This document shows, piece after piece, positions 1-64,000 of a stretch of 64,000 nucleotides of DNA. Source of the DNA: Massilia oculi (GTDB taxonomy: Bacteria; Pseudomonadota; Gammaproteobacteria; Burkholderiales; Burkholderiaceae_D); NCBI RefSeq assembly GCF_003143515.1, contig NZ_CP029343.1, positions 558,001-622,000 on the forward strand, given 5' to 3'. Position numbers and translations under genes: made by a program. Positions within the stretch are counted from its first letter, which is position 1. Each line of letters opens with the position of its first letter. The notes below the pieces were generated by a model, which saw only the letters and a program-made list of their open reading frames with translations, had not been told where the DNA came from and did not search any database.

Positions 1-627
1 GCGCTGGCCCTGCCGCGCCTGAGCCGCTACCGTGAGACCGGCGCCCAGGAACTCGAGGTCGGCCTGAACGCCCAGCTGCTGCCCGGTGCGCCGGGCAAGG
101 ACAGCGTCATCCGCTTCGCGGTCGACGATGCCGACGAGCTGCACGCAATCACTCCGGCCGGCCGCCAGCGCATCGCCGCGCCGTCGCAGTTCGCGCCGCT
201 CGACAACGCCAGCATCCGCCTGCTTGCGGTCCAGCAGCAGCTGGCCGAGCGCTACCGCGCGCTGCTGGTGCTGCCGGAAGGCCCGTCGCAGCCTGCGGCA
301 GCGGGCACGCGCCTGACCTTCGGGCGCGGCATGCCGTCGCTGGGCGCGCTGCGCGTGCTCGACACGCCGCAATTCGTGCGTCAGGGTGACGGCGCCCCGG
401 CCGCCAGCGCCGACCGTCTTGGCCTGTCGCGCAACGCCTTCAGCTGGGAAGCCTCCAGCGAAGGCCTGCGTATCGCGCGCCTGTCGCCTACCCAGGCGCT
501 GTACCACCTCGACGAGCATTTGGCCCTGGTGGCCCAGATCGAGAGCGCGACCCAGGATCAACCCTATGTGATCCCGCCTGGCCATCACCTGGTGGCCGGA
601 CACTACGTGCTGCGTTTCGACGCTTGA
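1..627 (+). CDS. FHA-like domain protein, C-terminal part (5' end outside window)
   Basis: The reading frame is open from the first base and stops at 625-627, giving 208 residues with no start inside the window. The last 110 residues look like a forkhead-associated fold: a GRG near the start of the segment, then LGLSRNAFSWEASSEG in the place of the usual SRxH/SRxxF phosphothreonine-binding loop, and a closing strand with IPPGHHLVAGHYVLRF. FHA domains bind phosphothreonine peptides, which would fit the PP2C, kinase and second FHA protein farther right. The FHA call is by eye and the residue-level match is weak. The next gene overlaps its stop by four bases, so the two are probably cotranscribed. 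Confidence 0.55.
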   Translation, partial: ALALPRLSRYRETGAQELEVGLNAQLLPGAPGKDSVIRFAVDDADELHAITPAGRQRIAAPSQFAPLDNASIRLLAVQQQLAERYRALLVLPEGPSQPAAAGTRLTFGRGMPSLGALRVLDTPQFVRQGDGAPAASADRLGLSRNAFSWEASSEGLRIARLSPTQALYHLDEHLALVAQIESATQDQPYVIPPGHHLVAGHYVLRFDA

Positions 628-1097
628 CGACGATGGTCACCTGGACTCACGCGGCCGCCTACGCGGTGGCTTTGGTGCTGACCTTGTGTGCCTGCGCCTG
701 GCTCACGCCGCGCGCCTGGTGGCGGCGGCCGAATGCGCGCGCGCTCGGCGTGCTCGGAGTCGGGACCGCGGTTGGCGGGACGCTGTTGCTGGCCGTGTCC
801 GGGACTTCGGCGCCGGCCCTGGAGCCGGTGCAGTCGGCACAGGCGCGGGAGGTGGCAGGCATCGATCTGCCGGTCGCCGGTGCCCGCTACCGCGTGCACG
901 ATGCGCTCAACCTGCGTGTGGCGGGCGGCGTCGGCGCTGAACGGCTGCTGGTGGTGCCGGCCGGCGCGCGGGTGGAAGCGACCGGCTTGCGCGAAGGCGA
1001 CTGGTGGCAGGTGCGTGCGACGGTCGATGGCAAGGCGGTCGAGGGCTGGGCCAGCAGCCTGTGGCTGCGGCGGGCAGGCGAAGGACCCGGTGTCTGA
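624..1097 (+). CDS. Membrane-anchored SH3-type domain protein
   Basis: A 157-residue protein. The start is TTG at 624 (overlapping the upstream stop as TTGA) or ATG at 633; the overlap favours translational coupling. Two hydrophobic segments (about residues 8-27 and 40-57) precede an exported domain. From about residue 85 that domain reads like a bacterial SH3 (SH3b) fold: a LNLRVAGG strand, a VPAGARVEATG turn, GDWWQVRA and GWASSLWL at the end. SH3b domains usually bind peptidoglycan or peptides in the envelope. It probably works with the FHA-like protein encoded just before it. The specific function is unknown. Confidence 0.6.
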   Translation: MTTMVTWTHAAAYAVALVLTLCACAWLTPRAWWRRPNARALGVLGVGTAVGGTLLLAVSGTSAPALEPVQSAQAREVAGIDLPVAGARYRVHDALNLRVAGGVGAERLLVVPAGARVEATGLREGDWWQVRATVDGKAVEGWASSLWLRRAGEGPGV

Positions 1098-1119
1098 ATG
1101 GGAGATCGAGCCTCGGGGA

Positions 1120-1812
1120 TCAGTCACTACCGCCCAGCATGACGAAATTCTCCAGCTCTCGACGCCCCAGCTCCGCAGAGAGCAGCTCAAGTTCTCTTAC
1201 CAGCACGGCGAGTTTCGCTGATTTGCGCGTAATTTCCGCGTGAACGCTCGTATCGACGTTACTCGTCGATACATGGATTCGAATATCGTCTGATAACCGT
1301 TTCGCCGAATCCGAGAGTGCGCGGAAATGTTGGTCCATCGCCGCATGGACGCTGGCATCATGCTGCGCCTTCGCCCGGTTGGTGATAGCTGCACTGGCCA
1401 GTGCGCCGGCAAACGCGCCCGCGACCAGCTGAAGTAACGTCGCTCTGTGATCCAGATGCGCTGTGGCGCTGCGTATCTTCGTGGCCGATTCGGTCAGCTG
1501 ACCCGATTGGCGCCTCCATTCTTGGATTCTTTGCCTGTCGGCCGGGAGAACATCCTTCGACTTGGCGCGCGCGGCGCTTTCCAAATTTTCGATCTTCTGG
1601 TCCAGGGAACGAGCAGAGTTTTCCATCTTGACGATTGAGGCATTCCGGGAATTGTTCGCCAGGCTGAAGCCGTAGCCGATCACAATCATCACGAGCGCGG
1701 CAATAAAGAACCGCCCGGGGCGACTGTGCGATTTGGCACCACTGGCCAGATAAGCCGTCAGCGCAAACGTCGTCACGAACGAGAAAACCAGAATCAACTG
1801 GCCTGTGAACAT
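1120..1812 (-). CDS. Hypothetical membrane protein with coiled coil
   Basis: A 230-residue protein that I do not recognise. It has a hydrophobic N-terminal segment (about residues 4-24), a second one (about 34-53), then a charged heptad-like stretch (about 60-105, with KMENSARSLDQKIENLES), a third hydrophobic segment near 128-145, and a helical C-terminal region. The layout suggests an inner-membrane protein with a cytoplasmic or periplasmic coiled coil. Its codon use looks less GC-rich than its neighbours, which could mean later acquisition; I did not quantify this. It lies 32 bases downstream of the TonB-like gene on the same strand. Confidence 0.55.
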   Translation of the reverse strand: MFTGQLILVFSFVTTFALTAYLASGAKSHSRPGRFFIAALVMIVIGYGFSLANNSRNASIVKMENSARSLDQKIENLESAARAKSKDVLPADRQRIQEWRRQSGQLTESATKIRSATAHLDHRATLLQLVAGAFAGALASAAITNRAKAQHDASVHAAMDQHFRALSDSAKRLSDDIRIHVSTSNVDTSVHAEITRKSAKLAVLVRELELLSAELGRRELENFVMLGGSD

Positions 1813-1844
1813 AGAACTCCTTATTTCCTGTTGACGAAGCGATG

Positions 1845-2588
1845 CTAATCGCGCGCGGTGCGCCAGACTTGCTGCTTGGCCGGCGTTTCATGCGTCGGAC
1901 AGTTGGTGAAGCGCTGCCGGCCATGCATCTCGATCATCTCGACATTGGTCGTCGGCGCCCTGTCGGTGACACAGTAGGTACCCCTCCCGGTGATCACCCG
2001 CGTGCGTCGCGCGCCGTCGCCAGTATTGTTCACCAGTTCCTCGACCTTGGGCGCTTCCCACAGACGCGGCGCCGCAATGGCGCGGGCCTGCTCCATGCCC
2101 TCTCGCATGCGGATCTGCGGGCTATCCGGCGGCAGGACGATCACGGGCTTGTTTTCCTTGCGCAGGGCGCGGTCGATCTCTCCGACGCTGCGCCGCGCAT
2201 TGGCGAGGATGTCCACGGCGGCTGGCGACCGGGCGGGCTGCTCGTCCGCAGCCGTCGGTGCCGGCGCTGCCGATGGCGCTTCCTGCACTGGCGACACCGG
2301 GGCGGCAATGGTGCGGGTTGCCCGCGCTGGAGCAGCATCCAATGCGGGCCGCACTTCCTTCACCGGTTCAGGCGCAGCTGGTTCGACGCGCGGCGCCGGC
2401 GTCGGCGTCGGCAGGGTCAACCATTGCATCGCTTCGTCGCTACCTTCTTGCGGCATCGACGGCAATCCCCCGGCCATCTGCCAGGCCAGAATCAGCGCCA
2501 GGTGGACCGCCAGCGTGACGCCAACACCGGCAAGGCGCTCATTGCGCGTGCCGGCAGTCGGCGGTAATGGATAGGAGAGGCTGGTCAT
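1845..2588 (-). CDS. Single-pass, Pro/Ala-rich TonB-like protein of unknown function
   Basis: A 247-residue protein with a short cytoplasmic N-terminus, one membrane helix (about residues 22-40), a long Pro/Ala-rich linker like that of TonB, and a C-terminal domain containing ARRSVGEIDRALRK, RMREGMEQARAI, GRGTYCVTDR and a final FTNCPTHE. It lacks a recognisable TonB C-terminal domain, so I do not call it tonB. The ARRxxGxxDxxLRK helix and the paired GxYYC/CP cysteine elements also occur in the gene at 38671-39395, so the two look like paralogues. The C-terminal domain is probably periplasmic and may hold a disulfide. It lies 45 bases after the MarC-like gene. Confidence 0.6.
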   Translation of the reverse strand: MTSLSYPLPPTAGTRNERLAGVGVTLAVHLALILAWQMAGGLPSMPQEGSDEAMQWLTLPTPTPAPRVEPAAPEPVKEVRPALDAAPARATRTIAAPVSPVQEAPSAAPAPTAADEQPARSPAAVDILANARRSVGEIDRALRKENKPVIVLPPDSPQIRMREGMEQARAIAAPRLWEAPKVEELVNNTGDGARRTRVITGRGTYCVTDRAPTTNVEMIEMHGRQRFTNCPTHETPAKQQVWRTARD

Positions 2589-2633
2589 CGACCAGCAGTA
2601 TAGCGAGCCGGCCAGCGCGTACGCTCACCAATT

Positions 2634-3356
2634 CTATCCGGCGCCCAGGATCGTCCGGACCGTGGCCAGGTGCACCGGCACCGACATCACCTCGAGCAGC
2701 AGTTCGCGCAGGCCGTCCCAGACGATCTGCACGCCAAGGCACAGCAGGATGAAGGCGGTCAGGCGCAGGAAGACGGCGGTCCCGGCCTCGCCGATCAGCC
2801 GCAGCAAATGTTCGCCGTAACGAAACGCGAGATAGATCAGCACACCGATGACCGCCAGCGCCATCAAGGCGCCGCCCATGCGCGCCAGCGAGAACACGAT
2901 CTGCACGTCGTGCAGCGCGACGCCCACCGTGATCGCCACCGCGATCGAGGCCGGGCCGCAGCTGATCGGGAAGGTCAATGGATAAAAGGCCTGCCGGTGG
3001 GCGTGGTCCGGTGTGTAGGCCTCGGCCAGCGCGGTCCGGCTGTCCAGCGAGGAAGGCGTCGCTCCCAGCAGGCGCCAGGCCACCGAGGCGAGAATGAGCC
3101 CCCCGCCGACCCGCACGATGGGCAGCGAGATGCCGAAGAAGTCGAGCACATAAGAGCCGATGAGCATCGACCCCGTCATCAGCCAGAACATATTGCGCGC
3201 GATGCGGCGCGCCAGCAGCGTGCGGGTTGCGGGCGATGCGCCCTCGGTCATGCTCAGGAAGATCGGTGCGGTGGCGGCCGGATTCAGGATCGGCAGCATG
3301 GTGACCAATACAAACAAGAAACTTCTGGCTGCTGCCAGCAACAATTCTATCGTCAT
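2634..3356 (-). CDS. MarC family integral membrane protein
   Basis: A 240-residue protein with six predicted membrane helices spread over its whole length, the usual size and topology of the MarC/YchE/YhgN family. Family hallmarks include the early LPILNPAATAPIFLSMTEG segment and the central FPLTFPISCGPASIAVAI stretch. The reading frame extends 49 codons further upstream, but that extension is not hydrophobic and ATG 3356 (MTIELLLAAARSF) matches the family N-terminus. The biological role of MarC proteins is unsettled; the old link to multiple antibiotic resistance has been withdrawn. It is divergent from the phospholipase gene. Confidence 0.85.
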   Translation of the reverse strand: MTIELLLAAARSFLFVLVTMLPILNPAATAPIFLSMTEGASPATRTLLARRIARNMFWLMTGSMLIGSYVLDFFGISLPIVRVGGGLILASVAWRLLGATPSSLDSRTALAEAYTPDHAHRQAFYPLTFPISCGPASIAVAITVGVALHDVQIVFSLARMGGALMALAVIGVLIYLAFRYGEHLLRLIGEAGTAVFLRLTAFILLCLGVQIVWDGLRELLLEVMSVPVHLATVRTILGAG

Positions 3357-3646
3357 GAAAATAGCAGGGGATATTGCGGCGAACGTTAGACGCTCGCCGC
3401 ATGCGGACCGGCACGCGTGTCCAACATACCCTAACCGATCACCAGGCACAAGCTGCACACCGCTGAGACCAAGAATTGTTTTCAACATAATGGATTCGCG
3501 CACTCAGCGTTATGTTGTCATCAACACTTCATCATCGATACGTAAGCTGGCCGGCGCTGTACGTGTTTCTTTGCCATCCATCCAACCGACCGGATCAATC
3601 CAATGCAACCACACGACTTTGCCCCGCTCATCATGCAGGTGCGCCC

Positions 3647-5818
3647 ATGAGCCGTCGCGACTTTCTCCGCACGGTGGCGCAGACGGGCGGCGCCAGCGCA
3701 GTGCTGGCCACCTTCCCTCCCGCCATCCAGCGCGCCCTCGCCCTGCCCGCCAACCAGCGCACCCGCAGCCTGCAGGACGTCGAGCACATCGTCGTGCTGA
3801 CGCAGGAAAACCGCAGCTTCGACCATTATTTCGGCACCATGGAAGGCGTGCGCGGCTTCGGGGATCCGTTCCCAATCCCCGTCGTCGACCGGCAAAACCT
3901 TTTCAGCCGCAAGTCGGTCTTCGTCCAGAAAAGCGTCGGCGGCGCGCCGGTGCCCGGCCGGCCCGACTGGCCGCAAAGCCGCGCCATCGCGCCATTCCGG
4001 CTCAACACGGTGCAGGACTTTCCCGTCATCCGGGTGGCTGGCACGCCGCACGCCTGGCTCGACGCGCAACTGGCCTGGGACAGTGGACGCATGAACGACT
4101 GGTGCGCGGCCAAGCAGAATCACTCGATGGGCTATTACGCCGAGGCCGACCTGCCGTTCCAGTTCGCGCTGGCGCGCGCCTTCACGATCTGCGACCACTA
4201 TCATTGCGCCACGCAGACCGGCACCAATACCAACCGCCTGTTCCTGTTTACCGGCCATAACGATCCGCTGGCCGTGGCGGGCGGCCCGTCGACCGACAAC
4301 AGCCGCGACAACTTCAACCAGGACCCGTCCACCGACTATCGCTGGATTACCTATCCCGAACGCCTGCAGGCCGCCGGCATCAGCTGGCAGGTGTACCAGA
4401 ACATGGCGGACAACTTTACCGACAATCCGCTGGCCGGATTCCGCAGCTTCCGCAACGCCTGGTACGGGCGCCCCGGCGCTTCACAGGCGCTGCGCGAGCG
4501 CGGCATCAGCACGCGCGACCTCGACCTGCTCAAGGCCGACGTGCTGGCCAACCGCCTGCCGCAGGTGAGCTGGATCGTGGCCACCGCGGAAGGATCCGAA
4601 CACCCCGGCCCGTCCAGCCCCGCCTCCGGCGCCGACTATATCGCGCGCGTGCTGGACGCGCTGACGGCCAATCCCGAGAGCTGGAGCAAGACGGTGTTCC
4701 TCGTCAACTTCGACGAGAACGACGGCTTCTTCGACCACATGCCGCCTCCCTCGGTCCCGGCCTACACGGCCTATAGCGCCGACCCGGCCCAGGCGCGCCT
4801 GGCCGGCGCGTCGACAGTCGACACGCTTGGTGAATACCACCATGTGCTGAACGGCGCCGATCCACGCACGCTGCACCGCCCTTACGGGTTCGGGCCGCGC
4901 GTGCCGATGTACGTCATCTCGCCCTGGTCCAAGGGTGGCTGGGTGAATTCCCAGGTCTTTGACCATTCGTCCGTGGTGCGATTCATCGAGGCCCGCTTCG
5001 GCGTGCGCGAGCCGCTCATCAGCCCATGGCGGCGCGCGGTGAGCGGCGACCTGCTCTCGTGTTTCGATTTCGTGAACCCGCCCGACAGCGGATTCGGGCA
5101 GTTGCTGCCCGAAACGGCGGCCCGGCGCGCAATGGCCCTGGCCCTGCCCAACACCAAGGTGCCGGCCATGCCGGCCACACTGGCCGCGCCGGTGCAGGCA
5201 GCCGGGGTGCGTCCGGCGCGCGCCTTGCCGTACGAACTCCAGGTGCAGGCGCAAGCGCTGGCCGGCCAGGTCGAACTCACCTTCGACAACGCCGGCGAAG
5301 CCGGTGCGGTATTCCATGTCTACGACCGCCTGGCGCTGGACCAGGTTCCGCGCCGCTACACCGTCGAGGCGGGCAAGCAGCTGAAGGGCCGCTGGGGCGC
5401 CGCTTCGCTCTACGATCTCTGGATTCTGGGGCCGAACGGCTTCCACCGTCACGTCGCGGGAGATGTTCGCCGCGGCAGCAATGCGGCCGGGCCCGAACTG
5501 ATCCTGCGCGCCGACCGCAAGGCGGGTGACCTGGTCATCGAGCTGGTCAACGACGGCGCGCAGCCATGCACCTTCGTCCTGACCGCCAACAAGTATTACA
5601 ACGCCAGGCCGGTCGAGGTGCGTGTCGTGGCGCGTTCGCGCAGCAGCCTCAGGCTGCCGCTGGCGGCAAGCCACCACTGGTACGACTACAGCCTTCGCGT
5701 GAACGGCTTGCCCGGCTGGTTCCGGCGCTTCGCCGGCCACCTGGAGAACGGACTACCGTCGATCAGCGACCCCGCAATGCACGGGCCGGCAAGGCTCGAC
5801 CAGTATCGTGTCAATTGA
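3647..5818 (+). CDS. Phosphocholine-specific phospholipase C, Tat-exported
   Basis: A 723-residue protein. Start ATG 3647 gives a twin-arginine signal (MSRRDFLRTVAQTGG), matching export of folded phospholipase C. The body has the phosphoesterase family signature: VLTQENRSFDHYFGTM near residue 50, a FDENDGFFDHMPPPS metal/active-site loop near 355, and a histidine-rich EYHHVLNG region. Two C-terminal domains of about 90 residues each (typical DUF756 repeats) follow, as in PlcN/PlcH. The enzyme hydrolyses phosphatidylcholine or sphingomyelin outside the cytoplasm and would release phosphocholine. A longer frame starting at 3512 has no signal and was not chosen. The PEP-CTERM gene starts 19 bases downstream. 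Confidence 0.9.
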   Translation: MSRRDFLRTVAQTGGASAVLATFPPAIQRALALPANQRTRSLQDVEHIVVLTQENRSFDHYFGTMEGVRGFGDPFPIPVVDRQNLFSRKSVFVQKSVGGAPVPGRPDWPQSRAIAPFRLNTVQDFPVIRVAGTPHAWLDAQLAWDSGRMNDWCAAKQNHSMGYYAEADLPFQFALARAFTICDHYHCATQTGTNTNRLFLFTGHNDPLAVAGGPSTDNSRDNFNQDPSTDYRWITYPERLQAAGISWQVYQNMADNFTDNPLAGFRSFRNAWYGRPGASQALRERGISTRDLDLLKADVLANRLPQVSWIVATAEGSEHPGPSSPASGADYIARVLDALTANPESWSKTVFLVNFDENDGFFDHMPPPSVPAYTAYSADPAQARLAGASTVDTLGEYHHVLNGADPRTLHRPYGFGPRVPMYVISPWSKGGWVNSQVFDHSSVVRFIEARFGVREPLISPWRRAVSGDLLSCFDFVNPPDSGFGQLLPETAARRAMALALPNTKVPAMPATLAAPVQAAGVRPARALPYELQVQAQALAGQVELTFDNAGEAGAVFHVYDRLALDQVPRRYTVEAGKQLKGRWGAASLYDLWILGPNGFHRHVAGDVRRGSNAAGPELILRADRKAGDLVIELVNDGAQPCTFVLTANKYYNARPVEVRVVARSRSSLRLPLAASHHWYDYSLRVNGLPGWFRRFAGHLENGLPSISDPAMHGPARLDQYRVN

Positions 5819-5837
5819 ACCTCACAAGGAGTCTTCC

Positions 5838-6512
5838 ATGATGCAGCGATTTCTCGTTGGCGCGGCCTTGCTCGCCGCGGTGTGCAGCGCCCAGGCGGCA
5901 GTGGTCTATGGCGATAACCTGGTCGTCAACGGCGATGCCGAGGCCGGCCTGGTCGGATGGACCGGGTATCCCGGCTACGATATGTTCCAGTCCGTGAACT
6001 ACGGCAGCAACTGGGTCTTGCCGACCCAGCCCGGCCCCGGCGATCGAGGCGCCCGGATGTTCAGCGGCCTCGGCCAATACGCCGTCGGCTATCAGACGCT
6101 GGACTTCGGCACGACGACCTCGCAGCGGATGTCGTACTCCCTGAGCGGATGGCTCGGCGGCTGGAGCAACCAGGGCGATAACGCGTTGTTCTACGTGCAG
6201 TTCCTCGACGAACTGGGCAACGAGGTCGGAAGTTCGGCGATCGGCCCCGTGACGCCGGGAGACCGCGACAACCAGACCGGCCTGTTCTACCGCGAGTCCG
6301 AGGGCTTCCTGCCGGAGGGCACCCGCTCCCTGTCGTTCTGGTTGTCGATGGAACGCCTGGTCTCCGGCGACAACGACGGCTATGCGGACAACCTTTCCTT
6401 CATCCTGCACGCGCCTGGCGGCGAGGTGCCGGAGCCCGGCATGGCCTCGTTATTCGTGCTCGGCGGCGGCATCCTGGGCTGGGCGCGGCGCCGGCCGAAA
6501 CCGGCGCGCTGA
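5838..6512 (+). CDS. PEP-CTERM sorting domain protein
   Basis: A 224-residue exported protein. ATG 5838 follows an AAGGAG site by seven bases, and a signal peptide ends near QAA (residues 1-21). The mature part reads like a carbohydrate-binding or DUF642-type jelly roll (NLVVNGDAEAGLVGWTGY). The end is a canonical PEP-CTERM signal: VPEPG, a hydrophobic helix, then an Arg-rich tail (WARRRPKPAR). In this family the exosortase EpsH/XrtA-type enzyme cleaves the tail; no exosortase gene lies in the window. Its placement directly behind phospholipase C suggests one transcript. The substrate of the jelly roll is unknown. Confidence 0.85.
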   Translation: MMQRFLVGAALLAAVCSAQAAVVYGDNLVVNGDAEAGLVGWTGYPGYDMFQSVNYGSNWVLPTQPGPGDRGARMFSGLGQYAVGYQTLDFGTTTSQRMSYSLSGWLGGWSNQGDNALFYVQFLDELGNEVGSSAIGPVTPGDRDNQTGLFYRESEGFLPEGTRSLSFWLSMERLVSGDNDGYADNLSFILHAPGGEVPEPGMASLFVLGGGILGWARRRPKPAR

Positions 6513-6554
6513 CGCTGCTGTCGACGTCCATGGTGTGCAGGCGGGCGGTGCGCG

Positions 6555-7040
6555 CTAGCCGTGGCCGTCGTCCGCCCACCCCAGCCGCATCGGATTGAAA
6601 TACAGCCCCTTCACGCACTGCGTCGGCGCCACCCGCACGAAGCCGAACGCCTCATACGCTGGCACCGCATGGTTCGACGCATTGACCGTGAAATTACCGT
6701 CGCCGCCGCGCGCGATCGCCGCCGCCCGCGCCACGTTCCACAAGCGCCGCGCCAGCCCCCGCCCCTGCCAGCGCTTGCCGACGAACAGGTGAAACAGATG
6801 GCTGTTGTCGCGGATCGCGATGAAGCCGGCGAGCTGCCCCTCATCCAGCGCCACGTGATACACATGCCCCAGCGCCAGGTATTTGCGCACACCGGTCTGG
6901 TCGTTCTCGGCCAGGAAGGTCGCGGCGCCCTCGTGCGTCGATTCGTGCACGATGAACTCCAGCGCCAGCTCGCGCAACTGGGCCGCGATGGCGGGAACGA
7001 GCAGTGGAATATCGGTGTCGACCAGCGGTCTGATGTCCAT
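6555..7040 (-). CDS. GNAT family N-acetyltransferase
   Basis: A 161-residue protein with start ATG 7040 (MDIRPLVDTDIPLLVPAI). The GNAT core is visible: LAGFIAIRDNSHLFHLFV (strands 4-5), then the acetyl-CoA binding loop KRWQGRGLARRLW, equivalent to Q/RxxGxG/A, near residue 95, and VNASNHAVPAYEAFGFV for the last helix and strand. The acceptor substrate cannot be read from sequence. A longer start at 7097 would overlap the promoter region of the divergent MFS gene and lacks support. The gap to that gene (7041-7148) must hold both promoters. Confidence 0.85.
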   Translation of the reverse strand: MDIRPLVDTDIPLLVPAIAAQLRELALEFIVHESTHEGAATFLAENDQTGVRKYLALGHVYHVALDEGQLAGFIAIRDNSHLFHLFVGKRWQGRGLARRLWNVARAAAIARGGDGNFTVNASNHAVPAYEAFGFVRVAPTQCVKGLYFNPMRLGWADDGHG

Positions 7041-7148
7041 GACATGGTTTGACAGTGTTGCGTGGAGAGTAAACATACCACAGCGTTGATTTTCCATAAT
7101 GCAATTTTATTGACGAGCGAGCGGACCCCGTCCTACCATGGTTCGACC

Positions 7149-8414
7149 ATGCCGAAAGCCAGCTTACTCGCCTTGTTCTCCCCTGCCGCCGGCACGGTTC
7201 CCAGACGCCGCAAGGTGCCCCTGACGCAGCCGCTGCGCCATGCCCGCTACCGCCGCATCTGGCTCGCCAACCTGGTATCGAATCTCGGTACCTGGGTCCA
7301 GACCTTCGCCGCGGCCTGGCTGGTCGCCTCGCTGTCGCAATCGGCCTCTATCACCTCGCTGGTGCAGACCGCCACCTATCTGCCGGTCTTCCTGTTCGCG
7401 CTGCTCGCCGGGGTGCTGGCCGACGCCGTGCACCGGCCCAAGTTCCTGTTCTTCTGCAATCTGTTCAATGCCGTATGCGCCGGCGCGATGGCCGTGCTGG
7501 TCTGGAGCGGCAAGGTATCCAGCGGCCCGGTGCTGGCGATCACGTTTTGCCTGGGCATCGGCACCGCCTTCATCTGGCCGGCCTGGCAGGCGGCCCTGGC
7601 CAGCCTGGTTGAACCCGACGAAGTCGAAGCCGCCGCCACGCTCAACAACCTGTCGTACAACCTGTCCGCCATCCTCGGCCCGGCGCTGGGCGGCCTGCTG
7701 TTCGGCTGGATCGGGCCAGGCGCCCTGTTCCTGGCCAACGCCGTCTCCTTCATCGGACTGCTCGGGGTCTACTGGCACTGGTGGCGCGAGGGCGAACCGC
7801 AGCCGGGCACGCGCGAAACGTTCGGCGCGCGCCTGCGCCTGGGCTTCGCCACCGCCTTCGCTTGCCCGCGCTACCGCCGCATCCTGCGCAATGTGTGTTC
7901 GGTCTTCTTCGCCACCATCGCCTTCGCCAGCCTGCTGCCGGTCTTCGTGCGCGACGTGCTGCACCTGCGCGCCGGCGTGTATGGCACCCTGATGGGCTGC
8001 CTGGGCGGTGGTGCGGTGGCTGCCGCCTTCTTCCTGCCGCAGGTGCGGTCACGGGTCGACCGCACCGGGCTGCTGGCCGGCGCGCTGCTGGTGTATGGCG
8101 CGATGCTTCTGGCCATGCCGCATACCCGCTCGCTGGCCCTGCTCGCGCCCATGATCGTATGCGGCGGCATGGCCTGGTCCACCACCGTCTCGACCCTCAA
8201 CGCGGCGGCCCAGTTGTCGTTCCCTGCCGAAGTGCGCGCGCGCACCTTGTCGATCTACCTGTTCGTGATGTCAGGCGGCTATGCGGCCGGCAGCGTGCTG
8301 TGGGGACTGGTCGCCGACGCCTGGGGCGTGCGCGCCGCGTTAGCCGCCGCAGGCGCCTGTGTGGTGCTCAACGCCCTGGTCTTGCTGACGGGTGGCCGGA
8401 AACACCCCATCTAA
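7149..8414 (+). CDS. MFS transporter, EntS-like (MFS_3) exporter
   Basis: A 421-residue protein with about twelve membrane helices. It resembles the MFS_3 group that includes the enterobactin exporter EntS: the opening RHARYRRIWLANLVSNLGTW, the A-motif-like loop GVLADAVHRPKFLF, and WPAWQAALASLVEP in the fourth to fifth helices are typical. It probably exports a small molecule by proton antiport. No siderophore synthesis gene is nearby, so the substrate is open. ATG 7149 (MPKASLLALFSP) is preferred over the in-frame ATG at 7062, which lies in the promoter region shared with the acetyltransferase. Confidence 0.85.
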   Translation: MPKASLLALFSPAAGTVPRRRKVPLTQPLRHARYRRIWLANLVSNLGTWVQTFAAAWLVASLSQSASITSLVQTATYLPVFLFALLAGVLADAVHRPKFLFFCNLFNAVCAGAMAVLVWSGKVSSGPVLAITFCLGIGTAFIWPAWQAALASLVEPDEVEAAATLNNLSYNLSAILGPALGGLLFGWIGPGALFLANAVSFIGLLGVYWHWWREGEPQPGTRETFGARLRLGFATAFACPRYRRILRNVCSVFFATIAFASLLPVFVRDVLHLRAGVYGTLMGCLGGGAVAAAFFLPQVRSRVDRTGLLAGALLVYGAMLLAMPHTRSLALLAPMIVCGGMAWSTTVSTLNAAAQLSFPAEVRARTLSIYLFVMSGGYAAGSVLWGLVADAWGVRAALAAAGACVVLNALVLLTGGRKHPI

Positions 8415-8476
8415 TCGTGTCTTTCATCCGTCACGCGAGCGTGTAAAGTGGCGCCATCATCCTGAACATTTTGCCA

Positions 8477-9460
8477 ATGCCAGTCACGCTCGCCGATTTC
8501 CGTTTCGCTCCCTGCTTCGACGTCGCGGTCGCGAGCCGCGTCGGTTGCGGCCCGTCCACCCGCGCCGAGAACCAGGACAATTTCGTCGTCATCGATTTCG
8601 ACGGCCGCGCCTGCCGCCTGCAGGACCAGCAGCCCTTCCCTGTCACTGTGGACGGCTGGCCGGCCGGGCATGGCCGGCTGGCGGTGCTGGACGGCATGGG
8701 CGGCCATGGCCATGGCCGCGAAGCGGCCGAAGCGCTTGCGGCGGCCTTGCTGGCGATGCCGGCCTGCGCCACATTGGAAGAACTGAGCGGGCGGCTGGAC
8801 GCGATCCACGCCGGCCTGCAGGCGCGCTTCGCCCACGGCGCCAGCGGCGCCGGGCGGCCCGGCACCACGCTGACCCTGCTCGAATTGCCGGCGAGCGGCG
8901 CGCCGCTGCTGTACCACGTGGGCGATTCGCGCCTGTATGAACTCGATGCGGCGCACGCCACGTCCCTCACAGTCGACCACGTGCCGGCCACCGTGGCCGC
9001 CCTCGCCGGCCGCCTCGACGAAGCCCACTGGTGGCGCCAGGTGCACGGACGCCATGCGCCGCAGATCGCCCAGGCTTTCATCCTTGGCAACGCCTTCGCC
9101 GATCCGACGCGCCTGTCCGATCCGCTGTTCGCCCTGAGCCCGGATAACCTGCCCTGCTGGCTCGCCCACCTGGCCGACCGCCGCGCGCTACCCCTGCGGC
9201 CCGGCGCGGCCTACCTGCTGGCCACCGACGGCTTCTGGTCCTGCGCCCAGCCGGACGGTTTCGTCGCCGGCTGGCCGGCCCAGATGCAGGGCGATCCGGA
9301 TGCGGTGACCCTGGTCGAGCGCCTGTTTGGCCTGCTGGAAAACGATCCGCCGGCCGGACTGCAGCCCGACAACCTGACCGCCCTGGTCGTGCGCCCACTG
9401 GCCCGCCACGCGGACGAAACCGTCCTGCCGGTGGAAGCCCCGGCCAAAGCCACCAACTGA
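8477..9460 (+). CDS. PP2C-like Ser/Thr protein phosphatase
   Basis: A 327-residue protein of the PPM/PP2C superfamily. Conserved metal-binding motifs are visible: ENQDNFVVID (motif 1, about residue 33), AVLDGMGGHGHGREAA (motif 2, about 73), GTTLTLLEL (about 132), HVGDSRLYEL (about 148), LLATDGFWS (about 250) and a final DNLTALVV (about 300). The acidic metal ligands appear intact, so it should be an active Mn/Mg-dependent phosphatase. A TTG two codons upstream (8471) is an alternative start. It precedes the FHA gene on the same strand and faces the kinase gene; it probably removes phosphate that the kinase at 11598-13861 adds. Confidence 0.88.
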   Translation: MPVTLADFRFAPCFDVAVASRVGCGPSTRAENQDNFVVIDFDGRACRLQDQQPFPVTVDGWPAGHGRLAVLDGMGGHGHGREAAEALAAALLAMPACATLEELSGRLDAIHAGLQARFAHGASGAGRPGTTLTLLELPASGAPLLYHVGDSRLYELDAAHATSLTVDHVPATVAALAGRLDEAHWWRQVHGRHAPQIAQAFILGNAFADPTRLSDPLFALSPDNLPCWLAHLADRRALPLRPGAAYLLATDGFWSCAQPDGFVAGWPAQMQGDPDAVTLVERLFGLLENDPPAGLQPDNLTALVVRPLARHADETVLPVEAPAKATN

Positions 9461-9576
9461 TCTAATGCTTTTAGAAAATAATGTTGTTAATCAACGAACT
9501 TGGTGCGCCGTGCGGTTCAAAAACAGCGTAAGCTTGCAATATTGATTTCGACCATTACTTGACTTGTCGCCCTGAC

Positions 9577-11145
9577 ATGAACCGCTGCCGCAATCCCGAG
9601 CATCCGCACTGCACCGTCTGGGTCCTGCCCGGCGACGCCCTGTGCGCGCACGGGCATGCCCAGCCCGAGGTCCAGGCCGCGCTGCAGCCTTCCCCGCCGC
9701 CGGCAGCCACCGCGCCGGCCGTCGGCCTGCCGTCGAGTTTCGACGCCATCACCGCCCTGCGCAGCCGGCGCCCGACCGACATCGGGCCGGCGCCGACGCT
9801 CCCCCGGACCAACCTGCAACGCCCCCAGCTGCACATCAGCGGTTTCGACCCGCGCGCCGCCGGCGGCCGCCAGGCGATCCGACTCGAGCTGCGCGGCATG
9901 CCGATGGATTGCGCGCCCGAGGTGCGCATGCTGGTGCGCTCGGCGCTGCGCCTGCACGGCGGCGAAAGCTATGCGTTCCAGCGCACCTCGCGCGGCGACT
10001 GGCGCCCCCTGTTCCTCGAGTTTTCCTCGCGCGGCCTGGAACACGGCCAGTACCGCATCGAGATCGAGCTGCACAGCCATCATCGCCAGGCCCCGGAATC
10101 GAATCGCACCTGGACCTGCTCGCCCGTCATCCTGGTGCCGCGCCAGGACGCCAGCCTGGGCGAGATCCACCAGACCTTCCTCGCCACCCACAAGAACGTG
10201 CGCGTGACGGCCGACGACGCCGGCATCGCCCGCATGAATGCCACCGGCGGCGCTCTCGGCGGCGGACGGATCGATATCGACGTCAATGCCCGCAATGCCT
10301 CGATCGCCCAGCTGAACCTGGACGGCGGCGGCGGCAGGATCGACCTCGGCATGTCGACCATCGCCTGGGACGAAGACCTGATCGAGATCGACATCCCGGT
10401 CGAGGCCGCGCAGCATCCCTGTCCCGTGACTGGCGCCTGCCTGGTGCACGCCGAGGCCGACTCGGCCACCCAGCGCCACGTGCGCCTGTTCGCGCTCGAC
10501 GAGTGCGTGCTGGGCCGCTTCGAGAGCATCGCGCCCGAGGCCGACCTGCTGCTGGCCCACCACGGCGAAACCGGCGCCGAGATTGGCGGCCTGACCCGCC
10601 GACTGTCGGGACGACACGCCGTCATCCGCCGCAGCCGGCATGGCTTCGAGATCGAGGACGTGTCGCGCTATGGCCTGCTGCTGGACGGCGTCTGGCCCGG
10701 CAAGCACATGCCGGTGCAGCTGCGGCTCGGCATGCGGATCGAATTGACGGCCAGCATCAAGGGCATCGTCACGCTCGAGGTGACGGCCCTGATGGCGCAC
10801 GCGGTCGTGCTGCACCGCCTCGACGCCGGCGCGCGCGCCGAATGCTTCTACCTGATGGCGCCGGACTGCCTGCCCGCTCCCAACCGGCCCCAGCAAGCGT
10901 CCAGCATGCCGCGCGCCGCGGCGCTGCCGATGCTGTTCCATCGCGACGGCGGCTTCTGGCAGCGCGACCGCGACAGTGGCCGCGAGACCCCGCTGGCGCC
11001 GCAGGCCCGGCTGGACCGCCTGCAGCAGGCGGGCCTGGGCATGGCGGCGCGCTTCGTGGCGCAGGCTTATCCAGAGGCGCATGGCGGCCACCGCGGCGGC
11101 GGCGAACGCCACCACCACGCTCTCACGATCGCACTCGACGCCTGA
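9577..11145 (+). CDS. FHA domain protein with N-terminal Cys/His motif
   Basis: A 522-residue protein starting at ATG 9577. The N-terminus has MNRCRNPEHPHC then PGDALCAHGH, a short Cys/His pattern like a zinc ribbon. The middle (about 70-300) is an unfamiliar beta-rich region. From about residue 310 an FHA domain is seen: ECVLGRFESIAPEADLLL, GGLTRRLSGRHAVIRRSR (the phosphothreonine loop with SGRHA) and FEIEDVSRYGLLLDG. FHA domains read phosphothreonine marks. It lies between the PP2C gene and the kinase cluster and is a likely reader or substrate of that kinase. The C-terminal 100 residues have no recognised domain. Confidence 0.8.
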   Translation: MNRCRNPEHPHCTVWVLPGDALCAHGHAQPEVQAALQPSPPPAATAPAVGLPSSFDAITALRSRRPTDIGPAPTLPRTNLQRPQLHISGFDPRAAGGRQAIRLELRGMPMDCAPEVRMLVRSALRLHGGESYAFQRTSRGDWRPLFLEFSSRGLEHGQYRIEIELHSHHRQAPESNRTWTCSPVILVPRQDASLGEIHQTFLATHKNVRVTADDAGIARMNATGGALGGGRIDIDVNARNASIAQLNLDGGGGRIDLGMSTIAWDEDLIEIDIPVEAAQHPCPVTGACLVHAEADSATQRHVRLFALDECVLGRFESIAPEADLLLAHHGETGAEIGGLTRRLSGRHAVIRRSRHGFEIEDVSRYGLLLDGVWPGKHMPVQLRLGMRIELTASIKGIVTLEVTALMAHAVVLHRLDAGARAECFYLMAPDCLPAPNRPQQASSMPRAAALPMLFHRDGGFWQRDRDSGRETPLAPQARLDRLQQAGLGMAARFVAQAYPEAHGGHRGGGERHHHALTIALDA

Positions 11146-11166
11146 CGCCGCCTGTCAGGCGAGCGC

Positions 11167-11277
11167 TCAGCCGTGCGGCGGGATCAGGATCAGGAAGACC
11201 AGCGCCGCGCCGGCCAATAGTGCGGCCTGCAGGGCGAACACGATCGCCGGTGCCCGCAGATGTTCAGGAATCTTCAT
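11167..11277 (-). CDS. 36-residue single-pass membrane peptide
   Basis: A small gene: ATG 11277, stop 11167-11169. It encodes MKIPEHLRAPAIVFALQAA followed by a continuous hydrophobic helix (LLAGAALVFLILIPPHG). A strong Shine-Dalgarno sequence GGGAGGTG lies at 11282-11289, four bases before the start, which makes translation likely. One membrane helix with a short cytoplasmic N-terminus is predicted. Small membrane peptides often modulate a larger membrane complex; the partner is unknown. It lies downstream of the pirin remnant, at the far end of the kinase cluster. Confidence 0.55.
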   Translation of the reverse strand: MKIPEHLRAPAIVFALQAALLAGAALVFLILIPPHG

Positions 11278-11367
11278 GGTTCACCTCCCGTATGCAATGA
11301 GCCCACGTTGGTGAGGCCAGCTTACGCCTGCCCGCAACCCGCCCGCGCCAGTTAGCCGCGCGGCAAG

Positions 11368-11568
11368 TCAGTCGTGGCGCCAGGCCGACGGCAAAGGCGG
11401 CAGCGGAATGCGTTCAGTTTCTCCGGGCAGCGCGACGAAGCGGTCCGCTTCCCAGTTGTGCGCCGCCTGCTCGATGCGCTCACGGCTGGCCGAGACGAAA
11501 TTCCAGAAGATGAAGCGCTTGCCGTCCAGCGGCGGGCCGCCGATCACGACGAAGCGCGCTCCTGGTCG
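11368..11568 (-). pseudogene. C-terminal remnant of a pirin family gene
   Basis: About 66 residues in one frame match the end of pirin (quercetinase-like cupin) proteins: [19 protein letters not shown], then [17 protein letters not shown] and the terminal [12 protein letters not shown]. The N-terminal three quarters are missing; the frame upstream of 11568 is the antisense or shifted reading of the kinase-FGE gene. No start or Shine-Dalgarno site precedes it. This is best read as a decayed gene cut off when the neighbouring cluster was joined to it. A complete pirin is at 31817-32686. The fragment could be read by read-through from the kinase gene, which ends 29 bases upstream. Confidence 0.75.
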
Positions 11569-11597
11569 AAAAGGCCGTGCTTGACTGCACACCGGAG

Positions 11598-13861
11598 TTA
11601 CAACTCGCGCACCACCCGAAAGCCGACGATATCGTTCGACAGCACGGCCGAGAAGCCGTTGCGCAGCGCCGAGCGCAGGTAACGCGGGTTGTACAGCCAT
11701 GAACCGCCGCGCAGGATGCGCCGCACCTGGTCGCCGCCCAGTTCCCAGGCGCTGCCGTCGCCTGGCGCGCCCTCGTAGTTGTCGTGCACCACGTCCTGCA
11801 CCCATTCCCAGACGTTGCCATGCATATCGTGCAGGCCCCAGGCATTCGGCTGGAAGATGTCGGCCGGCGTGGTGCCGTGCCGGAACTCGCCGCGCGGCCC
11901 GCCGTTATAGGTGAAGCTGCCGTCGAAATTGGCGTGCAGGGTCGTAATGGTGTCGCCCACATTGAACGCGGTCCTGCTGCCGGCGCGGCAGGCGTATTCC
12001 CATTCGGCCTCGCTCGGCAGGCGGTAGCGCTTGCCCGTGGCCGCGCTCAGCCAGGCCACGTACTGCTGCGCGTCGAACCAGGTCACGCCCACCACCGGAT
12101 GCATATCGGTCTGCGGGAAACCGGGGGATTCCCAATCGACCTCGCCATGCTGTTCCCAGCCGCTCGCCCGCACGAAGGCGCGCCACTCGCCAACCGTCAC
12201 CGGATAGCGGCCCATGGCAAAGGGGCGTTCGATGCCGACCCAGTGCTGCGGCGTCTCGCGCGCGATCCAGTTCTTTTGCGAGCCGGCCGCCATCGCGATG
12301 CGGCGTTCGTGCTCGGGCGAGCCCATCTCGAAACGGCCGGCCTGGATCAGGACCAGGGCCGGACCGTTGCCGCTGCCGTCGGTGAACGGGTCGTGCAGGA
12401 TGGCGCCGGGGTCGACGGCCGGCACCGATGGCGCCGGAGCGGTTGGGGCCGGAGCCGCCTGCCCGACCACCCGCGCCGCTTCTTCCTCGCGCGCCTTCTT
12501 CTGCTCCGCGAGATACGCGGCGGCGGCCTTGGCCTGGGCAGCCTTGCGTGCCGCTTCTTCCTTGGCCGCCTGCGCCTTCGCCACTTCTTCGTCGCGCTTG
12601 GCCAGCAACTGCTGGCGCAGCGAGTCCTTGCGCGCCAGGCGCGCCTCCTCGGCCGCAGCCCGTTCGCGCCGCTGCTGTTCGCGCAACTGGATGCGACGCT
12701 GCTCGTCGAGCCGTGCCTGGGCCGCCGCCGCGGCTTCAGCCTCCACCTTGCGGCGTGCAGCCAGCTCGCGCGCTTCCTTCTCTGCTTCGACCCGGCGCGC
12801 CGCCTCCTGCGCGGCCAGTTCCTCGGCCGATGGGCCGGCCGCGGCGCGGATCGCGTCCAGCAGCGCATGCACCGTGGCCGGCCGCTGCGCCGGGTCGGAT
12901 GCGAAGCCGGCGCGCAGCACTTCCCACTGGCGCGCGCCGAGCGTCTCGGGCACCTGTCCCCCGGTGCGCCGGGCAGCACGCCGGTGAGCAGCTGGTGGAT
13001 CATCACCGCCACCGCGTACACGTCGAGCGTCGGCTCCGGCACCCGGCCTTCGAGCGCCGCCTCGGGCGCGCGGTAGCCGGCGGTGCCGGACGTCGCCGGC
13101 GCGTCGAGCGGCGACATGGCGCCGCTGGCGCGGGCGCGCGCGGCGATGCCGAAGTCGAGCAATTTCACTTCGCCCTTGCGGGTGACGAACACATTGCCCG
13201 GCTTGATGTCGCGGTGGACCAGGCGGTGCTTGCCCCAGGCGTAGTCGAGGGCATCGGCCACCGGGTCGAGCAGCGCCAGCACGCGGTCCAGGGGCAGGCG
13301 CGACTCGCGCGCCAGCACGGCGTCGAGGTCCTCGCCTTCCAGGTACTCCATGATGATGAAGTAGCTGGACGTGGCCGGATCCTGGGCCCATTCGTAGACG
13401 CGCACGATGTGCTCGTGCGCCAGACGCCGCGCGCGCGTGGCCTCCTGGATCAGGAGCTTGGCGTGGCTCGCCGCCTGGGTCAGGTGCGGGGGCAGGATCT
13501 TGAGCGCCACCTGGGCGCTGTGCCCCAGTTCGGCGTGGGTGGCAAGGTCGGTCGCCTGCCACACCTGGCCCATGCCGCCGTGGGCGATCAGGCGCTCCAG
13601 CCGGTAGCGGCGGGTTTGCGGGCCGATTTCCTGGCCGGCCATCAGGCCGATCTCGGTGCCGGGACGCGCCATGGGTACGCCGGGCTCGGGGTAGATTTCC
13701 GTGCCGGGCGCCTGAGGTTCGGCCCCGGCGCCGGCGCGCTCGGCCGGCGTATAGGCCGCGTCCAGGATCGCGTTCTTGCGCAGGTCGAACTCCTGACGGC
13801 TCAGCAAGCCGTCTTCGTGCAGCGCGCGTAGTTCGCGGATCTTGTCGATGGCAGTCTGCAT
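11598..13861 (-). CDS. SHOCT - Ser/Thr kinase - coiled coil - formylglycine-generating-enzyme-like fusion (apparent frameshift)
   Basis: With one base restored it encodes about 754 residues. Residues 1-32 look like a SHOCT segment ([19 protein letters not shown]). A Hanks-type kinase follows (about 80-320) with GGMGQVW (glycine loop), Lys121 in [14 protein letters not shown] with catalytic Asp218, and DFG with Asp236. A highly charged Ala/Glu/Arg helix (about 340-470) links to an FGE-sulfatase domain (about 500-754) with [33 protein letters not shown] and [12 protein letters not shown]. The frame breaks at a run of five C (12958-12962); adding one gives [10 protein letters not shown] and rejoins the frames. 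Without it the protein stops just after the kinase core. It starts 10 bases after the SPFH gene stop. Confidence 0.85.
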
Positions 13862-13871
13862 TGCTATTGAA

Positions 13872-15926
13872 TCACGCCGGCAGCGTCGCTCCGCATGCGG
13901 CGCAGAAACGGTCGTCACGTCCGGCAGGGTGGCCGTGGACGCACTGGCGCGCGCTGGCGACGCCAGTAGCCAGCGCTGCCTGCGAGGTCAGCGCCGCCTT
14001 GTTCACATCGTTCTGCATGGCCAGCAGGTCGAGCTGGTGGCGCCGGTCCTTGTCGACCTCGTGCTCGCGGCGCGCCTGTTCCGCGGCGACCCGCGCATCG
14101 GCCAGCGCCGCGTCGATCTTGCCGACGCCGGCCACGCCGGCCAGCGCCGTCAACTGGTCGCCATCCATCGAGGCATGCACGCGCGTTTTCAGGTAGTCGG
14201 CCAGCACGGCCGCATTCGGCGCCTCGCTCAGTGCCAGCTTGGCGGTATCGTCCATCGCGCCCAGGGCTTGTGCGCGCGCCATCGCCAGCCGGGCCAGTTC
14301 GAGTTCGTGGGCGCGGTCGGCCGCGCGCGCACCTTCCGCGATGCCGGCGCGGCGCTCGTCGGCCTCCAGGGTGACGTCCTGCATCCGGCGCGCGTGCGTG
14401 GCGTCGGCATCGATCGTGCGCAGCAGCTTTTCGTGCTGGGCCTGGGCGTCGGCCCGGCCGGCGCCGCGGCGCACGCTCTCGATGCGCTGGCGCGCCTGTT
14501 CGTCTTCCCATTCCTGCGCCCGTTCGGCCTCGCGCCGGCGCGCCTCGTTGGCCAGCTTCAGGGACTGGAACGTCGCCTCGTGCTCGGCGCCCTCGATGTC
14601 ACGCATTCGCCGCGCTGCTTCTTCTTCGCTTTCGCGCAGCCTTGCCAGCTCGGCGCGCTGGCGGGCCGCGTCCTCGATCTGGCGCGCCTGTTCGATCTTG
14701 TTGCGGATCTGCTGTTGCAGCAGCTGCTGGGAGAAGCGCTGCTGGGCCAGCTGGCGCGCCTGGGTGGCCTCTTGCTGGGCGCCCGCGATCTCGGCGCGCA
14801 TGCGCACGCCGGCCAGCGCCCGCAGGTGCTGCCACTCGGCCGTCTCGTCGGCACGCTGCGCGTTCTTGTGCGCCATCTCGTGGTCGAGTTCGGCCAGCAC
14901 CTCGGCCGCGCCGTTGGCCAGCGCCTGCTTGCGCGAATCCGCCTCGAGGATGCGCCCATACAGCTCGATCTGGCGCGCCCGCACGCCATGCGCGCGATCG
15001 GCGCCCTGCAGGGACAGTTCTGCGCGCGCGATGGCGTCATCCTGGCGCAGCTCGGCGCGGCGCAGCCGCAGCCGCCCTTCTTCTTCGCTGCGCTTGATGC
15101 GCTGCCATTCCTCGGCCGTGTACAGCTCGTCCAGCTGGCGGCTGTGAGCCAGTTGCACGTGTTTTTCGTCGGTCGCCAGCCACAGGCTGCCGATGCGGGC
15201 CCGGTTGGTGTCGTATTTGTCGTGGCGCAGCTCGAAGGTCTCGACCGCCGTCACCGCCAGGCCGTAACCGGCCAGGAGCGTCCTGAGGCCGCCCTGCAGG
15301 CGCTGATCGAGCTGTTCGCGCAGTTCGCCATTGGCCGCCAGCTCGCGAATCGAGCGCGCGCCGATGAACTCCAGCGCGAGCTGGCGCACCGGATGCGACA
15401 GCAGTTCGCGCAATTCGCCGGCGCCGATCGTGCCCGGCGTGGTCATGAAATGGCGGGCGAAGGCCGGCACATGCTCGATCCTGACGCTGACCGAGAAACG
15501 CAGGGCGATGTCGAGATGTTCGCAGGTGGGGATGTCGGCGAATTCGAACGGCACCGCCAGCGCGCCGGTGCGGGTGACGAGGATCTCGGCGTGCTGGTCG
15601 CGCAGCAGGTGGTTCAGGCGGGTGAAGAAGCCTTCGATCTCGTACTCGCCCTGCGGCACCTCGGTGGCTTTATCTCCTTGCAGGATGAAGCCGCGCGCCG
15701 TGGCAGGCACGCGCAGCGTCTTGACGAACAGGCCGGATAGTTCGCGCACGCCGAAGAACACGGCCAGCTCGTCGGGACCCGGCACCCAGCGGTTCTCGAC
15801 CAGCACCGGCTTGTTGCGCGGGGCGCCCAGGATCACGCCGCAGCCGGCGCAATAGCGCGCCTCGGGCGCGTTCCTGCACTCGCAGCGCGGACAACTGGCG
15901 CCTTTAACTCCGAACATCTGCAACAT
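13872..15926 (-). CDS. SPFH/band-7-like protein with zinc ribbons at both ends
   Basis: A 684-residue protein. The N-terminus has Cys12, Cys15, Cys27 and Cys30 (CPRC then CAGC), and the C-terminus has CVHGH at 662 and CAAC at 675-678, so a zinc ribbon is likely at each end. Residues about 45-235 resemble an SPFH (band 7) domain, including GEYEIEGFFTRLNHLLRD, a FEFADIPTCEHLDIALRF strand and LLAGYGLAVTAVETFEL. From about 260 to 600 the sequence is a long charged coiled coil. Such virion-core-like or flotillin-like proteins form large rings on membranes. No membrane helix is seen. It is 145 bases downstream of the S16-like gene and directly upstream of the kinase. Confidence 0.75.
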   Translation of the reverse strand: MLQMFGVKGASCPRCECRNAPEARYCAGCGVILGAPRNKPVLVENRWVPGPDELAVFFGVRELSGLFVKTLRVPATARGFILQGDKATEVPQGEYEIEGFFTRLNHLLRDQHAEILVTRTGALAVPFEFADIPTCEHLDIALRFSVSVRIEHVPAFARHFMTTPGTIGAGELRELLSHPVRQLALEFIGARSIRELAANGELREQLDQRLQGGLRTLLAGYGLAVTAVETFELRHDKYDTNRARIGSLWLATDEKHVQLAHSRQLDELYTAEEWQRIKRSEEEGRLRLRRAELRQDDAIARAELSLQGADRAHGVRARQIELYGRILEADSRKQALANGAAEVLAELDHEMAHKNAQRADETAEWQHLRALAGVRMRAEIAGAQQEATQARQLAQQRFSQQLLQQQIRNKIEQARQIEDAARQRAELARLRESEEEAARRMRDIEGAEHEATFQSLKLANEARRREAERAQEWEDEQARQRIESVRRGAGRADAQAQHEKLLRTIDADATHARRMQDVTLEADERRAGIAEGARAADRAHELELARLAMARAQALGAMDDTAKLALSEAPNAAVLADYLKTRVHASMDGDQLTALAGVAGVGKIDAALADARVAAEQARREHEVDKDRRHQLDLLAMQNDVNKAALTSQAALATGVASARQCVHGHPAGRDDRFCAACGATLPA

Positions 15927-16071
15927 ATCCGACTCCGTTCTATCCTGTACTTCTCGTCACTTCCGATTACAAACCTGCCGTCCAGCCACTGGATTCTAGC
16001 AGGGCCATGCCTCCGGCACGGATCGCTCCCGTGCGTGGGGTGCGATCCGTCAATCCCAGCCCGACGCCCAG

Positions 16072-17064
16072 TTAGATGATGCCGATCCGCTCGACGCAGG
16101 CCAGGCTCGCGCCGCGCGCGCGCAACGCTTCGCGCAATCCCTGCGGCAGGGCGGTTTCCCACTCCTTCGGCAGCAGGATGCGGTCGCCCGGGCCGGCTTC
16201 GCGCGCGATCAGCGCGCATTTCGGCGCCAGTGCCTCGACCGCCTCGACCCGTCCCGCATGCCAGGCGCTGGAGCTGCCGGTGGCGATCACCCGGCCACGC
16301 GCCAAAAATTCGCGGCCGCGCGCCATGCGGTCGGCCATCACCAGCGCCAGCTGGTAAGAGTCGCCCGAGAAGCGCGGCTCGCCGAAACGCACCGTGGTGC
16401 GCCACTGGCCCTGGCCACGGCCGTCGAAGTGGCGCGACCCGGCCAGCACCGCCGCCACCTGCGCCTGGCGCACCGCATCCACGTCCGGCACGCTGACAGG
16501 ATCGTCTTCGCCGCTCCCGGCCCTGGCCAATGGCCGCACGCTGACCTCGACCCAGCCCAGGCCGTCGTGTTCGCCGCCGCTGTGCATCGGGAACCAGGCG
16601 CGCGCGCTGGAGATCGCGGCGGCGGGATCGGGCTGGCCGTTCAGAACGCCCAGGTGCGCCAGGGCGTCGGCGCCGCCCAGCAACACGCCGTCGGGCATCC
16701 CTGCCAGCCGACGACCGTCGATCCGGCCCAGGTGCCAGGCATCGGACCAGCCGTTGGCCACGACCTCGCGCTTCGGCGCAAAGACGTCGCGCACGATACG
16801 GTCGGCCAGCACCGCCGCCAGTTCCCAATCGCGGTCGGCGTCGAGCGGCGCGCGGTCCAGGCTCAGCACCACTTGGTCGCGGCTGTCGACGCGCGGCTCG
16901 GTGTGGCGCGCCAGGCGCACCACCTGCTGAATGCGCTCGGCCACGCCGGGTGCGCCCGGCACGCTGCACTTGACGTCGGCGCGTCCGGCGCGCGGACGGC
17001 GTGTGGCGGTGATCGTCAGCATGCCGCCGTCAACGGCGATGCTGCGGCACTGGATAGCGGTCAT
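16072..17064 (-). CDS. Lon/S16-like protease-fold protein with conserved Ser-Lys pair
   Basis: A 330-residue protein without an ATPase domain. Its C-terminal half aligns by eye with the Lon proteolytic domain: GDSYQLALVMADRM places Ser236 where Lon has GPSAG, and GRVEAVEALAPKCALIAREA aligns without gaps to the Lon segment GQVLPIGGLKEKLLAAHRGG, placing Lys282 on the catalytic lysine, followed by DRILLPKEWE for VIPxEN. The Ser-Lys distance is 46 residues, close to the 43 in E. coli Lon. The N-terminal half looks like a degenerate second copy (DWELAAVLADRI, GRIDGRRLAGM) lacking the serine. It overlaps the upstream SPFH-like gene by four bases (ATGA), so the two are coupled. Function is inferred only. 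Confidence 0.55.
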   Translation of the reverse strand: MTAIQCRSIAVDGGMLTITATRRPRAGRADVKCSVPGAPGVAERIQQVVRLARHTEPRVDSRDQVVLSLDRAPLDADRDWELAAVLADRIVRDVFAPKREVVANGWSDAWHLGRIDGRRLAGMPDGVLLGGADALAHLGVLNGQPDPAAAISSARAWFPMHSGGEHDGLGWVEVSVRPLARAGSGEDDPVSVPDVDAVRQAQVAAVLAGSRHFDGRGQGQWRTTVRFGEPRFSGDSYQLALVMADRMARGREFLARGRVIATGSSSAWHAGRVEAVEALAPKCALIAREAGPGDRILLPKEWETALPQGLREALRARGASLACVERIGII

Positions 17065-18167
17065 ACCTCCTCCAGCTCCACTTCACGCGCAGTGACGGCG
17101 CGCCGCGCGCCGGCCTCGGTCTCGAGATTGGCCACGATGCGGTCGGCCTCGTCGAACAAGGCGTCGAGCGGGCCCTCGCCGGCCACCTTCAGGCGCGCCA
17201 GCAGGGCCCAGGCCTCGTCCAGCGCGGCGGCGGCGCGGCGGCTGTGGCGCGCGCGCCGCAGCTGCTCTTCCTGCGCCAGCGGCTGGCCGGGAGCCGCCAG
17301 CTCCAGGGCCGGCATGGTGCCGACCGACAGGCTCACCAGGTCGAGCCGGCGCAGCAGGTCCTGGTGCTGGCGGAAGCGTTCCTGGTCGGCCGGCAGCACC
17401 GCCATGCGCACCGCGCACATCAGGCAGGGCAGCTCGAGGAACAGGCGGCGCAGCGCGCGCGCGTCCTCGCAGGCGGGAACGAACGCTTGCTGCGGCGCCA
17501 CCGGGGCGAGCGCACCCTCGCGGGCGGCGGCCGACGGATGGACGGCATCGAGCCGCGCGGCCAGGCGGGCATCGAGCGTGGCCGCATAATCGCGCGCGGC
17601 GCCCAGGTCGACCGGCACGCAATCGTCGACCGTCACGCCAAAGCGGGTATACAGCAATTGGTTGAAACCGGTGCGGAAGGCATTCCACTCTTCCAGGGTG
17701 GTGCATGGAGGCAGCTCCAGGTTGCCCTGGGCCAGCTCGCGCTGCAGCGCGGTCTGCGCCAGCTCGACGAATCCGCCCAGTTCGACCATGCAGCCTGCCT
17801 CGCTGGCCAGGAACAGGTCGAAGCGCTGGTGCGTGGCGCGCGGGTCGCTGGCGTCGATCGCGAAGTGCACCCGCAGCCCGATCTCGGGCGCGCCTGCGAA
17901 CGGCGTCAGCTCGCAAGTGTAAGGGCCGGGATGGACGCACCATGCGGTTTCGCCCTCGATCGCGGCGATGCGGCTGCCGGCCGCCTGGCGCCGGCTGCGT
18001 CCGGCCTGGTCGACCAGCACGGCGGCGCAGCCCGGTGGGACGGTGAGGCCATTCGGCGCCGGCAGCGCGATCGCCACGCCGCCGAGGCGACTCGCGTCGA
18101 ACTCCGGCTGCCGCAGCGGGCGCAGCGTGTTCTGCAATGTACTCTTGAACAGCGAACCTAGCATCAT
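17061..18167 (-). CDS. SPFH-like protein of unknown function
   Basis: A 368-residue protein. I see features reminiscent of an SPFH domain: an opening GGVAIALPAPNGLTVPPG, AAVLVDQAGRSRRQAAGSR, GPYTCELTPF and GLRVHFAIDASDP, then a helix and a FNQLLYTRFGVTVDDCVPVD segment as in the end of that fold. The C-terminal third is helical and charged. There is no signal peptide or clear membrane helix. Its last four bases overlap the start of the S16-like gene. SPFH proteins are often paired with a membrane-associated protease (the NfeD type), and a Lon-like domain here would be a variation on that theme. The SPFH call is tentative. Confidence 0.5.
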   Translation of the reverse strand: MMLGSLFKSTLQNTLRPLRQPEFDASRLGGVAIALPAPNGLTVPPGCAAVLVDQAGRSRRQAAGSRIAAIEGETAWCVHPGPYTCELTPFAGAPEIGLRVHFAIDASDPRATHQRFDLFLASEAGCMVELGGFVELAQTALQRELAQGNLELPPCTTLEEWNAFRTGFNQLLYTRFGVTVDDCVPVDLGAARDYAATLDARLAARLDAVHPSAAAREGALAPVAPQQAFVPACEDARALRRLFLELPCLMCAVRMAVLPADQERFRQHQDLLRRLDLVSLSVGTMPALELAAPGQPLAQEEQLRRARHSRRAAAALDEAWALLARLKVAGEGPLDALFDEADRIVANLETEAGARRAVTAREVELEEV

Positions 18168-18193
18168 CGTCCTTCCGGTATCTCAGAACACCA

Positions 18194-18760
18194 CTATGTG
18201 ATCGGCGTCGCCCGAGGAATCACCTCGAAGCGTGCCCCATGCTGCTGGAAATGCGCCGCGGGCGGCGCTTCGAAAGGCCACCGCCCCTCGCACTCGCCGT
18301 CGGCATCGAGTTGCCCTTCCAGGACCAGCTCGCCGCGGCCATCGCGCACCTGGATCGCCGGCCGCGCCGCCATCACCCCGGCCGCACCCGCCGCTTCCGG
18401 GTCGAGCTGGACCACCACGGCCAGGCTGCCCGCGGCGTCGACGAAGTGCAGGCGCCACATGCCGTCGTCGGTGCGCAGCAGGTCCAGGGCATTGCCGCCA
18501 TCGGCGGCGCGCAACAGGCCGCGGCTGCCGCGCCAGTTGCCGGACAGCGCCTGCGCGCGCCGGCTGTCCGCCAGGTGGCGCAGGCGGCGCAAGGTCAGTG
18601 GCGAGCCTTGCAGCGCGGCGCGTTCGCCCGCCGTCAAGGGCCGGCTGCCGTCCAGCGCCTGCGCCAGCACCTCGTCGGCCAGCACCAGGCGGTCGCCCGC
18701 GATCCGGCGTCCCAGCAAGGCGCCGGCCTGCAGCTTGCGATCCAGTTCCGTCATGCCCAT
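18194..18760 (-). CDS. Hypothetical protein in the kinase-SPFH cluster
   Basis: A 188-residue protein that I do not recognise. ATG 18760 is preceded by a strong AGGAGG at 18768-18773, inside the end of the upstream gene, so its start overlaps that gene by ten bases and it is translationally coupled. The first 75 residues are helical and Arg/Leu-rich; the rest alternates strand-like stretches (DDGMWRLHFVDAAGS, GELVLEGQLDADGE), suggesting a small beta domain. No signal, membrane helix or metal motif was seen. Its place inside an operon suggests a structural or adaptor role. Confidence 0.6.
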   Translation of the reverse strand: MGMTELDRKLQAGALLGRRIAGDRLVLADEVLAQALDGSRPLTAGERAALQGSPLTLRRLRHLADSRRAQALSGNWRGSRGLLRAADGGNALDLLRTDDGMWRLHFVDAAGSLAVVVQLDPEAAGAAGVMAARPAIQVRDGRGELVLEGQLDADGECEGRWPFEAPPAAHFQQHGARFEVIPRATPIT

Positions 18761-20048
18761 CGTCTTTCCTCCTCCATTCCCGCCATCTCGTTCAGACGGT
18801 TGATCGCGGCGTCACGCCGCTTGCGCAGCGTCGGCAGCGAAATCCCGTCCAGCCCGGCCAGCTGCTGCATCGTCGGCAGCTCGCCGGTTTGCGGATCCAG
18901 CCATTCGGACGGATAGCTGTCGTCGAATGGACCGAGCAGCTTCAGATACACCGCCAGCCGCACCGGCAGCGAATCCTGCGCCATCCGGCGCGCCGCCCAG
19001 CTGGCGCGGTCTTCTGCCAGCGCCGCCAGTAGAGAATAGTTGGGGGGAGTGAAAGCTGTTGCGCCACCAGGGCCAGGCGCGCGGCTTCCTCCGGCTCGAC
19101 CGGGTCGGCGTCAAACGCCTCCCCGGCGTCGGCGACGTCCAGCTCGTCCTGGCGCGCTTCCAGGATCAGGTCGGGACCGGGCGTGCTGCCCTGTTCCGAC
19201 TCATCCAGCACGCGCCAGTAGTCGTCCAGCCAGGCGTTGGCCTCGCCCGCGTCGTGCAGCCAATCCTGGTCGCGGTTGGCCGACAGCAGTTCGTATTCGC
19301 CGATCTCGCGCAGCATGACGCCGATCTTTTCGGGGCTGTTCTTGAGGCTGGCGAAACGCTTGGACCTGGTGTGCAGCGGGCCGGCCGCGCCGGTATGCAA
19401 CTCGAGGCTTTCGCTCCAGCGCACGATCCATTCGGGCTTGCAGTCGCCGCTCGTGCGCAGCTGGCGCGCCTCGATCGGCATCGCCACCACCTCGCGACCC
19501 AGGATGGCGCCGACTTGCGGCGCATGCTCGCGCCAGAGCTCGAACAGGCGTGCGACCTCGTGCCAGGCGGTATCGAGCATACGGTAGGCATACATGCGGT
19601 TGGGACTGCACGGACGGCCGCAGGCGGCCTGGTAGTTGTCGCTGTCGACCTTGTCGCGCAGGACGGCATACAGGTCGTTGAATTTCTTGCGCAGCTGCGC
19701 CTCGCCGCCGGGCTGGGTCCAGAACGGACCGCTGCGCGCATGCTCGGCCGCCACCGCCGCGCACAGAAAGGCCCAGTCCGACGGGCGCGCCTGCAGCTCG
19801 TAGACGAGGGTCAGGGCCAGCTCGCCGCAGGTGTCGCCGTAGCTGTTGCCGTGCGCTTCGGCACGCGTACCGGCCGTACGCAGGGCCTGGGCCACCGCGT
19901 CGACATAGGCGCCAAGCGACTGTTCAGGATCCGGATCGAGCAAGGTATCCGGCTCGATCCGGGCGCACGCCTGCAGGGAACAGTGTCCCAGCAGCTTGCG
20001 GACCTGCTCCCAACCGTGTTCCTGATACCGGGTTCCCGGCAAACGCAT
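18751..20048 (-). CDS. Unknown protein with possible HTH-like C-terminus (apparent frameshift)
   Basis: ATG 20048 follows GGGGAAGG by a few bases. With one base restored at a run of six G (19042-19047) the product is about 432 residues: the first frame ends with AQQLSLPP and the second continues NYSLLAALAEDRASWAARRM. Without it the upstream frame reads 30-odd aberrant residues and stops at 18942. The first 300 residues are unfamiliar. The last 60 contain PTMQQLAGLDGISLPTLRKR followed by RDAAINRLN, which resembles a helix-turn-helix and recalls sigma region 4; this is weak evidence. It lies between the transpeptidase gene and the 188-residue protein. Confidence 0.6.
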
Positions 20049-20140
20049 ACCTTCCCCATCCTCTGTTTCGCTCCGCGGGTTTTTGCGGATTGAAATAGAT
20101 GATGCCATACAAACACGGCCTTGAGGCGCGCAGGAGAGCC

Positions 20141-23100
20141 CTATTTGTGCCTCTTTTCCAACGACTGGCCTTCCAACGACGATTGCATTGACTGCAAAAG
20201 AGCGGCCACGACGGGAGCCGCATGGCCGCCGCCGGTGGCCGCGGAATGGCTCACGAAGGCGGCGAATGCCAGTCGCCGGGTCTGGCCCGGCAGGCTGCCC
20301 GGCTCGAGCCAGCCCATGAACCAGACGGTCGCCAGCTCGTCCTGGCCGGCCGGCGCCGTGCCGGTCTTGCCGTACAGGCCAGGGCGCAACGCGTCGAAGC
20401 CGGCCGCGCGAAACGCCCCGGCCGCGGTGCCGCCGTCGATCACGCCTTTCATCCCGGCGCGCACGCGGTCCAGGCGCACGCCCAGCGGCTCGCCCGCCCC
20501 CGTCTGGGCCGCGCGGCCGTCGAGCGACAGCAGCAGGCGCGGCGTCACGGTGTGCCCCTCCCCGACCGCCGCCGCCACCAGCGCCATCTGCAGCGGCGTG
20601 GTCTGCATGCGCAGGCCGATCGCCATCTGGCGCAGCTCGTGGCGGCTGTGGACCGGGTCGAGGCGCGAGGCGCTGGCCTGCAGCGCGTCCCACTCGCCCC
20701 AGCGGTAGTCAGGCGGCAGCAGGCCCCCGTCGAGCCGCAGCGGCTGGCCGAAGCCAAGTCGTCCCGCCATCGCCGCCACCGGCCGCACCGTGTCCAGCGC
20801 GCCCGGTTCCAGTTCGCGCGCGCCCGGCATGCCGCCGTCGGGCTGGTCCATCAGCGTGCGGTCGCTCAGTTCCGCGCTCCAGGCGAACCAGGTATTGACG
20901 CTGTGCGCCATCGCCTGCGCCAGCCCGAGGCGGCCGTCCTGGGCGCGGGTGCTGGTGATCTGGTCGCGGAAATTGGTGATGCGGGCCCGGTTGCCATCGA
21001 AGGGATAGCTGGGCGCGCCGGTGCGAAAATCGTAGCCGCCCGCCTGCGCCAGCCGGTCCACCTCATGCAGCGGCAAACCCTGGAGCAGGCCGTCCAGGCG
21101 GGCGTCACCGCGCGCGGCTCCCTCCAGGCCGAGGGCGGTGATCACCTTGAAGGTCGAGCCAGGGGCCCGGTGCGCGCCGCCGTCGTGCTGGAAGGCGGCG
21201 ATGCGCAGTGGGCTGCGCGCCGGGTCGGCGCGGTCGAAGTCGCGCAATTCTCCCCAGCGGCTTGGCTCGGCCTGGCCGCCGCCGCTGGAGGCCGCGGCCA
21301 GGATGTCGCCGCTGCCGGCATCCAGCAGCACCAGGCCGGCGCGCCGCTCCGGCTGGGCATCGAGGCCGCCGACGCAGGCCTGGCCGTCCCAGCGGCCGCC
21401 GCGCAGGCCGATGCAATCGAGCAGCCGCTGGGCCGTGGCCTGCAGGCCCAGGTCGAGGCTCAGATGCGCCACGTGCTCCGTGCCGCCAAGCCGCGCCAGC
21501 ATGCCGGCCACGCTGCCGTCGTGCTGGCGGTGCACGCCCAAGAGCGGCGCCAGGCCGGCGCGCAGCGCCGCTTCGGCCGGCGCGCCGTCGGCCCACAACG
21601 CTTCTCCGTGACGGTCGCGCAAGCGTACCGGCACCGCTTCGGACCGTGCTCCACCGCTGCCGCCGGCCGGCAGCGCCTGCCAGGCCAGGCGGCCACCGAC
21701 CATGGCCAGGTGGCGGTAGGCGGCGTCGGCGCCGCCCGACATCGCCGCCAGGTCGAGCGGCTCGACCTGCACCGCGATCGCGGCCGCCCCGGCCAGTGGC
21801 GCCAGCACGAGCCGCTGCACCGCCTCGCGGTCCGGGCAGGCGCGGCCATCGCAGGCGCCCTGGGCCAGCACGCGGGCGCCCGACACGCCGCGCACCCTGC
21901 CCGCCACCAGCAGCTCGACCGGCCGGCCGGTGGCCGGCGTATTCAAGGTCACGAGCGATCCCTGGCGGCCTCCTTCCCAGCCGCCGACCCGCTGCCACGG
22001 CTCCCAGCCTTCCGGCAGGCGAGCGAACAGGCGCATCGCGGCCACCGGCAGGCCGGCTTCGCGCGGCGCCGGCGCGCCGCCGACCAGCGCATGCCAGACG
22101 GCGTCGGCGCCCGGACGGGTGCGCCAGGCCACCAGCCGCCGCTCGCTATTAAAGATGCGCACCTGCTCGCGCACATAGGCGCCATCGGCGCGGTGGTGCA
22201 GGCGTTCCAGCAGGCGACGGTCGCCGGCGTCCAGCACGTGATCTTGCCAGCCCGGCAGCGGTGCGCGCGCCTGCTGGCCCGCCCGGTGCCAGGCCAGCAG
22301 GTCGCGCGGCGCCAGCTCGACCAAGCCGTCGCGACCCAGGCGCAGCAGGCCGCGCGTGCGCAGCGCCTCGAACAGCGCCTGGTCTTCCATGCCGGGGCCC
22401 GGCAGCAGCGGCACCTGCCATGCCCCGGGCGCCAGGCGCAGCTCTACCTGCTCTCCCTGGGCCGGGAAAGCCTGCACCAGGGCCGCGCCGCCGGCGGCGC
22501 CCTGCTGGAAATGATGCAGCACCAGCTCGCCCGCCTGCGGGCAGGCGGCGCTGGGCCGGCGCGTGAAGCGCAGTGCCTCGCTGCCCCACAGCAGCCAGCC
22601 GCTGCTGCCCAGCATCGCCTGGCCCTGGCGCGCGCGCGTGACGTTGCCGCCGCTGGCATCGCCGATCCAGCCCGCCGTGGCGGCGCCGGCGTTCCAGGCG
22701 ATCGCCAGCCCGCCCGTGCCGGCGCCGGCATTGCCGGTGATGTCGATGCGTGGCATGCCGGAACCCGGCCGCGCCAGCAGCACGCTGCGCGGCGGCGCGT
22801 TGCCGCCGCGCGCGATACGCGCCGCCTCGTCGAATGGGTAGCCGATCCGCAGCGGCAGCATGCGCGGCCGCGCCGGGTCGAGCATCTGGGTGCACAGGTC
22901 GACCCGCAGCGCCGAGCCGGCGCGCATGCCGCTGGCCACCAGCAGGGCCAGGCCGCCGTGCTGGGTGAGCGAAATGCCGCTGTCGCGCGGGACCACGAAG
23001 TCGAGCCCCGGCGCGACCGGCTGCAGGGCGGCCAACGCGACCGCACCGGGCGTCTCGGCCGCGCCGTCCGGCAGCGCACGCGCATGCATCGCCAGCGCCA

Positions 23101-23275
23101 CGGCGCCGCCCAGGACGACGACGACCAGGGACCACAGCCAGGCGGGACCCAGGGACAGCGACCGGCTGGCCTCGGCGCTCGTCGAGCGGGCGCCTGCGCG
23201 CAGGTTGCGGGAACGGCGGCGCGCCGTGCGCGTAGCGGCCAGTTGGTCGATCAGGGTCGCGAGCATGCCTGTCAT
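20141..23275 (-). CDS. Penicillin-binding transpeptidase with large unfamiliar N-terminal region
   Basis: A 1044-residue protein, much longer than a class B PBP (about 600). It has an Arg-rich cytoplasmic start, one membrane helix near residues 45-63, then about 580 residues with no recognised domain, and a C-terminal transpeptidase. All three active-site motifs are present: STFK with Ser707, SVN at 792-794, and KTGTA with Lys970. It should crosslink peptidoglycan in the periplasm. Start ATG 23275 is without a clear Shine-Dalgarno; ATG 23266 is possible. It is the first gene of the minus-strand run ending with the kinase. Pairing of a PBP with kinase, PP2C and FHA genes is known from Actinobacteria. 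Confidence 0.85.
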   Translation of the reverse strand: MTGMLATLIDQLAATRTARRRSRNLRAGARSTSAEASRSLSLGPAWLWSLVVVVLGGAVALAMHARALPDGAAETPGAVALAALQPVAPGLDFVVPRDSGISLTQHGGLALLVASGMRAGSALRVDLCTQMLDPARPRMLPLRIGYPFDEAARIARGGNAPPRSVLLARPGSGMPRIDITGNAGAGTGGLAIAWNAGAATAGWIGDASGGNVTRARQGQAMLGSSGWLLWGSEALRFTRRPSAACPQAGELVLHHFQQGAAGGAALVQAFPAQGEQVELRLAPGAWQVPLLPGPGMEDQALFEALRTRGLLRLGRDGLVELAPRDLLAWHRAGQQARAPLPGWQDHVLDAGDRRLLERLHHRADGAYVREQVRIFNSERRLVAWRTRPGADAVWHALVGGAPAPREAGLPVAAMRLFARLPEGWEPWQRVGGWEGGRQGSLVTLNTPATGRPVELLVAGRVRGVSGARVLAQGACDGRACPDREAVQRLVLAPLAGAAAIAVQVEPLDLAAMSGGADAAYRHLAMVGGRLAWQALPAGGSGGARSEAVPVRLRDRHGEALWADGAPAEAALRAGLAPLLGVHRQHDGSVAGMLARLGGTEHVAHLSLDLGLQATAQRLLDCIGLRGGRWDGQACVGGLDAQPERRAGLVLLDAGSGDILAAASSGGGQAEPSRWGELRDFDRADPARSPLRIAAFQHDGGAHRAPGSTFKVITALGLEGAARGDARLDGLLQGLPLHEVDRLAQAGGYDFRTGAPSYPFDGNRARITNFRDQITSTRAQDGRLGLAQAMAHSVNTWFAWSAELSDRTLMDQPDGGMPGARELEPGALDTVRPVAAMAGRLGFGQPLRLDGGLLPPDYRWGEWDALQASASRLDPVHSRHELRQMAIGLRMQTTPLQMALVAAAVGEGHTVTPRLLLSLDGRAAQTGAGEPLGVRLDRVRAGMKGVIDGGTAAGAFRAAGFDALRPGLYGKTGTAPAGQDELATVWFMGWLEPGSLPGQTRRLAFAAFVSHSAATGGGHAAPVVAALLQSMQSSLEGQSLEKRHK

Positions 23276-23491
23276 CCGGTGGTTACGTGGCGCCCACGCG
23301 CCCCTCGCGCTCAGCTAGCGGAGGGCAGGTGAAAGCCGAGGTGTCCGGTGGCTTCATCCGCCGTCTGATGCAGCTCATTCCGCGTTTTCTACGGCTCGTC
23401 GCATCCCGCTGGAGACCATGCGGCGCTTGGCCTACAGTGAACACATCGACACACCGACCACCCCTCACTACCCACTACAAGGAGCAGCAAA

Positions 23492-23728
23492 ATGAACGTC
23501 CTCAAGCACATGGAAGCCATCTTCATCGCCGCCGCGCTGGTCGCCGTCCCGGCGGGCTACCTGGCCAAGATTCCCGACGCCCGTGCCGACAACTACAGCA
23601 TCGACAGCGCAGCCATTGCCAGCGGCGACAAAATGGCGGTCGTGACGGTCAGCGCCAAGCGCCTGGACGCCGCCGAAAAGTCGCAACTGCTGGCGGCGGA
23701 CACCGTCACCGTCGGGAGCCGCATGTGA
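23492..23728 (+). CDS. Small exported protein, unknown
   Basis: A 78-residue protein whose ATG 23492 follows AAGGAG by seven bases. The first 30 residues are signal-like: MNVLKHMEAIFIAAALVAVP and cleavage near DARA. The mature part is short and hydrophilic (SGDKMAVVTVSAKRLDAAEK). No family is recognised. Similar short proteins with a conserved VVTVSAKRL segment are common near stress or envelope genes in Oxalobacteraceae, but I cannot confirm that here. It stands alone, with 216 bases before it and 174 after. Confidence 0.6.
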   Translation: MNVLKHMEAIFIAAALVAVPAGYLAKIPDARADNYSIDSAAIASGDKMAVVTVSAKRLDAAEKSQLLAADTVTVGSRM

Positions 23729-23902
23729 ACCGCCGCATGCCGGACCACCTTCGCCGACGTGCCGCCATCGTGCGGCGCGCGGCGACCGGGTCCTGCCTGG
23801 CCCACTGAGCTGTATCAGTTGTAAGAACTTGCTTCAAACGCCACGTCCCGATTCCCGGATTGCTATATTCCATCGCATCCGCTCAAGGATCTGGAGACGA
23901 AC

Positions 23903-24406
23903 ATGAAATCCCCTCTTTTAATCGCAGCCCTGCTCGCCCTCGGCGCCGCTGCCTTCACCCCGCTGGCCTCGAGCGCCCAGCCCCATATCTCGGTCGTGAT
24001 CGGCGCCGCGCCGCCCGCGCCCATCTATGAAGTCGTTCCTGCACCGCGCCGCGGCTACGTCTGGGCGCCCGGCTACTGGGAATGGCGCGCGCACCGACAC
24101 CACTGGGTGCGGGGCCACTACATCGCCGCGCGCCCGGGCTATGTGTACGCGCCGCCGAGCTGGCACCATCGCGGCGGCCGCTGGGTGATGGAGCCGTCGC
24201 GCTGGAACCGCGGCCCGGGCCACCATTACGGTCCGCCACCGGGCCACTACCGCGACGACCGCGACCGCCATCACCGCAAGCACGACCGCCACCATGGCCG
24301 CGACCGGGACCGCGACGGCATCCGCGACCGCCATGACCGCGACCGCGATGGCGACGGCGTGCGCAACCGCCACGACCGCCGCCCGGACAATCCCTACCGC
24401 TACTGA
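23903..24406 (+). CDS. YXWGQ/WXXGXW-repeat exported protein with Asp/Arg/His-rich tail
   Basis: A 167-residue protein with a signal peptide ending near SSAQ (about residue 25). The middle has the WAPGYWEWRAHRHHW and WVRGHY repeats seen in the BcpO-related WXXGXW family, common in Proteobacteria. The tail from about 105 is extremely rich in His, Arg and Asp, with DRDRDGIRDRHD and DRDGDGVRNRHD, which resemble Ca-binding DxDxDG loops. It is probably periplasmic or outer-membrane and metal-interacting. ATG 23903 follows GGAGACGA. Tandem CGCGACC-type DNA repeats encode the tail. Confidence 0.75.
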   Translation: MKSPLLIAALLALGAAAFTPLASSAQPHISVVIGAAPPAPIYEVVPAPRRGYVWAPGYWEWRAHRHHWVRGHYIAARPGYVYAPPSWHHRGGRWVMEPSRWNRGPGHHYGPPPGHYRDDRDRHHRKHDRHHGRDRDRDGIRDRHDRDRDGDGVRNRHDRRPDNPYRY

Positions 24407-24430
24407 TCCACCGCGCGGCCGGGATGCGGA

Positions 24431-26362
24431 TCAGCCTTTCAGGTGCTTGTCCAGGAAGGCGAGGATCTTCGCATTCGCCACGGCCGCGTTCTTCTTCTTG
24501 GAGAAGCCGTGGCCCTCGTCGTCGAACACGACGTACTCGACTTCCACCTTGTTCTTGCGCACCGCCTCGACGATCTCGTCGCTCTCGGCCTTGATCACGC
24601 GCGGGTCGTTGGCGCCCTGGATCACCATCAGCGGCTTGCGGATGTGATGGGCGTGGAATAGCGGCGACGTCGCGACCAGGAACTCCTTGTCCTTGACCGG
24701 ATCGCCGATCTCGTCGTACAGCGCCTTGCGCTGCGCTTCCCAGTAGGGCGGGATGCTCTCCAGGGTGCGCACCCAGTTGCTGACGCCGAAGATGTCGATG
24801 CCGACCTTGAACGCTTCGGGCCGGAAGGCCAGCGCCGCCAGGGTCATGTAGCCGCCATAGCTGCCGCCCATGATGCCGATGCGCTCAGGATCGATATCGC
24901 CCTGGCTGGCCAGCCAGGTCTTGGCCTCGACGCAGTCCCACAGCGGTTCCATGCCGTGCTTGCGGTCGTCGGCGCGGAAGAAGGTCTTGCCGTAGCCCGA
25001 GCTGCCGCGGTTGTTGATGCCCAGGACCGCATAGCCGTGGTTGACCAGGTACTGGATCTGGGCGCTGTAGCCGCGCATGGTCTGGCCGCCCGGCCCGCCG
25101 TGCACGAACACCACCGCCGGCACTTTCGCCGTTGGCGACGCGCCCTTCGGTCGGTAGTAGATCGACGGGATCGCCATGCCGTCGAAGGACTTGAAGCGCA
25201 CCACCTCGGCTTCGACCAGGTCGTTCGGATCGATCTCCGGGTTCAGGCTGCGCGTCAGCTGGGCGGTCTTGCCGTTCCTGAAGTCATGCACGTACAGATT
25301 GCTGGGCGAGCGGTCGCCGTTCAGGTAGAACGCCATCAGGTTGCCACTCCCGGAGAAGGTCACCTGGCGCATCTCGCCGCCCGGCAGCTTCGGCAGGGCC
25401 ACCGGGTTGCCGGCATCGTCATACAGGCGCACTTCGATGCTGCCGTCGCGATTGACCATGCTGACGCGGTGGCGGCCGTTGCGCGAGTAGCCGGTGCCCA
25501 GCAGGTCCCAGTCGGCTTTCTCGACGTCGCTCGTCGCGCCGCTGGCCAGGTCGTAGGCCTTGATGCGCGCGAACTCGCCGTCCGCATTGCTCGTGAAGAG
25601 CAGCCGCTTCGATGCCGGGTCGAAAGTCTCGGCCGAATGACTTGCCGGCTCCTTGTGCGGCGTGACGTGCTTCATCTCGCGCGCCTGCACGTTGTAGACG
25701 TAGACGTCGCTGTCCGACGTGGTGGCGGGCTTGTTGAAAGCCAGCCAGTTGCCGTCGCGGCTGATGCTCGACACATTCATGCCGCTGTCGTTCTTGTACA
25801 CCATCGTGCGCGCATAGGTGGCGGCGTCGTACAGGTACAGGTCGAAGAACTTCGGATCGCGCTCGTTGGTGACGACGTAGAAGCCGCTGCCGTCCGGCTT
25901 CCAGCCCGCGAACGACGCTTTCAGCTTGTCGCCGGGAGTGAGGTCGCGCGCCGATCCGTCGAGCTCGCGCACATACAGGTGGTTCTGCTCGTCGCCGCCG
26001 CCATCGCGCGTGAACAGGATGCGGTCGTCGTTGTAGAAGTAGCCGACGGCGTAGGTGGAGTCGGTCTTCGACGCGGTCAGCGCACGCGGCTTGCCGCCGC
26101 CGACGGGCACCGTGTAGGCATTGAAGATGCCGGACTCGTTACTGCTGAACAGGATCTGCTTCTCGTCCTTGCTGAACGAGGCGCCGGTGAGCGAAGTCGT
26201 CGCCATGAACTGCTCGATCGTGTAGCGCTTGACCGGCCGAGTGCGCGGCTTGACGGTCGTCTTGGCGGGCGCGGCCTGGGCGATGGCCTGAATCGGCGCC
26301 AGACCGGCGCCGGCGAGCATGGCGAACAAGGACAGACTGACAGCACGGCGATTCCGACGCAT
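24431..26362 (-). CDS. S9 family prolyl-oligopeptidase-like peptidase, exported
   Basis: A 643-residue protein. ATG 26362 (MRRNRRAVSLSLF) with a GAGAAGG site gives a clear signal peptide ending at AQA. Residues about 60-390 look like a beta-propeller of repeated Ser/Asp strands. The C-terminal alpha/beta hydrolase has FVHGGPGGQTM (oxyanion region), GIMGGSYGGYMTL with the catalytic Ser in GGSYGG, GANDPRV with the Asp and DEGHGF with the His. The enzyme cleaves peptides with a preference not readable from sequence (prolyl, acylaminoacyl or dipeptidyl type). Family members of this length are typical. It lies head to head with the RNase H-like gene. Confidence 0.9.
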   Translation of the reverse strand: MRRNRRAVSLSLFAMLAGAGLAPIQAIAQAAPAKTTVKPRTRPVKRYTIEQFMATTSLTGASFSKDEKQILFSSNESGIFNAYTVPVGGGKPRALTASKTDSTYAVGYFYNDDRILFTRDGGGDEQNHLYVRELDGSARDLTPGDKLKASFAGWKPDGSGFYVVTNERDPKFFDLYLYDAATYARTMVYKNDSGMNVSSISRDGNWLAFNKPATTSDSDVYVYNVQAREMKHVTPHKEPASHSAETFDPASKRLLFTSNADGEFARIKAYDLASGATSDVEKADWDLLGTGYSRNGRHRVSMVNRDGSIEVRLYDDAGNPVALPKLPGGEMRQVTFSGSGNLMAFYLNGDRSPSNLYVHDFRNGKTAQLTRSLNPEIDPNDLVEAEVVRFKSFDGMAIPSIYYRPKGASPTAKVPAVVFVHGGPGGQTMRGYSAQIQYLVNHGYAVLGINNRGSSGYGKTFFRADDRKHGMEPLWDCVEAKTWLASQGDIDPERIGIMGGSYGGYMTLAALAFRPEAFKVGIDIFGVSNWVRTLESIPPYWEAQRKALYDEIGDPVKDKEFLVATSPLFHAHHIRKPLMVIQGANDPRVIKAESDEIVEAVRKNKVEVEYVVFDDEGHGFSKKKNAAVANAKILAFLDKHLKG

Positions 26363-26449
26363 ACCTTCTCCTGTGGTTGGGTTGAACACGATGAGTGTTT
26401 CAAAAGTCTTAACACCTGTCAATCATCGCGGATCGGTTATGCTCTCGCC

Positions 26450-27115
26450 ATGATCGACCTCGCCACCCTGCAAGCCGCCGCCTTCAAGGCCGAGCTGTCC
26501 GCCGCCCGGCGTCTGACGGCGCGCACCGGCATGCCCGAGGCCGAGGCCCTGGAACGGACCTTGACGCTCAGCGCCGGCAGCGCCGGACTGGCCAGCCTGC
26601 TGTCCGAGCGCCAGGCCCAGCGCCGCCACACCGAACTGCAGGCCGCGCGGCGCCAGGCCAGCGCCGCCGCCGCGCGCAACCGCGGTGCTGGGCCGGAGAC
26701 CAGCGCCTGGCGCGCCTGGTTCGATGGTTCGGCGCGTCCGAATCCGGGCCGCTGCGGCCTGGGCGCCGTCCTCGATGGCCCGGACGGCCAGCGCATCGAA
26801 CTGTCGCTGGACGGCGGACATGGCAACAGCAGCGAAGCGGAATACCGCGCCCTGAACGCCGTGCTGCGCGCGGCCATCGACCATGGCGCGAACGACCTGC
26901 TGGTGCTGGGCGACAGCCAGGTCGTGATCGACGACGTCAACACCCCCGATGGCGCCAACGCCCCGGCCCTGGGCCTGCTGCGCGCCGAAGCGCTGGCCCT
27001 GCTGGCCCGCCTGCCGCAGGCAAGGCTGCGCTGGATCCCGCGCCACAAGAATGCAAGAGCCGACGCGCTGTCGCAGCGCGCCGCGCCGCCCCTCACTCTG
27101 GAACAGGAAACATGA
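26450..27115 (+). CDS. RNase HI-like protein
   Basis: A 221-residue protein. The first 90 residues are a helical extension. The RNase H fold follows with the four acidic positions: FDGSARPNPG (Asp), NSSEAEYRAL (Glu), VLGDSQVV (Asp) and HKNARADALS (Asp). RNase H cleaves the RNA strand of RNA-DNA hybrids. Such RNase H-like proteins with an N-terminal extension occur in many Proteobacteria in addition to RnhA. The stop overlaps the next ATG by four bases, so it is coupled to the HD-domain gene. The N-terminal part has no recognised domain. Confidence 0.8.
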   Translation: MIDLATLQAAAFKAELSAARRLTARTGMPEAEALERTLTLSAGSAGLASLLSERQAQRRHTELQAARRQASAAAARNRGAGPETSAWRAWFDGSARPNPGRCGLGAVLDGPDGQRIELSLDGGHGNSSEAEYRALNAVLRAAIDHGANDLLVLGDSQVVIDDVNTPDGANAPALGLLRAEALALLARLPQARLRWIPRHKNARADALSQRAAPPLTLEQET

Positions 27116-27771
27116 CCGAAACGAGCAATACCGATCTCGCCGACTGGCGCACCAGACTGGCCGCCATGGCCGCCGGCAGCGCCGATACCGACGGCGCCCA
27201 CGACAGCGCCCACCTCGACCGCGTCTGGCGCACTGCGCAGGCGCTGCTGGAACACCATCCCGAAGCCGACCGCCTGGTGGTGCTGGCCGCCTGCTACCTG
27301 CACGACCTGGTCAACCTGCCCAAGAACGATCCCGAACGCAACCAGGCATCAACTCGCTCGGCGCGGCTGGCGCGCCACCAGCTGGCCCACCTGGGCTTCC
27401 CGCCTGAAAAACTGGATGCCGTGGCGCACGCGATCGAGGCGCACAGCTTCTCGGCCGCGATCCCCGCCGAGACGATCGAGGCGAAGATCGTGCAGGACGC
27501 CGACCGCATGGACGGCCTGGGCCTGGTGGGACTGGCGCGCATGTTCTATATCGCGGGGCGCATGGAGAGCAGCCTGGCCCACCCGAGCGACCCGCTGGGA
27601 AAGGAGCGCGACTTCGACGACCGCCGCTATTGCCTCGATCACATCATGGTCAAGCTGAGGAAGCTCCCGGACATGATGCAGACCGACGCCGCGCGTGACT
27701 TGGGCCGCGAACGGCTCGGCCAGCTGCTGGCTTTCCGCGAGGAGTTCGCGGCCGAATGGAGTGGAGCCTAG
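27112..27771 (+). CDS. HD domain phosphohydrolase
   Basis: A 219-residue HD-superfamily protein. The motif set is intact: GAHDSAHLDRVW (first His), CYLHDLVN (His-Asp pair), AIEAHSFSAAIP and KIVQDADRMDGLG (the last Asp). Proteins of this YedJ-like kind hydrolyse phosphate bonds of nucleotides or related small molecules with divalent metal; the substrate is unknown. Its start overlaps the RNase H-like gene by four bases. No signal or membrane segment was seen, so it acts in the cytoplasm. Confidence 0.85.
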   Translation: MTETSNTDLADWRTRLAAMAAGSADTDGAHDSAHLDRVWRTAQALLEHHPEADRLVVLAACYLHDLVNLPKNDPERNQASTRSARLARHQLAHLGFPPEKLDAVAHAIEAHSFSAAIPAETIEAKIVQDADRMDGLGLVGLARMFYIAGRMESSLAHPSDPLGKERDFDDRRYCLDHIMVKLRKLPDMMQTDAARDLGRERLGQLLAFREEFAAEWSGA

Positions 27772-27821
27772 ACTATTTGTTGCAATGTTAAGATAGACGA
27801 ACTGTATTGACCGAGGCGTCC

Positions 27822-29066
27822 ATGACCAGTTCGACCGCAGCACCGCAAGCTGTCCCCGGCAAGCTCAATTTCGTCCTCGTCTGCATCTTCATCGACATGC
27901 TCGGCATCGGCCTGATCGTCCCGGTGCTGCCGCTGCTGGTCGGCCAGTTCGTGGACGGGCCGGACCAGCAGGCGCTGTGGTACGGGGTGCTGGCGGCGGT
28001 GTTCGGGGTGCTGCAGTTCCTGTTCATGCCGGCGCTCGGGGCGCTCAGCGACCGCATCGGACGGCGTCCGGTGCTGCTGTATTCGATGGCCGGCATGTGC
28101 CTGAACTTCCTGGCCACCGCCTGGGCGCCGACCCTGGCCTGGCTGTTCGTCGGCCGCGTCATCGGCGGCATGTCCTCGGCCAGCATGTCGGTCGCCTCGG
28201 CCTATGCCTCCGACATCTCGACCCGCGAGAACCGCGCCAAGAGCTTCGGCAAGATCGGCGCCGCCTTCGGCCTGGGCTTCATCTGCGGCCCGATGCTGGG
28301 CGGCCTGCTGGGCGACGCCGATCTCCACCTGCCCTTCTACGTAGCCGCGGCGCTGTCGGCGGCGAACCTGGTGTACGGCTTCTTCTTCGTGCCGGAGTCG
28401 CTGGCGAAAGAAGGCCGCGCACCGTTCAAGCTGGCGCGCCTGAATCCCTTCTCCGCCCTGCTGCGATTGGTGAAACGCGAAGACATCCGCGGCCTGGTGA
28501 TCGTCATCACCCTGGCCACCTTCGCCCAGATGATGCTGCAGTCGACCTGGGTGCTGTACACCACCTTCCGCTTCGACTGGACGCCGCGCGACAACGGCAT
28601 CGCCCTGTTCTGCGTCGGCCTCGGCTCGGTAGTGGTCCAGGCCTGGCTGCTGGGCAGGCTGATTCACCGCTTCGGCGAGGTGCGGCTGTCGCTGATGGCG
28701 CTCACCTCCGGCATGCTGACCTTTCTCGCCTATGGCCTGGCGACCCAGGGCTGGATGATGTACGTCTTCATCCTGGCCAATGTGCTGGCCTATGCCACCG
28801 GGCCCGCCCTGCAGGGCATCGTGTCGAAATCCTCGCCGCCCGAGCAGCAGGGCGAGGTGATGGGTTCGCTGCAGTCGATCGGCAGCCTGGGCGTAATCGT
28901 CACACCGCTGCTCGGTACCGGCATCCTGAGCGCGGTCAGCCACTTGCCGCGCGACGACTGGCGCATCGGCAGCAGCTTCTTCCTGTGCGCGGCGATGCAG
29001 GCGGTGGCATTGTTGCTGGCATGGCGCTATTTCCACGGCCACAGCTACAGCGGCCTGAAAACCTGA
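27822..29066 (+). CDS. MFS transporter of the TCR/Tet family
   Basis: A 414-residue protein with about twelve membrane helices. The start is ATG 27822 (a TTG at 27807 is less likely). The N-terminal LNFVLVCIFIDMLGIGLIVP and the loop LGALSDRIGRRPVLL match the DHA1 TCR/tetracycline-antiporter group, as do RVIGGMSSASMSVASAYASD and a GRRP-type A motif. It probably exports drugs or metabolites by proton antiport. Calling it a tetracycline efflux pump would go too far without closer comparison, because this group includes many uncharacterised exporters in Oxalobacteraceae. Confidence 0.88.
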   Translation: MTSSTAAPQAVPGKLNFVLVCIFIDMLGIGLIVPVLPLLVGQFVDGPDQQALWYGVLAAVFGVLQFLFMPALGALSDRIGRRPVLLYSMAGMCLNFLATAWAPTLAWLFVGRVIGGMSSASMSVASAYASDISTRENRAKSFGKIGAAFGLGFICGPMLGGLLGDADLHLPFYVAAALSAANLVYGFFFVPESLAKEGRAPFKLARLNPFSALLRLVKREDIRGLVIVITLATFAQMMLQSTWVLYTTFRFDWTPRDNGIALFCVGLGSVVVQAWLLGRLIHRFGEVRLSLMALTSGMLTFLAYGLATQGWMMYVFILANVLAYATGPALQGIVSKSSPPEQQGEVMGSLQSIGSLGVIVTPLLGTGILSAVSHLPRDDWRIGSSFFLCAAMQAVALLLAWRYFHGHSYSGLKT

Positions 29067-29165
29067 CGATGCGACACCGGTACTTTCCGCGATCCCGTTC
29101 GCGGCCCTCCCGGGCAGCGTTCGCCGCTATGGCGCTACCTGGAGTACACTCGGCCAAAGGCTTGC

Positions 29166-29187
29166 AATGGAAATACCATTTTCCATT
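29166..29187. promoter_or_regulatory. Inverted repeat upstream of psd
   Basis: AATGGAAA (29166-29173), six bases, TTTCCATT (29180-29187). A TATAAT box (29213-29218) lies just downstream, so an operator for psd is possible. Confidence 0.4.
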
Positions 29188-29247
29188 CGGCACTACCATA
29201 GTGTACGCCCGTTATAATGCGCAATTTTCGAAGAAAGGCGATCGCCC

Positions 29248-30102
29248 GTGTCCCGCTTAAAAGTCTTGCCCCAATACGTCATGCCGAAACAGGCGATGAC
29301 CAACTTCGCCGGCCGGGTCGCTGGCCACAAGGGCGGGTCGATGACGACCAGCCTGATTCGTTGGTTCGTGGGCAAGTACGGCGTCGACATGAGCGAAGCG
29401 GCCAATCCGGACATCGCCAGTTACCCCAGCTTCAACGAATTCTTCACCCGTGCGCTGCGCGACGGCGTGCGTCCGCTGGCGGCCAGCGACTACGTGTGCC
29501 CGGTCGACGGCGCCATCAGCCAGTTCGGCGACATCGACGACCACCAGATCTTCCAGGCCAAGGGCCACAAGTTCACCACGGCCGAACTGGTTGGCGGCGA
29601 CCAGGCGCTGGCCGCGCACTTCCAGCACGGACACTTCGCTAACGTGTACCTGAGCCCGAAGGACTATCACCGCATCCACATGCCGTGCGACGGCCGCCTG
29701 ACGCGCATGATCTATGTGCCGGGCAAGCTGTTTTCGGTGAACCCGACCACGGCGCGCGGCGTGCCGGGCCTGTTCGCGCGCAACGAACGCGTGGTGTGCG
29801 TGTTCGAGAGCGATGAATTCGGGCCGTTCGTGATGACCCTGGTCGGCGCGACCATCGTCGGCAGCATGGCCACCGTCTGGCATGGCGTGGTCAATCCGCC
29901 GCGCATGCCGCGCATCTGCGAATGGCACTATGAGCCGGGCCAGGTCACCCTGAAGAAGGGCGACGAGATGGGCCGCTTCCTGCTCGGCTCCACCGTCGTG
30001 ATGCTGTTCCAGCGCGGCGCCATCGCCTTCAATCCGGCCTGGGCGCCGGAAGGCAAGGTGCGCCTGGGCGAACCGATGGGCGAGCGTCCGCTCAAGTCCT
30101 GA
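29248..30102 (+). CDS. psd: Phosphatidylserine decarboxylase
   Basis: A 284-residue protein with GTG start at 29248. Family motifs are complete: [25 protein letters not shown], the [13 protein letters not shown]is segment, and LLGSTVV with the LGST self-cleavage site at Ser248, which becomes the pyruvoyl cofactor in the alpha chain. The enzyme makes phosphatidylethanolamine from phosphatidylserine on the inner membrane. Its 3' end overlaps the convergent LysR gene by eleven bases. An 8-base palindrome and a TATAAT box lie upstream. Confidence 0.93.
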
Positions 30103-31066
30103 GTTCGACGGCTTCGTCCTCCAGCGCCGCGCGCGCCTTGAACGCGGCCACCGCGGCATGCGGGCTGTGGCCCTTCTCGGTGCAGGCCGATTCGATCATC
30201 TCCAGGAAGGCCCGGGTCTTGGCCGGCATCAGCTTACGGCTCGGGAACACCGCCCAGCCGCTGGCGGTCGGCATATCCCACTCCGGCAGCACCCGCACCA
30301 GTTCACCGGTCTGCATGTAGGGCTGGGCGAACAGCGTCGAGCTGAGCGCGATGCCGGCGCCGCGCGAGGCGATGCGCGCCAGCAGGTCGGGCGAATTCGC
30401 CGTGAGCCGCGCGTTGAGCGCGCGCTCCCAGCGCAGCTTCCCGCGCATCAAGGTCCATGGCATGGCGCCGCCGGTGCGGCTCAGGATGCACAGCACGTCG
30501 TGCGCGTCGAGATCGTCGGGATGCTCGGGAATGCCGCGCCGCGCCAGGTAGCTCGGCGCCGCGTACAGGCCGGGCTGCTCGAGCGTGATCGGACGCGCGC
30601 TCAGGGTCGCGTCGTTCGGCAGGTCGCCCATGCGGATCGCGATGTCGAAATTCTCCGCCACCAGGTCGACCCGGCGCGGCGTCAGGTCCATCTCCAGCCT
30701 GACCGCCGGATAGCGCTCCAGGAAGCGCGCGATGACTTCGTTCAGGCCGCTGTTGGCGAAGTCGCCCGGCGCCGAGATGCGCAGCTTGCCGCTCGGTTCG
30801 CCCTGGCGGTGCTGGGCCAGCGCGCCGGCGGCGTCGACTTCGTCGGCCAGGCGGCGCGCATGCTCGTACAGGCTGGCGCCGAACTCGGTGACCACCAGCT
30901 TGCGGGTCGTGCGCTGCAGCAGGCGCTCGCCCAGGGTCGTCTCGAGCAGCGCCAGGCGGCGCGAGACGGTCGACTTGGGCAGGTTGACGCGCTCGGCGGC
31001 GCGGGTGAAGCTGCCCGACTCGACGATCCGCGCGAACAGCAGCAAGTCATTCGGTTCCACGTCCAT
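30092..31066 (-). CDS. LysR family transcriptional regulator
   Basis: A 324-residue regulator with the LysR N-terminal winged HTH ([20 protein letters not shown] followed by [12 protein letters not shown]) and an effector-binding region with [13 protein letters not shown]. It is divergent from the azoreductase gene with a 111-base gap, so it most likely controls that gene and itself. LysR proteins usually bind a T-N11-A site in such a gap. The C-terminal extension past residue 290 is rich in Ala and slightly longer than the family norm. Confidence 0.9.
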
Positions 31067-31177
31067 GATTGTCCCATCAGCAGAATAATGTTATCCATTT
31101 TACTGGCTTCCGGACTGATTTTGGAATTGCTAAAGTGTTCCCCATCGAAACTCTCTACCAAACGAAGGGGCCTGACC

Positions 31178-31774
31178 ATGAACATCCTGCACATCACCAC
31201 CAGCGTTCGCGGCGACGCATCGGAATCGACCCGCGTCACCCAGCAAATCGTCGACAAGCTGGCCGCCGCCAACCCGGGCGCGACCGTCGTGCGCCGCGAC
31301 TTCGGCGCCCAGCCGCACCCGCTGCTGGACGGCGCCGCCGTCGGCGCCCTGTTCACCCCGCTTGAGCAGCGCAGCCCGGAACAGGCAGCGCGCGTCGCCC
31401 TGGATGATGCGCTGATCCTTGAGGCGCAGGCGGCCGACGTGATCGTGCTGGGCGCCCCGATGTACAACTTCTCGATGCCGGTGCAACTGAAGAGCTGGTT
31501 CGACGCGGTGGCCCGCGCCGGCGTGACCTTCCGCTATACCGAGACCGGTCCGGAAGGCCTGCTGAAGAACAAGAAGGTGTACGTGGCCGCGTCCCGCGGC
31601 GGCGTGTACGACGAAGCGGCCGACCCGCAGGTGCCGCAGATGCGCGCCCTGCTGAACTTCCTCGGCCTGAACGACCACACCTTCATCTATTCGTCGGGCA
31701 TGGCGATGGGGCCGGAAGCCGTGGCCAAGGGCCAGGCCGCGGCCAACGCGGCCGTCGAGGCGGCACTGGCGTAA
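31178..31774 (+). CDS. azoR: FMN-dependent NADH-azoreductase
   Basis: A 198-residue flavodoxin-like protein. ATG 31178 follows GAAGGGG. The family signatures are visible: the N-terminal [16 protein letters not shown] phosphate-binding loop, the [21 protein letters not shown]-binding segment and ASRGGVYD. The enzyme reduces azo dyes and quinones with NADH. Divergence from the LysR gene suggests regulation by it. The pirin gene 42 bases downstream probably shares the transcript. Confidence 0.92.
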
Positions 31775-31816
31775 TTCTTGCCGCCCGCCAGGCGGCGCAA
31801 ACAACAGGAGAGCAGC

Positions 31817-32686
31817 ATGAACACCGCAGTTGCCACCACCTCGATCCAGAAAACACGCGGCATCGAGCGCATCATCAACGGCCAGTTCGTGATGGACGGC
31901 GCGGGCGTGAAGATCAACCGCGTGCTGACCGGTCCCCTGCAGCGCCGCCTGGATCCATTCCTGATGCTCGACGCCTTCGGCAGCGACAAGCCGGGCGACT
32001 ACATCGCCGGCTTCCCGGAACATCCGCACCGCGGCTTCGAGACCATCACCTATATGCTGGCCGGCCGCATGCGCCACCGCGACAGCGCCGGCAACGAGGG
32101 CATGATCACCGATGGCGGCGTGCAGTGGATGACGGCCGGCCGCGGCGTGATCCACTCCGAGATGCCGGAGCAGAACGAGGGCCTGATGGAGGGCTTCCAG
32201 CTGTGGCTGAACCTGCCCGCCAGCGACAAGATGATCGAGCCCTGGTACCGCGACATCCCGCTCGAGGAAGTGCCGCGCTTCACGCTGGACGACGGCGTGA
32301 CGGTGCAGGTGATCGCCGGCAGCACGCATGGCGTCGATGGCGCGGTGCAGCGCGCGCATACCGAGCCGCTCTACCTCGACCTGGAGATCCCGGCCGGCGT
32401 GACCTTCGAGCAGCCGATTCCGGCCGGGCACAACGCCTTCGTCTACGTGTTCCGCGGCGAAGCTGTCATCGAGGGCAAGGGTGTCGGCCAGGCGCGCATG
32501 GCGATCCTCGACAACGCGCCCGGGGCCGACGGCGTGCGCATCAAGGCAGTGGCCGATACCCGCGCGCTGGTGCTGGCCGGGCGTCCGCTGAACGAACCGA
32601 TCGCGCAGTACGGTCCGTTCGTGATGAATACCCAGGCCGAGCTGCAGCAGGCGGTCGAGGATTTCCGGGCCGGCAGGTTCAGTTGA
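31817..32686 (+). CDS. Pirin family protein
   Basis: A 289-residue cupin of the pirin family. ATG 31817 follows AGGAGAG. The motif FPEHPHRGFETITYM holds the metal-binding His residues, followed by TAGRGVIHSEMPEQNEG with the third His and the Glu. The C-terminal cupin repeat (YVFRGEAVIEG, NAFVYVF) is complete, ending with AVEDFRAGRFS. Some family members have quercetinase activity and others act as redox sensors. It is cotranscribed with azoR. The decayed fragment at 11368 comes from the same family. Confidence 0.9.
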   Translation: MNTAVATTSIQKTRGIERIINGQFVMDGAGVKINRVLTGPLQRRLDPFLMLDAFGSDKPGDYIAGFPEHPHRGFETITYMLAGRMRHRDSAGNEGMITDGGVQWMTAGRGVIHSEMPEQNEGLMEGFQLWLNLPASDKMIEPWYRDIPLEEVPRFTLDDGVTVQVIAGSTHGVDGAVQRAHTEPLYLDLEIPAGVTFEQPIPAGHNAFVYVFRGEAVIEGKGVGQARMAILDNAPGADGVRIKAVADTRALVLAGRPLNEPIAQYGPFVMNTQAELQQAVEDFRAGRFS

Positions 32687-32789
32687 ACGATCGGCAGCAG
32701 GGCGCCCCAAACCGCCCTGCTGCCCCCTATGCGAGGTTCCCGGCCATGCGCTACACTCGCGGGATGACACAAGCGCAAGACATCTCGTA

Positions 32790-33260
32790 ATGGCACTGCT
32801 GGACACCCTCGGCGACCTCTGGTCGCGTGCAAGCCGGGCCATGGGCCTGGAAAACGCCGACCGCTTCCCGCCCGGCCACGCCTATCCGCACACCCGCTGG
32901 AACAAGGCGTATTTCGACATCCCGTCCGACTACCAGGCCGACCGGATGGAAAGCGTCGTCTGCGCCGCGATCGCCAACACGCCCTATGTGTTCGGCGAGA
33001 TCCGCAACCCCACCCCGCGCATGCAGCGCGCGCTGCTGTCCATCATCGAATCGCGCCTGCGCCGCGCCGATGCCCCGGCCGACCTGGTGCACCTGTTGAT
33101 CAAGGCTTACCGCCAGCCGCATACGCCAGACATCGTGCCGGGATTGCGCGCCGCGATCGCGGCCAATGCGCAGTACGACGCCAATATCCAGGCGCATGCG
33201 GTGCTGGCCTACCTGGGCGATGCGCCGGCGGGTTTTGGGGTCATCGAGGCGCAGGGCTGA
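32790..33260 (+). CDS. Hypothetical protein
   Basis: A 156-residue protein, ATG 32790, that I do not recognise. It has no signal peptide or membrane helix. There is a helical pattern with IESRLRRADAPADLVHLLIK and AHAVLAYLGDAPAG, which recalls tetratricopeptide-like or other alpha-helical repeats but is too short to call. It is flanked by the pirin and the aspartoacylase-like gene, with no obvious functional link. Confidence 0.55.
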   Translation: MALLDTLGDLWSRASRAMGLENADRFPPGHAYPHTRWNKAYFDIPSDYQADRMESVVCAAIANTPYVFGEIRNPTPRMQRALLSIIESRLRRADAPADLVHLLIKAYRQPHTPDIVPGLRAAIAANAQYDANIQAHAVLAYLGDAPAGFGVIEAQG

Positions 33261-33341
33261 ACCCCTCCATCGAGTCCGCGCACCTTGTCCGATAAAATAA
33301 GCACCCATCTTCGTTCCACAGCCAATACAGCCCATACCGCC

Positions 33342-34310
33342 ATGACTTCCGCCCGCCAGTTCCAATTCAAATCCATCAACTACACGGCCCTAGCGGCCGG
33401 CCCGCGCGTCATCATCATGGGCGCGACCCATGGCAACGAAGTATGCGGCACCAAGGCGATCAAGCGGGTCATGGAAGAAATCGACAGCGGCAAGCTGCAC
33501 ATCGCGGCCGGCAGCGTCACCTTCGTCCCGATCGTCAACCCGCTGGCCTACGCCCAGAACACCCGCAACGGCGACCGCAACCTGAACCGCGACCTGTTCC
33601 CGAAAGAGAATCCGCTGGACTTCGAGGACCAGGTCGCCAACTGGCTGTGCCCCCTCCTCGGCCAGCACGACGTGCTGCTCGACCTGCACTCCTTCGCCGC
33701 CACCGGCGAGCCGTTCGTGATGGTCGGGCCGCTCGACAACGACGGCACCTTGCAGCCATTCCGCCATGCGGCCAAGGAGCGCGCCTGGGCGCGCCGCCTG
33801 GGCGTGCGCCGCTTCGTCGACGGCTGGCTGGCCACCTATGGCGACGGCGTGCAGCGCCGCAGCCGCAGCGCCGACGAACTCGAGACCGTGCTGCGCTACG
33901 GCGTCGGCACCACCGAGTACATGCGCAGCACCGGCGGCTACGCGCTGACCCTCGAGTGCGGCCAGCACGACGATCCGGCCGCGCCGGACGTCGCCTACCG
34001 CGCCATCATGAACACGCTGGCCCACCTGGGCCTGATCGCCGCCGCCGATCCGGAACCGGTCGCCTTCGACGAGATGGAAGCGCTGTCGATGGTCGTGGTG
34101 CACGACAAGCTGCACGCGGACGACGCCTTCGTACGCCCATGGAAGAGCTTCGACCCGGTGAGCGAAGGCGAACTGCTCGGCCACCGCGCCGACGGCACGC
34201 CGGTGGTGGCCGAATTCGGCGGCCGCATCCTGTTCCCGGCCGCGAACGCCGCCGCCAACACCGAGTGGTACTACCTGACCCGCCCCAACGCGACTTTCGG
34301 CCGCGAGTAA
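33342..34310 (+). CDS. Succinylglutamate desuccinylase/aspartoacylase family zinc hydrolase
   Basis: A 322-residue protein with start ATG 33342. Conserved zinc-binding and active-site segments are clear: MGATHGNEVCG (His and Glu ligands), NPLAYAQNTRNGDRNLNRD, DLHSFAATGEPFVMVG (third His), and ECGQHDDP near residue 210 with the catalytic Glu. The C-terminal part has the extra beta domain of this family. It removes an acyl group from an amino acid or polyamine conjugate; the exact substrate is unknown. The 15-codon longer frame has no support. Confidence 0.88.
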   Translation: MTSARQFQFKSINYTALAAGPRVIIMGATHGNEVCGTKAIKRVMEEIDSGKLHIAAGSVTFVPIVNPLAYAQNTRNGDRNLNRDLFPKENPLDFEDQVANWLCPLLGQHDVLLDLHSFAATGEPFVMVGPLDNDGTLQPFRHAAKERAWARRLGVRRFVDGWLATYGDGVQRRSRSADELETVLRYGVGTTEYMRSTGGYALTLECGQHDDPAAPDVAYRAIMNTLAHLGLIAAADPEPVAFDEMEALSMVVVHDKLHADDAFVRPWKSFDPVSEGELLGHRADGTPVVAEFGGRILFPAANAAANTEWYYLTRPNATFGRE

Positions 34311-34355
34311 GACCCTGGACAGGACATTTCGAGCCGTCGTCAGCAAACATTTCTT

Positions 34356-34379
34356 GAATATCGTAAGATGACGATATTC
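34356..34379. promoter_or_regulatory. Perfect inverted repeat, probable ArsR operator
   Basis: GAATATCGT (34356-34364), six bases, then ACGATATTC (34371-34379), 30 bases before the ArsR start. Size and placement match an ArsR-type operator with autoregulation. Confidence 0.7.
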
Positions 34380-34409
34380 GGATCGAAAGAAGCCGATATA
34401 AGGAAAACC

Positions 34410-34706
34410 ATGGACATCGACGCGATCCACAAGGCCCTGGCCAACCCGGTGCGGCGCCAGATCCTGCAGTGGCTCAAGGAGCCGCAGCACCACTTCAGCG
34501 AGCAGGATCACCCGCTCGAGATGGGTGTGTGCTGCAAGCTCATTGACCAGAAAACCGGCCTGTCGCAATCGACGGTGTCGGCGCACCTGGCCACCCTGCA
34601 GCGCGCCGGGCTCGTGAACACGCGCCGCGTCGGCCAATGGATTTTCTTCCAACGGAACGAGGAAGCGATCCATGCCTTTCTCGCACAACTGAACGACGGA
34701 CTTTAG
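34410..34706 (+). CDS. ArsR family transcriptional regulator
   Basis: A 98-residue ArsR-type repressor with ATG 34410 after TAAGGA. The winged HTH is complete: IHKALANPVRRQILQWLKEP, then a VCCKLIDQKTGLSQSTVSAH recognition helix, and RVGQWIFFQRN in the wing. A Cys-Cys pair lies just before the recognition helix and could sense thiol-reactive compounds. A perfect 9-base inverted repeat (34356-34379) upstream is its probable operator. The old yellow enzyme gene nine bases downstream is its likely target. Confidence 0.88.
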   Translation: MDIDAIHKALANPVRRQILQWLKEPQHHFSEQDHPLEMGVCCKLIDQKTGLSQSTVSAHLATLQRAGLVNTRRVGQWIFFQRNEEAIHAFLAQLNDGL

Positions 34707-34715
34707 GAATACCCG

Positions 34716-35780
34716 ATGACTACAATGTTTGACCCGATCAAGGTGGGCGCCCTCGAATGGCCGAACCGCATCGTCATGGCGCCGCTGACCCGCTCGCGCG
34801 CCGATGGCGGCGCACGCGTGCCGAATGCGCTGATGGCCGAATACTATGTGCAGCGCGCGTCCGCCGGGCTGATCCTGTCCGAAGCGACCTCGGTGACCCC
34901 GATGGGCGTGGGCTATGCCGATACGCCGGGCATCTGGTCCGACGAGCAGGTCGAAGGCTGGAAGATCGTCACCGAGGCCGTGCACAAGGCCGGGGGCCGT
35001 ATCTTCCTGCAGCTGTGGCACGTGGGCCGCATCTCGGACCCGTCCTTCCTCGGCGGCGAGCTGCCGGTCGCGCCGTCGGCGATCCAGCCGGACGGCCATG
35101 TGAGCCTGCTGCGTCCGAAGCGCCCGTTCGTCACCCCGCGCGCGCTCGCACTCGATGAAATCCCCGGCATCGTCGCCGGCTACCGCAAGGGCGCCGAAAA
35201 CGCCAAGAAGGCCGGCTTCGACGGCGTCGAGATCCATGGCGCCAACGGCTACCTGCTCGACCAGTTCCTGCAGGATTCCACCAACAAGCGCAACGACGCC
35301 TACGGCGGCCCGATCGAGAACCGTGCGCGCCTGATGCTGGAAGTGACCGACGCCTGCATCGACGTCTGGGGCGCCGACCGCGTCGGCATGCACCTGGCGC
35401 CGGCCCGCGATTCGCACGACATGGGCGATTCGACCCCGGCCGAGACGTTCGGCTACGTGGCGCGCGAGCTGGGCAAGCGCAAGATCGCCTTCATCTTCAC
35501 CCGCGAAGGACAAGGTCCGGACGCGCTGGGTCCGATGATCAAGAAGGAATTCGGCGGCGTCTGGATCGCCAACCAGCAGCTCACCCGCGAAAAGGCCGAG
35601 GAACTGATCGCCAGCGGCACCGCCGACGCGGTGTCGTGGGGCCAGCTGTTCATCGCCAATCCGGACCTGCCGAAGCGCCTGCGGCTGGGTGCGCCGCTGA
35701 ACGAGCCGAATACCGATACCTTCTACCATCCTGGCCCGGTCGGCTACACCGACTATCCGGCACTGGAACAGGCTGCCTGA
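34716..35780 (+). CDS. nemA: Old yellow enzyme family alkene reductase
   Basis: A 354-residue FMN protein. Conserved OYE features include VMAPLTRSRADGGARVP, the EIHGANGYLLDQFLQD motif (His and Asn that bind the substrate carbonyl), and NKRNDAYGGPIENR. It reduces activated double bonds of enones, maleimides or nitro compounds with NADPH. Cotranscription with the ArsR regulator resembles the nemRA-type arrangement, although NemR is TetR-type. A stem-loop terminator follows. The symbol is by family similarity. Confidence 0.9.
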   Translation: MTTMFDPIKVGALEWPNRIVMAPLTRSRADGGARVPNALMAEYYVQRASAGLILSEATSVTPMGVGYADTPGIWSDEQVEGWKIVTEAVHKAGGRIFLQLWHVGRISDPSFLGGELPVAPSAIQPDGHVSLLRPKRPFVTPRALALDEIPGIVAGYRKGAENAKKAGFDGVEIHGANGYLLDQFLQDSTNKRNDAYGGPIENRARLMLEVTDACIDVWGADRVGMHLAPARDSHDMGDSTPAETFGYVARELGKRKIAFIFTREGQGPDALGPMIKKEFGGVWIANQQLTREKAEELIASGTADAVSWGQLFIANPDLPKRLRLGAPLNEPNTDTFYHPGPVGYTDYPALEQAA

Positions 35781-35840
35781 TACATCGCTTTCGCCACCGC
35801 TTCGCCGCCCACCGCCGGCGAAGTGGCGGCGCCTCTTTCG

Positions 35841-35865
35841 ACGGGACCTTCACGGTCCCGTTTCT
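35841..35865 (+). terminator. Terminator of the alkene reductase gene
   Basis: ACGGGACC (35841-35848) and GGTCCCGT (35854-35861), loop TTCAC, then TTCT. 61 bases after the stop. Confidence 0.75.
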
Positions 35866-36008
35866 ACGCGTATTGACGATACTAGCGAACACGCATACCG
35901 AGAGCACGCAATCTCTCCAACTGGTGTCCAGCGTGGAACGTTAGTGCTATTCTTGCGCGATTGACATTTCGCGCACCAAGATGCGCCCACCGAGAGAGAG
36001 GATATTCA

Positions 36009-38663
36009 GTGAACTTTCACGCACACCGCGTGATGGCCGTCGCCATCGCTTCCGCCGTCGTCTTCGGCGGCGCCGTCCACGCCGCGCCGGCAAAACAAGC
36101 CCCGGCCCGCGCCGAAACCGCCTTCCTCTCGCAGGACGACGCATTTGCGCGTTCCGCCCGCATCGCGAACGTCGACTATGTGCTGGACTTTACCCTGACC
36201 GGCAAGGAAACCTTCGCCGGCACCACGACCGTCACCTTCGATCTCAAGGACACCAGTTCCGCCGTCACCCTCGACCTGAACAAGGCCACCGTCAAGTCGG
36301 TCAGCGTCAACGGCAAGCCGGTCCAGGCGCGCTACAACAACTGGTTCATCACCATCGACCCGGCGCATCTGGCCAAGGGCCGCAACACCGTCACCGTCGC
36401 CTACGAGCGCCTGCACAGCACCAATGGCGAAGGCCTGCACCGCATGGTCGATCCAGCCGACGGCCGGGTGTATACCTATTCGCACTTCGAGCCGGTGGCC
36501 GCCCAGCAGATGTTCCCGCTGTTCGACCAGCCCGACCTGAAAGCCAGCTACACCGTCACCGTCACCGCGCCGAAGGACTGGCACGTGGTCACCACCACCC
36601 GCGAGACGAAGATCGATGACGCCGGCGCCAACCGCCGCTGGACCTTCAAGCAAACCAAGCGCCTGAGCCCCTACAACTTCTCGCTGCACGCCGGTCCCTA
36701 CCAGGTCTGGGAAGACAATAGCGGCAAGTACCCGATGCGCCTGTTCGCGCGCCAGTCGCTGGCCAAGCAGGTGGTCCCCGCCGACTGGTTCCGCCAGACC
36801 AAGGCCGGCATGACCTTCTTCGAAGAGTACTTCGGCATCCCCTACCCCTTCGAGAAATACGACCAGCTGATCGTGCCGGACTTCCTGTACGGCGCGATGG
36901 AAAACGCCGGCGCCATCACCTTCGCCGAAGCACGCTACGGCGTGGCCAACATGACGGCCGACCAGAAGCAGTCGATGACCGAAGTGATCATGCACGAGAT
37001 GGCCCACCAGTGGTTCGGCAACCTGGTCACCATGAAGTGGTGGAACGGCCTGTGGCTGAACGAAAGCTTCGCGTCGTTCATGGGCATCCTGGCCACCGCC
37101 GAATCGACCGAGTTCAAGGACTCGTGGCAGAAGTTCTACCAGACCGGCAAGCAGCGCGCCTACATCCAGGACCAGACCGCGAGCACCCACCCGATCGAGG
37201 TGCCGGTGCCGTCCTCGAGCAACGCCTTCGACAATATCGACGCCATCACCTATTCGAAAGGCGGCGCCGCCCTCAAGCAGCTGCGTCACCTGCTGGGCGA
37301 GGAAGTGTTCCGCAAGGGCGTGCACAACTACCTGGTCAAGTATTCGTGGCAGAACGCCACCCTCGACGACTTCATCGGCACCCTGGCCAAGACCGCCGGC
37401 CGCGACCTGTCGGGCTGGACGAAAGAGTGGCTGTACCACGCCGGCGTGAACACGATCGCCGCCAATTACAGCTGCAGCAACGGCAAGATCCGCGACTTCA
37501 CCCTCACGCAAGCCGCGCCGGGCAAGGAGCTGCCGACCCTGCGCGAACAACGCGTACAGGTGGCGGCGTTCAAGATCGACGGCGGCAAGCTGTCGCTGAT
37601 CAAGAACGTGCCGGTGACCTACAAGGGCGCGAAAACCGCGGTCAGGGACCTCGACGGCGCGGCCTGCCCGGACCTGGTGTACCCGAACTACCAGGACTGG
37701 GGCTATGCGAAAGTCCAGCTGGACGAGCGCTCCTTCGACACCGCGCGGACGAAACTGTCGCAGGTCGACGATCCGCTGCTGCGCGCCATGCTGTGGCAAA
37801 GCCTGTGGGATGGCGTGCGCGACGCCCAGCTGCCGCTGAACGACTTCATCACCGTGGCCCTGAACAATGCGCCGCAAGAGAAGGACTACACCCTGCTCGG
37901 CGACGTGCTGGGCAAGGTCGTCCAGTCGAAAGCCTACCTCGACGCCATGCGCCTCGACAGCGCGTATGCGAAACAGACCTACGCCGCGCTTGAAAAGATG
38001 GCCTGGGACGGCGTGCTGGCGCACAAGGCCAATGCCGACGTCCAGCGCCGCTGGTTCGGTCTCTACGTGAGCGTGGCCACGACTCCGGAGGCGCTGGCGC
38101 GCCTGGCCGGCATCCTCGACGGCAAGCTTGATGCCGCCGGCCTGCAGCTCACGCAAGACCAGCGCTGGTCGATCATCGCCCACCTCAATCGCTACGATCA
38201 CGCCGGCGCCGAAGGGCTGATCGTGGCGGAAAGCGCGCGCGACAAGTCCGACGCCGGCCAGGTGGCGGCGGTGGCGGCCACCGCGTCGCGTCCGGATCCG
38301 AAGGTCAAGGCGGACTGGGTCGGGAAGATCGAGGACCTCAAGTCGCCGCTGCCGTTCTCGCGCATCCGTACGGCGATGGGCAGCGTGTTCCCGGCCGAAC
38401 AGGGCCAGCTGAGCGAGCGCGAAGCCGACGCACGCCTGGCGCGCCTGCCGGCAATCGACAAGGCGGCCGGCCCGGTCTATATGCGCGCCTACGCCACCAC
38501 GATGATCCCGACCGCCTGCACGCCGCAAAGCGTGCAGCGCCTGAGCCGCGCGGCCGACCGGATGCAGGACCTGTCGGCGTTCACCCGCCGTTCTTTGCTG
38601 GACACCCTGCAGGAAGAGCAGCGCTGCGTGGCCATCAAGGCGGCGATGACGGCGCCGAAGTAG
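36009..38663 (+). CDS. M1 family aminopeptidase, exported
   Basis: An 884-residue protein. I chose GTG 36009, which follows AGAGAGGA and gives a signal peptide (AVAIASAVVFGGAVHAAPA); a TTG at 35961 would add a non-signal extension. The M1 core is complete: YGAMENAGAITF (exopeptidase motif), HEMAHQW zinc motif at residues 329-333 with the third ligand Glu in WLNESFASF. Aminopeptidase N-type enzymes remove N-terminal residues from peptides; this copy acts in the periplasm or outside. The next gene starts 7 bases after its stop. Confidence 0.93.
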   Translation: MNFHAHRVMAVAIASAVVFGGAVHAAPAKQAPARAETAFLSQDDAFARSARIANVDYVLDFTLTGKETFAGTTTVTFDLKDTSSAVTLDLNKATVKSVSVNGKPVQARYNNWFITIDPAHLAKGRNTVTVAYERLHSTNGEGLHRMVDPADGRVYTYSHFEPVAAQQMFPLFDQPDLKASYTVTVTAPKDWHVVTTTRETKIDDAGANRRWTFKQTKRLSPYNFSLHAGPYQVWEDNSGKYPMRLFARQSLAKQVVPADWFRQTKAGMTFFEEYFGIPYPFEKYDQLIVPDFLYGAMENAGAITFAEARYGVANMTADQKQSMTEVIMHEMAHQWFGNLVTMKWWNGLWLNESFASFMGILATAESTEFKDSWQKFYQTGKQRAYIQDQTASTHPIEVPVPSSSNAFDNIDAITYSKGGAALKQLRHLLGEEVFRKGVHNYLVKYSWQNATLDDFIGTLAKTAGRDLSGWTKEWLYHAGVNTIAANYSCSNGKIRDFTLTQAAPGKELPTLREQRVQVAAFKIDGGKLSLIKNVPVTYKGAKTAVRDLDGAACPDLVYPNYQDWGYAKVQLDERSFDTARTKLSQVDDPLLRAMLWQSLWDGVRDAQLPLNDFITVALNNAPQEKDYTLLGDVLGKVVQSKAYLDAMRLDSAYAKQTYAALEKMAWDGVLAHKANADVQRRWFGLYVSVATTPEALARLAGILDGKLDAAGLQLTQDQRWSIIAHLNRYDHAGAEGLIVAESARDKSDAGQVAAVAATASRPDPKVKADWVGKIEDLKSPLPFSRIRTAMGSVFPAEQGQLSEREADARLARLPAIDKAAGPVYMRAYATTMIPTACTPQSVQRLSRAADRMQDLSAFTRRSLLDTLQEEQRCVAIKAAMTAPK

Positions 38664-38670
38664 ACCCTCG

Positions 38671-39395
38671 ATGAGCGCGGACGCCGGCCTGATGCCGCGC
38701 CGCGCGCCGGGCTGGCCGCTGGCGGCCACGCTCGGCGCGCACCTGCTGCTCGCATGGTGGTGGTTTGACGCCACCGGCGTGCGGGCGTTGCCATCCATCG
38801 TTCCGACGCTGCGTGAATTCCTCGTGGTGCCGGTGCTGGTACCGCCGCCTGCACCCGAATCCTCACCACCCGCGCCGATTCCCCGTTCCTCTGCCCGCTC
38901 ACCGGCGCGCCCTGCGGTCGAAGCGCAGCCTGTCACGACCGCTCCTGCCACTGCCCCGCCAGCGGAGTCTGGCGCCGAAGCCTATCTCGACCCACCGGCG
39001 CAGCCTGCGCCGCAAGACAATGCCGTCTCCGAGGAAGCGACGCTGGCCAGCCGCGCCAGGCGCGCCGCCGGCAGCGCCGATCACGAACTACGCAAGGGCA
39101 AGCTGGCCCCGCTCGAACCGACCGACACCCCATGGAAGCGCTTTGCCAGCGCCGTCGAAGGCGCCCGCAAGGACACCTCGCTCACGCTGACGTCGGAGAG
39201 CTATACCTCGCCCGACGGCACCATCGTCTACCGCTTCCGCAAGAACGGTCAATATTACTGCCGCACCGGCGGCGGCGTGCGGCGAGCATGTTCGGCGCCG
39301 AGGGCGGCGGCGCCGTCCTGTTCGACAAGCCGGGTGGAGGTGGCCTCGCCGGCCTCGTGCCCTGCCCGTCCAGGGCCGAGTTCAAGCGCGACTGA
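38671..39395 (+). CDS. Single-pass, Pro-rich protein paralogous to 1845-2588 (apparent frameshift)
   Basis: ATG 38671 begins 7 bases after the aminopeptidase. It encodes a short start, a membrane helix (about residues 14-33), a Pro/Ala-rich linker, then RARRAAGSADHELRKGK and IVYRFRKNGQYYCRTGGG. Near 39270-39287 the frame changes: the original frame runs on 80 residues of Arg/Ser-rich nonsense, while the next frame gives SMFGAEGGGAVLFDKPGGGG and ends AEFKRD at 39395. One base appears lost between them. The rebuilt protein is about 241 residues. Its helix and GxYYC element match the TonB-like gene at 1845-2588, so a shared periplasmic role is likely. Confidence 0.6.
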
Positions 39396-39727
39396 GCGCC
39401 GCTCGTCGCCGTCGGCAATGCAACGCACAGTTCCGCCACCCGGCGCCATGCGCCGTCGGCCCCGCACTGCGCCGGCGGATGTTCGCGCAGCAGCGCGCCC
39501 AGGTCGAGCGGCGCTCCCTCGCGTACCTTGACGCCACGCGCGATCGGCACGCACAGCGCGTCATGCCAGGCCGCCGCATGGCCTTCGGGCGTGGGCAGCG
39601 CGCCGCGCAGCCGGACGGCGGCTGCCTCGCATGCGGCGCCGCTCGCAAACTCGCCGCGCAGGCTGCTGCTCTCCAGCGTGACGTCGAGGTGCTGTTGCAG
39701 GTACAGCAGCAGGATCATCGTGAACAT
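39182..39727 (-). CDS. Hypothetical protein, 3' part overlapping its neighbour
   Basis: The open frame from ATG 39727 gives 181 residues. The first 110 or so look like real protein: MILLLYLQQHLDVTLESSS, EGHAAAWHDALCVP, GALLREHPPAQCGADG. Beyond about residue 115 the sequence becomes Pro/Arg-rich and lies antisense to the end of the gene at 38671-39395, so the true stop has probably been lost or shifted near 39395. Upstream, an AUG at 39718 is an alternative start. I do not recognise the family. It is divergent from the thioesterase gene. Confidence 0.4.
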   Translation of the reverse strand: MFTMILLLYLQQHLDVTLESSSLRGEFASGAACEAAAVRLRGALPTPEGHAAAWHDALCVPIARGVKVREGAPLDLGALLREHPPAQCGADGAWRRVAELCVALPTATSGAQSRLNSALDGQGTRPARPPPPGLSNRTAPPPSAPNMLAARRRRCGSNIDRSCGSGRRWCRRARYSSPTSA

Positions 39728-39774
39728 ATAATGGCCGGGTCCGCGGCCCCGGCCGCGCTTGCAGAGGAAACACA

Positions 39775-40212
39775 TTGGACTGGGATTTTCCGCAACCGTT
39801 CATCCTGCCGGTCGCGCCGCAGGCTGGCGACATCGATGGCCTGAACCACACCAATAACGCCGTCTACGTGCGCTGGTGCGAACAGGCCGGTTGGGCCCAC
39901 TCGGAAATGCTGGGCCTGTCGCTGGACGACTACCGGCGCCTGGACCGCGCGATGGCGATCCGGCGCGGCGACTACGCATACCTGTTGCCAACAGTGCAGG
40001 GTGAGGCGCTGAGCCTGGCCACCTGGCTGGTCGGCGGCGACGGCAAGCTGACGATGGAGCGCCGCTTCCAGCTGGTGCGCGACAGCGACGGCGCCACCGT
40101 GCTGCGCGGACGCTGGGAACTGGTCTGCATCGAGATCGGCAGCGGCCGGCCGCGCCGCATGCCGGCCGAGTTCCTGGACACTTATATGCCCGTCGTGGTC
40201 GCGCCAGACTGA
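39775..40212 (+). CDS. Acyl-CoA thioesterase, 4HBT hotdog family
   Basis: A 145-residue protein starting with TTG at 39775, after GAGGAAAC. No suitable ATG exists before residue 58, so the TTG is likely real. The hotdog signature GDIDGLNHTNNAVYVRWCEQ is typical of YbgC/4HBT enzymes, with Asn in place of the catalytic Asp of the 4-hydroxybenzoyl-CoA type. It hydrolyses short or medium acyl-CoA thioesters. No operon partner is evident. Confidence 0.85.
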   Translation: MDWDFPQPFILPVAPQAGDIDGLNHTNNAVYVRWCEQAGWAHSEMLGLSLDDYRRLDRAMAIRRGDYAYLLPTVQGEALSLATWLVGGDGKLTMERRFQLVRDSDGATVLRGRWELVCIEIGSGRPRRMPAEFLDTYMPVVVAPD

Positions 40213-40334
40213 AACGCTGCCCGCGCGCATGATTGCATTGCGCATGCTCAAGGACGAGTTTGATCGATCCGGCGTACCGCCCGCTTGGGCGGGATCAGAC
40301 TGGTTCCGTCACCCGATCCGACGACGAGGATGCG

Positions 40335-41534
40335 ATGTTCCGGATTCTGCCCAAGATCCCGATCGATATGCGCCTGATCCTGTTCTGGCTGCTTGCCAGT
40401 CCGCTGCTCGCGGGGCCGTTGCTGGCCGGCTGCAGGCTGCGCGACGGCGGGCACGAAGAACTCGTGGTGCCCGAGCTGGTGCGCACCCATCTCTATCTCG
40501 CCCCCAACGGCTCGGACAGCAATCCCGGCACCCGCGCCGAACCCTTCCGCACCCTCGCGCGCGCGGCCCAGGTGGTCACGCCGGGCACGACCGTGCACGT
40601 GGCGCCCGGCATCTATTCGGGCGGCGTGCGCACCACCACCAGCGGCACGCTCGAAGCGCGCATCGTCTTCCAGAGCACCGAGCGCTGGGGCGCCAGGATC
40701 GTGCCGCCGCTCGACGCGCGCCAGAGCGCGGCCTGGGACAACCGCGGCAACTACGTCGACATCGTCGGCTTCGAAATCGACGGCACCCAGTACCAGAGCG
40801 GCATGAAATGGCTGAGCGGCATCTATAACGGCGGCTCGCACAACGGCGTGCACGGCAACCGCATCCACCACATCGGCAACGACGTGCCGTGCGAGCCCAA
40901 GGGCGGCTCGGGCATCGGGATCGACAGCTATTTCAAGGGCATGGACGTGGCCGTGACCGGCAACCACGTGCACGACATCGGCCCACCCGGCTGCCGCTAC
41001 ATGCACGGCATCTACATCAGCACCACGGCCAGTGTGCGGGGCAACGTCGTTTACCGCGTATCCGGCGCGGGCATCCATCTGTGGCACGACGCCAACCGCG
41101 TGACCGTGCGTGGCAATACCGTGGCGGCATGCGGCACCGGCATCGTGGTCGGCGGCGGCGACTTTTATCACAGCAAGGGGCCGAACGACCACACCCACGT
41201 CAGCAACAACATCGTCTACGACAACCACCACGGCATCCTCGAACAAGGGGCGATCGGCCGCCACAACAGCTTCCGCAACAACCTCGTGTACCAGAACGCC
41301 GGCCAGGACTGGAAGCTGTCGCCCGGCCGCGAGCATACGGGCAGCATCAGCGCGCCGCCCCAGTTCGTCGAGTACGGCGCAGGCGGCACGCCAGACTTCC
41401 GCCTGCGTCGCGGCTCGCCGGCGATCGGACAGGGCTTGCCGTCAGATTCCGCGCCGCCCGGCAGCGGCAATACCGGGGCGCGGCCGATGCGCAAGGCCGA
41501 CATCGGGGCCCTGCCGTCGGCGCCGCCCCCCTAG
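40335..41534 (+). CDS. Right-handed beta-helix lipoprotein
   Basis: A 399-residue protein. ATG 40335 (after GAGGA) gives a signal with LLAGC as lipobox, so the mature protein is a lipoprotein. The opening HLYLAPNGSDSNPGTRAEPF and APGIYSGGV segments match the DUF1565/right-handed beta-helix fold of polysaccharide lyases and hydrolases. Repeated GNxVHDIG, GNVVYRVSGAG and NNIVYDNHHGI units are the helix coils. It probably binds or degrades a polysaccharide. No catalytic triad can be assigned by eye. Confidence 0.8.
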   Translation: MFRILPKIPIDMRLILFWLLASPLLAGPLLAGCRLRDGGHEELVVPELVRTHLYLAPNGSDSNPGTRAEPFRTLARAAQVVTPGTTVHVAPGIYSGGVRTTTSGTLEARIVFQSTERWGARIVPPLDARQSAAWDNRGNYVDIVGFEIDGTQYQSGMKWLSGIYNGGSHNGVHGNRIHHIGNDVPCEPKGGSGIGIDSYFKGMDVAVTGNHVHDIGPPGCRYMHGIYISTTASVRGNVVYRVSGAGIHLWHDANRVTVRGNTVAACGTGIVVGGGDFYHSKGPNDHTHVSNNIVYDNHHGILEQGAIGRHNSFRNNLVYQNAGQDWKLSPGREHTGSISAPPQFVEYGAGGTPDFRLRRGSPAIGQGLPSDSAPPGSGNTGARPMRKADIGALPSAPPP

Positions 41535-41548
41535 CCGGGGCGTAACGC

Positions 41549-41896
41549 TTACAGGATTTCGCGCACCCGCTCGAACGGCCGGCACAGGCGCGCGCCCTTC
41601 GGCGTGACCACGAAAGGCCGCTCGATCAGAATCGGATGCGCAGCCATCGCATCGAGCAGGGCTGCGTCGTCCACCTCCGGCCGGTCCAGGCCGAGCTCGG
41701 CGTACAGGGCTTCCTTGCGGCGCACGGCGTCGCGCGGCTGCAGGCCCGCGTCGGCGATCAGGCGCGCCAGTTGTTCGCGGGTCGGTGGATTGACCAGGTA
41801 TTCGACCACTTGCGGTTCGTGGCCGGCCTCGCGGATCGCGGCCAGGGTATTGCGCGAAGTCCCGCAGCGCGGGTTGTGATAGATCGTGATTTCCAT
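41549..41896 (-). CDS. arsC: Arsenate reductase, glutaredoxin-coupled (ArsC family)
   Basis: A 115-residue protein with ATG 41896. The active-site motif YHNPRCGTSRNT includes Cys11, and the Arg residues later in the chain (GLQPRDAVRRKE, HPILIERPF) match ArsC Arg60, 94 and 107 positions. It reduces arsenate to arsenite using glutathione and glutaredoxin. There is no arsR-arsB operon beside it, so it may be a Spx-like ArsC relative acting in stress response. The longer reading frame upstream of ATG 41896 has no support. Confidence 0.85.
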   Translation of the reverse strand: MEITIYHNPRCGTSRNTLAAIREAGHEPQVVEYLVNPPTREQLARLIADAGLQPRDAVRRKEALYAELGLDRPEVDDAALLDAMAAHPILIERPFVVTPKGARLCRPFERVREIL

Positions 41897-42087
41897 TGTG
41901 ATCAGGCTTGGTGTCGGATTGTCATCGGCTTGTCGTTCAGACAGCGGCATGATAACCACAGTGCATACCCGGCACCAGCATTTTTGCTTGTCCCCCTCCC
42001 CGCTCCGGCTAGAATCCGACGCTTGATTTTCTAGAGCGTAATGAGATTTCCCATAGCAACATGCTATTACGCCCCACCGGAGACCCG

Positions 42088-42717
42088 ATGAGCGATTACC
42101 TGCAGCGTCCCGAGGCACTGCCCACCCTGCGCCAGCGCACCGCGCTGCGCGTGCTGCAGCTGTTCGGCTGGAAGCTGTATTTCAAGCCACTGCCCGGGCC
42201 ACATGGCATTGCGGTGGTCTACCCGCACACCTCGAATTGGGACTTCCCCATCGGGCTGGTCGCCAAGTGGGCGCTCGACACGCCGTTTCGCTGGCTGGCC
42301 AAGGATTCGCTGTTCCGCGGCGCGATGGGCCGCCTGATGCGCTACTGGGGCGGCATCGCGGTCGATCGCCGCGCGCCGATGGGCGCCACGCGCCAGCTGG
42401 CCCAGCAGATGCTGAAGGAAGACTGGTGCTGGGTCGGCATCACGCCGGAAGGCACGCGCGGCTATCGTCCGCACTGGAAAAGCGGCTTCTATCACCTGGC
42501 GCGCACCGCCAACGTGCCGCTGCTGCTGGTCAGCTTCGACTACAAGAAGAAGGAACTGCGCGTGACCGAGACGCTCGAGCTATCGGGCGACGTCGAGCGC
42601 GACATGGAAGCGATCCGCGCGGTCTACCAGGACGTCACCGCCCTTTACCCAGAAAACGCAGCCCCGATCGTCCTCGCCGCGAAGGACGACAGCGAGGCCC
42701 GGCGCAAGCGCGCCTGA
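42088..42717 (+). CDS. Lysophospholipid acyltransferase family protein
   Basis: A 209-residue protein starting at ATG 42088. The PlsC-like signature appears as VVYPHTSNWDFPI (HxxxxD variant: HTSNWD), GGIAVDRR and ITPEGTRGYRPHWKSGFYHLA. It probably transfers an acyl group to a lysophospholipid or related acceptor at the inner membrane. The hydrophobic segments are short and no signal peptide is visible. Overlap with a stem of the next convergent gene is not seen (30 bases remain). Confidence 0.82.
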   Translation: MSDYLQRPEALPTLRQRTALRVLQLFGWKLYFKPLPGPHGIAVVYPHTSNWDFPIGLVAKWALDTPFRWLAKDSLFRGAMGRLMRYWGGIAVDRRAPMGATRQLAQQMLKEDWCWVGITPEGTRGYRPHWKSGFYHLARTANVPLLLVSFDYKKKELRVTETLELSGDVERDMEAIRAVYQDVTALYPENAAPIVLAAKDDSEARRKRA

Positions 42718-42747
42718 TGCGCCTCACGCTGTCCGGCACCGGCGCCG

Positions 42748-44421
42748 TCAGGCCGGCGCCGGCCGTCCCGCCGCACTCGACCCCGCCAGCCTGTCCCAGG
42801 CATTCGCCGCGCTCAGGAACACCTGCCCGCTGAGCTGGCCCAGCAGATCGCTGTCCCGCAGCCGGTCCATCACCGGCCCCTTCACTTCGGCCAGGTGCAG
42901 GGTCACGCCGCGCTGGCCCAGCGACGCGTTCAATTCCTGCAGACCGAACAGGGCCGAGGTGTCGATCGCATTCACCGCCGACAGCACCAGCACCAGGTGG
43001 GCTGTAGCGGCATGCTGCACCAGTTCCTCGTCGATACGCTCGTTCACCGCGTCCACGTTCCCGAAGAACAGGCCGGCGTCGACCCGCAGCATCAGCAGGC
43101 CAGGCGTGGTCTCGGCCGAATAGCGGTCGACGTTGCGGAAGTGCTCGGTGCCATGGATGCGACCCAGCACCGCGATGTGCGGCCGGCTGGCGCGCCAGAT
43201 CAGCGAGCCCATCGATAGCGCCACGCCCACCAGCACGCCCGCCTCCACCCCCAGCACCAGCACGCCGCCGGCAGTGGCCAGCAGTGCCAGCGCGTCGGCG
43301 CGGTCGTAGCGCCAGGCGGTGCGCAGGGTCGACCAGTCGAGCATGCCGAGCACCGCCACGATGATGGTCGCGGCCAGCGTCGGCAGCGGCAGCAGCGCCA
43401 GCCAGCCGGTGGGCGCCACCAGCGCCAGGGCCAGCAGGCCGGCCGTGATCACGCTCGCCAGCTGGGTGTTGGCGCCGGCCGCGAAATTCACCGCCGAGCG
43501 CGAGATGCTGCCGGTGACCGGAAAGCCGCCGGAGAGTGCGCTGCCGACATTGGCCACGCCCAGGCCGACCAGCTCGCGGTTGCTGGCCAGCTTCTCGCCG
43601 CCCCGCTTGAGCGCCAGCGCCTGCGCGCCCGACATGCTGATCAAGAACACCATGAAGCCGGTCAAGAGCGCCGGCTGCAGCAAGGCCTGCCAATGTCCGC
43701 TCGAGGTGGCCAGATTCAGGCCCGGCAGGCCGGCCGGTACCGCGCCGGTGGTAGCCACGCCAAGGCGGTCCAGTTCCAGCCACGGCACCAGCGCGGTGGC
43801 GCCCAGCACGACGAACATCGGCGCCAGCTTGCCCGCGATATCGGCCACGACGGGCTTGACGCGCAGCCGGCGCAGCAGCGGCGCCAGCCATTCGCGCGCC
43901 ATGACCAGCAGGGCCAGGGAGCCAAAACCCAGCGCGATGCTGGGCCAGTGAGGTGAGGCGTCCAGCGCGATCGGACCGCCAATCAGCGTGCGCAGCTGCC
44001 CCCACGCGATGACGATCGCCGAACCGATGGTGAAGCCGCTCATCACTGGACGCGAAAAGAAGTTGGCAAGAAAGCCGATGCGCAGCAGGCCGCAGGCCAG
44101 CAGGACCAGGCCCGACATCAGCGCCAGCTGGGCCGCCAGCACGCCATACAGGCCGGTGCCGGGCGTGGCCAGCGGCGCCAGCGTGGACGCCGTCATCAAC
44201 GACACGATGGCCATCGGCCCCACCGACTGGGTGCTGCTGGTGCCGAATAGCGCGTACAGCAGCGGCGGGAAGATGCTGGCGTAGATGCCGACCACCGGCG
44301 GCAGCCCGGCCACCAGCGCATAGGCCATGCCCTGCGGGATCATCATCATCGCCACCACGATGCCGGCGCTGATATCGCCCGGCAGCGCGGCGCCCCGGTA
44401 TTCGCGAAGCCATTGAAGCAT
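42748..44421 (-). CDS. SulP family anion transporter with STAS domain
   Basis: A 557-residue protein. ATG 44421 (MLQWLREYRGAALPGDI) is chosen over GTG 44427. The SulP core shows DISAGIVVAMMMIPQGMAYA, SVGPMAIVSLMT and SGGFPVTGSISRSAVNFAAG. The C-terminal STAS domain (about 440-545) has VLVLSAVNAIDTSALFGLQE. It moves sulfate, bicarbonate or another anion into the cell. A 20-base palindrome (44473-44492) just upstream could be an operator. The neighbouring cyclase gene ends 98 bases before this start. Confidence 0.9.
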   Translation of the reverse strand: MLQWLREYRGAALPGDISAGIVVAMMMIPQGMAYALVAGLPPVVGIYASIFPPLLYALFGTSSTQSVGPMAIVSLMTASTLAPLATPGTGLYGVLAAQLALMSGLVLLACGLLRIGFLANFFSRPVMSGFTIGSAIVIAWGQLRTLIGGPIALDASPHWPSIALGFGSLALLVMAREWLAPLLRRLRVKPVVADIAGKLAPMFVVLGATALVPWLELDRLGVATTGAVPAGLPGLNLATSSGHWQALLQPALLTGFMVFLISMSGAQALALKRGGEKLASNRELVGLGVANVGSALSGGFPVTGSISRSAVNFAAGANTQLASVITAGLLALALVAPTGWLALLPLPTLAATIIVAVLGMLDWSTLRTAWRYDRADALALLATAGGVLVLGVEAGVLVGVALSMGSLIWRASRPHIAVLGRIHGTEHFRNVDRYSAETTPGLLMLRVDAGLFFGNVDAVNERIDEELVQHAATAHLVLVLSAVNAIDTSALFGLQELNASLGQRGVTLHLAEVKGPVMDRLRDSDLLGQLSGQVFLSAANAWDRLAGSSAAGRPAPA

Positions 44422-44472
44422 GGTCACCCTAGAGGACTTGCCAATTTGAAAGGCCGCTAGCGTAGCATAAAT

Positions 44473-44492
44473 ACCGAATAAGGATATTCGGT
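44473..44492. promoter_or_regulatory. Perfect inverted repeat upstream of SulP
   Basis: ACCGAATA (44473-44480), AGGA, TATTCGGT (44485-44492), 52 bases upstream of the SulP ATG. A dimeric repressor site is likely. It shares GATATTCGG with the ArsR operator at 34373-34381. Confidence 0.55.
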
Positions 44493-44518
44493 TTATGAGC
44501 TAACGCGGCGGCGCCGGC

Positions 44519-46039
44519 TCAGGACATCGCCAGTTCGACACAGTTTCTCCCGGCCCGCTTGGCGCGCGCCAGCGCGGCATTGGCGCGCACCGCCAGCGAA
44601 TCGCCGCTCTCGCTCTCGCCCAACTGGGCCACGCCCAGGCTGATGGTCACGTGGTCGCAGCCCGGGATCTCGACCTGCTCGATTGCGGCGCGCAGCTTCT
44701 CGGCGATGCGCAGGCCGTCGATCGCGCTGGCATGCGGAGCGATCACCAGGAATTCCTCGCCGCCCGAGCGCACCAGCACGTCGCTCGCGCGCAGCAGGGC
44801 GCGCACGGTGTCGGCCACGGTGCGCAGCACGATGTCGCCCACCGGATGCCCAAAGCTGTCGTTGACCTGGCTGAAGCGGTCGATGTCGAAGCTCACCAGC
44901 GCCAGCGGCAGGCGGTAGCGGCGGGCGCGCTTGATCTCCTGCTCGAGCAGGTGCTCGCCGTGGCGGCGGTTGGCGACCTCGGTCAGGGCGTCGGTCGTGG
45001 CCAGGTGGGTCACGCGCGCCAGCAATGCCTCGTTCTCGCGCGTGACCTCGGCCATGCGCAGGCCATGGGCCGCCATCTGTGCCAGGTCGTCCAGCGCCTG
45101 CAGCTGCGCGCGCGAGAAGGCGCGCGCATGGTCGAACATCAGGCACAGCGAACCGCGCGGGCCGCCCGGGCCCTGGCCCGGGATCGGCAGGCCGACCACC
45201 ATGCGCACGCCGAAGCCCTCCAGGCGGGCCGCCAGTTCGGGCTCGCCCGCCTTCTCCGGCGCGTCGAGCAGGGTGAATTCGCCGGTGGCGGCGGCCAGCA
45301 GGCCGGGAAAAGCGTGGCGCAGCGGCGACTGCAGCAGGCGCCCCTCACGGTGGAGCAGCGCCATCAGGTGCAGGCCGCCCACACCCTGTTCGGCTTCCAG
45401 GTGCAGGTCGCCGTCGCGGTGCTGGAACAGCGCCGCATGCACCAGGCCCGGCCAGCCGGACAGCGCGGCGCACAGGCGCTCGGCGAAGCGTACGCTGTCG
45501 TCGGCGTGGCTCAGGGCCTCCAGGCTGGCGCTTCGCAGCGCCAGCAGATTGTGCAGCTCTTCCTTGGCGGAGGTCGGCGCGAGCATCGGTGCAGATGCCG
45601 GCGCAGATGCCGGCGCGGATGCCGGCGGGAAGCCGGCGCGCAGGCGGGCGTCGAGCAACGCGCGGGTCTGCTGCGCGCGCAGCGGGCCGATGGCATAGTC
45701 GATCGGGCCGAAGGCCATCAGCGCCGGCAGCCAGCGCGCATTGGTGAAGGGGCACAGCACCAGGGTCGGCTTGCCGGTCCGTTCGGCCACCAGGGCGCCC
45801 AGGGCCGCCAGGTCGATGCCCAGCTCGCAGCGCTCGAGGTCCAGCACCACGAGGTCGGCCGGCTCGCGCGCCAGCAGGCTGCGCGCCTGCTCGGCGCCGG
45901 AGGCCACCCGCAACTGCGAGAAGACCCCGGCGCACGCGCTCTGGAAATCGGCGCGGCGCTGGCCCACCGGATTCACGAACAGGCAGCTGTAGTCGATGTC
46001 CACCTCATCCGCGCGCGCGCCCTCTTCTCCCATCCTCAT
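44519..46039 (-). CDS. Diguanylate cyclase with receiver-like, GAF and GGDEF domains
   Basis: A 506-residue protein. Residues about 10-130 resemble a response-regulator receiver that has lost most of its acidic pocket (VVLDLERCELGIDL). A repeated ASAPASAP linker follows, then a GAF domain (about 180-340). The C-terminal GGDEF domain has the motif GGEEF and an upstream RASD, five residues before it, matching the inhibitory I-site RxxD. So it should make c-di-GMP and be product-inhibited. The repeats in the linker are encoded by 12-base tandem units (near 45590-45625). Confidence 0.87.
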   Translation of the reverse strand: MRMGEEGARADEVDIDYSCLFVNPVGQRRADFQSACAGVFSQLRVASGAEQARSLLAREPADLVVLDLERCELGIDLAALGALVAERTGKPTLVLCPFTNARWLPALMAFGPIDYAIGPLRAQQTRALLDARLRAGFPPASAPASAPASAPMLAPTSAKEELHNLLALRSASLEALSHADDSVRFAERLCAALSGWPGLVHAALFQHRDGDLHLEAEQGVGGLHLMALLHREGRLLQSPLRHAFPGLLAAATGEFTLLDAPEKAGEPELAARLEGFGVRMVVGLPIPGQGPGGPRGSLCLMFDHARAFSRAQLQALDDLAQMAAHGLRMAEVTRENEALLARVTHLATTDALTEVANRRHGEHLLEQEIKRARRYRLPLALVSFDIDRFSQVNDSFGHPVGDIVLRTVADTVRALLRASDVLVRSGGEEFLVIAPHASAIDGLRIAEKLRAAIEQVEIPGCDHVTISLGVAQLGESESGDSLAVRANAALARAKRAGRNCVELAMS

Positions 46040-46188
46040 TCTCCAAAACGTTTCCAGGCATTACCGATTCGGCATGTTTGCCTCGCGAGTGTGCCATAAG
46101 CGCGGCGCTGTGTGTGGAACCGCACCGTCGCGCCGGGCCATGCGTCCAATACTCTCCAGATCGGATGCACATTCATGGGAGAAGCACG

Positions 46189-47157
46189 ATGGGACAGCAG
46201 GACGACGTGGCGAACAAGCAGAAGGCCATCCAGAACCGCCAGGACCAAATCGATGGCAGCATGCAGAAGGCCGGCAGTAATGACGAGGGCGCCGTGCAGA
46301 CCGGCGTGCGGCAGCCGGAAACGCCGATGCCCGACCAGCACCTGGCCAAGCCCGGCATCGAAGCGCAGATGGAGCTCAAGCCGAAGTTCATGGCCGAGGG
46401 CTACAAGGGCAGCGGCAAGCTGGAGGGCATGAGCGCCATCGTGACCGGCGGCGACTCCGGCATCGGCCGCGCGGTCGCGGTGTTGTTCGCGCGCGAAGGC
46501 GCCGACGTGGCCGTCATGTACCTGAACGAGCACGAGGACGCCGAGGAAACCAAACGCTGCATCGAGGCCGAGGGCCGCCGCTGCATCACCATATCGGGCG
46601 ACGTCAAGGACGCCGCCTTCTGCAACGAGGCGGTGGAAAAAGTCGTCGCCGAGTTCGGCCGCCTGGATGTGCTGGTGAACAACGCCGCCTTCCAGGAGCA
46701 TGCGAACTCGCTGCTCGACATCACCGAAGAGCGCCTCGACGAGACCTTCCGCACCAATATTTATGGGTACTTCCACATGGCGCGCGCCGCCCTGCCCCAT
46801 CTGAAACGCGGCGCGGCGATCATCAACACGGGATCGGTAACCGGCCTGCAGGGCTCCAAAAGGCTGCTCGATTATTCGGCCACCAAGGGTGCTATCCACG
46901 CCTTCACGATGTCGCTCGCCTCGAGCCTGATCGAACAGGGCATCCGCGTCAATGCGGTGGCGCCGGGCCCGGTCTGGACTCCACTGAACCCGGCCGACCA
47001 GACGCCCGAGCAGCTGAAGAAATTCGGCGCGGCCACCGACTACAAGCGCCCGGCCCAGCCGGAAGAACTGTCGCCGGCCTACGTGTTCCTGGCCTCGCCC
47101 GTGTGCTCGGGCTACATCACCGGCATCGTGCTGCCGATCACCGGTTCGGTCGGCTGA
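46189..47157 (+). CDS. SDR family oxidoreductase (YghA-like)
   Basis: A 322-residue protein. ATG 46189 follows GGGAGAAG. After a 70-residue polar N-terminal extension the Rossmann fold begins with VTGGDSGIGRAVAV (TGxxxGxG), then NNAAFQEH, INTGSVTGLQGS (catalytic Ser) and YSATKGA (catalytic Tyr and Lys). Substrates of YghA-type enzymes are unclear (aldehydes or sugars). It is followed 33 bases later by ku, which suggests a shared stress regulon. Confidence 0.9.
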   Translation: MGQQDDVANKQKAIQNRQDQIDGSMQKAGSNDEGAVQTGVRQPETPMPDQHLAKPGIEAQMELKPKFMAEGYKGSGKLEGMSAIVTGGDSGIGRAVAVLFAREGADVAVMYLNEHEDAEETKRCIEAEGRRCITISGDVKDAAFCNEAVEKVVAEFGRLDVLVNNAAFQEHANSLLDITEERLDETFRTNIYGYFHMARAALPHLKRGAAIINTGSVTGLQGSKRLLDYSATKGAIHAFTMSLASSLIEQGIRVNAVAPGPVWTPLNPADQTPEQLKKFGAATDYKRPAQPEELSPAYVFLASPVCSGYITGIVLPITGSVG

Positions 47158-47190
47158 CAGGCCGATCCGCAAACGACGAGGAGAGCATCC

Positions 47191-48264
47191 ATGCGCAGCA
47201 TGTGGAAAGGGGCGATCAGTTTCGGGCTGGTCCACATTCCGGTCGATATGTACACCGCGGTCGACAGCAAGGGGCTGGACCTGACCATGCTCGACCGGCG
47301 CGACTTTTCGCCAGTGGGCTTCAAGCGCTACAACAAGGGCAACGGCAAGGAAGTCGCGTGGGACGACATCGTCAAGGGCTACGAATATGAGGACGGCGAG
47401 TATGTCGTGCTGTCCGATGAAGACCTGCGCCGCGCCAACCCCGAGGCGACCCAGACCATCGACATCCAGGCCTTCGTGAATGCCGAGGACGTGCCGCTGA
47501 TCTACTACGACCAGCCCTATTACCTCGCACCGGGCAAGGGCGGCACCAAGGTGTATGCCCTGCTGCGCGAGACCCTGCGCGAGGCCGGCAAGATCGGCAT
47601 CGCGCGCGTCGTCATCCGCGTCAAGCAGCACCTGGCCGCGCTGGTGTGCGTGGGCGACACCATCGTGCTCAACACTTTGCGCTACCCGGACGAGATGCGC
47701 GATGCGGACGAACTCAAGATCCCCTCGCCCAGTTCGAAGACCGCCGCCGTCACCGTCAAGGAACTCAAGATGGCGATGGCGCTGGTCGAGGGCATGAGCG
47801 AGGACTGGGCGCCGGAGCAGTACCACGACACCTACCGAGAGGACGTGCTGGCCCTGGTCAAGAAGAAGATCAAGGCCAGGCAGACCAAGACCATCACCCA
47901 GCCCGAGCCCGAGAAGGAAAAGCGCGCCAGCGGCAAGGTCATCGACCTGGTCGCCCTGCTCCAGGCCAGCCTGGGCAAGAAGCCGGCCAAGGCCGCGCTG
48001 GCGGCGCTGGACGACGACGACGACGACGATCCGCCGCCGCGCAAGTCGAGGAAGCCGGCCGAGGACGAGGACGACGACGACGACGCCCCGGCGCCGCGCG
48101 CGCGCAAGACGTCCGGCACGGGCAGCCGCTCCGGCGCCACCGCCAAGTCGACCCGCACCGCGGCGAGCAAGGCTGCGGCCAAGCCGGCCGCGAAGAAGGC
48201 CGCCGCAAAAAAGGCGGCGGCAAAAGCCTCGGCGAAGGCGGCGGCACGCAGGAAGGCGGCGTGA
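47191..48264 (+). CDS. ku: Non-homologous end joining protein Ku, with long acidic and Lys/Ala tail
   Basis: A 357-residue protein; ATG 47191 lies after GAGGAGAG. The Ku core (residues 1-230) has MWKGAISFGLVHIPVDMYTA, KRYNKGNGKEVAW, AGKIGIARVVIR and EGMSEDWAPEQYHD. The tail has an acidic stretch DDDDDDDPPP, a second one (EDEDDDDDAP), and then a Lys/Ala repeat (KPAAKKAAAKKAAAKASAKA) like histone H1. It holds broken DNA ends and recruits LigD, which is encoded at 50184-52742. The tail is longer than in many Ku proteins and should raise DNA affinity. Confidence 0.95.
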   Translation: MRSMWKGAISFGLVHIPVDMYTAVDSKGLDLTMLDRRDFSPVGFKRYNKGNGKEVAWDDIVKGYEYEDGEYVVLSDEDLRRANPEATQTIDIQAFVNAEDVPLIYYDQPYYLAPGKGGTKVYALLRETLREAGKIGIARVVIRVKQHLAALVCVGDTIVLNTLRYPDEMRDADELKIPSPSSKTAAVTVKELKMAMALVEGMSEDWAPEQYHDTYREDVLALVKKKIKARQTKTITQPEPEKEKRASGKVIDLVALLQASLGKKPAKAALAALDDDDDDDPPPRKSRKPAEDEDDDDDAPAPRARKTSGTGSRSGATAKSTRTAASKAAAKPAAKKAAAKKAAAKASAKAAARRKAA

Positions 48265-48266
48265 GG

Positions 48267-48500
48267 ATGGGGGAACTGATCGACCTTCTCCAATGGCCGG
48301 CCATGGTGGTCAGCCTCTACGCCGCCTTCCTGATCGGCTCCAAGCGCGCCGAACGCCGGGTCTTCGGATTCTGGATGTTCATCCTCAGTAACCTGATGTG
48401 GATCGTCTGGGGCTTGCACGACGAAGCCTGGGCCCTGATCACCCTGCAGCTGGCGCTGATGGCGATGAATGTCCGGGGCATCTTCAAGAACGGAGACTGA
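48267..48500 (+). CDS. Small membrane protein, PnuC/semiSWEET-like
   Basis: A 77-residue protein with ATG 48267, two bases after the ku stop and with GAGG in that stop region. Three membrane helices are predicted: about 8-25, 36-51 and 56-70. The motifs LIGSKRAERRVFGFWMFILS and NLMWIVWGLHDEAWALI resemble one half of a PnuC-like fold. It is likely a half-size transporter or an assembly factor. It probably shares a transcript with ku; a functional link is not known. Confidence 0.65.
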   Translation: MGELIDLLQWPAMVVSLYAAFLIGSKRAERRVFGFWMFILSNLMWIVWGLHDEAWALITLQLALMAMNVRGIFKNGD

Positions 48501-48549
48501 ATGCCGGAGGGCGGCGCCGCCGCCTTCTGACATTTCTTCTTCTCGGAGT

Positions 48550-48586
48550 ATTGTAAAAACCTATCATAATAATTAAAGCAATTATC
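48550..48586. promoter_or_regulatory. Possible OxyR-like site upstream of catalase
   Basis: ATTG, seven bases, CTAT, seven bases, ATTA, seven bases, TATC. This is a partial match to the OxyR consensus of four tetrads spaced by seven (ATAG and CTAT), about 68 bases before the ATG. Weak. Confidence 0.3.
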
Positions 48587-48653
48587 TTTCCCTAATCCAG
48601 ATTGCTCTTTAGAATCTATCTCATTGAAATGCAACGCAATGAGGAGATCACGA

Positions 48654-50117
48654 ATGAGCCAATCCCGCCTGACCACCGCCTCCGGCATCCCGCTCGCCGA
48701 CAACCAGAATTCGCTGAGCGCGGGCCCGCGCGGACCGCTGCTGCTGCAGGACTTCCACCTGATCGAAAAGCTGCAGCACTTCAACCGCGAGCGCATTCCC
48801 GAGCGCGTCGTCCACGCCAAGGGTTCGGGCGCCTATGGCAGCTTCACCGTCACCCATGACATCACCGGGCTGACCAAGGCCAAGCTGTTCTCCCACGTCG
48901 GCAAGCAGACCCCGGTGTTCCTGCGCTTCTCGACCGTCGGCGGAGAAAAAGGCAGCGCCGATACCGAACGCGATCCGCGCGGCTTCGCCCTGCGCTTCTA
49001 CACCGAGGAAGGCAACTGGGACCTGGTCGGCAACAACACGCCGGTATTCTTCATCAAGGACCCGATCAATTTCCCGGACTTCATCCACACCCAGAAGCGC
49101 GATCCGCAGACCAACCTCAAGTCGGCCAACATGATGTTCGACTTCTGGAGCAATGCGCCGGAAAGCCTGCACCAGGTGACGATCCTGTTCTCGGACCGCG
49201 GCACCCCGGACGGCTACCGCCACATGGACGGTTTCGGCAGCCATACCTATAGCCTGATCGACGAACAGGGCGAGCGCGTCTACGTGAAATGGCACTTCAA
49301 GACCCGCCAGGGCATCAAGAACCTGAGCGCGCTCGACGCCACCCGCATTGCCGGCAGCGACCCGGATCATGCCCAGCGCGACCTGTTCAATGCGATCGCC
49401 GCCAATGACTTTCCGCAGTGGGACGTGCAGGTGCAGGTCGCGACCATCCAGGAACTGGAAGCCTGGAGCGCGCGCACCGGCTGGAATCCGTTCGACCTGA
49501 CCAAGGTCTGGCCGCATGGCGACTTCCCCGTGCAGCCGGTCGGCGTGCTGGAACTGAACCGCAACCCGCAGAATTACCATGCTGAAGTCGAGCAGGCCGC
49601 CTTCTCGCCGGCCAACGTGGTGCCGGGCCTGGGCTACTCGCCCGACAAGATGCTGCAGGGCCGCCTGTTCGGCTACCACGACGCCCAGCTGTACCGCGTC
49701 GGCACCAACCACCAGCACCTGCCGGTCAACGCCCCGCGCTGCCCGGTGCACAACCACCAGCGCGACGGCGCGATGGCGATCGCCAACGGCGGCTCGGCGC
49801 GCAACTACCACACCTTGAACAGCGTGGGCGCCGGCGCCACCGGCATGGGCCACGGCGAGCGTGAACTCGGCCTCGAGGGCGATGCCGGACGCTTCGACTT
49901 CCGCGGCCAGGAAGACGATTACACGCAGGCCGGCAACCTGTTCCGCCTGATGGACACCCAGGCGCGCCAGAACCTGTGCGACAACCTGGCCGGCCCGCTG
50001 AGCCAGGTGGACGAGGACATCCTGCAGCGGCAGCTGCGCCACTTCGACCTTGCCGATCGTGCGTATGGCGCCGGCGTGCGCGCCTCGCTCAAGGCGCTGG
50101 GCAGGAACGTCGACTAA
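48654..50117 (+). CDS. katA: Monofunctional heme catalase, clade 3 type
   Basis: A 487-residue protein. ATG 48654 follows GAGGAG by seven bases. It has RVVHAKGSGAYG with the distal His, NNTPVFFIKDPINFPDFIHT, and RLFGYHDAQLYRVG with the heme-ligand Tyr. It decomposes hydrogen peroxide in the cytoplasm. The 153-base upstream gap is AT-rich and has a partial OxyR-like pattern. A terminator follows. The gene lies between the ku and ligD genes, as in many oxidative-stress and desiccation clusters. Confidence 0.95.
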   Translation: MSQSRLTTASGIPLADNQNSLSAGPRGPLLLQDFHLIEKLQHFNRERIPERVVHAKGSGAYGSFTVTHDITGLTKAKLFSHVGKQTPVFLRFSTVGGEKGSADTERDPRGFALRFYTEEGNWDLVGNNTPVFFIKDPINFPDFIHTQKRDPQTNLKSANMMFDFWSNAPESLHQVTILFSDRGTPDGYRHMDGFGSHTYSLIDEQGERVYVKWHFKTRQGIKNLSALDATRIAGSDPDHAQRDLFNAIAANDFPQWDVQVQVATIQELEAWSARTGWNPFDLTKVWPHGDFPVQPVGVLELNRNPQNYHAEVEQAAFSPANVVPGLGYSPDKMLQGRLFGYHDAQLYRVGTNHQHLPVNAPRCPVHNHQRDGAMAIANGGSARNYHTLNSVGAGATGMGHGERELGLEGDAGRFDFRGQEDDYTQAGNLFRLMDTQARQNLCDNLAGPLSQVDEDILQRQLRHFDLADRAYGAGVRASLKALGRNVD

Positions 50118-50140
50118 TCCGCAAACCGGTTCTCCCTCCT

Positions 50141-50180
50141 TGCCGCCACCCGGGCCTCCAGTTCCGGCGTGGCGGTTTTT
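50141..50180 (+). terminator. Terminator of catalase
   Basis: CCGCCAC (50143-50149) with GTGGCGG (50169-50175), then TTTTT. A loop of 19 bases; lies just before the convergent ligD stop. Confidence 0.6.
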
Positions 50181-50183
50181 GAT

Positions 50184-52742
50184 TCAGGGCTCGAACCCGA
50201 GCGCCTTCATCGCTTTCGTGAGCGTCCTGGCCGCCGTGGCATAACCCTCCCACGGCGCATTGCCCTCGTCCAGCCGTGTGTGCACATTGGCCACAGTCCA
50301 CTGCGTGCTCGATGTCAGGCCCGGCAACTCTTCCCAGCGCAGCGGCACCGAGATCCCGAGTCCGGGCCTCACCCGCGCCGACCAGGCGGCGACGGTGGTC
50401 GCGCCCTGCCCGTTGCGCAGGTAGTCGATGAAGATCTTGCCGACCCGGTTCTTCGGGCCACTCTTGAAGGCGAAGCGATCGGGCAAGGTATCGGCCATAT
50501 GCCGCACGATCGCCTGCGAGAACGCCTTGACGGTATCCCAGTCGTGGCCGCCCTTGATCGGCACCACCACGTGCAGGCCCTTGCCACCGCTGGTCTTGAG
50601 AAAAGCAGGCAAGCCAAGTTCGTCGAGGAAGGCGTGCATCAGTTGGGCCGCCTCCTGCATCGCCGGCCATTCGACGCCCTGGCCCGGGTCGAGGTCGAAC
50701 ACCATGCGGTTCGGCTTCTGGTAACTGCCCTTGAACGCGTTCTGGGTGTGGATCTCGACCACGTTCCACTGCGCCGACGACAGGATGCCTTCCACCTTCG
50801 CCACTTCGAGCATCGGCGGATGGTCGGGGTCGAGCGCCTGGTCCAGCTGGCGCAGGCCAGGCATCTTGCGCACGTCGGCGTGCTTCTGGAAGAACAGCTC
50901 GCCGCCCACGCCCTCGGGTGCGCGCACCAGCGACACAGGACGGCCCTTCAGGTGCGCCATCATCAGTTCGCCGACCAGCGCGTAGTAGCGGATCAGGTCG
51001 AGCTTGGTCGCGCCGCTTTCCCTGTCGATCACACGGTCGCCATTCGTGATCTTCATCGATGCCGGTAGCTTGCCGGATGCCGCAACGGGATCCTCATCGT
51101 CATTTGGAGTCGCATCGGTCATGTGCTGTGCCTTTTCACGTTTGATGCCCTTGGCCGGCTTGTCCTCGCGCAGCCCCTGGAATACCGGATGACGCACGGC
51201 GCCGGCGCCCGTCCATTCCGAGAAGCTGACTTCGGCCACCAGCACCGGCTTGACCCAGTGGTGCTTGCGGCCGGGGACGGCGCGCGGCGGGAAGGGACTC
51301 TCGTCGCTGCGCAGCTTTTCCAGGCGCTGGGCGATCGAGGTCAGCGAGGAATGGTTGAAGCCCGAGCCGACATTGCCCGCGTAACGCAGCACGCCTTCCT
51401 CGTCGTAGGTGCCAAGCAGCAGCGACCCGATGCCGGTGCGCGACCCCTTGGGATCGGTGAAGCCGCCGATCACGAATTCCTGGCGCAGCCCGCACTTGAG
51501 CTTGATCCAGTCGGGCGAGCGCCGCGACACATAGGGCGCGTCGCGGCGCTTGCCGATCACGCCTTCCAGGCCGATCTTGCAGGCGGCGATCACGAGTTCG
51601 TCCGGCTTGTCGCCGAATTCCGCGGAGAAGCGCACCTTGTCCGACGTCTTTTTCGCGAGCAATTTTTCGAGCAAGCCGCGCCGGTCGACCAGCGGCAGCT
51701 CGCGCAGATCGTGGCCGTCGAAGTACGGCAAGTCGAACAGGAAGAAGTCGATGCGCTCGGCATGCTTGCCGTCGAAGGCCTGCTGCAGCTTGCCGAAATC
51801 GGGCTTGCCGTGCTCGTCGTGGACCACGATCTCGCCGTCGTACCAGCCATCGGGCAGCTTCATGCGCTCCAGCTCGGCCTTGAGCGGCAACAGCTTGTCG
51901 GTCCAGTCGTTGGCATTGCGCGTGATCAGGCGTACCGCGCCGTCCTCGATGCGCGCCAGCATGCGGTAACCGTCGAACTTGACCTCGAATACCCAGTTCT
52001 CCGGGTCGGGCGGCGGCGCGTCCACCAGCGTGGCCAGCTCGGGAGAAAATTTCTCGGGCAAGGCGACCTTGGCGGATGGCGACGCCGGCGCTTTCTTCGC
52101 GGCCTTCTTCGCCGCCGCCCGCTTCTTCGGGGCCGGCGCCGCTTCCTCGTCTGCGCGCAGCGCGTCGACCTTGCGCTGCACGCGCCCGGGCATCGGCAGA
52201 TCCTTGACGCTGTCCGGCATCTCGTCGACCAGCGAGAACTCCTCGGACGAGCGCGCGTATTCGTCCTTCTCCTTGATCAGGAGCCACGGCTCCTGCTTCT
52301 CGTTGCCGCGGCCCTTCATGCGCACCAGGGTCCAGCGGCCGCGCATCTTGTGCCCGTGCATCTCGAACTTGATGCTGCCCTTGGCAAAACCCTTGTGCGG
52401 GTCTTCAAGCGGTTCCCAGGTACCCTTGTCCCAGATGATCACTTTCCCCGCTCCGTATTGCTTGGCTGGAATGGTTCCTTCGAAATCGGAATACGAGATC
52501 GGGTGATCCTCGACGTGCACCGCCATGCGCTTGTCGTGGGTGTCGTAGCTGGGGCCTTTCGGCACCGCCCAGCTTTTCATCGTGCCATCCAGCTCGAGCC
52601 GGAAATCGTAATGCAGGCGGCTGGCCCAGTGCTTCTGGATGACGAAGGTCAGGGCATCGAGTCCGGGCGTACCCCCTTCGGCCGGTTCTGACGTGATCGT
52701 GAAGTTGCGCTTGGCTTTATAGACTTTGAGTGCGTCGGGCAT
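50184..52742 (-). CDS. ligD: DNA ligase D: phosphoesterase, ligase and polymerase domains
   Basis: An 852-residue protein with the three domains in the order phosphoesterase (about 30-190; RLHYDFRLELDGTMKSWAV), ATP-dependent ligase (about 230-540; FEVKFDGYRM with nucleotidyl Lys255, GLEGVIGKRRDAPYV, WIKLKC) and primase-polymerase (about 560-850; MVFDLDPG, TSGGKGLHVVVPIKGG). It repairs double-strand breaks with Ku. A Lys/Ala linker (KKRAAAKKAAKKAP) connects the first two domains, similar in composition to the tail of Ku. It is convergent with catalase. Confidence 0.96.
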   Translation of the reverse strand: MPDALKVYKAKRNFTITSEPAEGGTPGLDALTFVIQKHWASRLHYDFRLELDGTMKSWAVPKGPSYDTHDKRMAVHVEDHPISYSDFEGTIPAKQYGAGKVIIWDKGTWEPLEDPHKGFAKGSIKFEMHGHKMRGRWTLVRMKGRGNEKQEPWLLIKEKDEYARSSEEFSLVDEMPDSVKDLPMPGRVQRKVDALRADEEAAPAPKKRAAAKKAAKKAPASPSAKVALPEKFSPELATLVDAPPPDPENWVFEVKFDGYRMLARIEDGAVRLITRNANDWTDKLLPLKAELERMKLPDGWYDGEIVVHDEHGKPDFGKLQQAFDGKHAERIDFFLFDLPYFDGHDLRELPLVDRRGLLEKLLAKKTSDKVRFSAEFGDKPDELVIAACKIGLEGVIGKRRDAPYVSRRSPDWIKLKCGLRQEFVIGGFTDPKGSRTGIGSLLLGTYDEEGVLRYAGNVGSGFNHSSLTSIAQRLEKLRSDESPFPPRAVPGRKHHWVKPVLVAEVSFSEWTGAGAVRHPVFQGLREDKPAKGIKREKAQHMTDATPNDDEDPVAASGKLPASMKITNGDRVIDRESGATKLDLIRYYALVGELMMAHLKGRPVSLVRAPEGVGGELFFQKHADVRKMPGLRQLDQALDPDHPPMLEVAKVEGILSSAQWNVVEIHTQNAFKGSYQKPNRMVFDLDPGQGVEWPAMQEAAQLMHAFLDELGLPAFLKTSGGKGLHVVVPIKGGHDWDTVKAFSQAIVRHMADTLPDRFAFKSGPKNRVGKIFIDYLRNGQGATTVAAWSARVRPGLGISVPLRWEELPGLTSSTQWTVANVHTRLDEGNAPWEGYATAARTLTKAMKALGFEP

Positions 52743-52966
52743 CGCGGTGCTCCTGGAACCTATTGATCACAGCCTATTCCTGCCTCGCGCCGGGAACCGT
52801 ACGGCAGCGAACGCTGACCGGGGCCGTTGCGATAAATGTAAGCGGATGTAATTTTCGTCAACTGGACCGTAACGCTCCCCGTTATCACCTCAGTAACACG
52901 GGGAAAACTCCACGGAGCCCCACCTGAGATCGATCGAGTTTCAAACCACTTTAAAGGAATGACACC

Positions 52967-53260
52967 ATGAGCAAAATCGCCGCTACCCTGATCGCTGGTC
53001 TGTTCGCTACTTCCGTGTTCGCCCAGACGCCTGACGCCACACCCGCTACCCACGCCGAAGCGCAGGCCCACAAAGATGCAGCCAAGGCCGACGCCAAGCA
53101 CGCGAAAGAAGTCGCCAAGGCCGACGAAAAGGTAGAGAAGGCCAATGCCGAGGCGAAAGCCGACGTGGCCAAGGCCGAAGCGAAAGCATCCGAGAAGAAG
53201 GCTGAAGCCAAGGCCGACCAGGTCGAAGCGAAGGCCGACGGCGTCGCCCGTTCGCAGTAA
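52967..53260 (+). CDS. Ala/Lys/Glu-rich exported protein
   Basis: A 97-residue protein; ATG 52967 follows AAAGGA. The signal peptide ends at VFAQ. The mature part is almost wholly Ala, Lys, Glu, Asp and Val in repeated AKADEKVEKANAEAKAD-like units, which would form a long amphipathic helix. The composition is like that of LEA-type or apolipophorin-like desiccation proteins, but no family can be assigned. A perfect 12-base terminator stem follows at 53336-53363. Confidence 0.65.
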   Translation: MSKIAATLIAGLFATSVFAQTPDATPATHAEAQAHKDAAKADAKHAKEVAKADEKVEKANAEAKADVAKAEAKASEKKAEAKADQVEAKADGVARSQ

Positions 53261-53335
53261 TCCCCCAGGCTCAGGGCCCTCACCAGAAGCCGGCTCGAGC
53301 CCCACCATATCGCGGCGTTCCCCACGCCGCGCCAT

Positions 53336-53363
53336 GCAAAAGACAGGTCTTCCTGTCTTTTGC
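53336..53363 (+). terminator. Terminator of the Ala/Lys-rich protein gene
   Basis: A perfect 12-base stem GCAAAAGACAGG with CCTGTCTTTTGC, loop TCTT. Confidence 0.8.
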
Positions 53364-53385
53364 CATGCCTGCTCTACAATAGGCT

Positions 53386-53445
53386 TTCGCCTTGTAGTTC
53401 GCCTTGTAGTTCGCCTTGTATTTCGCTTTGTAGTTCGCTTTGTAT
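53386..53445. repeat. Five tandem 12-base repeats upstream of the dehydrogenase
   Basis: Unit TTCGCCTTGTAG, with later copies varying at C/T and ending G/T (copies end TAG, TAG, TAT, TAG, TAT). The array ends 23 bases before the dehydrogenase ATG and so lies in its promoter or leader. Copy number changes could alter expression. Confidence 0.9.
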
Positions 53446-53468
53446 TTTCCCGCAGCGTAAAGGACATC

Positions 53469-54410
53469 ATGGACCGTATCGTCTTCCTCGACCGCGACAG
53501 CCTGCAAGCCAATGTGCGGGTGCCCGGCTTCGCGCATGCATGGCAGGATCACGCGGGCACCAACCCGGACGAGGTCGTGGAACGCCTGGCCGGCGCCACC
53601 GTCGCGATCACCAACAAGGTGCCCCTGTCCGCAGGGACGATCGCGCAACTGCCCGACCTGAAGCTGGTCGCGGTCGCGGCCACCGGTACCGACAACGTGG
53701 ACCTGGCCGCCTGCCGCGAGCGTGGCATCGTGGTGTCGAACATCCGCGACTATTCGCTGGTCTCGGTGCCGGAACACTGCTTCACCCTGATGCTGGCGCT
53801 GCGCCGCAACCTGCGCGCCTATGCCCTCGACGTCGAGGCGGGCAAATGGGAGACGTCCAGCCGCTTCTGCCTGCTCGACCACCCGATCGGCGACCTGTCC
53901 GGCAGCCGCCTGGGCATCGTCGGCTACGGCGCGCTCGGACAACGCGTCGCCGGCATCGCGCGCGCGTTCGGCATGCGGGTGGCCGCCACCTCGCGTTCGC
54001 CGATCCAGGAGCCGGACGTTACCCAGCTGGCGCTGGATGAGCTGCTGGCGACGTCAAGCATCGTGAGCCTGCACCTGCCGCTCACCGAACAGACCCGCGG
54101 CCTGATCGGCCGGCGCGAGCTGGGCCTGATGAAACCGGGCGCACTCCTGATCAACACCGCGCGCGGCGGCCTGGTCGACGAGGCGGCGCTGGCCGACGTG
54201 CTGATGGAAGGCCGCATCGGCGCCGGTTTCGACGTCCTCTCCAAGGAGCCGCCATCGTCCGGCAATCCCCTGCTCGGCCTGCGCCTGCCGAACTTCATCC
54301 TGACCCCGCACGTGGCCTGGGCCAGCGCCGGCGCCATGCAGACGCTGGCCGATATGCTGGTCGATAATATCGAGGCCTGGCGGGCGGGCACGCCGCGCAA
54401 CGTGGTCTGA
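53469..54410 (+). CDS. D-2-hydroxyacid dehydrogenase (hydroxypyruvate/glycerate type)
   Basis: A 313-residue protein with ATG 53469 after AAAGGAC. The Rossmann motif GIVGYGALGQRVAG, the ARGGLVDEAALAD segment with the catalytic Arg, and TPHVAWAS with the catalytic His are present. It reduces 2-keto acids (probably hydroxypyruvate or glyoxylate) with NAD(P)H. It is preceded by five copies of a 12-base repeat. The 3' end nearly abuts the convergent sensor-kinase gene (12 bases). Confidence 0.88.
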   Translation: MDRIVFLDRDSLQANVRVPGFAHAWQDHAGTNPDEVVERLAGATVAITNKVPLSAGTIAQLPDLKLVAVAATGTDNVDLAACRERGIVVSNIRDYSLVSVPEHCFTLMLALRRNLRAYALDVEAGKWETSSRFCLLDHPIGDLSGSRLGIVGYGALGQRVAGIARAFGMRVAATSRSPIQEPDVTQLALDELLATSSIVSLHLPLTEQTRGLIGRRELGLMKPGALLINTARGGLVDEAALADVLMEGRIGAGFDVLSKEPPSSGNPLLGLRLPNFILTPHVAWASAGAMQTLADMLVDNIEAWRAGTPRNVV

Positions 54411-54422
54411 TTGCCGCCTTTC

Positions 54423-57400
54423 TTACCCTTGCTCAGGCGCATCCGGGGCCCGCAGCGGCAAGTCGAGCACGAACAGCGTGCCGGCCCCTGGCGTGCTTTC
54501 GACCCGGATCGTCCCGCCCAAGAGGCTCGTGACGATGTTGTAGACGATGTTCAGGCCCAGCCCGGTTCCGCCCTGCCCCATGCGGGTGGTGAAGAAGGGA
54601 TCGAAGATGCGGCCGAGATGGGCCGCCTCGATGCCGTGGCCATCGTCGCGGAAGGTGATGGTCACCCGGCCGTCGTGTGGCGCGGCGCCGATCGTCATCG
54701 TGCCGCCCGGCCCGTCGAACGCATGCAGCATGGCGTTGTTGACGAAGTTGATCAGGACCTGGCCCAGCGGGCCGGGGAATCCATCCATCACGATCCCGGC
54801 CGGCACGTCGAGCAGCAGGCGGTGTTCGGCCAGGCGCACCGTGTTCATCAGGGTCGCCACGATTTCGTGGACGGCCTGGGCCAGGTCGAAGCGGCGGCGC
54901 TGGGCGCTGGCCTGGTCCACCGAGACCTGGCGGAAGCTGCTCACCAGTTCGGCCGCGTTGTGCAGGCTGCGCACGATGAGCTCCGATGCCTCTTTGGACG
55001 CCGCCATATAGTCTTCCAGGTCGGAGCGCTTGAGCGTGGCCTGCGCGAAGCGCGCCGCCACCGCGCTGGTGCGCTCCTGCAGGGTGCTGGCCATCAGCAG
55101 GCTGTTGCCGATCGGGGTATTGAGTTCGTGCGCCACGCCCGCCACCAGCGAACCGAGCGAGGCCAGTTTCTCTTGCGCCGCCAGCTGGGCCTGGGTTTCC
55201 TTGAGGCGGTGATAGGCTTCGGCATTGTCCATCGCCACGCCGACGTAGGCGGCCAGGGTGCCGAGCATGTCGAGATGGACCTGGCCGTAGGCGCCGGGCT
55301 GGCGGCTCTGGACCGTCACCGCTCCCAGCACCCGCTCGCCCACCGTCACCGGCACGCACAGCAGCGAGCGCGGCGCCTGGACGGCGGACTCCGAGACCGC
55401 CACCGCGTCCAGCGGGTCGCCCGCCTGCGCCAGCCACGCAGGTAGTTCGACCTGCAGCTCGGCCTGCACGTCGACCAGCAGGTATTCGCGGCCCTCGGCC
55501 ACGCAGCGCGACAGCAGGTGGCGCGCCGGATCGAAGCGCAGCTCGCGCGGCGCCATGCGCCGCCCGACCACCATCGCATATGGCAGCTCGAGCGTCTCGC
55601 GCTCGGGGTGCCACAGCGCGACCGCGAACACCGGCGCGTCCATCAGCGCCACCACGTGCTGGTAGAGCGTGCTCATGATGGCCTCGTTGTCCAGGTTCGC
55701 GGTCAGCACCCGGCCCATGTCGGACAGCAGCGCGATATTGCGGTGCGCCCGCTCGACCGATTCCTTCTGGCGCTCGACCTCGCGCTTGTCGCGTTCGGCC
55801 GCTTCCTTCTGCAGCAGCAGTTCCGCGGTGCGGGCATGGACTTCGCGCGCCAGCAGCCCTTTCTGCTCCACCAGCGCGTGCACCCGCAGCCGGTAGGCCA
55901 GGTAGGACAGCGCCAGCGCCACGGCCGCCCCCAGCGTGCGGAACCACCAGGTCTTCCAGTATGGCGGCGTGATCGTGATCGCCAGCGTGGCGGCGTCCTG
56001 GCTCCACAGGCCGTCCTTGTTGCTGGCCCTGACCCGGAACACGTAGCGCCCCGGATCGAGGTTGGTATAGGTCGCGAAACGCCGGCTGGCGTTGGTGTCC
56101 ACCCAGCCCTGGTCGAAACCTTCGAGCCGGTAGGCATAGCGGTTGCCGTCCGGGTCGGCGTAGTGCAGCGCCGCGAATTCGACCGTGAACACCGTGTCGC
56201 GGTACGACAGCGTGATCTCGCGCCGCGTCGGCAGGTCGGGGATGGACCGGCTCTTGTTCAATACCAGCAGGTCGGTGATCGCGACCGCCGGCGGGAACGG
56301 GTTATCGCGCACTTCGGCGGGCTGGAACGAGGTCATGCCGTTGATGCCGCCGAAATGCAGCTGGCCGTTGACGCCGCGCCAGGCGGAGCCGACGAAATAG
56401 GAACCGTCGATCAGGCCGTCCTTGGCCGTATAGCTCTTGGTCTGGCCGCCCACCGGATCGACCCGCGTGATCCCGGCCGTGGTGCTGACCCACAGGGTGC
56501 CGTCGTCGTCCTCGAGGATGGCGCCGACCGACGACCCCTCACGGGCATGATCGAAAGGATAGAAGCGGAACCAGGTGCGCTCGCCGTCGCGCATCATGCG
56601 GTGCAGCCCGCCGGCGGTGCCGACCCACAGCTCGCCCGAGCGCGACTCGTGCAGGTAGTTGACGCGGCTGTGGCGCAAGGTGCCCGGATCGGCCGGGTCG
56701 TTGCGAAAGCGGGTGAAGGTGTCGGTGGCGCGATCGAAACGTTCCAGGCCCGATTCGGTACCGATCCACAGGATGCCGTGGCGGTCTTCCAGCAGCGCAC
56801 GGCCATAATTGTCGCCCAGGCTGGTGGGATCGAGCGGATCGTTGCGCCAGCTGCGCGTGGTCTCGGCCCCCGGCGCCAGCGCCGACAGGCCGTCGCGCGT
56901 CGTCACCCACAAGGTGCCGTCGCGGCCGGCGCGGATCGCCTGCACATGGCTGGCGTTCGGTCCGGGCCCCAGCGCCACCCGGCCCATGCGCCCATCCGGC
57001 ATGCGCCACAGCAGGCCGGTAGGGGTGCCGATCCACAGCCGGCCACGGGCGCTGGCGAGCGCGGTCACCCTGTCGCCCAGCAGCGCGCCACGCACACGGC
57101 TGGCCTGGCGGGTGACGGGGTCGAGCAGCATCAGGCCATCGCTGACGGTGCCGACCCACAGGCGGCCGGCGCCGTCGCCGGCGATGGCGCGTACCCGCGC
57201 GCGGCCGATGCCCTCGGTGTCGCCATAGCGCGCGAAGCCGCCGCTGGCCAGGTCGGTGCGGTTGATGCCGCCGAAATAAGTGCCGACCCACAGCGTGCCC
57301 GTGCGGTCGACCAGCACCGCCGGCACCTGGTTGTCGGACAGGCTGTGCGGGTCCTGGGCCGCGTTGCGGTAGCTGATGAAGCGGCCGCTGGAGGGGTCGA

Positions 57401-58334
57401 GCCATTTGAGGCCGTCGGTCTCGGTGCCGACCCACAGCTGGGCTCCGCTGTCATGGTACAGGGTCTTGATGTGCACGTCGCCGAGGCCCTCGGCCGCGCC
57501 CATGCGCCGGCGCTGCGGCTCTCCTTCGTCCAGGCGCCAGGCTTCGAGCCCGGACGCGGTGCCGACCCACAGCGTGTCGCGCGGACCCATCGACAGCGCG
57601 AGCACGGTATTGCGTCTGGCGTCGGCCAGGGGCGCGAGCGCAAAATGTGCAAAGCGGCCGCCGCCCGGATCCATCCGGTCCAGGCCGGCCGCCGTGCCCA
57701 CCCACAGCGCGCCCGCGTTGTCGAAGGCAAGCGCATTGACGCGATCGTCGCGCAGGCTGGCGCGATCCTCGGGGTCGTGCACATAGCTCCGGTGCCGGCC
57801 GGTGGCCGGATCGAAACGCACCACGCCGTCGGTGGTCGCCAGCCACAGCGCGCCATCCGGTCCCGGCACGATGGCCACCACCGAGCGCAGCACACTGCGC
57901 CCTTCATCGGCCAGCGTATGGCGCTGGAAGCGGCCGGTGGCCGGGTCGTGGCGCGCGAGCCCGCCCTTGGTGCCGAACCACAGCTGGCCCTGGGGATCCT
58001 CGTAGGAGGCGGACACGAAGTTGTCGGGGATGCTGCCCGGATCGTTGGTGTCGTTGCGGTACACGGTCATCCGGTAGCCGTCGAAACGGTGCAGCCCGGC
58101 CTGGGTGCCGAACCAGATAAAACCCTGGCGGTCCTGCAGGATATTCATGACCGAATGCTGGGACAGGCCGTCGTCGACCGACAACCGTTCGAAACGCAGG
58201 CTGCGCTGGGCGGCGCCCGCGTCGTTCGACAGGCTCGCGGCGAGCACGCCCAGGACGCCCAGCAACAACAGGAACACGTAGCGACACGACGTGGCGCGGA
58301 CAGTGGCGAAACCCGGCATGGCAATCCAATTCAT
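54423..58334 (-). CDS. Two-component sensor kinase with reg-prop beta-propellers, Y_Y_Y, GAF and HisKA/HATPase
   Basis: A 1303-residue protein with N-terminal signal/anchor (VFLLLLGVLGVLAASL). The periplasmic part (about 40-740) has a long series of Reg_prop repeats (GLSQHSVMNILQDRQGFIW, GTLWVGTYFGGINRTD) that form beta-propellers, then a Y_Y_Y domain (GSYFVGSAWRGV...). A membrane helix follows near 795-815. The cytoplasmic part has a coiled coil, a GAF domain (about 870-1020), a HisKA with AGVAHELNTPIGN and a HATPase (FRDDGHGIEA, GGTGLGLNIVYN). Most homologues in Bacteroidetes carry a C-terminal receiver and AraC domain; here none is seen. No regulator gene is adjacent. Confidence 0.87.
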   Translation of the reverse strand: MNWIAMPGFATVRATSCRYVFLLLLGVLGVLAASLSNDAGAAQRSLRFERLSVDDGLSQHSVMNILQDRQGFIWFGTQAGLHRFDGYRMTVYRNDTNDPGSIPDNFVSASYEDPQGQLWFGTKGGLARHDPATGRFQRHTLADEGRSVLRSVVAIVPGPDGALWLATTDGVVRFDPATGRHRSYVHDPEDRASLRDDRVNALAFDNAGALWVGTAAGLDRMDPGGGRFAHFALAPLADARRNTVLALSMGPRDTLWVGTASGLEAWRLDEGEPQRRRMGAAEGLGDVHIKTLYHDSGAQLWVGTETDGLKWLDPSSGRFISYRNAAQDPHSLSDNQVPAVLVDRTGTLWVGTYFGGINRTDLASGGFARYGDTEGIGRARVRAIAGDGAGRLWVGTVSDGLMLLDPVTRQASRVRGALLGDRVTALASARGRLWIGTPTGLLWRMPDGRMGRVALGPGPNASHVQAIRAGRDGTLWVTTRDGLSALAPGAETTRSWRNDPLDPTSLGDNYGRALLEDRHGILWIGTESGLERFDRATDTFTRFRNDPADPGTLRHSRVNYLHESRSGELWVGTAGGLHRMMRDGERTWFRFYPFDHAREGSSVGAILEDDDGTLWVSTTAGITRVDPVGGQTKSYTAKDGLIDGSYFVGSAWRGVNGQLHFGGINGMTSFQPAEVRDNPFPPAVAITDLLVLNKSRSIPDLPTRREITLSYRDTVFTVEFAALHYADPDGNRYAYRLEGFDQGWVDTNASRRFATYTNLDPGRYVFRVRASNKDGLWSQDAATLAITITPPYWKTWWFRTLGAAVALALSYLAYRLRVHALVEQKGLLAREVHARTAELLLQKEAAERDKREVERQKESVERAHRNIALLSDMGRVLTANLDNEAIMSTLYQHVVALMDAPVFAVALWHPERETLELPYAMVVGRRMAPRELRFDPARHLLSRCVAEGREYLLVDVQAELQVELPAWLAQAGDPLDAVAVSESAVQAPRSLLCVPVTVGERVLGAVTVQSRQPGAYGQVHLDMLGTLAAYVGVAMDNAEAYHRLKETQAQLAAQEKLASLGSLVAGVAHELNTPIGNSLLMASTLQERTSAVAARFAQATLKRSDLEDYMAASKEASELIVRSLHNAAELVSSFRQVSVDQASAQRRRFDLAQAVHEIVATLMNTVRLAEHRLLLDVPAGIVMDGFPGPLGQVLINFVNNAMLHAFDGPGGTMTIGAAPHDGRVTITFRDDGHGIEAAHLGRIFDPFFTTRMGQGGTGLGLNIVYNIVTSLLGGTIRVESTPGAGTLFVLDLPLRAPDAPEQG

Positions 58335-58388
58335 TGAGCTGCCATCAAATCTACCAGAGGAGTTTGCTTAGGTGAAATATTTTGAGTC

Positions 58389-58417
58389 TTCCAGAACGGA
58401 CAAGCCGCTGCTATAAT
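58389..58417 (+). promoter_or_regulatory. tRNA-Arg copy 1 promoter
   Basis: TATAAT at 58412-58417, with a weaker TTCCAG at 58389-58394 as possible -35 box, spacer 17. It is in the same relation to the tRNA start as in the other copies. Confidence 0.6.
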
Positions 58418-58428
58418 GCGTGCCTCGG

Positions 58429-58504
58429 GCGGCTGTAGCTCAGCTGGATAGAGTACTTGGCTACGAACCAAGGGTCGTGGGTTCGATTCCTGCCAGCCGC
58501 ACCA
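58429..58504 (+). tRNA. tRNA-Arg(ACG), copy 1 (one G fewer)
   Basis: Cloverleaf with GCGGCTG/CAGCCGC acceptor arms, anticodon loop CTACGAA (anticodon ACG, read as ICG) and encoded CCA. This copy is 76 bases: the variable loop has AGGGTC where copies 2-5 have AGGGGTC. TATAAT at 58412-58417 lies upstream. The missing base may be a base-calling error in a G run. Confidence 0.93.
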
Positions 58505-58513
58505 GAAAATACG

Positions 58514-58544
58514 AAGGGCCAGATCGCGAGATCTGGCCCTTTTC
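58514..58544 (+). terminator. Terminator of tRNA-Arg copy 1
   Basis: A perfect 12-base stem AAGGGCCAGATC (58514-58525) and GATCTGGCCCTT (58530-58541) with loop GCGA and a short T run. Confidence 0.85.
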
Positions 58545-58609
58545 CGTTATCGACCGGGGATGATCGGGGACGATTTTCCCGGCCCGTCACGCTCTTCGGC
58601 AATGAACCT

Positions 58610-58638
58610 TTGCCAAGACGCTCGCCTCCCGCTATAAT
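58610..58638 (+). promoter_or_regulatory. tRNA-Arg copy 2 sigma-70 promoter
   Basis: TTGCCA at 58610-58615, 17-base spacer and TATAAT at 58633-58638, twelve bases before the tRNA. A near-consensus sigma-70 promoter. Confidence 0.85.
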
Positions 58639-58649
58639 GCCTGCATTGG

Positions 58650-58726
58650 GCGGCTGTAGCTCAGCTGGATAGAGTACTTGGCTACGAACCAAGGGGTCGT
58701 GGGTTCGATTCCTGCCAGCCGCACCA
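58650..58726 (+). tRNA. tRNA-Arg(ACG), copy 2
   Basis: A 77-base tRNA with anticodon ACG and encoded CCA; acceptor arm GCGGCTG pairs with CAGCCGC. Promoter TTGCCA (58610-58615), 17-base spacer, TATAAT (58633-58638). A terminator follows at 58738. Confidence 0.97.
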
Positions 58727-58737
58727 ACCTTCTTCAG

Positions 58738-58772
58738 ATAAGGGCACTTCGCAAGAAGTGCCCTTATTGCTT
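58738..58772 (+). terminator. Terminator of tRNA-Arg copy 2
   Basis: A 13-base stem ATAAGGGCACTTC (58738-58750) with GAAGTGCCCTTAT (58755-58767), loop GCAA, T-rich tail. Confidence 0.82.
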
Positions 58773-58805
58773 TCGGCCCGCATTTTTGCTTCAGCCACTC
58801 TCCCC

Positions 58806-59453
58806 ATGAACGACGCCACCGTCCATCATCCGCAGCCCGACGAGCACGGCAAGCCGGTACCGATTGCCCGGCCGTCGCTGCCGACCGCACCCGATACCTG
58901 GAACGACCCGGCGCGGGTCGCGACCGTCATCCCGCTCGGCGCCCTGCCCCCGATGCTGAACGGCGTGCCGTTCGCGCCGTGGATCGACGCGCCCGCCACG
59001 AATGCCGCATGGAGCGAGGTCGCCGGCCAGGCCGATATCGCCGAACCGGCCTTCGACCTGCCGCCATCGAGATCCCCGGCGGCCGGGGTCGTGATCGTGG
59101 AAGACGATGGCCGCGTGTGGGCGGTATCGCCGTCGAACCGTTTCGGCGGGTATGACGCCACCTTTCCCAAGGGCCGGGTCGATCCCAGGGTCAGCCTGCA
59201 AGCCACCGCGATCCGCGAAGCGTTCGAGGAGTCCGGCCTGCGGGTCGAGATCCTCGCTCATCTGGTCGACAGCGCGCGTACGCTGACCTATACCCGCTAC
59301 TACCTGGCGCGCCGGATCGGCGGCAATCCGGCCTTGATGGGATGGGAAAGCCAGGCCGTGCACCTGGTCCCGCAGGCGGATTTGCCTGCACTGCTGGGCA
59401 ATCCCAACGATCGGGCGGTCATTGAGGCGCTGATGCGATCAATGAAGAAATAA
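58806..59453 (+). CDS. Nudix hydrolase-like protein
   Basis: A 215-residue protein with ATG 58806. After a 90-residue N-terminal part the Nudix box appears: KGRVDPRVSLQATAIREAFE followed by ESGL. The consensus is GX5EX7REUXEEXGU; the REAFEESGL part is intact but the first Glu position is Val, so the box is one residue off. The enzyme should hydrolyse a nucleoside diphosphate linked to another group (for example ADP-ribose or diadenosine polyphosphate). It lies between tRNA-Arg copies 2 and 3, within about 40 bases of the copy 2 terminator. Confidence 0.8.
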   Translation: MNDATVHHPQPDEHGKPVPIARPSLPTAPDTWNDPARVATVIPLGALPPMLNGVPFAPWIDAPATNAAWSEVAGQADIAEPAFDLPPSRSPAAGVVIVEDDGRVWAVSPSNRFGGYDATFPKGRVDPRVSLQATAIREAFEESGLRVEILAHLVDSARTLTYTRYYLARRIGGNPALMGWESQAVHLVPQADLPALLGNPNDRAVIEALMRSMKK

Positions 59454-59469
59454 ATTTCCTGATAACCCT

Positions 59470-59498
59470 TTGCCAAGACGAGTAGGCATCGCTATAAT
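59470..59498 (+). promoter_or_regulatory. tRNA-Arg copy 3 sigma-70 promoter
   Basis: TTGCCA at 59470-59475, 17-base spacer, TATAAT at 59493-59498. Almost identical to the promoter of copy 2, so the promoter was duplicated with the gene. Confidence 0.85.
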
Positions 59499-59509
59499 GC
59501 GTGCCTCGG

Positions 59510-59586
59510 GCGGCTGTAGCTCAGCTGGATAGAGTACTTGGCTACGAACCAAGGGGTCGTGGGTTCGATTCCTGCCAGCCGCACCA
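59510..59586 (+). tRNA. tRNA-Arg(ACG), copy 3
   Basis: A 77-base tRNA identical in body to copies 2, 4 and 5, with CCA encoded. It lies 56 bases after the Nudix gene. Promoter TTGCCA (59470-59475), 17-base spacer, TATAAT (59493-59498). Terminator at 59601-59636. Confidence 0.97.
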
Positions 59587-59600
59587 ACTGTTTCAAAGAG

Positions 59601-59636
59601 AATGGTTCAGAAGAAATTCTGAGCCATTTTTCTTTT
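59601..59636 (+). terminator. Terminator of tRNA-Arg copy 3
   Basis: Stem AATGGTTCAGAA with TTCTGAGCCATT (one G-U wobble), loop GAAA, then TTTTTCTTTT. The same hairpin follows copies 4 and 5. Confidence 0.85.
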
Positions 59637-59721
59637 CAGCGATCCGGGGTTCGTGCGAGACGCCTGGTTCCAGGCGACAACCAACGGACAGGACTGCCGG
59701 CCAGGCAATGCAATCAGCACT

Positions 59722-59749
59722 TTGCCAACTCGCCACATGCCGCTATAAT
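59722..59749 (+). promoter_or_regulatory. tRNA-Arg copy 4 sigma-70 promoter
   Basis: TTGCCA at 59722-59727, 16-base spacer, TATAAT at 59744-59749. Confidence 0.82.
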
Positions 59750-59760
59750 GCGTGCCTCGG

Positions 59761-59837
59761 GCGGCTGTAGCTCAGCTGGATAGAGTACTTGGCTACGAAC
59801 CAAGGGGTCGTGGGTTCGATTCCTGCCAGCCGCACCA
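59761..59837 (+). tRNA. tRNA-Arg(ACG), copy 4
   Basis: A 77-base tRNA, ACG anticodon, encoded CCA. Promoter TTGCCA (59722-59727), 16-base spacer, TATAAT (59744-59749). Downstream terminator shares its sequence with that of copies 3 and 5, showing tandem duplication of tRNA plus terminator. Confidence 0.97.
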
Positions 59838-59851
59838 ACTGTTTTAAAGAG

Positions 59852-59888
59852 AATGGCTCAGAAGAAATTCTGAGCCATTTTTCTTTTC
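59852..59888 (+). terminator. Terminator of tRNA-Arg copy 4
   Basis: Perfect 12-base stem AATGGCTCAGAA with TTCTGAGCCATT, loop GAAA, then TTTTTCTTTT. Confidence 0.87.
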
Positions 59889-59962
59889 CGGCCTGGGCAT
59901 GACTGTCCGCGGAGTCGGAATGCCGTGCTGCCCGCCCCATCATCACCCCGATCAGCACGACT

Positions 59963-59990
59963 TTGCCAACTGACCACATGCTGCTATAAT
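59963..59990 (+). promoter_or_regulatory. tRNA-Arg copy 5 sigma-70 promoter
   Basis: TTGCCA at 59963-59968, 16-base spacer, TATAAT at 59985-59990. Confidence 0.82.
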
Positions 59991-60001
59991 GCGTCCCTCG
60001 G

Positions 60002-60078
60002 GCGGCTGTAGCTCAGCTGGATAGAGTACTTGGCTACGAACCAAGGGGTCGTGGGTTCGATTCCTGCCAGCCGCACCA
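60002..60078 (+). tRNA. tRNA-Arg(ACG), copy 5
   Basis: A 77-base tRNA, ACG anticodon, encoded CCA. Promoter TTGCCA (59963-59968), 16-base spacer, TATAAT (59985-59990). Terminator at 60093-60130. Last of the array. Confidence 0.97.
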
Positions 60079-60092
60079 ACTGTTTCAAAGAG

Positions 60093-60130
60093 AATGGCTC
60101 AGAAGAAATTCTGAGCCATTTTTCTTTTCC
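60093..60130 (+). terminator. Terminator of tRNA-Arg copy 5
   Basis: Perfect 12-base stem identical to that after copy 4 (60093-60104 with 60109-60120), loop GAAA, T-rich tail. Confidence 0.87.
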
Positions 60131-60487
60131 GCTCTCCACAATGCGCCAGAGCTATTGGCGCTCATCCCTTACGCCTTGTTCAGCCGTGCACCCACGCTGT
60201 CAACGGCCTCTACGCCGGAGAAGATCAATAGTTGACGTAGGATTTCCCCTACATATGTCGAGCACACTTCCGGCGTTTTCTTCTCTACAACACAAGATGG
60301 CTGCGCTCTCCTATGACGGCCCGGTCGCTCCCTATCGCGCCAGCAACTAGTTGGCCGCTGAGAACATATTTCTTGTTCCATAAGCACACGATCGCCGGGG
60401 ATGCATTTATTTGCTCTTTTGTTAGCATGAAGTTCCGGTCTCTCAACCAAGGCTGCAGGTCGCGGCTGATTCTAAGCGAGGAAAGAC
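60131..60487 (+). other. Non-coding stretch between tRNA array and PEP-CTERM gene
   Basis: About 357 bases with no credible gene: the short frames here have poor codon patterns and no Shine-Dalgarno site. Composition is more AT-rich than the window. No hairpin, repeat or RNA gene was recognised, although the promoter of the next gene must lie near its end. Confidence 0.5.
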
Positions 60488-61033
60488 ATGAAACGATCTC
60501 TCATTGCTGCAATGGTACTGGCTGGCGCGTCGTCGTTCGGTTCTTCCGCCGTGATGGCGCAGGACATCGGCGACTCGCCGCAAGCCCTGGACCTGGTCGA
60601 TCTCACCGCCTATTTCGGCGACACCTTTGCCGCCGATAACGCAGGCAGCACCTTCGCCGACCAGTTCACCTTCACGATCGCGAGCACGATCGGCCACAAC
60701 CTCGACGCGGTCGTCGCGTCAGGCAGCCGCAGCGGCGACGTCGGCCTCGACATCACGGGTCTTGCCTTGTACGGCGCCGACGACGTACTCATCACGGCGG
60801 GCGAGGAAGTGCAAGCGGGCGCCGTCGACCTGTGGACCCTCGCCAGCGACAACCTGGGTGTCGGCGATTATTACCTGCAGGTGAGCGGCGAACTGCTGTC
60901 GGCCGACGGCGCCAGCTTTGGCGGCGCGGTGGCGCTGGCGCCGGTGCCCGAGCCCGGCACCTACGGGATGATGCTGGGCGGCCTGGGCATGCTGGGTTTC
61001 CTGGCCCACCGCCGCCGCGCGAAGCAGGACTGA
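60488..61033 (+). CDS. FxDxF family PEP-CTERM protein
   Basis: A 181-residue exported protein; ATG 60488 follows GCGAGGAAAG. The signal peptide ends near MAQ (about residue 25). The FADQFTFT segment (about 58) fits the FxDxF motif of a small family of PEP-CTERM proteins. The end has VPEPGTYGMMLGGLGMLGFL then a short basic tail HRRRAKQD. The sorting tail should be cut by an exosortase encoded elsewhere. Such proteins are linked to exopolysaccharide or biofilm in this group. A strong terminator follows. Confidence 0.87.
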   Translation: MKRSLIAAMVLAGASSFGSSAVMAQDIGDSPQALDLVDLTAYFGDTFAADNAGSTFADQFTFTIASTIGHNLDAVVASGSRSGDVGLDITGLALYGADDVLITAGEEVQAGAVDLWTLASDNLGVGDYYLQVSGELLSADGASFGGAVALAPVPEPGTYGMMLGGLGMLGFLAHRRRAKQD

Positions 61034-61057
61034 CGCCCCCGCCAACCTGCCGCAAGT

Positions 61058-61093
61058 AAAAAAACGGAAGCGCGTTCGGCGCTTCCGTTTTTT
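61058..61093. terminator. Bidirectional terminator between PEP-CTERM and hybrid kinase genes
   Basis: A-run, 10-base stem ACGGAAGCGC (61064-61073) with GCGCTTCCGT (61079-61088), loop GTTCG, T-run. It can serve the plus-strand PEP-CTERM gene and the minus-strand kinase gene. Confidence 0.88.
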
Positions 61094-61108
61094 ATGTGCA
61101 CTGCCCTT

Positions 61109-63004
61109 TTACGTGCGCAGCTTCTTGACGACGCTGCGCGTGCCCAGGATTTCCTCGATCTGCTCGAAGCGCACCGGCTTGACCATGTGGTGGTCGAAGC
61201 CGGCCTCGAAGGCCAGCTGCCGGTCTTTTTCCTGGCCCCAGCCGGTCACCGCGATCAGCACCGTCAGGGCGCCGGTCGGCAGCTTGCGGATGCCGCGCGC
61301 CAGGTCGTAGCCCGACATATGCGGCAGGCCGATGTCGAGGAAGGCATAGTCGGGGCAGAAGCGGGCCGCCGCGGCCAGCGCGTCCGGACCGTTGTGGGTG
61401 ATCACCACGCTGTGGCCCATCGCGGTGAGCAAGGCGCCGATGCTGTTGACGAAGTCCACATTGTCGTCTGCCAGCAGGATGCGATAGCTTTCGGTGCTGA
61501 TGAAGGCGGCCGGAGTCGGCTTGGTCGGCGGCTCGGGCTCGACCACGATCGGCAGGCGCACCAGGAAGCGGCTGCCCAGGCCCAGGCCCTCGCTGTGGGC
61601 GGTGATGGTGCCGCCGTGCAGCTCGACCAGCTTGCGCGCCAGCGACAGGCCCACGCCCAGGCCGGCATTGCTGCGTTCCAGGGTCGAATCGACCTGCACG
61701 AACATCTCGAACACCGAATCGAGCATGTCCGGCGCCAGGCCGATGCCGGTGTCGGCGACTTCGAGCACCAGGGTCTTGTCCTCCACCGCGCCCCTGAGCA
61801 TCACCTTGCCGCCGCGGTTGGTGTACTTGGCGGCGTTGTTGAGCAGGTTCGACAGGATCTGCGCCAGGCGCGTGGCGTCGCCGTGCAGGAATACCGGACG
61901 GTCCGGCAGCTCCAGCACCAGCTCGTGCCCATGCAGCTCGATGTACGAACGCACCACCTCCAGGGCGTCGTTGACGACGGCCTTCAGTTCGACGCGCCCC
62001 ATCTTGATGGTGAACTTGCCGGTATTGATGCGCGAGACGTCCAGCAGGTCGTCCACCAGGCGCACCATCTGGCGCAGCTGGCGTTCCATGATGTCGGTGG
62101 CGCGCTGGGTGGCCTGGGCGTCGCCGCTGCGGATGCGCAGGATGTCCAGGCCGGTGCGGATCGGCGCCAGCGGGTTGCGCAGCTCGTGCGCCAGGGTGGC
62201 CAGGAATTCGTCCTTGCGGCGGTCGGCCACGATCAGGGCGCCTTCGGCGCGCTGGCGCACTTCCATCTCGTGTTCGAGCGTGCGGTTGGCCGCCTGCAGC
62301 GCGTCCGAGCGGCGGCCGATCTCGGCCAGCATGTCGTTGAAGGCTTCGACCAGCACGCCGATCTCGCCCTTCTCCCTGCCCGGCACCCGGAGTGAAAAAT
62401 CGCGGCGCAGCATCACCTGGCGGGCGACGTCGGTCACCGCCTCCAGCGGACGCGTGATCGAGGCCTGCAGGCGCGACGCCACCAGGGCCGCGATCACCAG
62501 GGCGCCCAGCAGCACGCCGCCCAGGATGGCGCCATAGCTCAGGGCCCGATCCAGCACGCCGTAGCGCGAACGCAGGTAGACGGTGCCGATCCGTTCGCCG
62601 TTCTCGACGATGTCGCGGTACAGCACGACTTCGCCGCGTTCGATCCGGTAGCCGGCCGGCTCCGGCCGCTCCGGCAACCGGGCGCGCACGTCGGGCCGCA
62701 CATAGGTGGCGAAACGGGTGCCGTTGGCGGTATAGACCGCGGCCGCCACGATCTGCGGACGCACGCGCAGCAGGGTCAGGCTCTGGGTGACGTCGGCCGT
62801 ATCGTTGAACGAGACCGCTGGCGCGGTCACGCTGGCGACGATGTCGGCCTGGGTGGTGAGGTCGTCGATCCAGTAGCGCTGGAAGGTGCGCAGGTCGAGC
62901 AGCAGCATCGCCACGCCGGCGGTGAGCAGGGCCACCACCGTGGTCGCCACCGCCATCAGGATCAGTTTGCTCCGAACGGAACCGGTATCGTGCATTGGCA
63001 TCAT
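61109..63004 (-). CDS. Hybrid sensor histidine kinase with C-terminal receiver
   Basis: A 631-residue protein; ATG 63004 (MMPMHD) follows AAAGGAG. It has a membrane helix (about 15-36), a periplasmic sensor region (about 37-150, CHASE8-like), a second helix near 155-180, HAMP (about 180-235), a HisKA with LATLAHELRNPLAP (phospho-acceptor His), a HATPase with VADTGIGLAPDM, and a receiver with DYAFLDIGLPHMSGYDLA. It probably responds to a signal passed by the YfiR-like protein, whose gene is 31 bases upstream. The output regulator is not in view. Confidence 0.9.
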   Translation of the reverse strand: MMPMHDTGSVRSKLILMAVATTVVALLTAGVAMLLLDLRTFQRYWIDDLTTQADIVASVTAPAVSFNDTADVTQSLTLLRVRPQIVAAAVYTANGTRFATYVRPDVRARLPERPEPAGYRIERGEVVLYRDIVENGERIGTVYLRSRYGVLDRALSYGAILGGVLLGALVIAALVASRLQASITRPLEAVTDVARQVMLRRDFSLRVPGREKGEIGVLVEAFNDMLAEIGRRSDALQAANRTLEHEMEVRQRAEGALIVADRRKDEFLATLAHELRNPLAPIRTGLDILRIRSGDAQATQRATDIMERQLRQMVRLVDDLLDVSRINTGKFTIKMGRVELKAVVNDALEVVRSYIELHGHELVLELPDRPVFLHGDATRLAQILSNLLNNAAKYTNRGGKVMLRGAVEDKTLVLEVADTGIGLAPDMLDSVFEMFVQVDSTLERSNAGLGVGLSLARKLVELHGGTITAHSEGLGLGSRFLVRLPIVVEPEPPTKPTPAAFISTESYRILLADDNVDFVNSIGALLTAMGHSVVITHNGPDALAAAARFCPDYAFLDIGLPHMSGYDLARGIRKLPTGALTVLIAVTGWGQEKDRQLAFEAGFDHHMVKPVRFEQIEEILGTRSVVKKLRT

Positions 63005-63035
63005 GAGGCTCCTTTCTGCACGCGGTTCGCGACCG

Positions 63036-63587
63036 TCAGCAGGCGCGAACTGAGCTTCCATTCTTTTTTTCCGCCGCATCGAGCGAGACGTCGAAACGGA
63101 CGCGCTCATCGACGATCGTAAAATTGATCACGCTGCCGTGCTGCAGGCAGCCTTCGCATTCGGTCACGGTCAGCCAGGCCGGCGATGCGCGCAGCAGGCG
63201 CGCCGTGCGCGCCTCGTCCTGGCCGGCCACGAACAGCAGGTGCGCGGGCCGGGCCAGGTCTTGCTCGCGCAGCGCGCGCACGACGATCGTGCGCCCCGCC
63301 ACCATGCGCCCGGTGGCGATCCGCGTCAGTTCGGCCGCCATGTCGTCGGCGCCGAACACGCCCAGGGTGAGGGGCGTGGCCGCGTCGGCGAAGGCCTGCG
63401 GCGGAAAATCGGCGTAACCGAGGAATTTATACAGGAAAGCCGCCTTCACGCGCCGCTCGAGCGCCGGCGCCGCGGCCTGGGCGGCCACCGGCAGCAGGGG
63501 CGCGCCGGCGCCGGCCAGCAGCAGGGGCAGCGCCAGGGCCCGGCAGGCCAGGCGGCGCTGCGGGCGTTCAGGTTGAGTGATAGTCAT
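63036..63587 (-). CDS. YfiR-like (DUF4154) periplasmic protein
   Basis: A 183-residue protein (ATG 63587; ATG 63596 is an alternative) with a signal peptide (LALPLLLAGAGAPLLPVAAQ). The mature part has LERRVKAAFLYKFLGYADFP and LLFVAGQDEARTARLL, typical of the YfiR/DUF4154 family. Two cysteines near the C-terminus (CEGC and final C) could form disulfides. YfiR proteins hold a membrane diguanylate cyclase or other sensor in check from the periplasm. The genes around it are a TonB-dependent receptor and a kinase, a known arrangement. Confidence 0.85.
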   Translation of the reverse strand: MTITQPERPQRRLACRALALPLLLAGAGAPLLPVAAQAAAPALERRVKAAFLYKFLGYADFPPQAFADAATPLTLGVFGADDMAAELTRIATGRMVAGRTIVVRALREQDLARPAHLLFVAGQDEARTARLLRASPAWLTVTECEGCLQHGSVINFTIVDERVRFDVSLDAAEKKNGSSVRAC

Positions 63588-63603
63588 GGATTCCATTGGC
63601 CAG

Positions 63604-64000
63604 TCAAAAACGCAGCGCCGCACTGGCGAACACCGTCCGCTCGATCAGCTGGCGGCTGCCGGCCGCGCCGAATTCGGCGTGGCGTCGGTGCAGCAGGTTA
63701 CGCCCGACAAGGGCGATCTCGAGATCGGGGCGCACCTGCCACGCCAACCGCGCGTCGAGCTCATGATAGCTTGGCAGGGCCGCCTGTGGCATACCGTCGA
63801 CGTAACGGAGCGCCAGATCGGCCCGCAGGCGCGCGCCCAGGTCGTGCGCGCTGCGCACGGTCCAGGTCAGACGCGGGTCGTTGCCAGCAAGAAAACTCAG
63901 GCCGGTGGTGTCGCGGCTGGCCGGCTCGCGCCCGACGTCCACGTCCTGCAACACCGCGCCCGCATGCAGGCGCCAGCCGCGCGCGGCCTGCCAACTGGCC
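63604..64000 (-). CDS. TonB-dependent receptor, C-terminal part (5' end outside window)
   Basis: The frame is open through the right window edge. The last 130 residues have alternating amphipathic strands: RLTWTVRSAHDLGARLRADL, SYHELDARLAWQVRPDLEIA, GRNLLHRRHAEFG and a final Phe (ALRF), typical of outer-membrane TonB receptors. The ligand is unknown. It overlaps no other gene; the YfiR-like gene starts 17 bases downstream of the stop, so the three genes of this end probably form one transcript. Confidence 0.85.
   Translation of the reverse strand, partial: ASWQAARGWRLHAGAVLQDVDVGREPASRDTTGLSFLAGNDPRLTWTVRSAHDLGARLRADLALRYVDGMPQAALPSYHELDARLAWQVRPDLEIALVGRNLLHRRHAEFGAAGSRQLIERTVFASAALRF

Follow-up and report, generated by a model that had tools for sequence, protein, structure and literature searches.

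What brings protein kinases, a phosphatase, FHA-type proteins, two SPFH-like proteins, a Lon-like protein and a large transpeptidase together in one chromosomal region, and do their genes belong to a single unit? The question arises from the complete 5.84 Mb genome of Massilia oculi, positions 558001-622000 of which were analysed here; this stretch of 64,000 nucleotides is referred to as the window. Every part named by the initial annotation was confirmed at its position. The cluster was also found to reach approximately 4.2 kb beyond the left end of the window, into a flank designated L100 (positions 540001-559200 of the genome). Its genes are listed below, in window coordinates unless preceded by L100; G423 denotes a genome of the Burkholderiales that belongs to another family.

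L100:13776-14738, plus strand (that of FHA_A): KIN2, a second Hanks kinase of 320 aa (PF00069, 8.9e-29)
L100:14735-17074, plus strand (that of FHA_A): SEDS protein of 779 aa (PF01098, 3e-15)
1..627, plus strand: C-terminal part of FHA_A, an FHA-like protein of 527 aa whose start lies 957 bp left of window base 1 (L100:17044-18627)
624..1097, plus strand: SH3 protein (PF08239, 5.5e-7), overlapping the FHA_A stop
8471..9460, plus strand: PP2C-type Ser/Thr phosphatase, recognised by its motifs (G423 orthologue, 6e-76)
9559..11145, plus strand: FHA_B, an FHA-domain protein (PF00498, 5.8e-5, above the cut-off)
11598..13861, minus strand: KIN1-FGE, with a SHOCT-like start (below the cut-off), a Hanks kinase, a coiled-coil-like stretch and an FGE domain
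13872..15926, minus strand: SPFH1, with a zinc ribbon, an SPFH/Band 7-like domain, a long coiled-coil-like stretch and a further zinc ribbon
16072..17064, minus strand: Lon/S16-like protein, residues 152-330 having a predicted Lon protease-domain fold
17061..18167, minus strand: SPFH2, residues ~38-190 resembling the SPFH domains of prohibitin, flotillin and HflK, with a predicted C-terminal helical bundle
18194..18760, minus strand: g18194, a conserved protein of 188 aa
18751..20108, minus strand: g18942, a conserved protein of ~450 aa (start at 20108 or at a conserved Met, 20048)
20141..23275, minus strand: class B PBP-like transpeptidase (PBP; motifs STFK, SVN and KTGT)

KIN2, SEDS, FHA_A and SH3 are overlapping genes in the M. 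oculi genome, and the FHA-like frame initially seen at the left edge (268-627) is the end of FHA_A. Seven other ORFs (1120-8414) separate SH3 from PP2C. The latter gene and FHA_B, on the plus strand, converge on a minus-strand run which reads, from 23275 downward, PBP, g18942, g18194, SPFH2, Lon-like, SPFH1 and kinase-FGE. PBP and g18942 are spaced by 32 bp (92 bp if g18942 starts at Met 20048), and the junctions that follow are, in order, an overlap of 10 bp, a gap of 26 bp, an overlap of 4 bp and gaps of 145 and 10 bp. A scan of 11000-11800 for terminators and promoters found none, with about none expected.

The unity of this group was examined by searching 30 loci with 22 ORFs of the window (tblastn); the loci represent 26 genomes of the genus (four loci duplicate another by sequence). 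The kinase, FGE, SPFH1, Lon-like, SPFH2 and g18194 sequences were collinear in all 30 loci, g18194 being only partial in L031; g18942 was detected in 29, PBP in 28, FHA_B in 29 and PP2C in 27 of the 30. L031 (genome G043) is rearranged, with breaks within PBP and g18194, PBP and g18942 placed elsewhere in the genome, and the cluster in three pieces. As for the remaining misses, L010 ends, L012 and L046 end short of PP2C, and L034 carries other genes at this place. Several frame breaks were seen in L047.

The interval between FHA_B and FGE ranges from 0.45 to ~7.6 kb and differs in gene content between genomes, its genes (named by eye) including those for an MFS transporter, pirin, chemoreceptors and others. 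Since 26 genomes preserve the order and strand of the cluster genes despite changes in the intervening and surrounding genes, the association goes beyond chance, and both chance proximity and a free mix of genes were ruled out. Within the genus, then, the grouping proposed from the window held: the genes of the gap and flanks vary, those of the cluster are constant, and we regard the cluster as one conserved unit.

This unit includes the genes at the left. In six genomes of the genus tblastn located KIN2, SEDS, FHA_A and SH3 in that order, and the order KIN2-SEDS-FHA_A was present in all nine genomes whose flank reaches these genes (the six of the genus, G168, G305 and G423). It was absent from four further flanks, three of them from genera with partial versions of the cluster (L107, L108 and L109) and one, L112, that stops short. 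In L037 and L039, PP2C and FHA_B directly follow SH3. The earlier suspicion that the left-edge FHA-like and SH3 genes are part of the cluster is borne out.

SPFH1 was found in 58 of 60 other genomes of the genus and in none of 40 outside it. Both misses look like assembly gaps: in G028, PBP, g18942 and part of g18194 sit at the end of a contig which breaks off inside the cluster, and in G006 a Lon-like fragment lies at the start of a contig. An argument for co-loss, based on the apparent lack of SPFH1 in these two genomes, was dropped because the remnants sit at contig ends in both. SPFH2 is 95-96% identical to its counterparts in Massilia timonae and M. arenae.

The fusion of kinase and FGE domain, one of the features first read from the window, is encoded by an uninterrupted frame in 28 of the 30 relative loci (27 when judged by a motif test), but the M. 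oculi gene is broken by a frameshift located in a run of G near 12960. A second gene, g18942, is uninterrupted in 27 of the 30 loci and broken in M. oculi at a C run near 19040. These two homopolymer frameshifts may be sequencing errors or real breaks. Given two frameshifted genes in this genome and a cluster in three pieces in G043, the cluster may be dispensable.

The distribution outside the genus was drawn from 1881 genome look-ups (repeats included) and one named-genome scan. A family-wide search gave 84 of 245 genomes and 7 of 44 genera; the former number excludes G107 and G180 from a total of 86 matching genomes, as only a short stretch was aligned in them (E 4.6e-4). The full minus-strand run occurs in the loci examined from the genera g44 (L087, and L090 with the kinase truncated where the locus ends), g52 (L088) and g80 (L085, L086) and in one g46 locus (L084); the Lon-like gene was present in two of the six g46 genomes tested. 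Reduced forms comprise g18942-g18194-SPFH2-Lon-like-SPFH1, lacking kinase and PBP, in G101 (g42); FHA-SPFH1-kinase (L077-L080) or SPFH1-kinase (L081, L082) in g72; and SPFH1-kinase-FGE in g46 (L083, L089). At E<=1e-20, PBP was not found in 7 of 11 genomes (G101, G147, G226, G266, G324, G645 and G775). Related genera thus include partial versions without PBP or without the kinase, and the unit is not intact everywhere.

Such sub-modules invite the view that the cluster serves envelope stress or membrane repair, the kinase, FHA and SPFH proteins sensing damage, the peptidase clearing damaged proteins, and SEDS-PBP being an output attached in some genera. The pairing of SPFH1 with a kinase in g72 and in two g46 loci (L083, L089), with or without FHA, fits this, as do the four such genomes tested in which PBP was not found (G147, G226, G266 and G324) and the g42 version, which keeps only the SPFH/Lon core. 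There is also a precedent in Bacillus subtilis, where an SPFH protein reportedly ties the phage-shock protein to the membrane (PMC8581546). However, where both sets are present, the synthase genes are adjacent and ordered in the genus and occupy the same region in G423; moreover, reading of these stretches brought no PspA-like gene to notice. We consider this explanation unlikely.

The locus of G423 deserves separate description. Profiles of g18942 and FHA_A each matched the same five of 300 genomes of the order, namely four of the genus and G423. There, ~42 kb contain KIN2-SEDS-FHA_A, PP2C, PBP, SPFH1, SH3, FGE proteins, Lon-like, SPFH2, g18194 and g18942, with 25-42% identity where measured (38% for the PBP homologue); FHA_B was not found in this locus, and no kinase-FGE fusion was seen. 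It also holds an FtsK-like ATPase, caspase-like-FGE proteins (recognised by eye) and small helical proteins.

At greater distances the matches become sparse. The g18942 profile matched two of 349 genomes of the phylum, both of the genus, and a genus-only profile of the Lon-like protein matched one of 274 genomes of the class, that of M. oculi itself. FHA_A was found in three of the 274, the own genome and two of family f119. In one of the latter, G645, FHA_A stands beside SEDS (1e-132), and the other ten profiles gave no match in 54 kb. Of the pairs seen, SEDS-FHA_A thus has the widest distribution. A search of 72,556 plasmid records with SPFH1 gave nothing, and a plasmid-borne cluster was rejected on this ground.

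The regulatory proteins were assigned with differing firmness. KIN1 matches PF00069 at 2e-34 and its FGE domain PF03781 at 1.6e-57; neither KIN1 nor KIN2 has a PASTA match in Pfam or a TM-like segment in a simple hydropathy scan. PP2C scores below the cut-off with Pfam (15 of 24 bits) and with the NCBIfam Stp1 model (1.1e-8, 35 of 230 bits), and its orthologues carry the motifs DGMGGH (26/27), GDSR (27/27) and DN (23/27). The S-x-R-H motif is present in 29 of 29 FHA_B orthologues and the G-R motif in 24 of 29. FHA_A, searched as a sequence profile only, matched no Pfam family at E<=0.5, so that its naming as an FHA protein rests on a pattern recognised by eye. Its membership of the actinobacterial FhaA proteins, which have an N-terminal domain of their own (DUF3662), was rejected because of the missing Pfam match. 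The SH3 protein carries a bacterial SH3_3 domain at its C-terminus in addition to two TM-like segments, and a homologue occurs in the distant locus L098.

Might these proteins instead constitute a conflict or self-recognition system that employs cell-wall enzymes? Kinase, FGE, FHA and protease recall NTP-dependent conflict systems, and such domains are described in PMC7159879. The caspase-like-FGE proteins, FtsK-like ATPase and small helical proteins of G423 point in this direction, as do the PADLOC models of the anti-phage system PD-T4-6, which match KIN1 (3.9e-55) and KIN2 (9.6e-33), and the mad6 models, which match too. Yet these matches are confined to the kinase domain, and KIN1 is matched about equally well by PknB-type models (1.4e-51). 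Besides the kinases, the PADLOC scan covered PP2C, SPFH1, SPFH2, the Lon-like protein, g18194, g18942 (its larger piece), FHA_A and FHA_B; at E<=0.01 it gave one weak match for PP2C (0.0017) and none for the others. The near-constant presence of SPFH1 in the genus and its absence from the plasmid records also speak against a conflict system, which we hold to be highly improbable. A defence system was rejected, since among the proteins scanned strong PADLOC matches were obtained only for the kinase domains.

The divergent SEDS protein of the cluster scores 57.5 bits with PF01098 (cut-off 26.4), and with its profile solved FtsW is found at 1.4e-5. It was aligned with one canonical SEDS of the same genome at the motifs QPxE..K, TDF and PFxS, and the Asp of the TDF motif, presumably the catalytic residue, is invariant in 9/9 sequences. 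Simple hydropathy gives one TM-like segment, a domain of ~270 aa and nine further TM-like segments (ten in total). With the RodA and FtsW equivalogs of NCBIfam the protein reaches 46 and 41 bits, far short of the cut-off of ~337. Four genes of the genome match PF01098, two of them strongly; the others are the cluster SEDS and one that only just reaches the cut-off (26.5 bits). One of the strong genes lies beside a PBP gene (2154314) and the other near a PBP (1941637), and by score and neighbour they are read as RodA and FtsW. Since these two stronger genes lie elsewhere in the genome, the SEDS-PBP pair of the cluster is additional.

The cluster PBP (PF00905, 3.4e-14) belongs to a genome total of ten PF00905 matches. 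A single TM-like segment lies at 45-63, and a long N-terminal part stands ahead of the transpeptidase domain; Pfam gave no hit to a PBP dimer domain in the protein at E<=0.5. The catalytic motif residues are invariant in 11/11 rows, including G423, and regular expressions for SxxK, SxN and KTG were satisfied in 28, 28 and 27 of 28 sequences. Judged from sequence, SEDS and PBP look like an unusual, extra cell-wall building pair and may work together.

Divergent SEDS and PBP proteins beside canonical pairs would also be in keeping with a cell-cycle or developmental synthase for a special wall (of a cyst, filament or rest stage), with phosphorylation providing timing only. Specialised SEDS-PBP pairs do exist, e.g. 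SpoVE-SpoVD of sporulation. However, none of the cluster genes, as judged from their sequences, points to a developmental stage, and this possibility appears improbable.

The calls of SPFH-like and Lon-like proteins fared unequally. The Lon/S16-like call is well supported by structure prediction, the model showing the S16 fold with clear support; Ser236 and Lys282 (the Ser-Lys dyad) are invariant in 29/29 rows, and their offsets from the aligned start fit those of Lon. The protein has 330 aa and matched no AAA+ family, and no AAA+ gene was recognised beside its gene in the loci read. Inspection by eye suggests that its N-terminal half is a degenerate copy. Of the two SPFH-like calls, that of SPFH2 is moderately supported by a predicted structure resembling the SPFH fold (residues ~38-190), but the Band 7 score of SPFH1 in the window protein is below the cut-off (11.9 of 24 bits); among SPFH1 relatives the best PF01145 value is 1.7e-6, with 2/16 rows at E<=0.1. 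For SPFH2 and the Lon-like protein the best Pfam values were 0.016 and 0.023, each from a single row of 16, and none of the families was plausible. PDB sequence searches with SPFH2, Lon-like, SPFH1, g18942, g18194 and FHA_A produced nothing significant (best 0.079). The initial annotation had described the set as membrane-organised; SPFH1 and SPFH2, like both kinases, show no TM-like segment in a simple hydropathy scan, which does not support this description.

The best reading of the cluster is a phosphorylation-regulated synthase with an SPFH/peptidase assembly, analogous to the actinobacterial pstP-rodA-pbpA-pkn-fha locus. We think it on balance probable that the products form an accessory peptidoglycan synthase, beyond the canonical SEDS-PBP pairs, to which a dedicated Ser/Thr phosphorylation circuit and a scaffold belong. 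In this scheme, whose interactions, order of events and physiological role we infer, glycan would be polymerised by SEDS and cross-linked by the large PBP. Phosphorylation of cluster proteins would fall to KIN2 and KIN1-FGE; by docking on the phosphothreonines, FHA_A and FHA_B would recruit partners to SEDS, and PP2C would reset the phosphorylation. SPFH1 and SPFH2 would assemble into a ring or cage near the membrane, holding the presumably active Lon-like peptidase, which may trim or remove a component in the manner of FtsH with HflK/C, and the SH3 protein may sense the wall from the periplasm.

In favour of a synthase count the gene order kept in 26 genomes of the genus and the near-whole set in G423, from another family. 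Against it count the sub-modules lacking the synthase in g72, g46 (L083, L089) and g42; the SEDS-FHA_A pair of G645, in a genome without such a PBP; the lack of TM-like segments in SPFH1, SPFH2 and the kinases and of a recognised AAA+ gene beside Lon-like; the match of the KIN1 and KIN2 kinase domains to anti-phage PD-T4-6 models; and the two frameshifts in M. oculi together with the fragmented cluster of G043. More specifically, threonine phosphorylation may act as the switch of the further SEDS-PBP synthase in the Gram-negative Massilia and relatives, at whose core a cytosolic ring of two SPFH components may hold an ATPase-free Lon-type peptidase; this is possible, though we would advance it only tentatively.

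The best-known examples of SEDS-PBP synthesis under Hanks-kinase control come from Gram-positives and Actinobacteria (for the latter, PMC6554272). The betaproteobacterial set would make phosphorylation gating of an accessory wall synthase testable in Gram-negatives, would allow testing of what SPFH assemblies do near wall synthesis, and supplies a divergent SEDS-PBP pair for study.

Several known systems share parts of this set. In Proteobacteria, the kinase-PP2C-FHA logic is likewise found in the PpkA-PppA-Fha regulators of type VI secretion; reading of the stretches around the cluster brought no T6SS gene to notice. With HflK/C-FtsH and prohibitin assemblies the cluster shares putative SPFH-like folds adjoining a peptidase-like gene; in contrast to these, its SPFH proteins have no TM-like segments, SPFH1 carries zinc ribbons, and the peptidase is of Lon type without AAA+. 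Compared with the S16 domain of Lon, and with the Lon-like domains of RadA, ComM and BrxL, the Lon-like protein stands alone, without an ATPase. NTP-dependent conflict systems, as presented in PMC7159879, resemble the cluster in their combinations of FGE, FHA and kinase-PP2C, whereas the Massilia proteins scanned have no vWA, MoxR or STAND NTPase Pfam matches. Among the literature matches listed, which covered titles and the beginnings of abstracts, with subscription papers and preprints outside, there was no such cluster in Massilia or other Proteobacteria and no counterpart to a wall-building assembly of SEDS-PBP, SPFH ring and Lon.

The closest likeness is to Actinobacteria such as mycobacteria, which have the combination in a simpler form: pstP, rodA, pbpA and kinase genes are linked there, together with fhaA and fhaB, and have been connected with cell-wall synthesis and with division (PMC6554272). 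The initial annotation had noted a resemblance to such kinase-PP2C-FHA-PBP groups, and it is closer than the window showed, because SEDS and a second kinase sit just left of it. Like the fhaA-fhaB-pstP-rodA-pbpA-pknA-pknB locus described in that source, the cluster links SEDS, a class B PBP, PP2C, kinases and FHA proteins. Unlike that locus, it has kinases without a TM-like segment or PASTA and an FHA_A without a Pfam match, its gene order differs, its SEDS is additional to the canonical SEDS genes, and it adds SPFH1 and SPFH2, Lon-like, FGE, SH3 and two conserved proteins of no assigned family. As neither a PASTA/TM kinase nor an FhaA was recognised in it from sequence, we consider the Massilia cluster an analogue, rather than a member, of the actinobacterial locus.

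Seven open reading frames separate the SH3 gene from the PP2C gene in the window, and the two genes adjoin directly in two relative loci (L037 and L039). Three of these frames (phospholipase C, PEP-CTERM-like and 1120-1812) had no match in the relative locus L029. The features concerned, together with those interrupting or bordering the cluster, are as follows.

1120-8414, open reading frames between SH3 and PP2C: MarC, phospholipase C, PEP-CTERM-like, GNAT, MFS and two others
~12960, frameshift in the kinase-FGE gene, at a G run
~19040, frameshift in the gene of the conserved cluster protein g18942, at a C run
23903-24406, WXXGXW-repeat protein adjoining PBP

The kinase-FGE frame is open in 28 of the 30 relative loci and that of g18942 in 27 of 30; the two frameshifts in the window may be either sequencing errors or real breaks. 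The minus-strand segment 11368-11560 resembles, by eye, the C-terminal end of a pirin-like protein which in the relative locus L033 lies between FHA_B and FGE, and it is probably a gene remnant.

Many relative loci likewise carry the WXXGXW-repeat protein past PBP, on the opposite strand. To the left of the cluster, two adjacent genes for secreted-type proteins (L100:6657-8042 and 8303-9457) appeared almost identical by eye, apparently as a result of recent tandem duplication.

The cluster of the genus relative G043 (one contig; L031, L148-L150) lies in three separate places, and its PBP and g18194 genes are each interrupted by internal breaks. This three-way split could reflect real rearrangement or misassembly.

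Around the five-gene core of genome G101 (L076), no match to the kinase, FHA or PBP was found within 20 kb. Its SPFH1 matches the profile only from position 45, and the N-terminal zinc ribbon is therefore apparently missing.

The distant version in G423, a Burkholderiales genome of another family, is surrounded (L106, L098, L128) by genes for an FtsK-like ATPase, small helical proteins, several caspase-like-FGE proteins and a lytic-transglycosylase-like protein, of which only the FtsK and FGE parts were named other than by eye. The gene adjoining PP2C begins with a stretch resembling, by eye, an AAA C-terminal end, and its product is a possible motor partner of the Lon-like protein.
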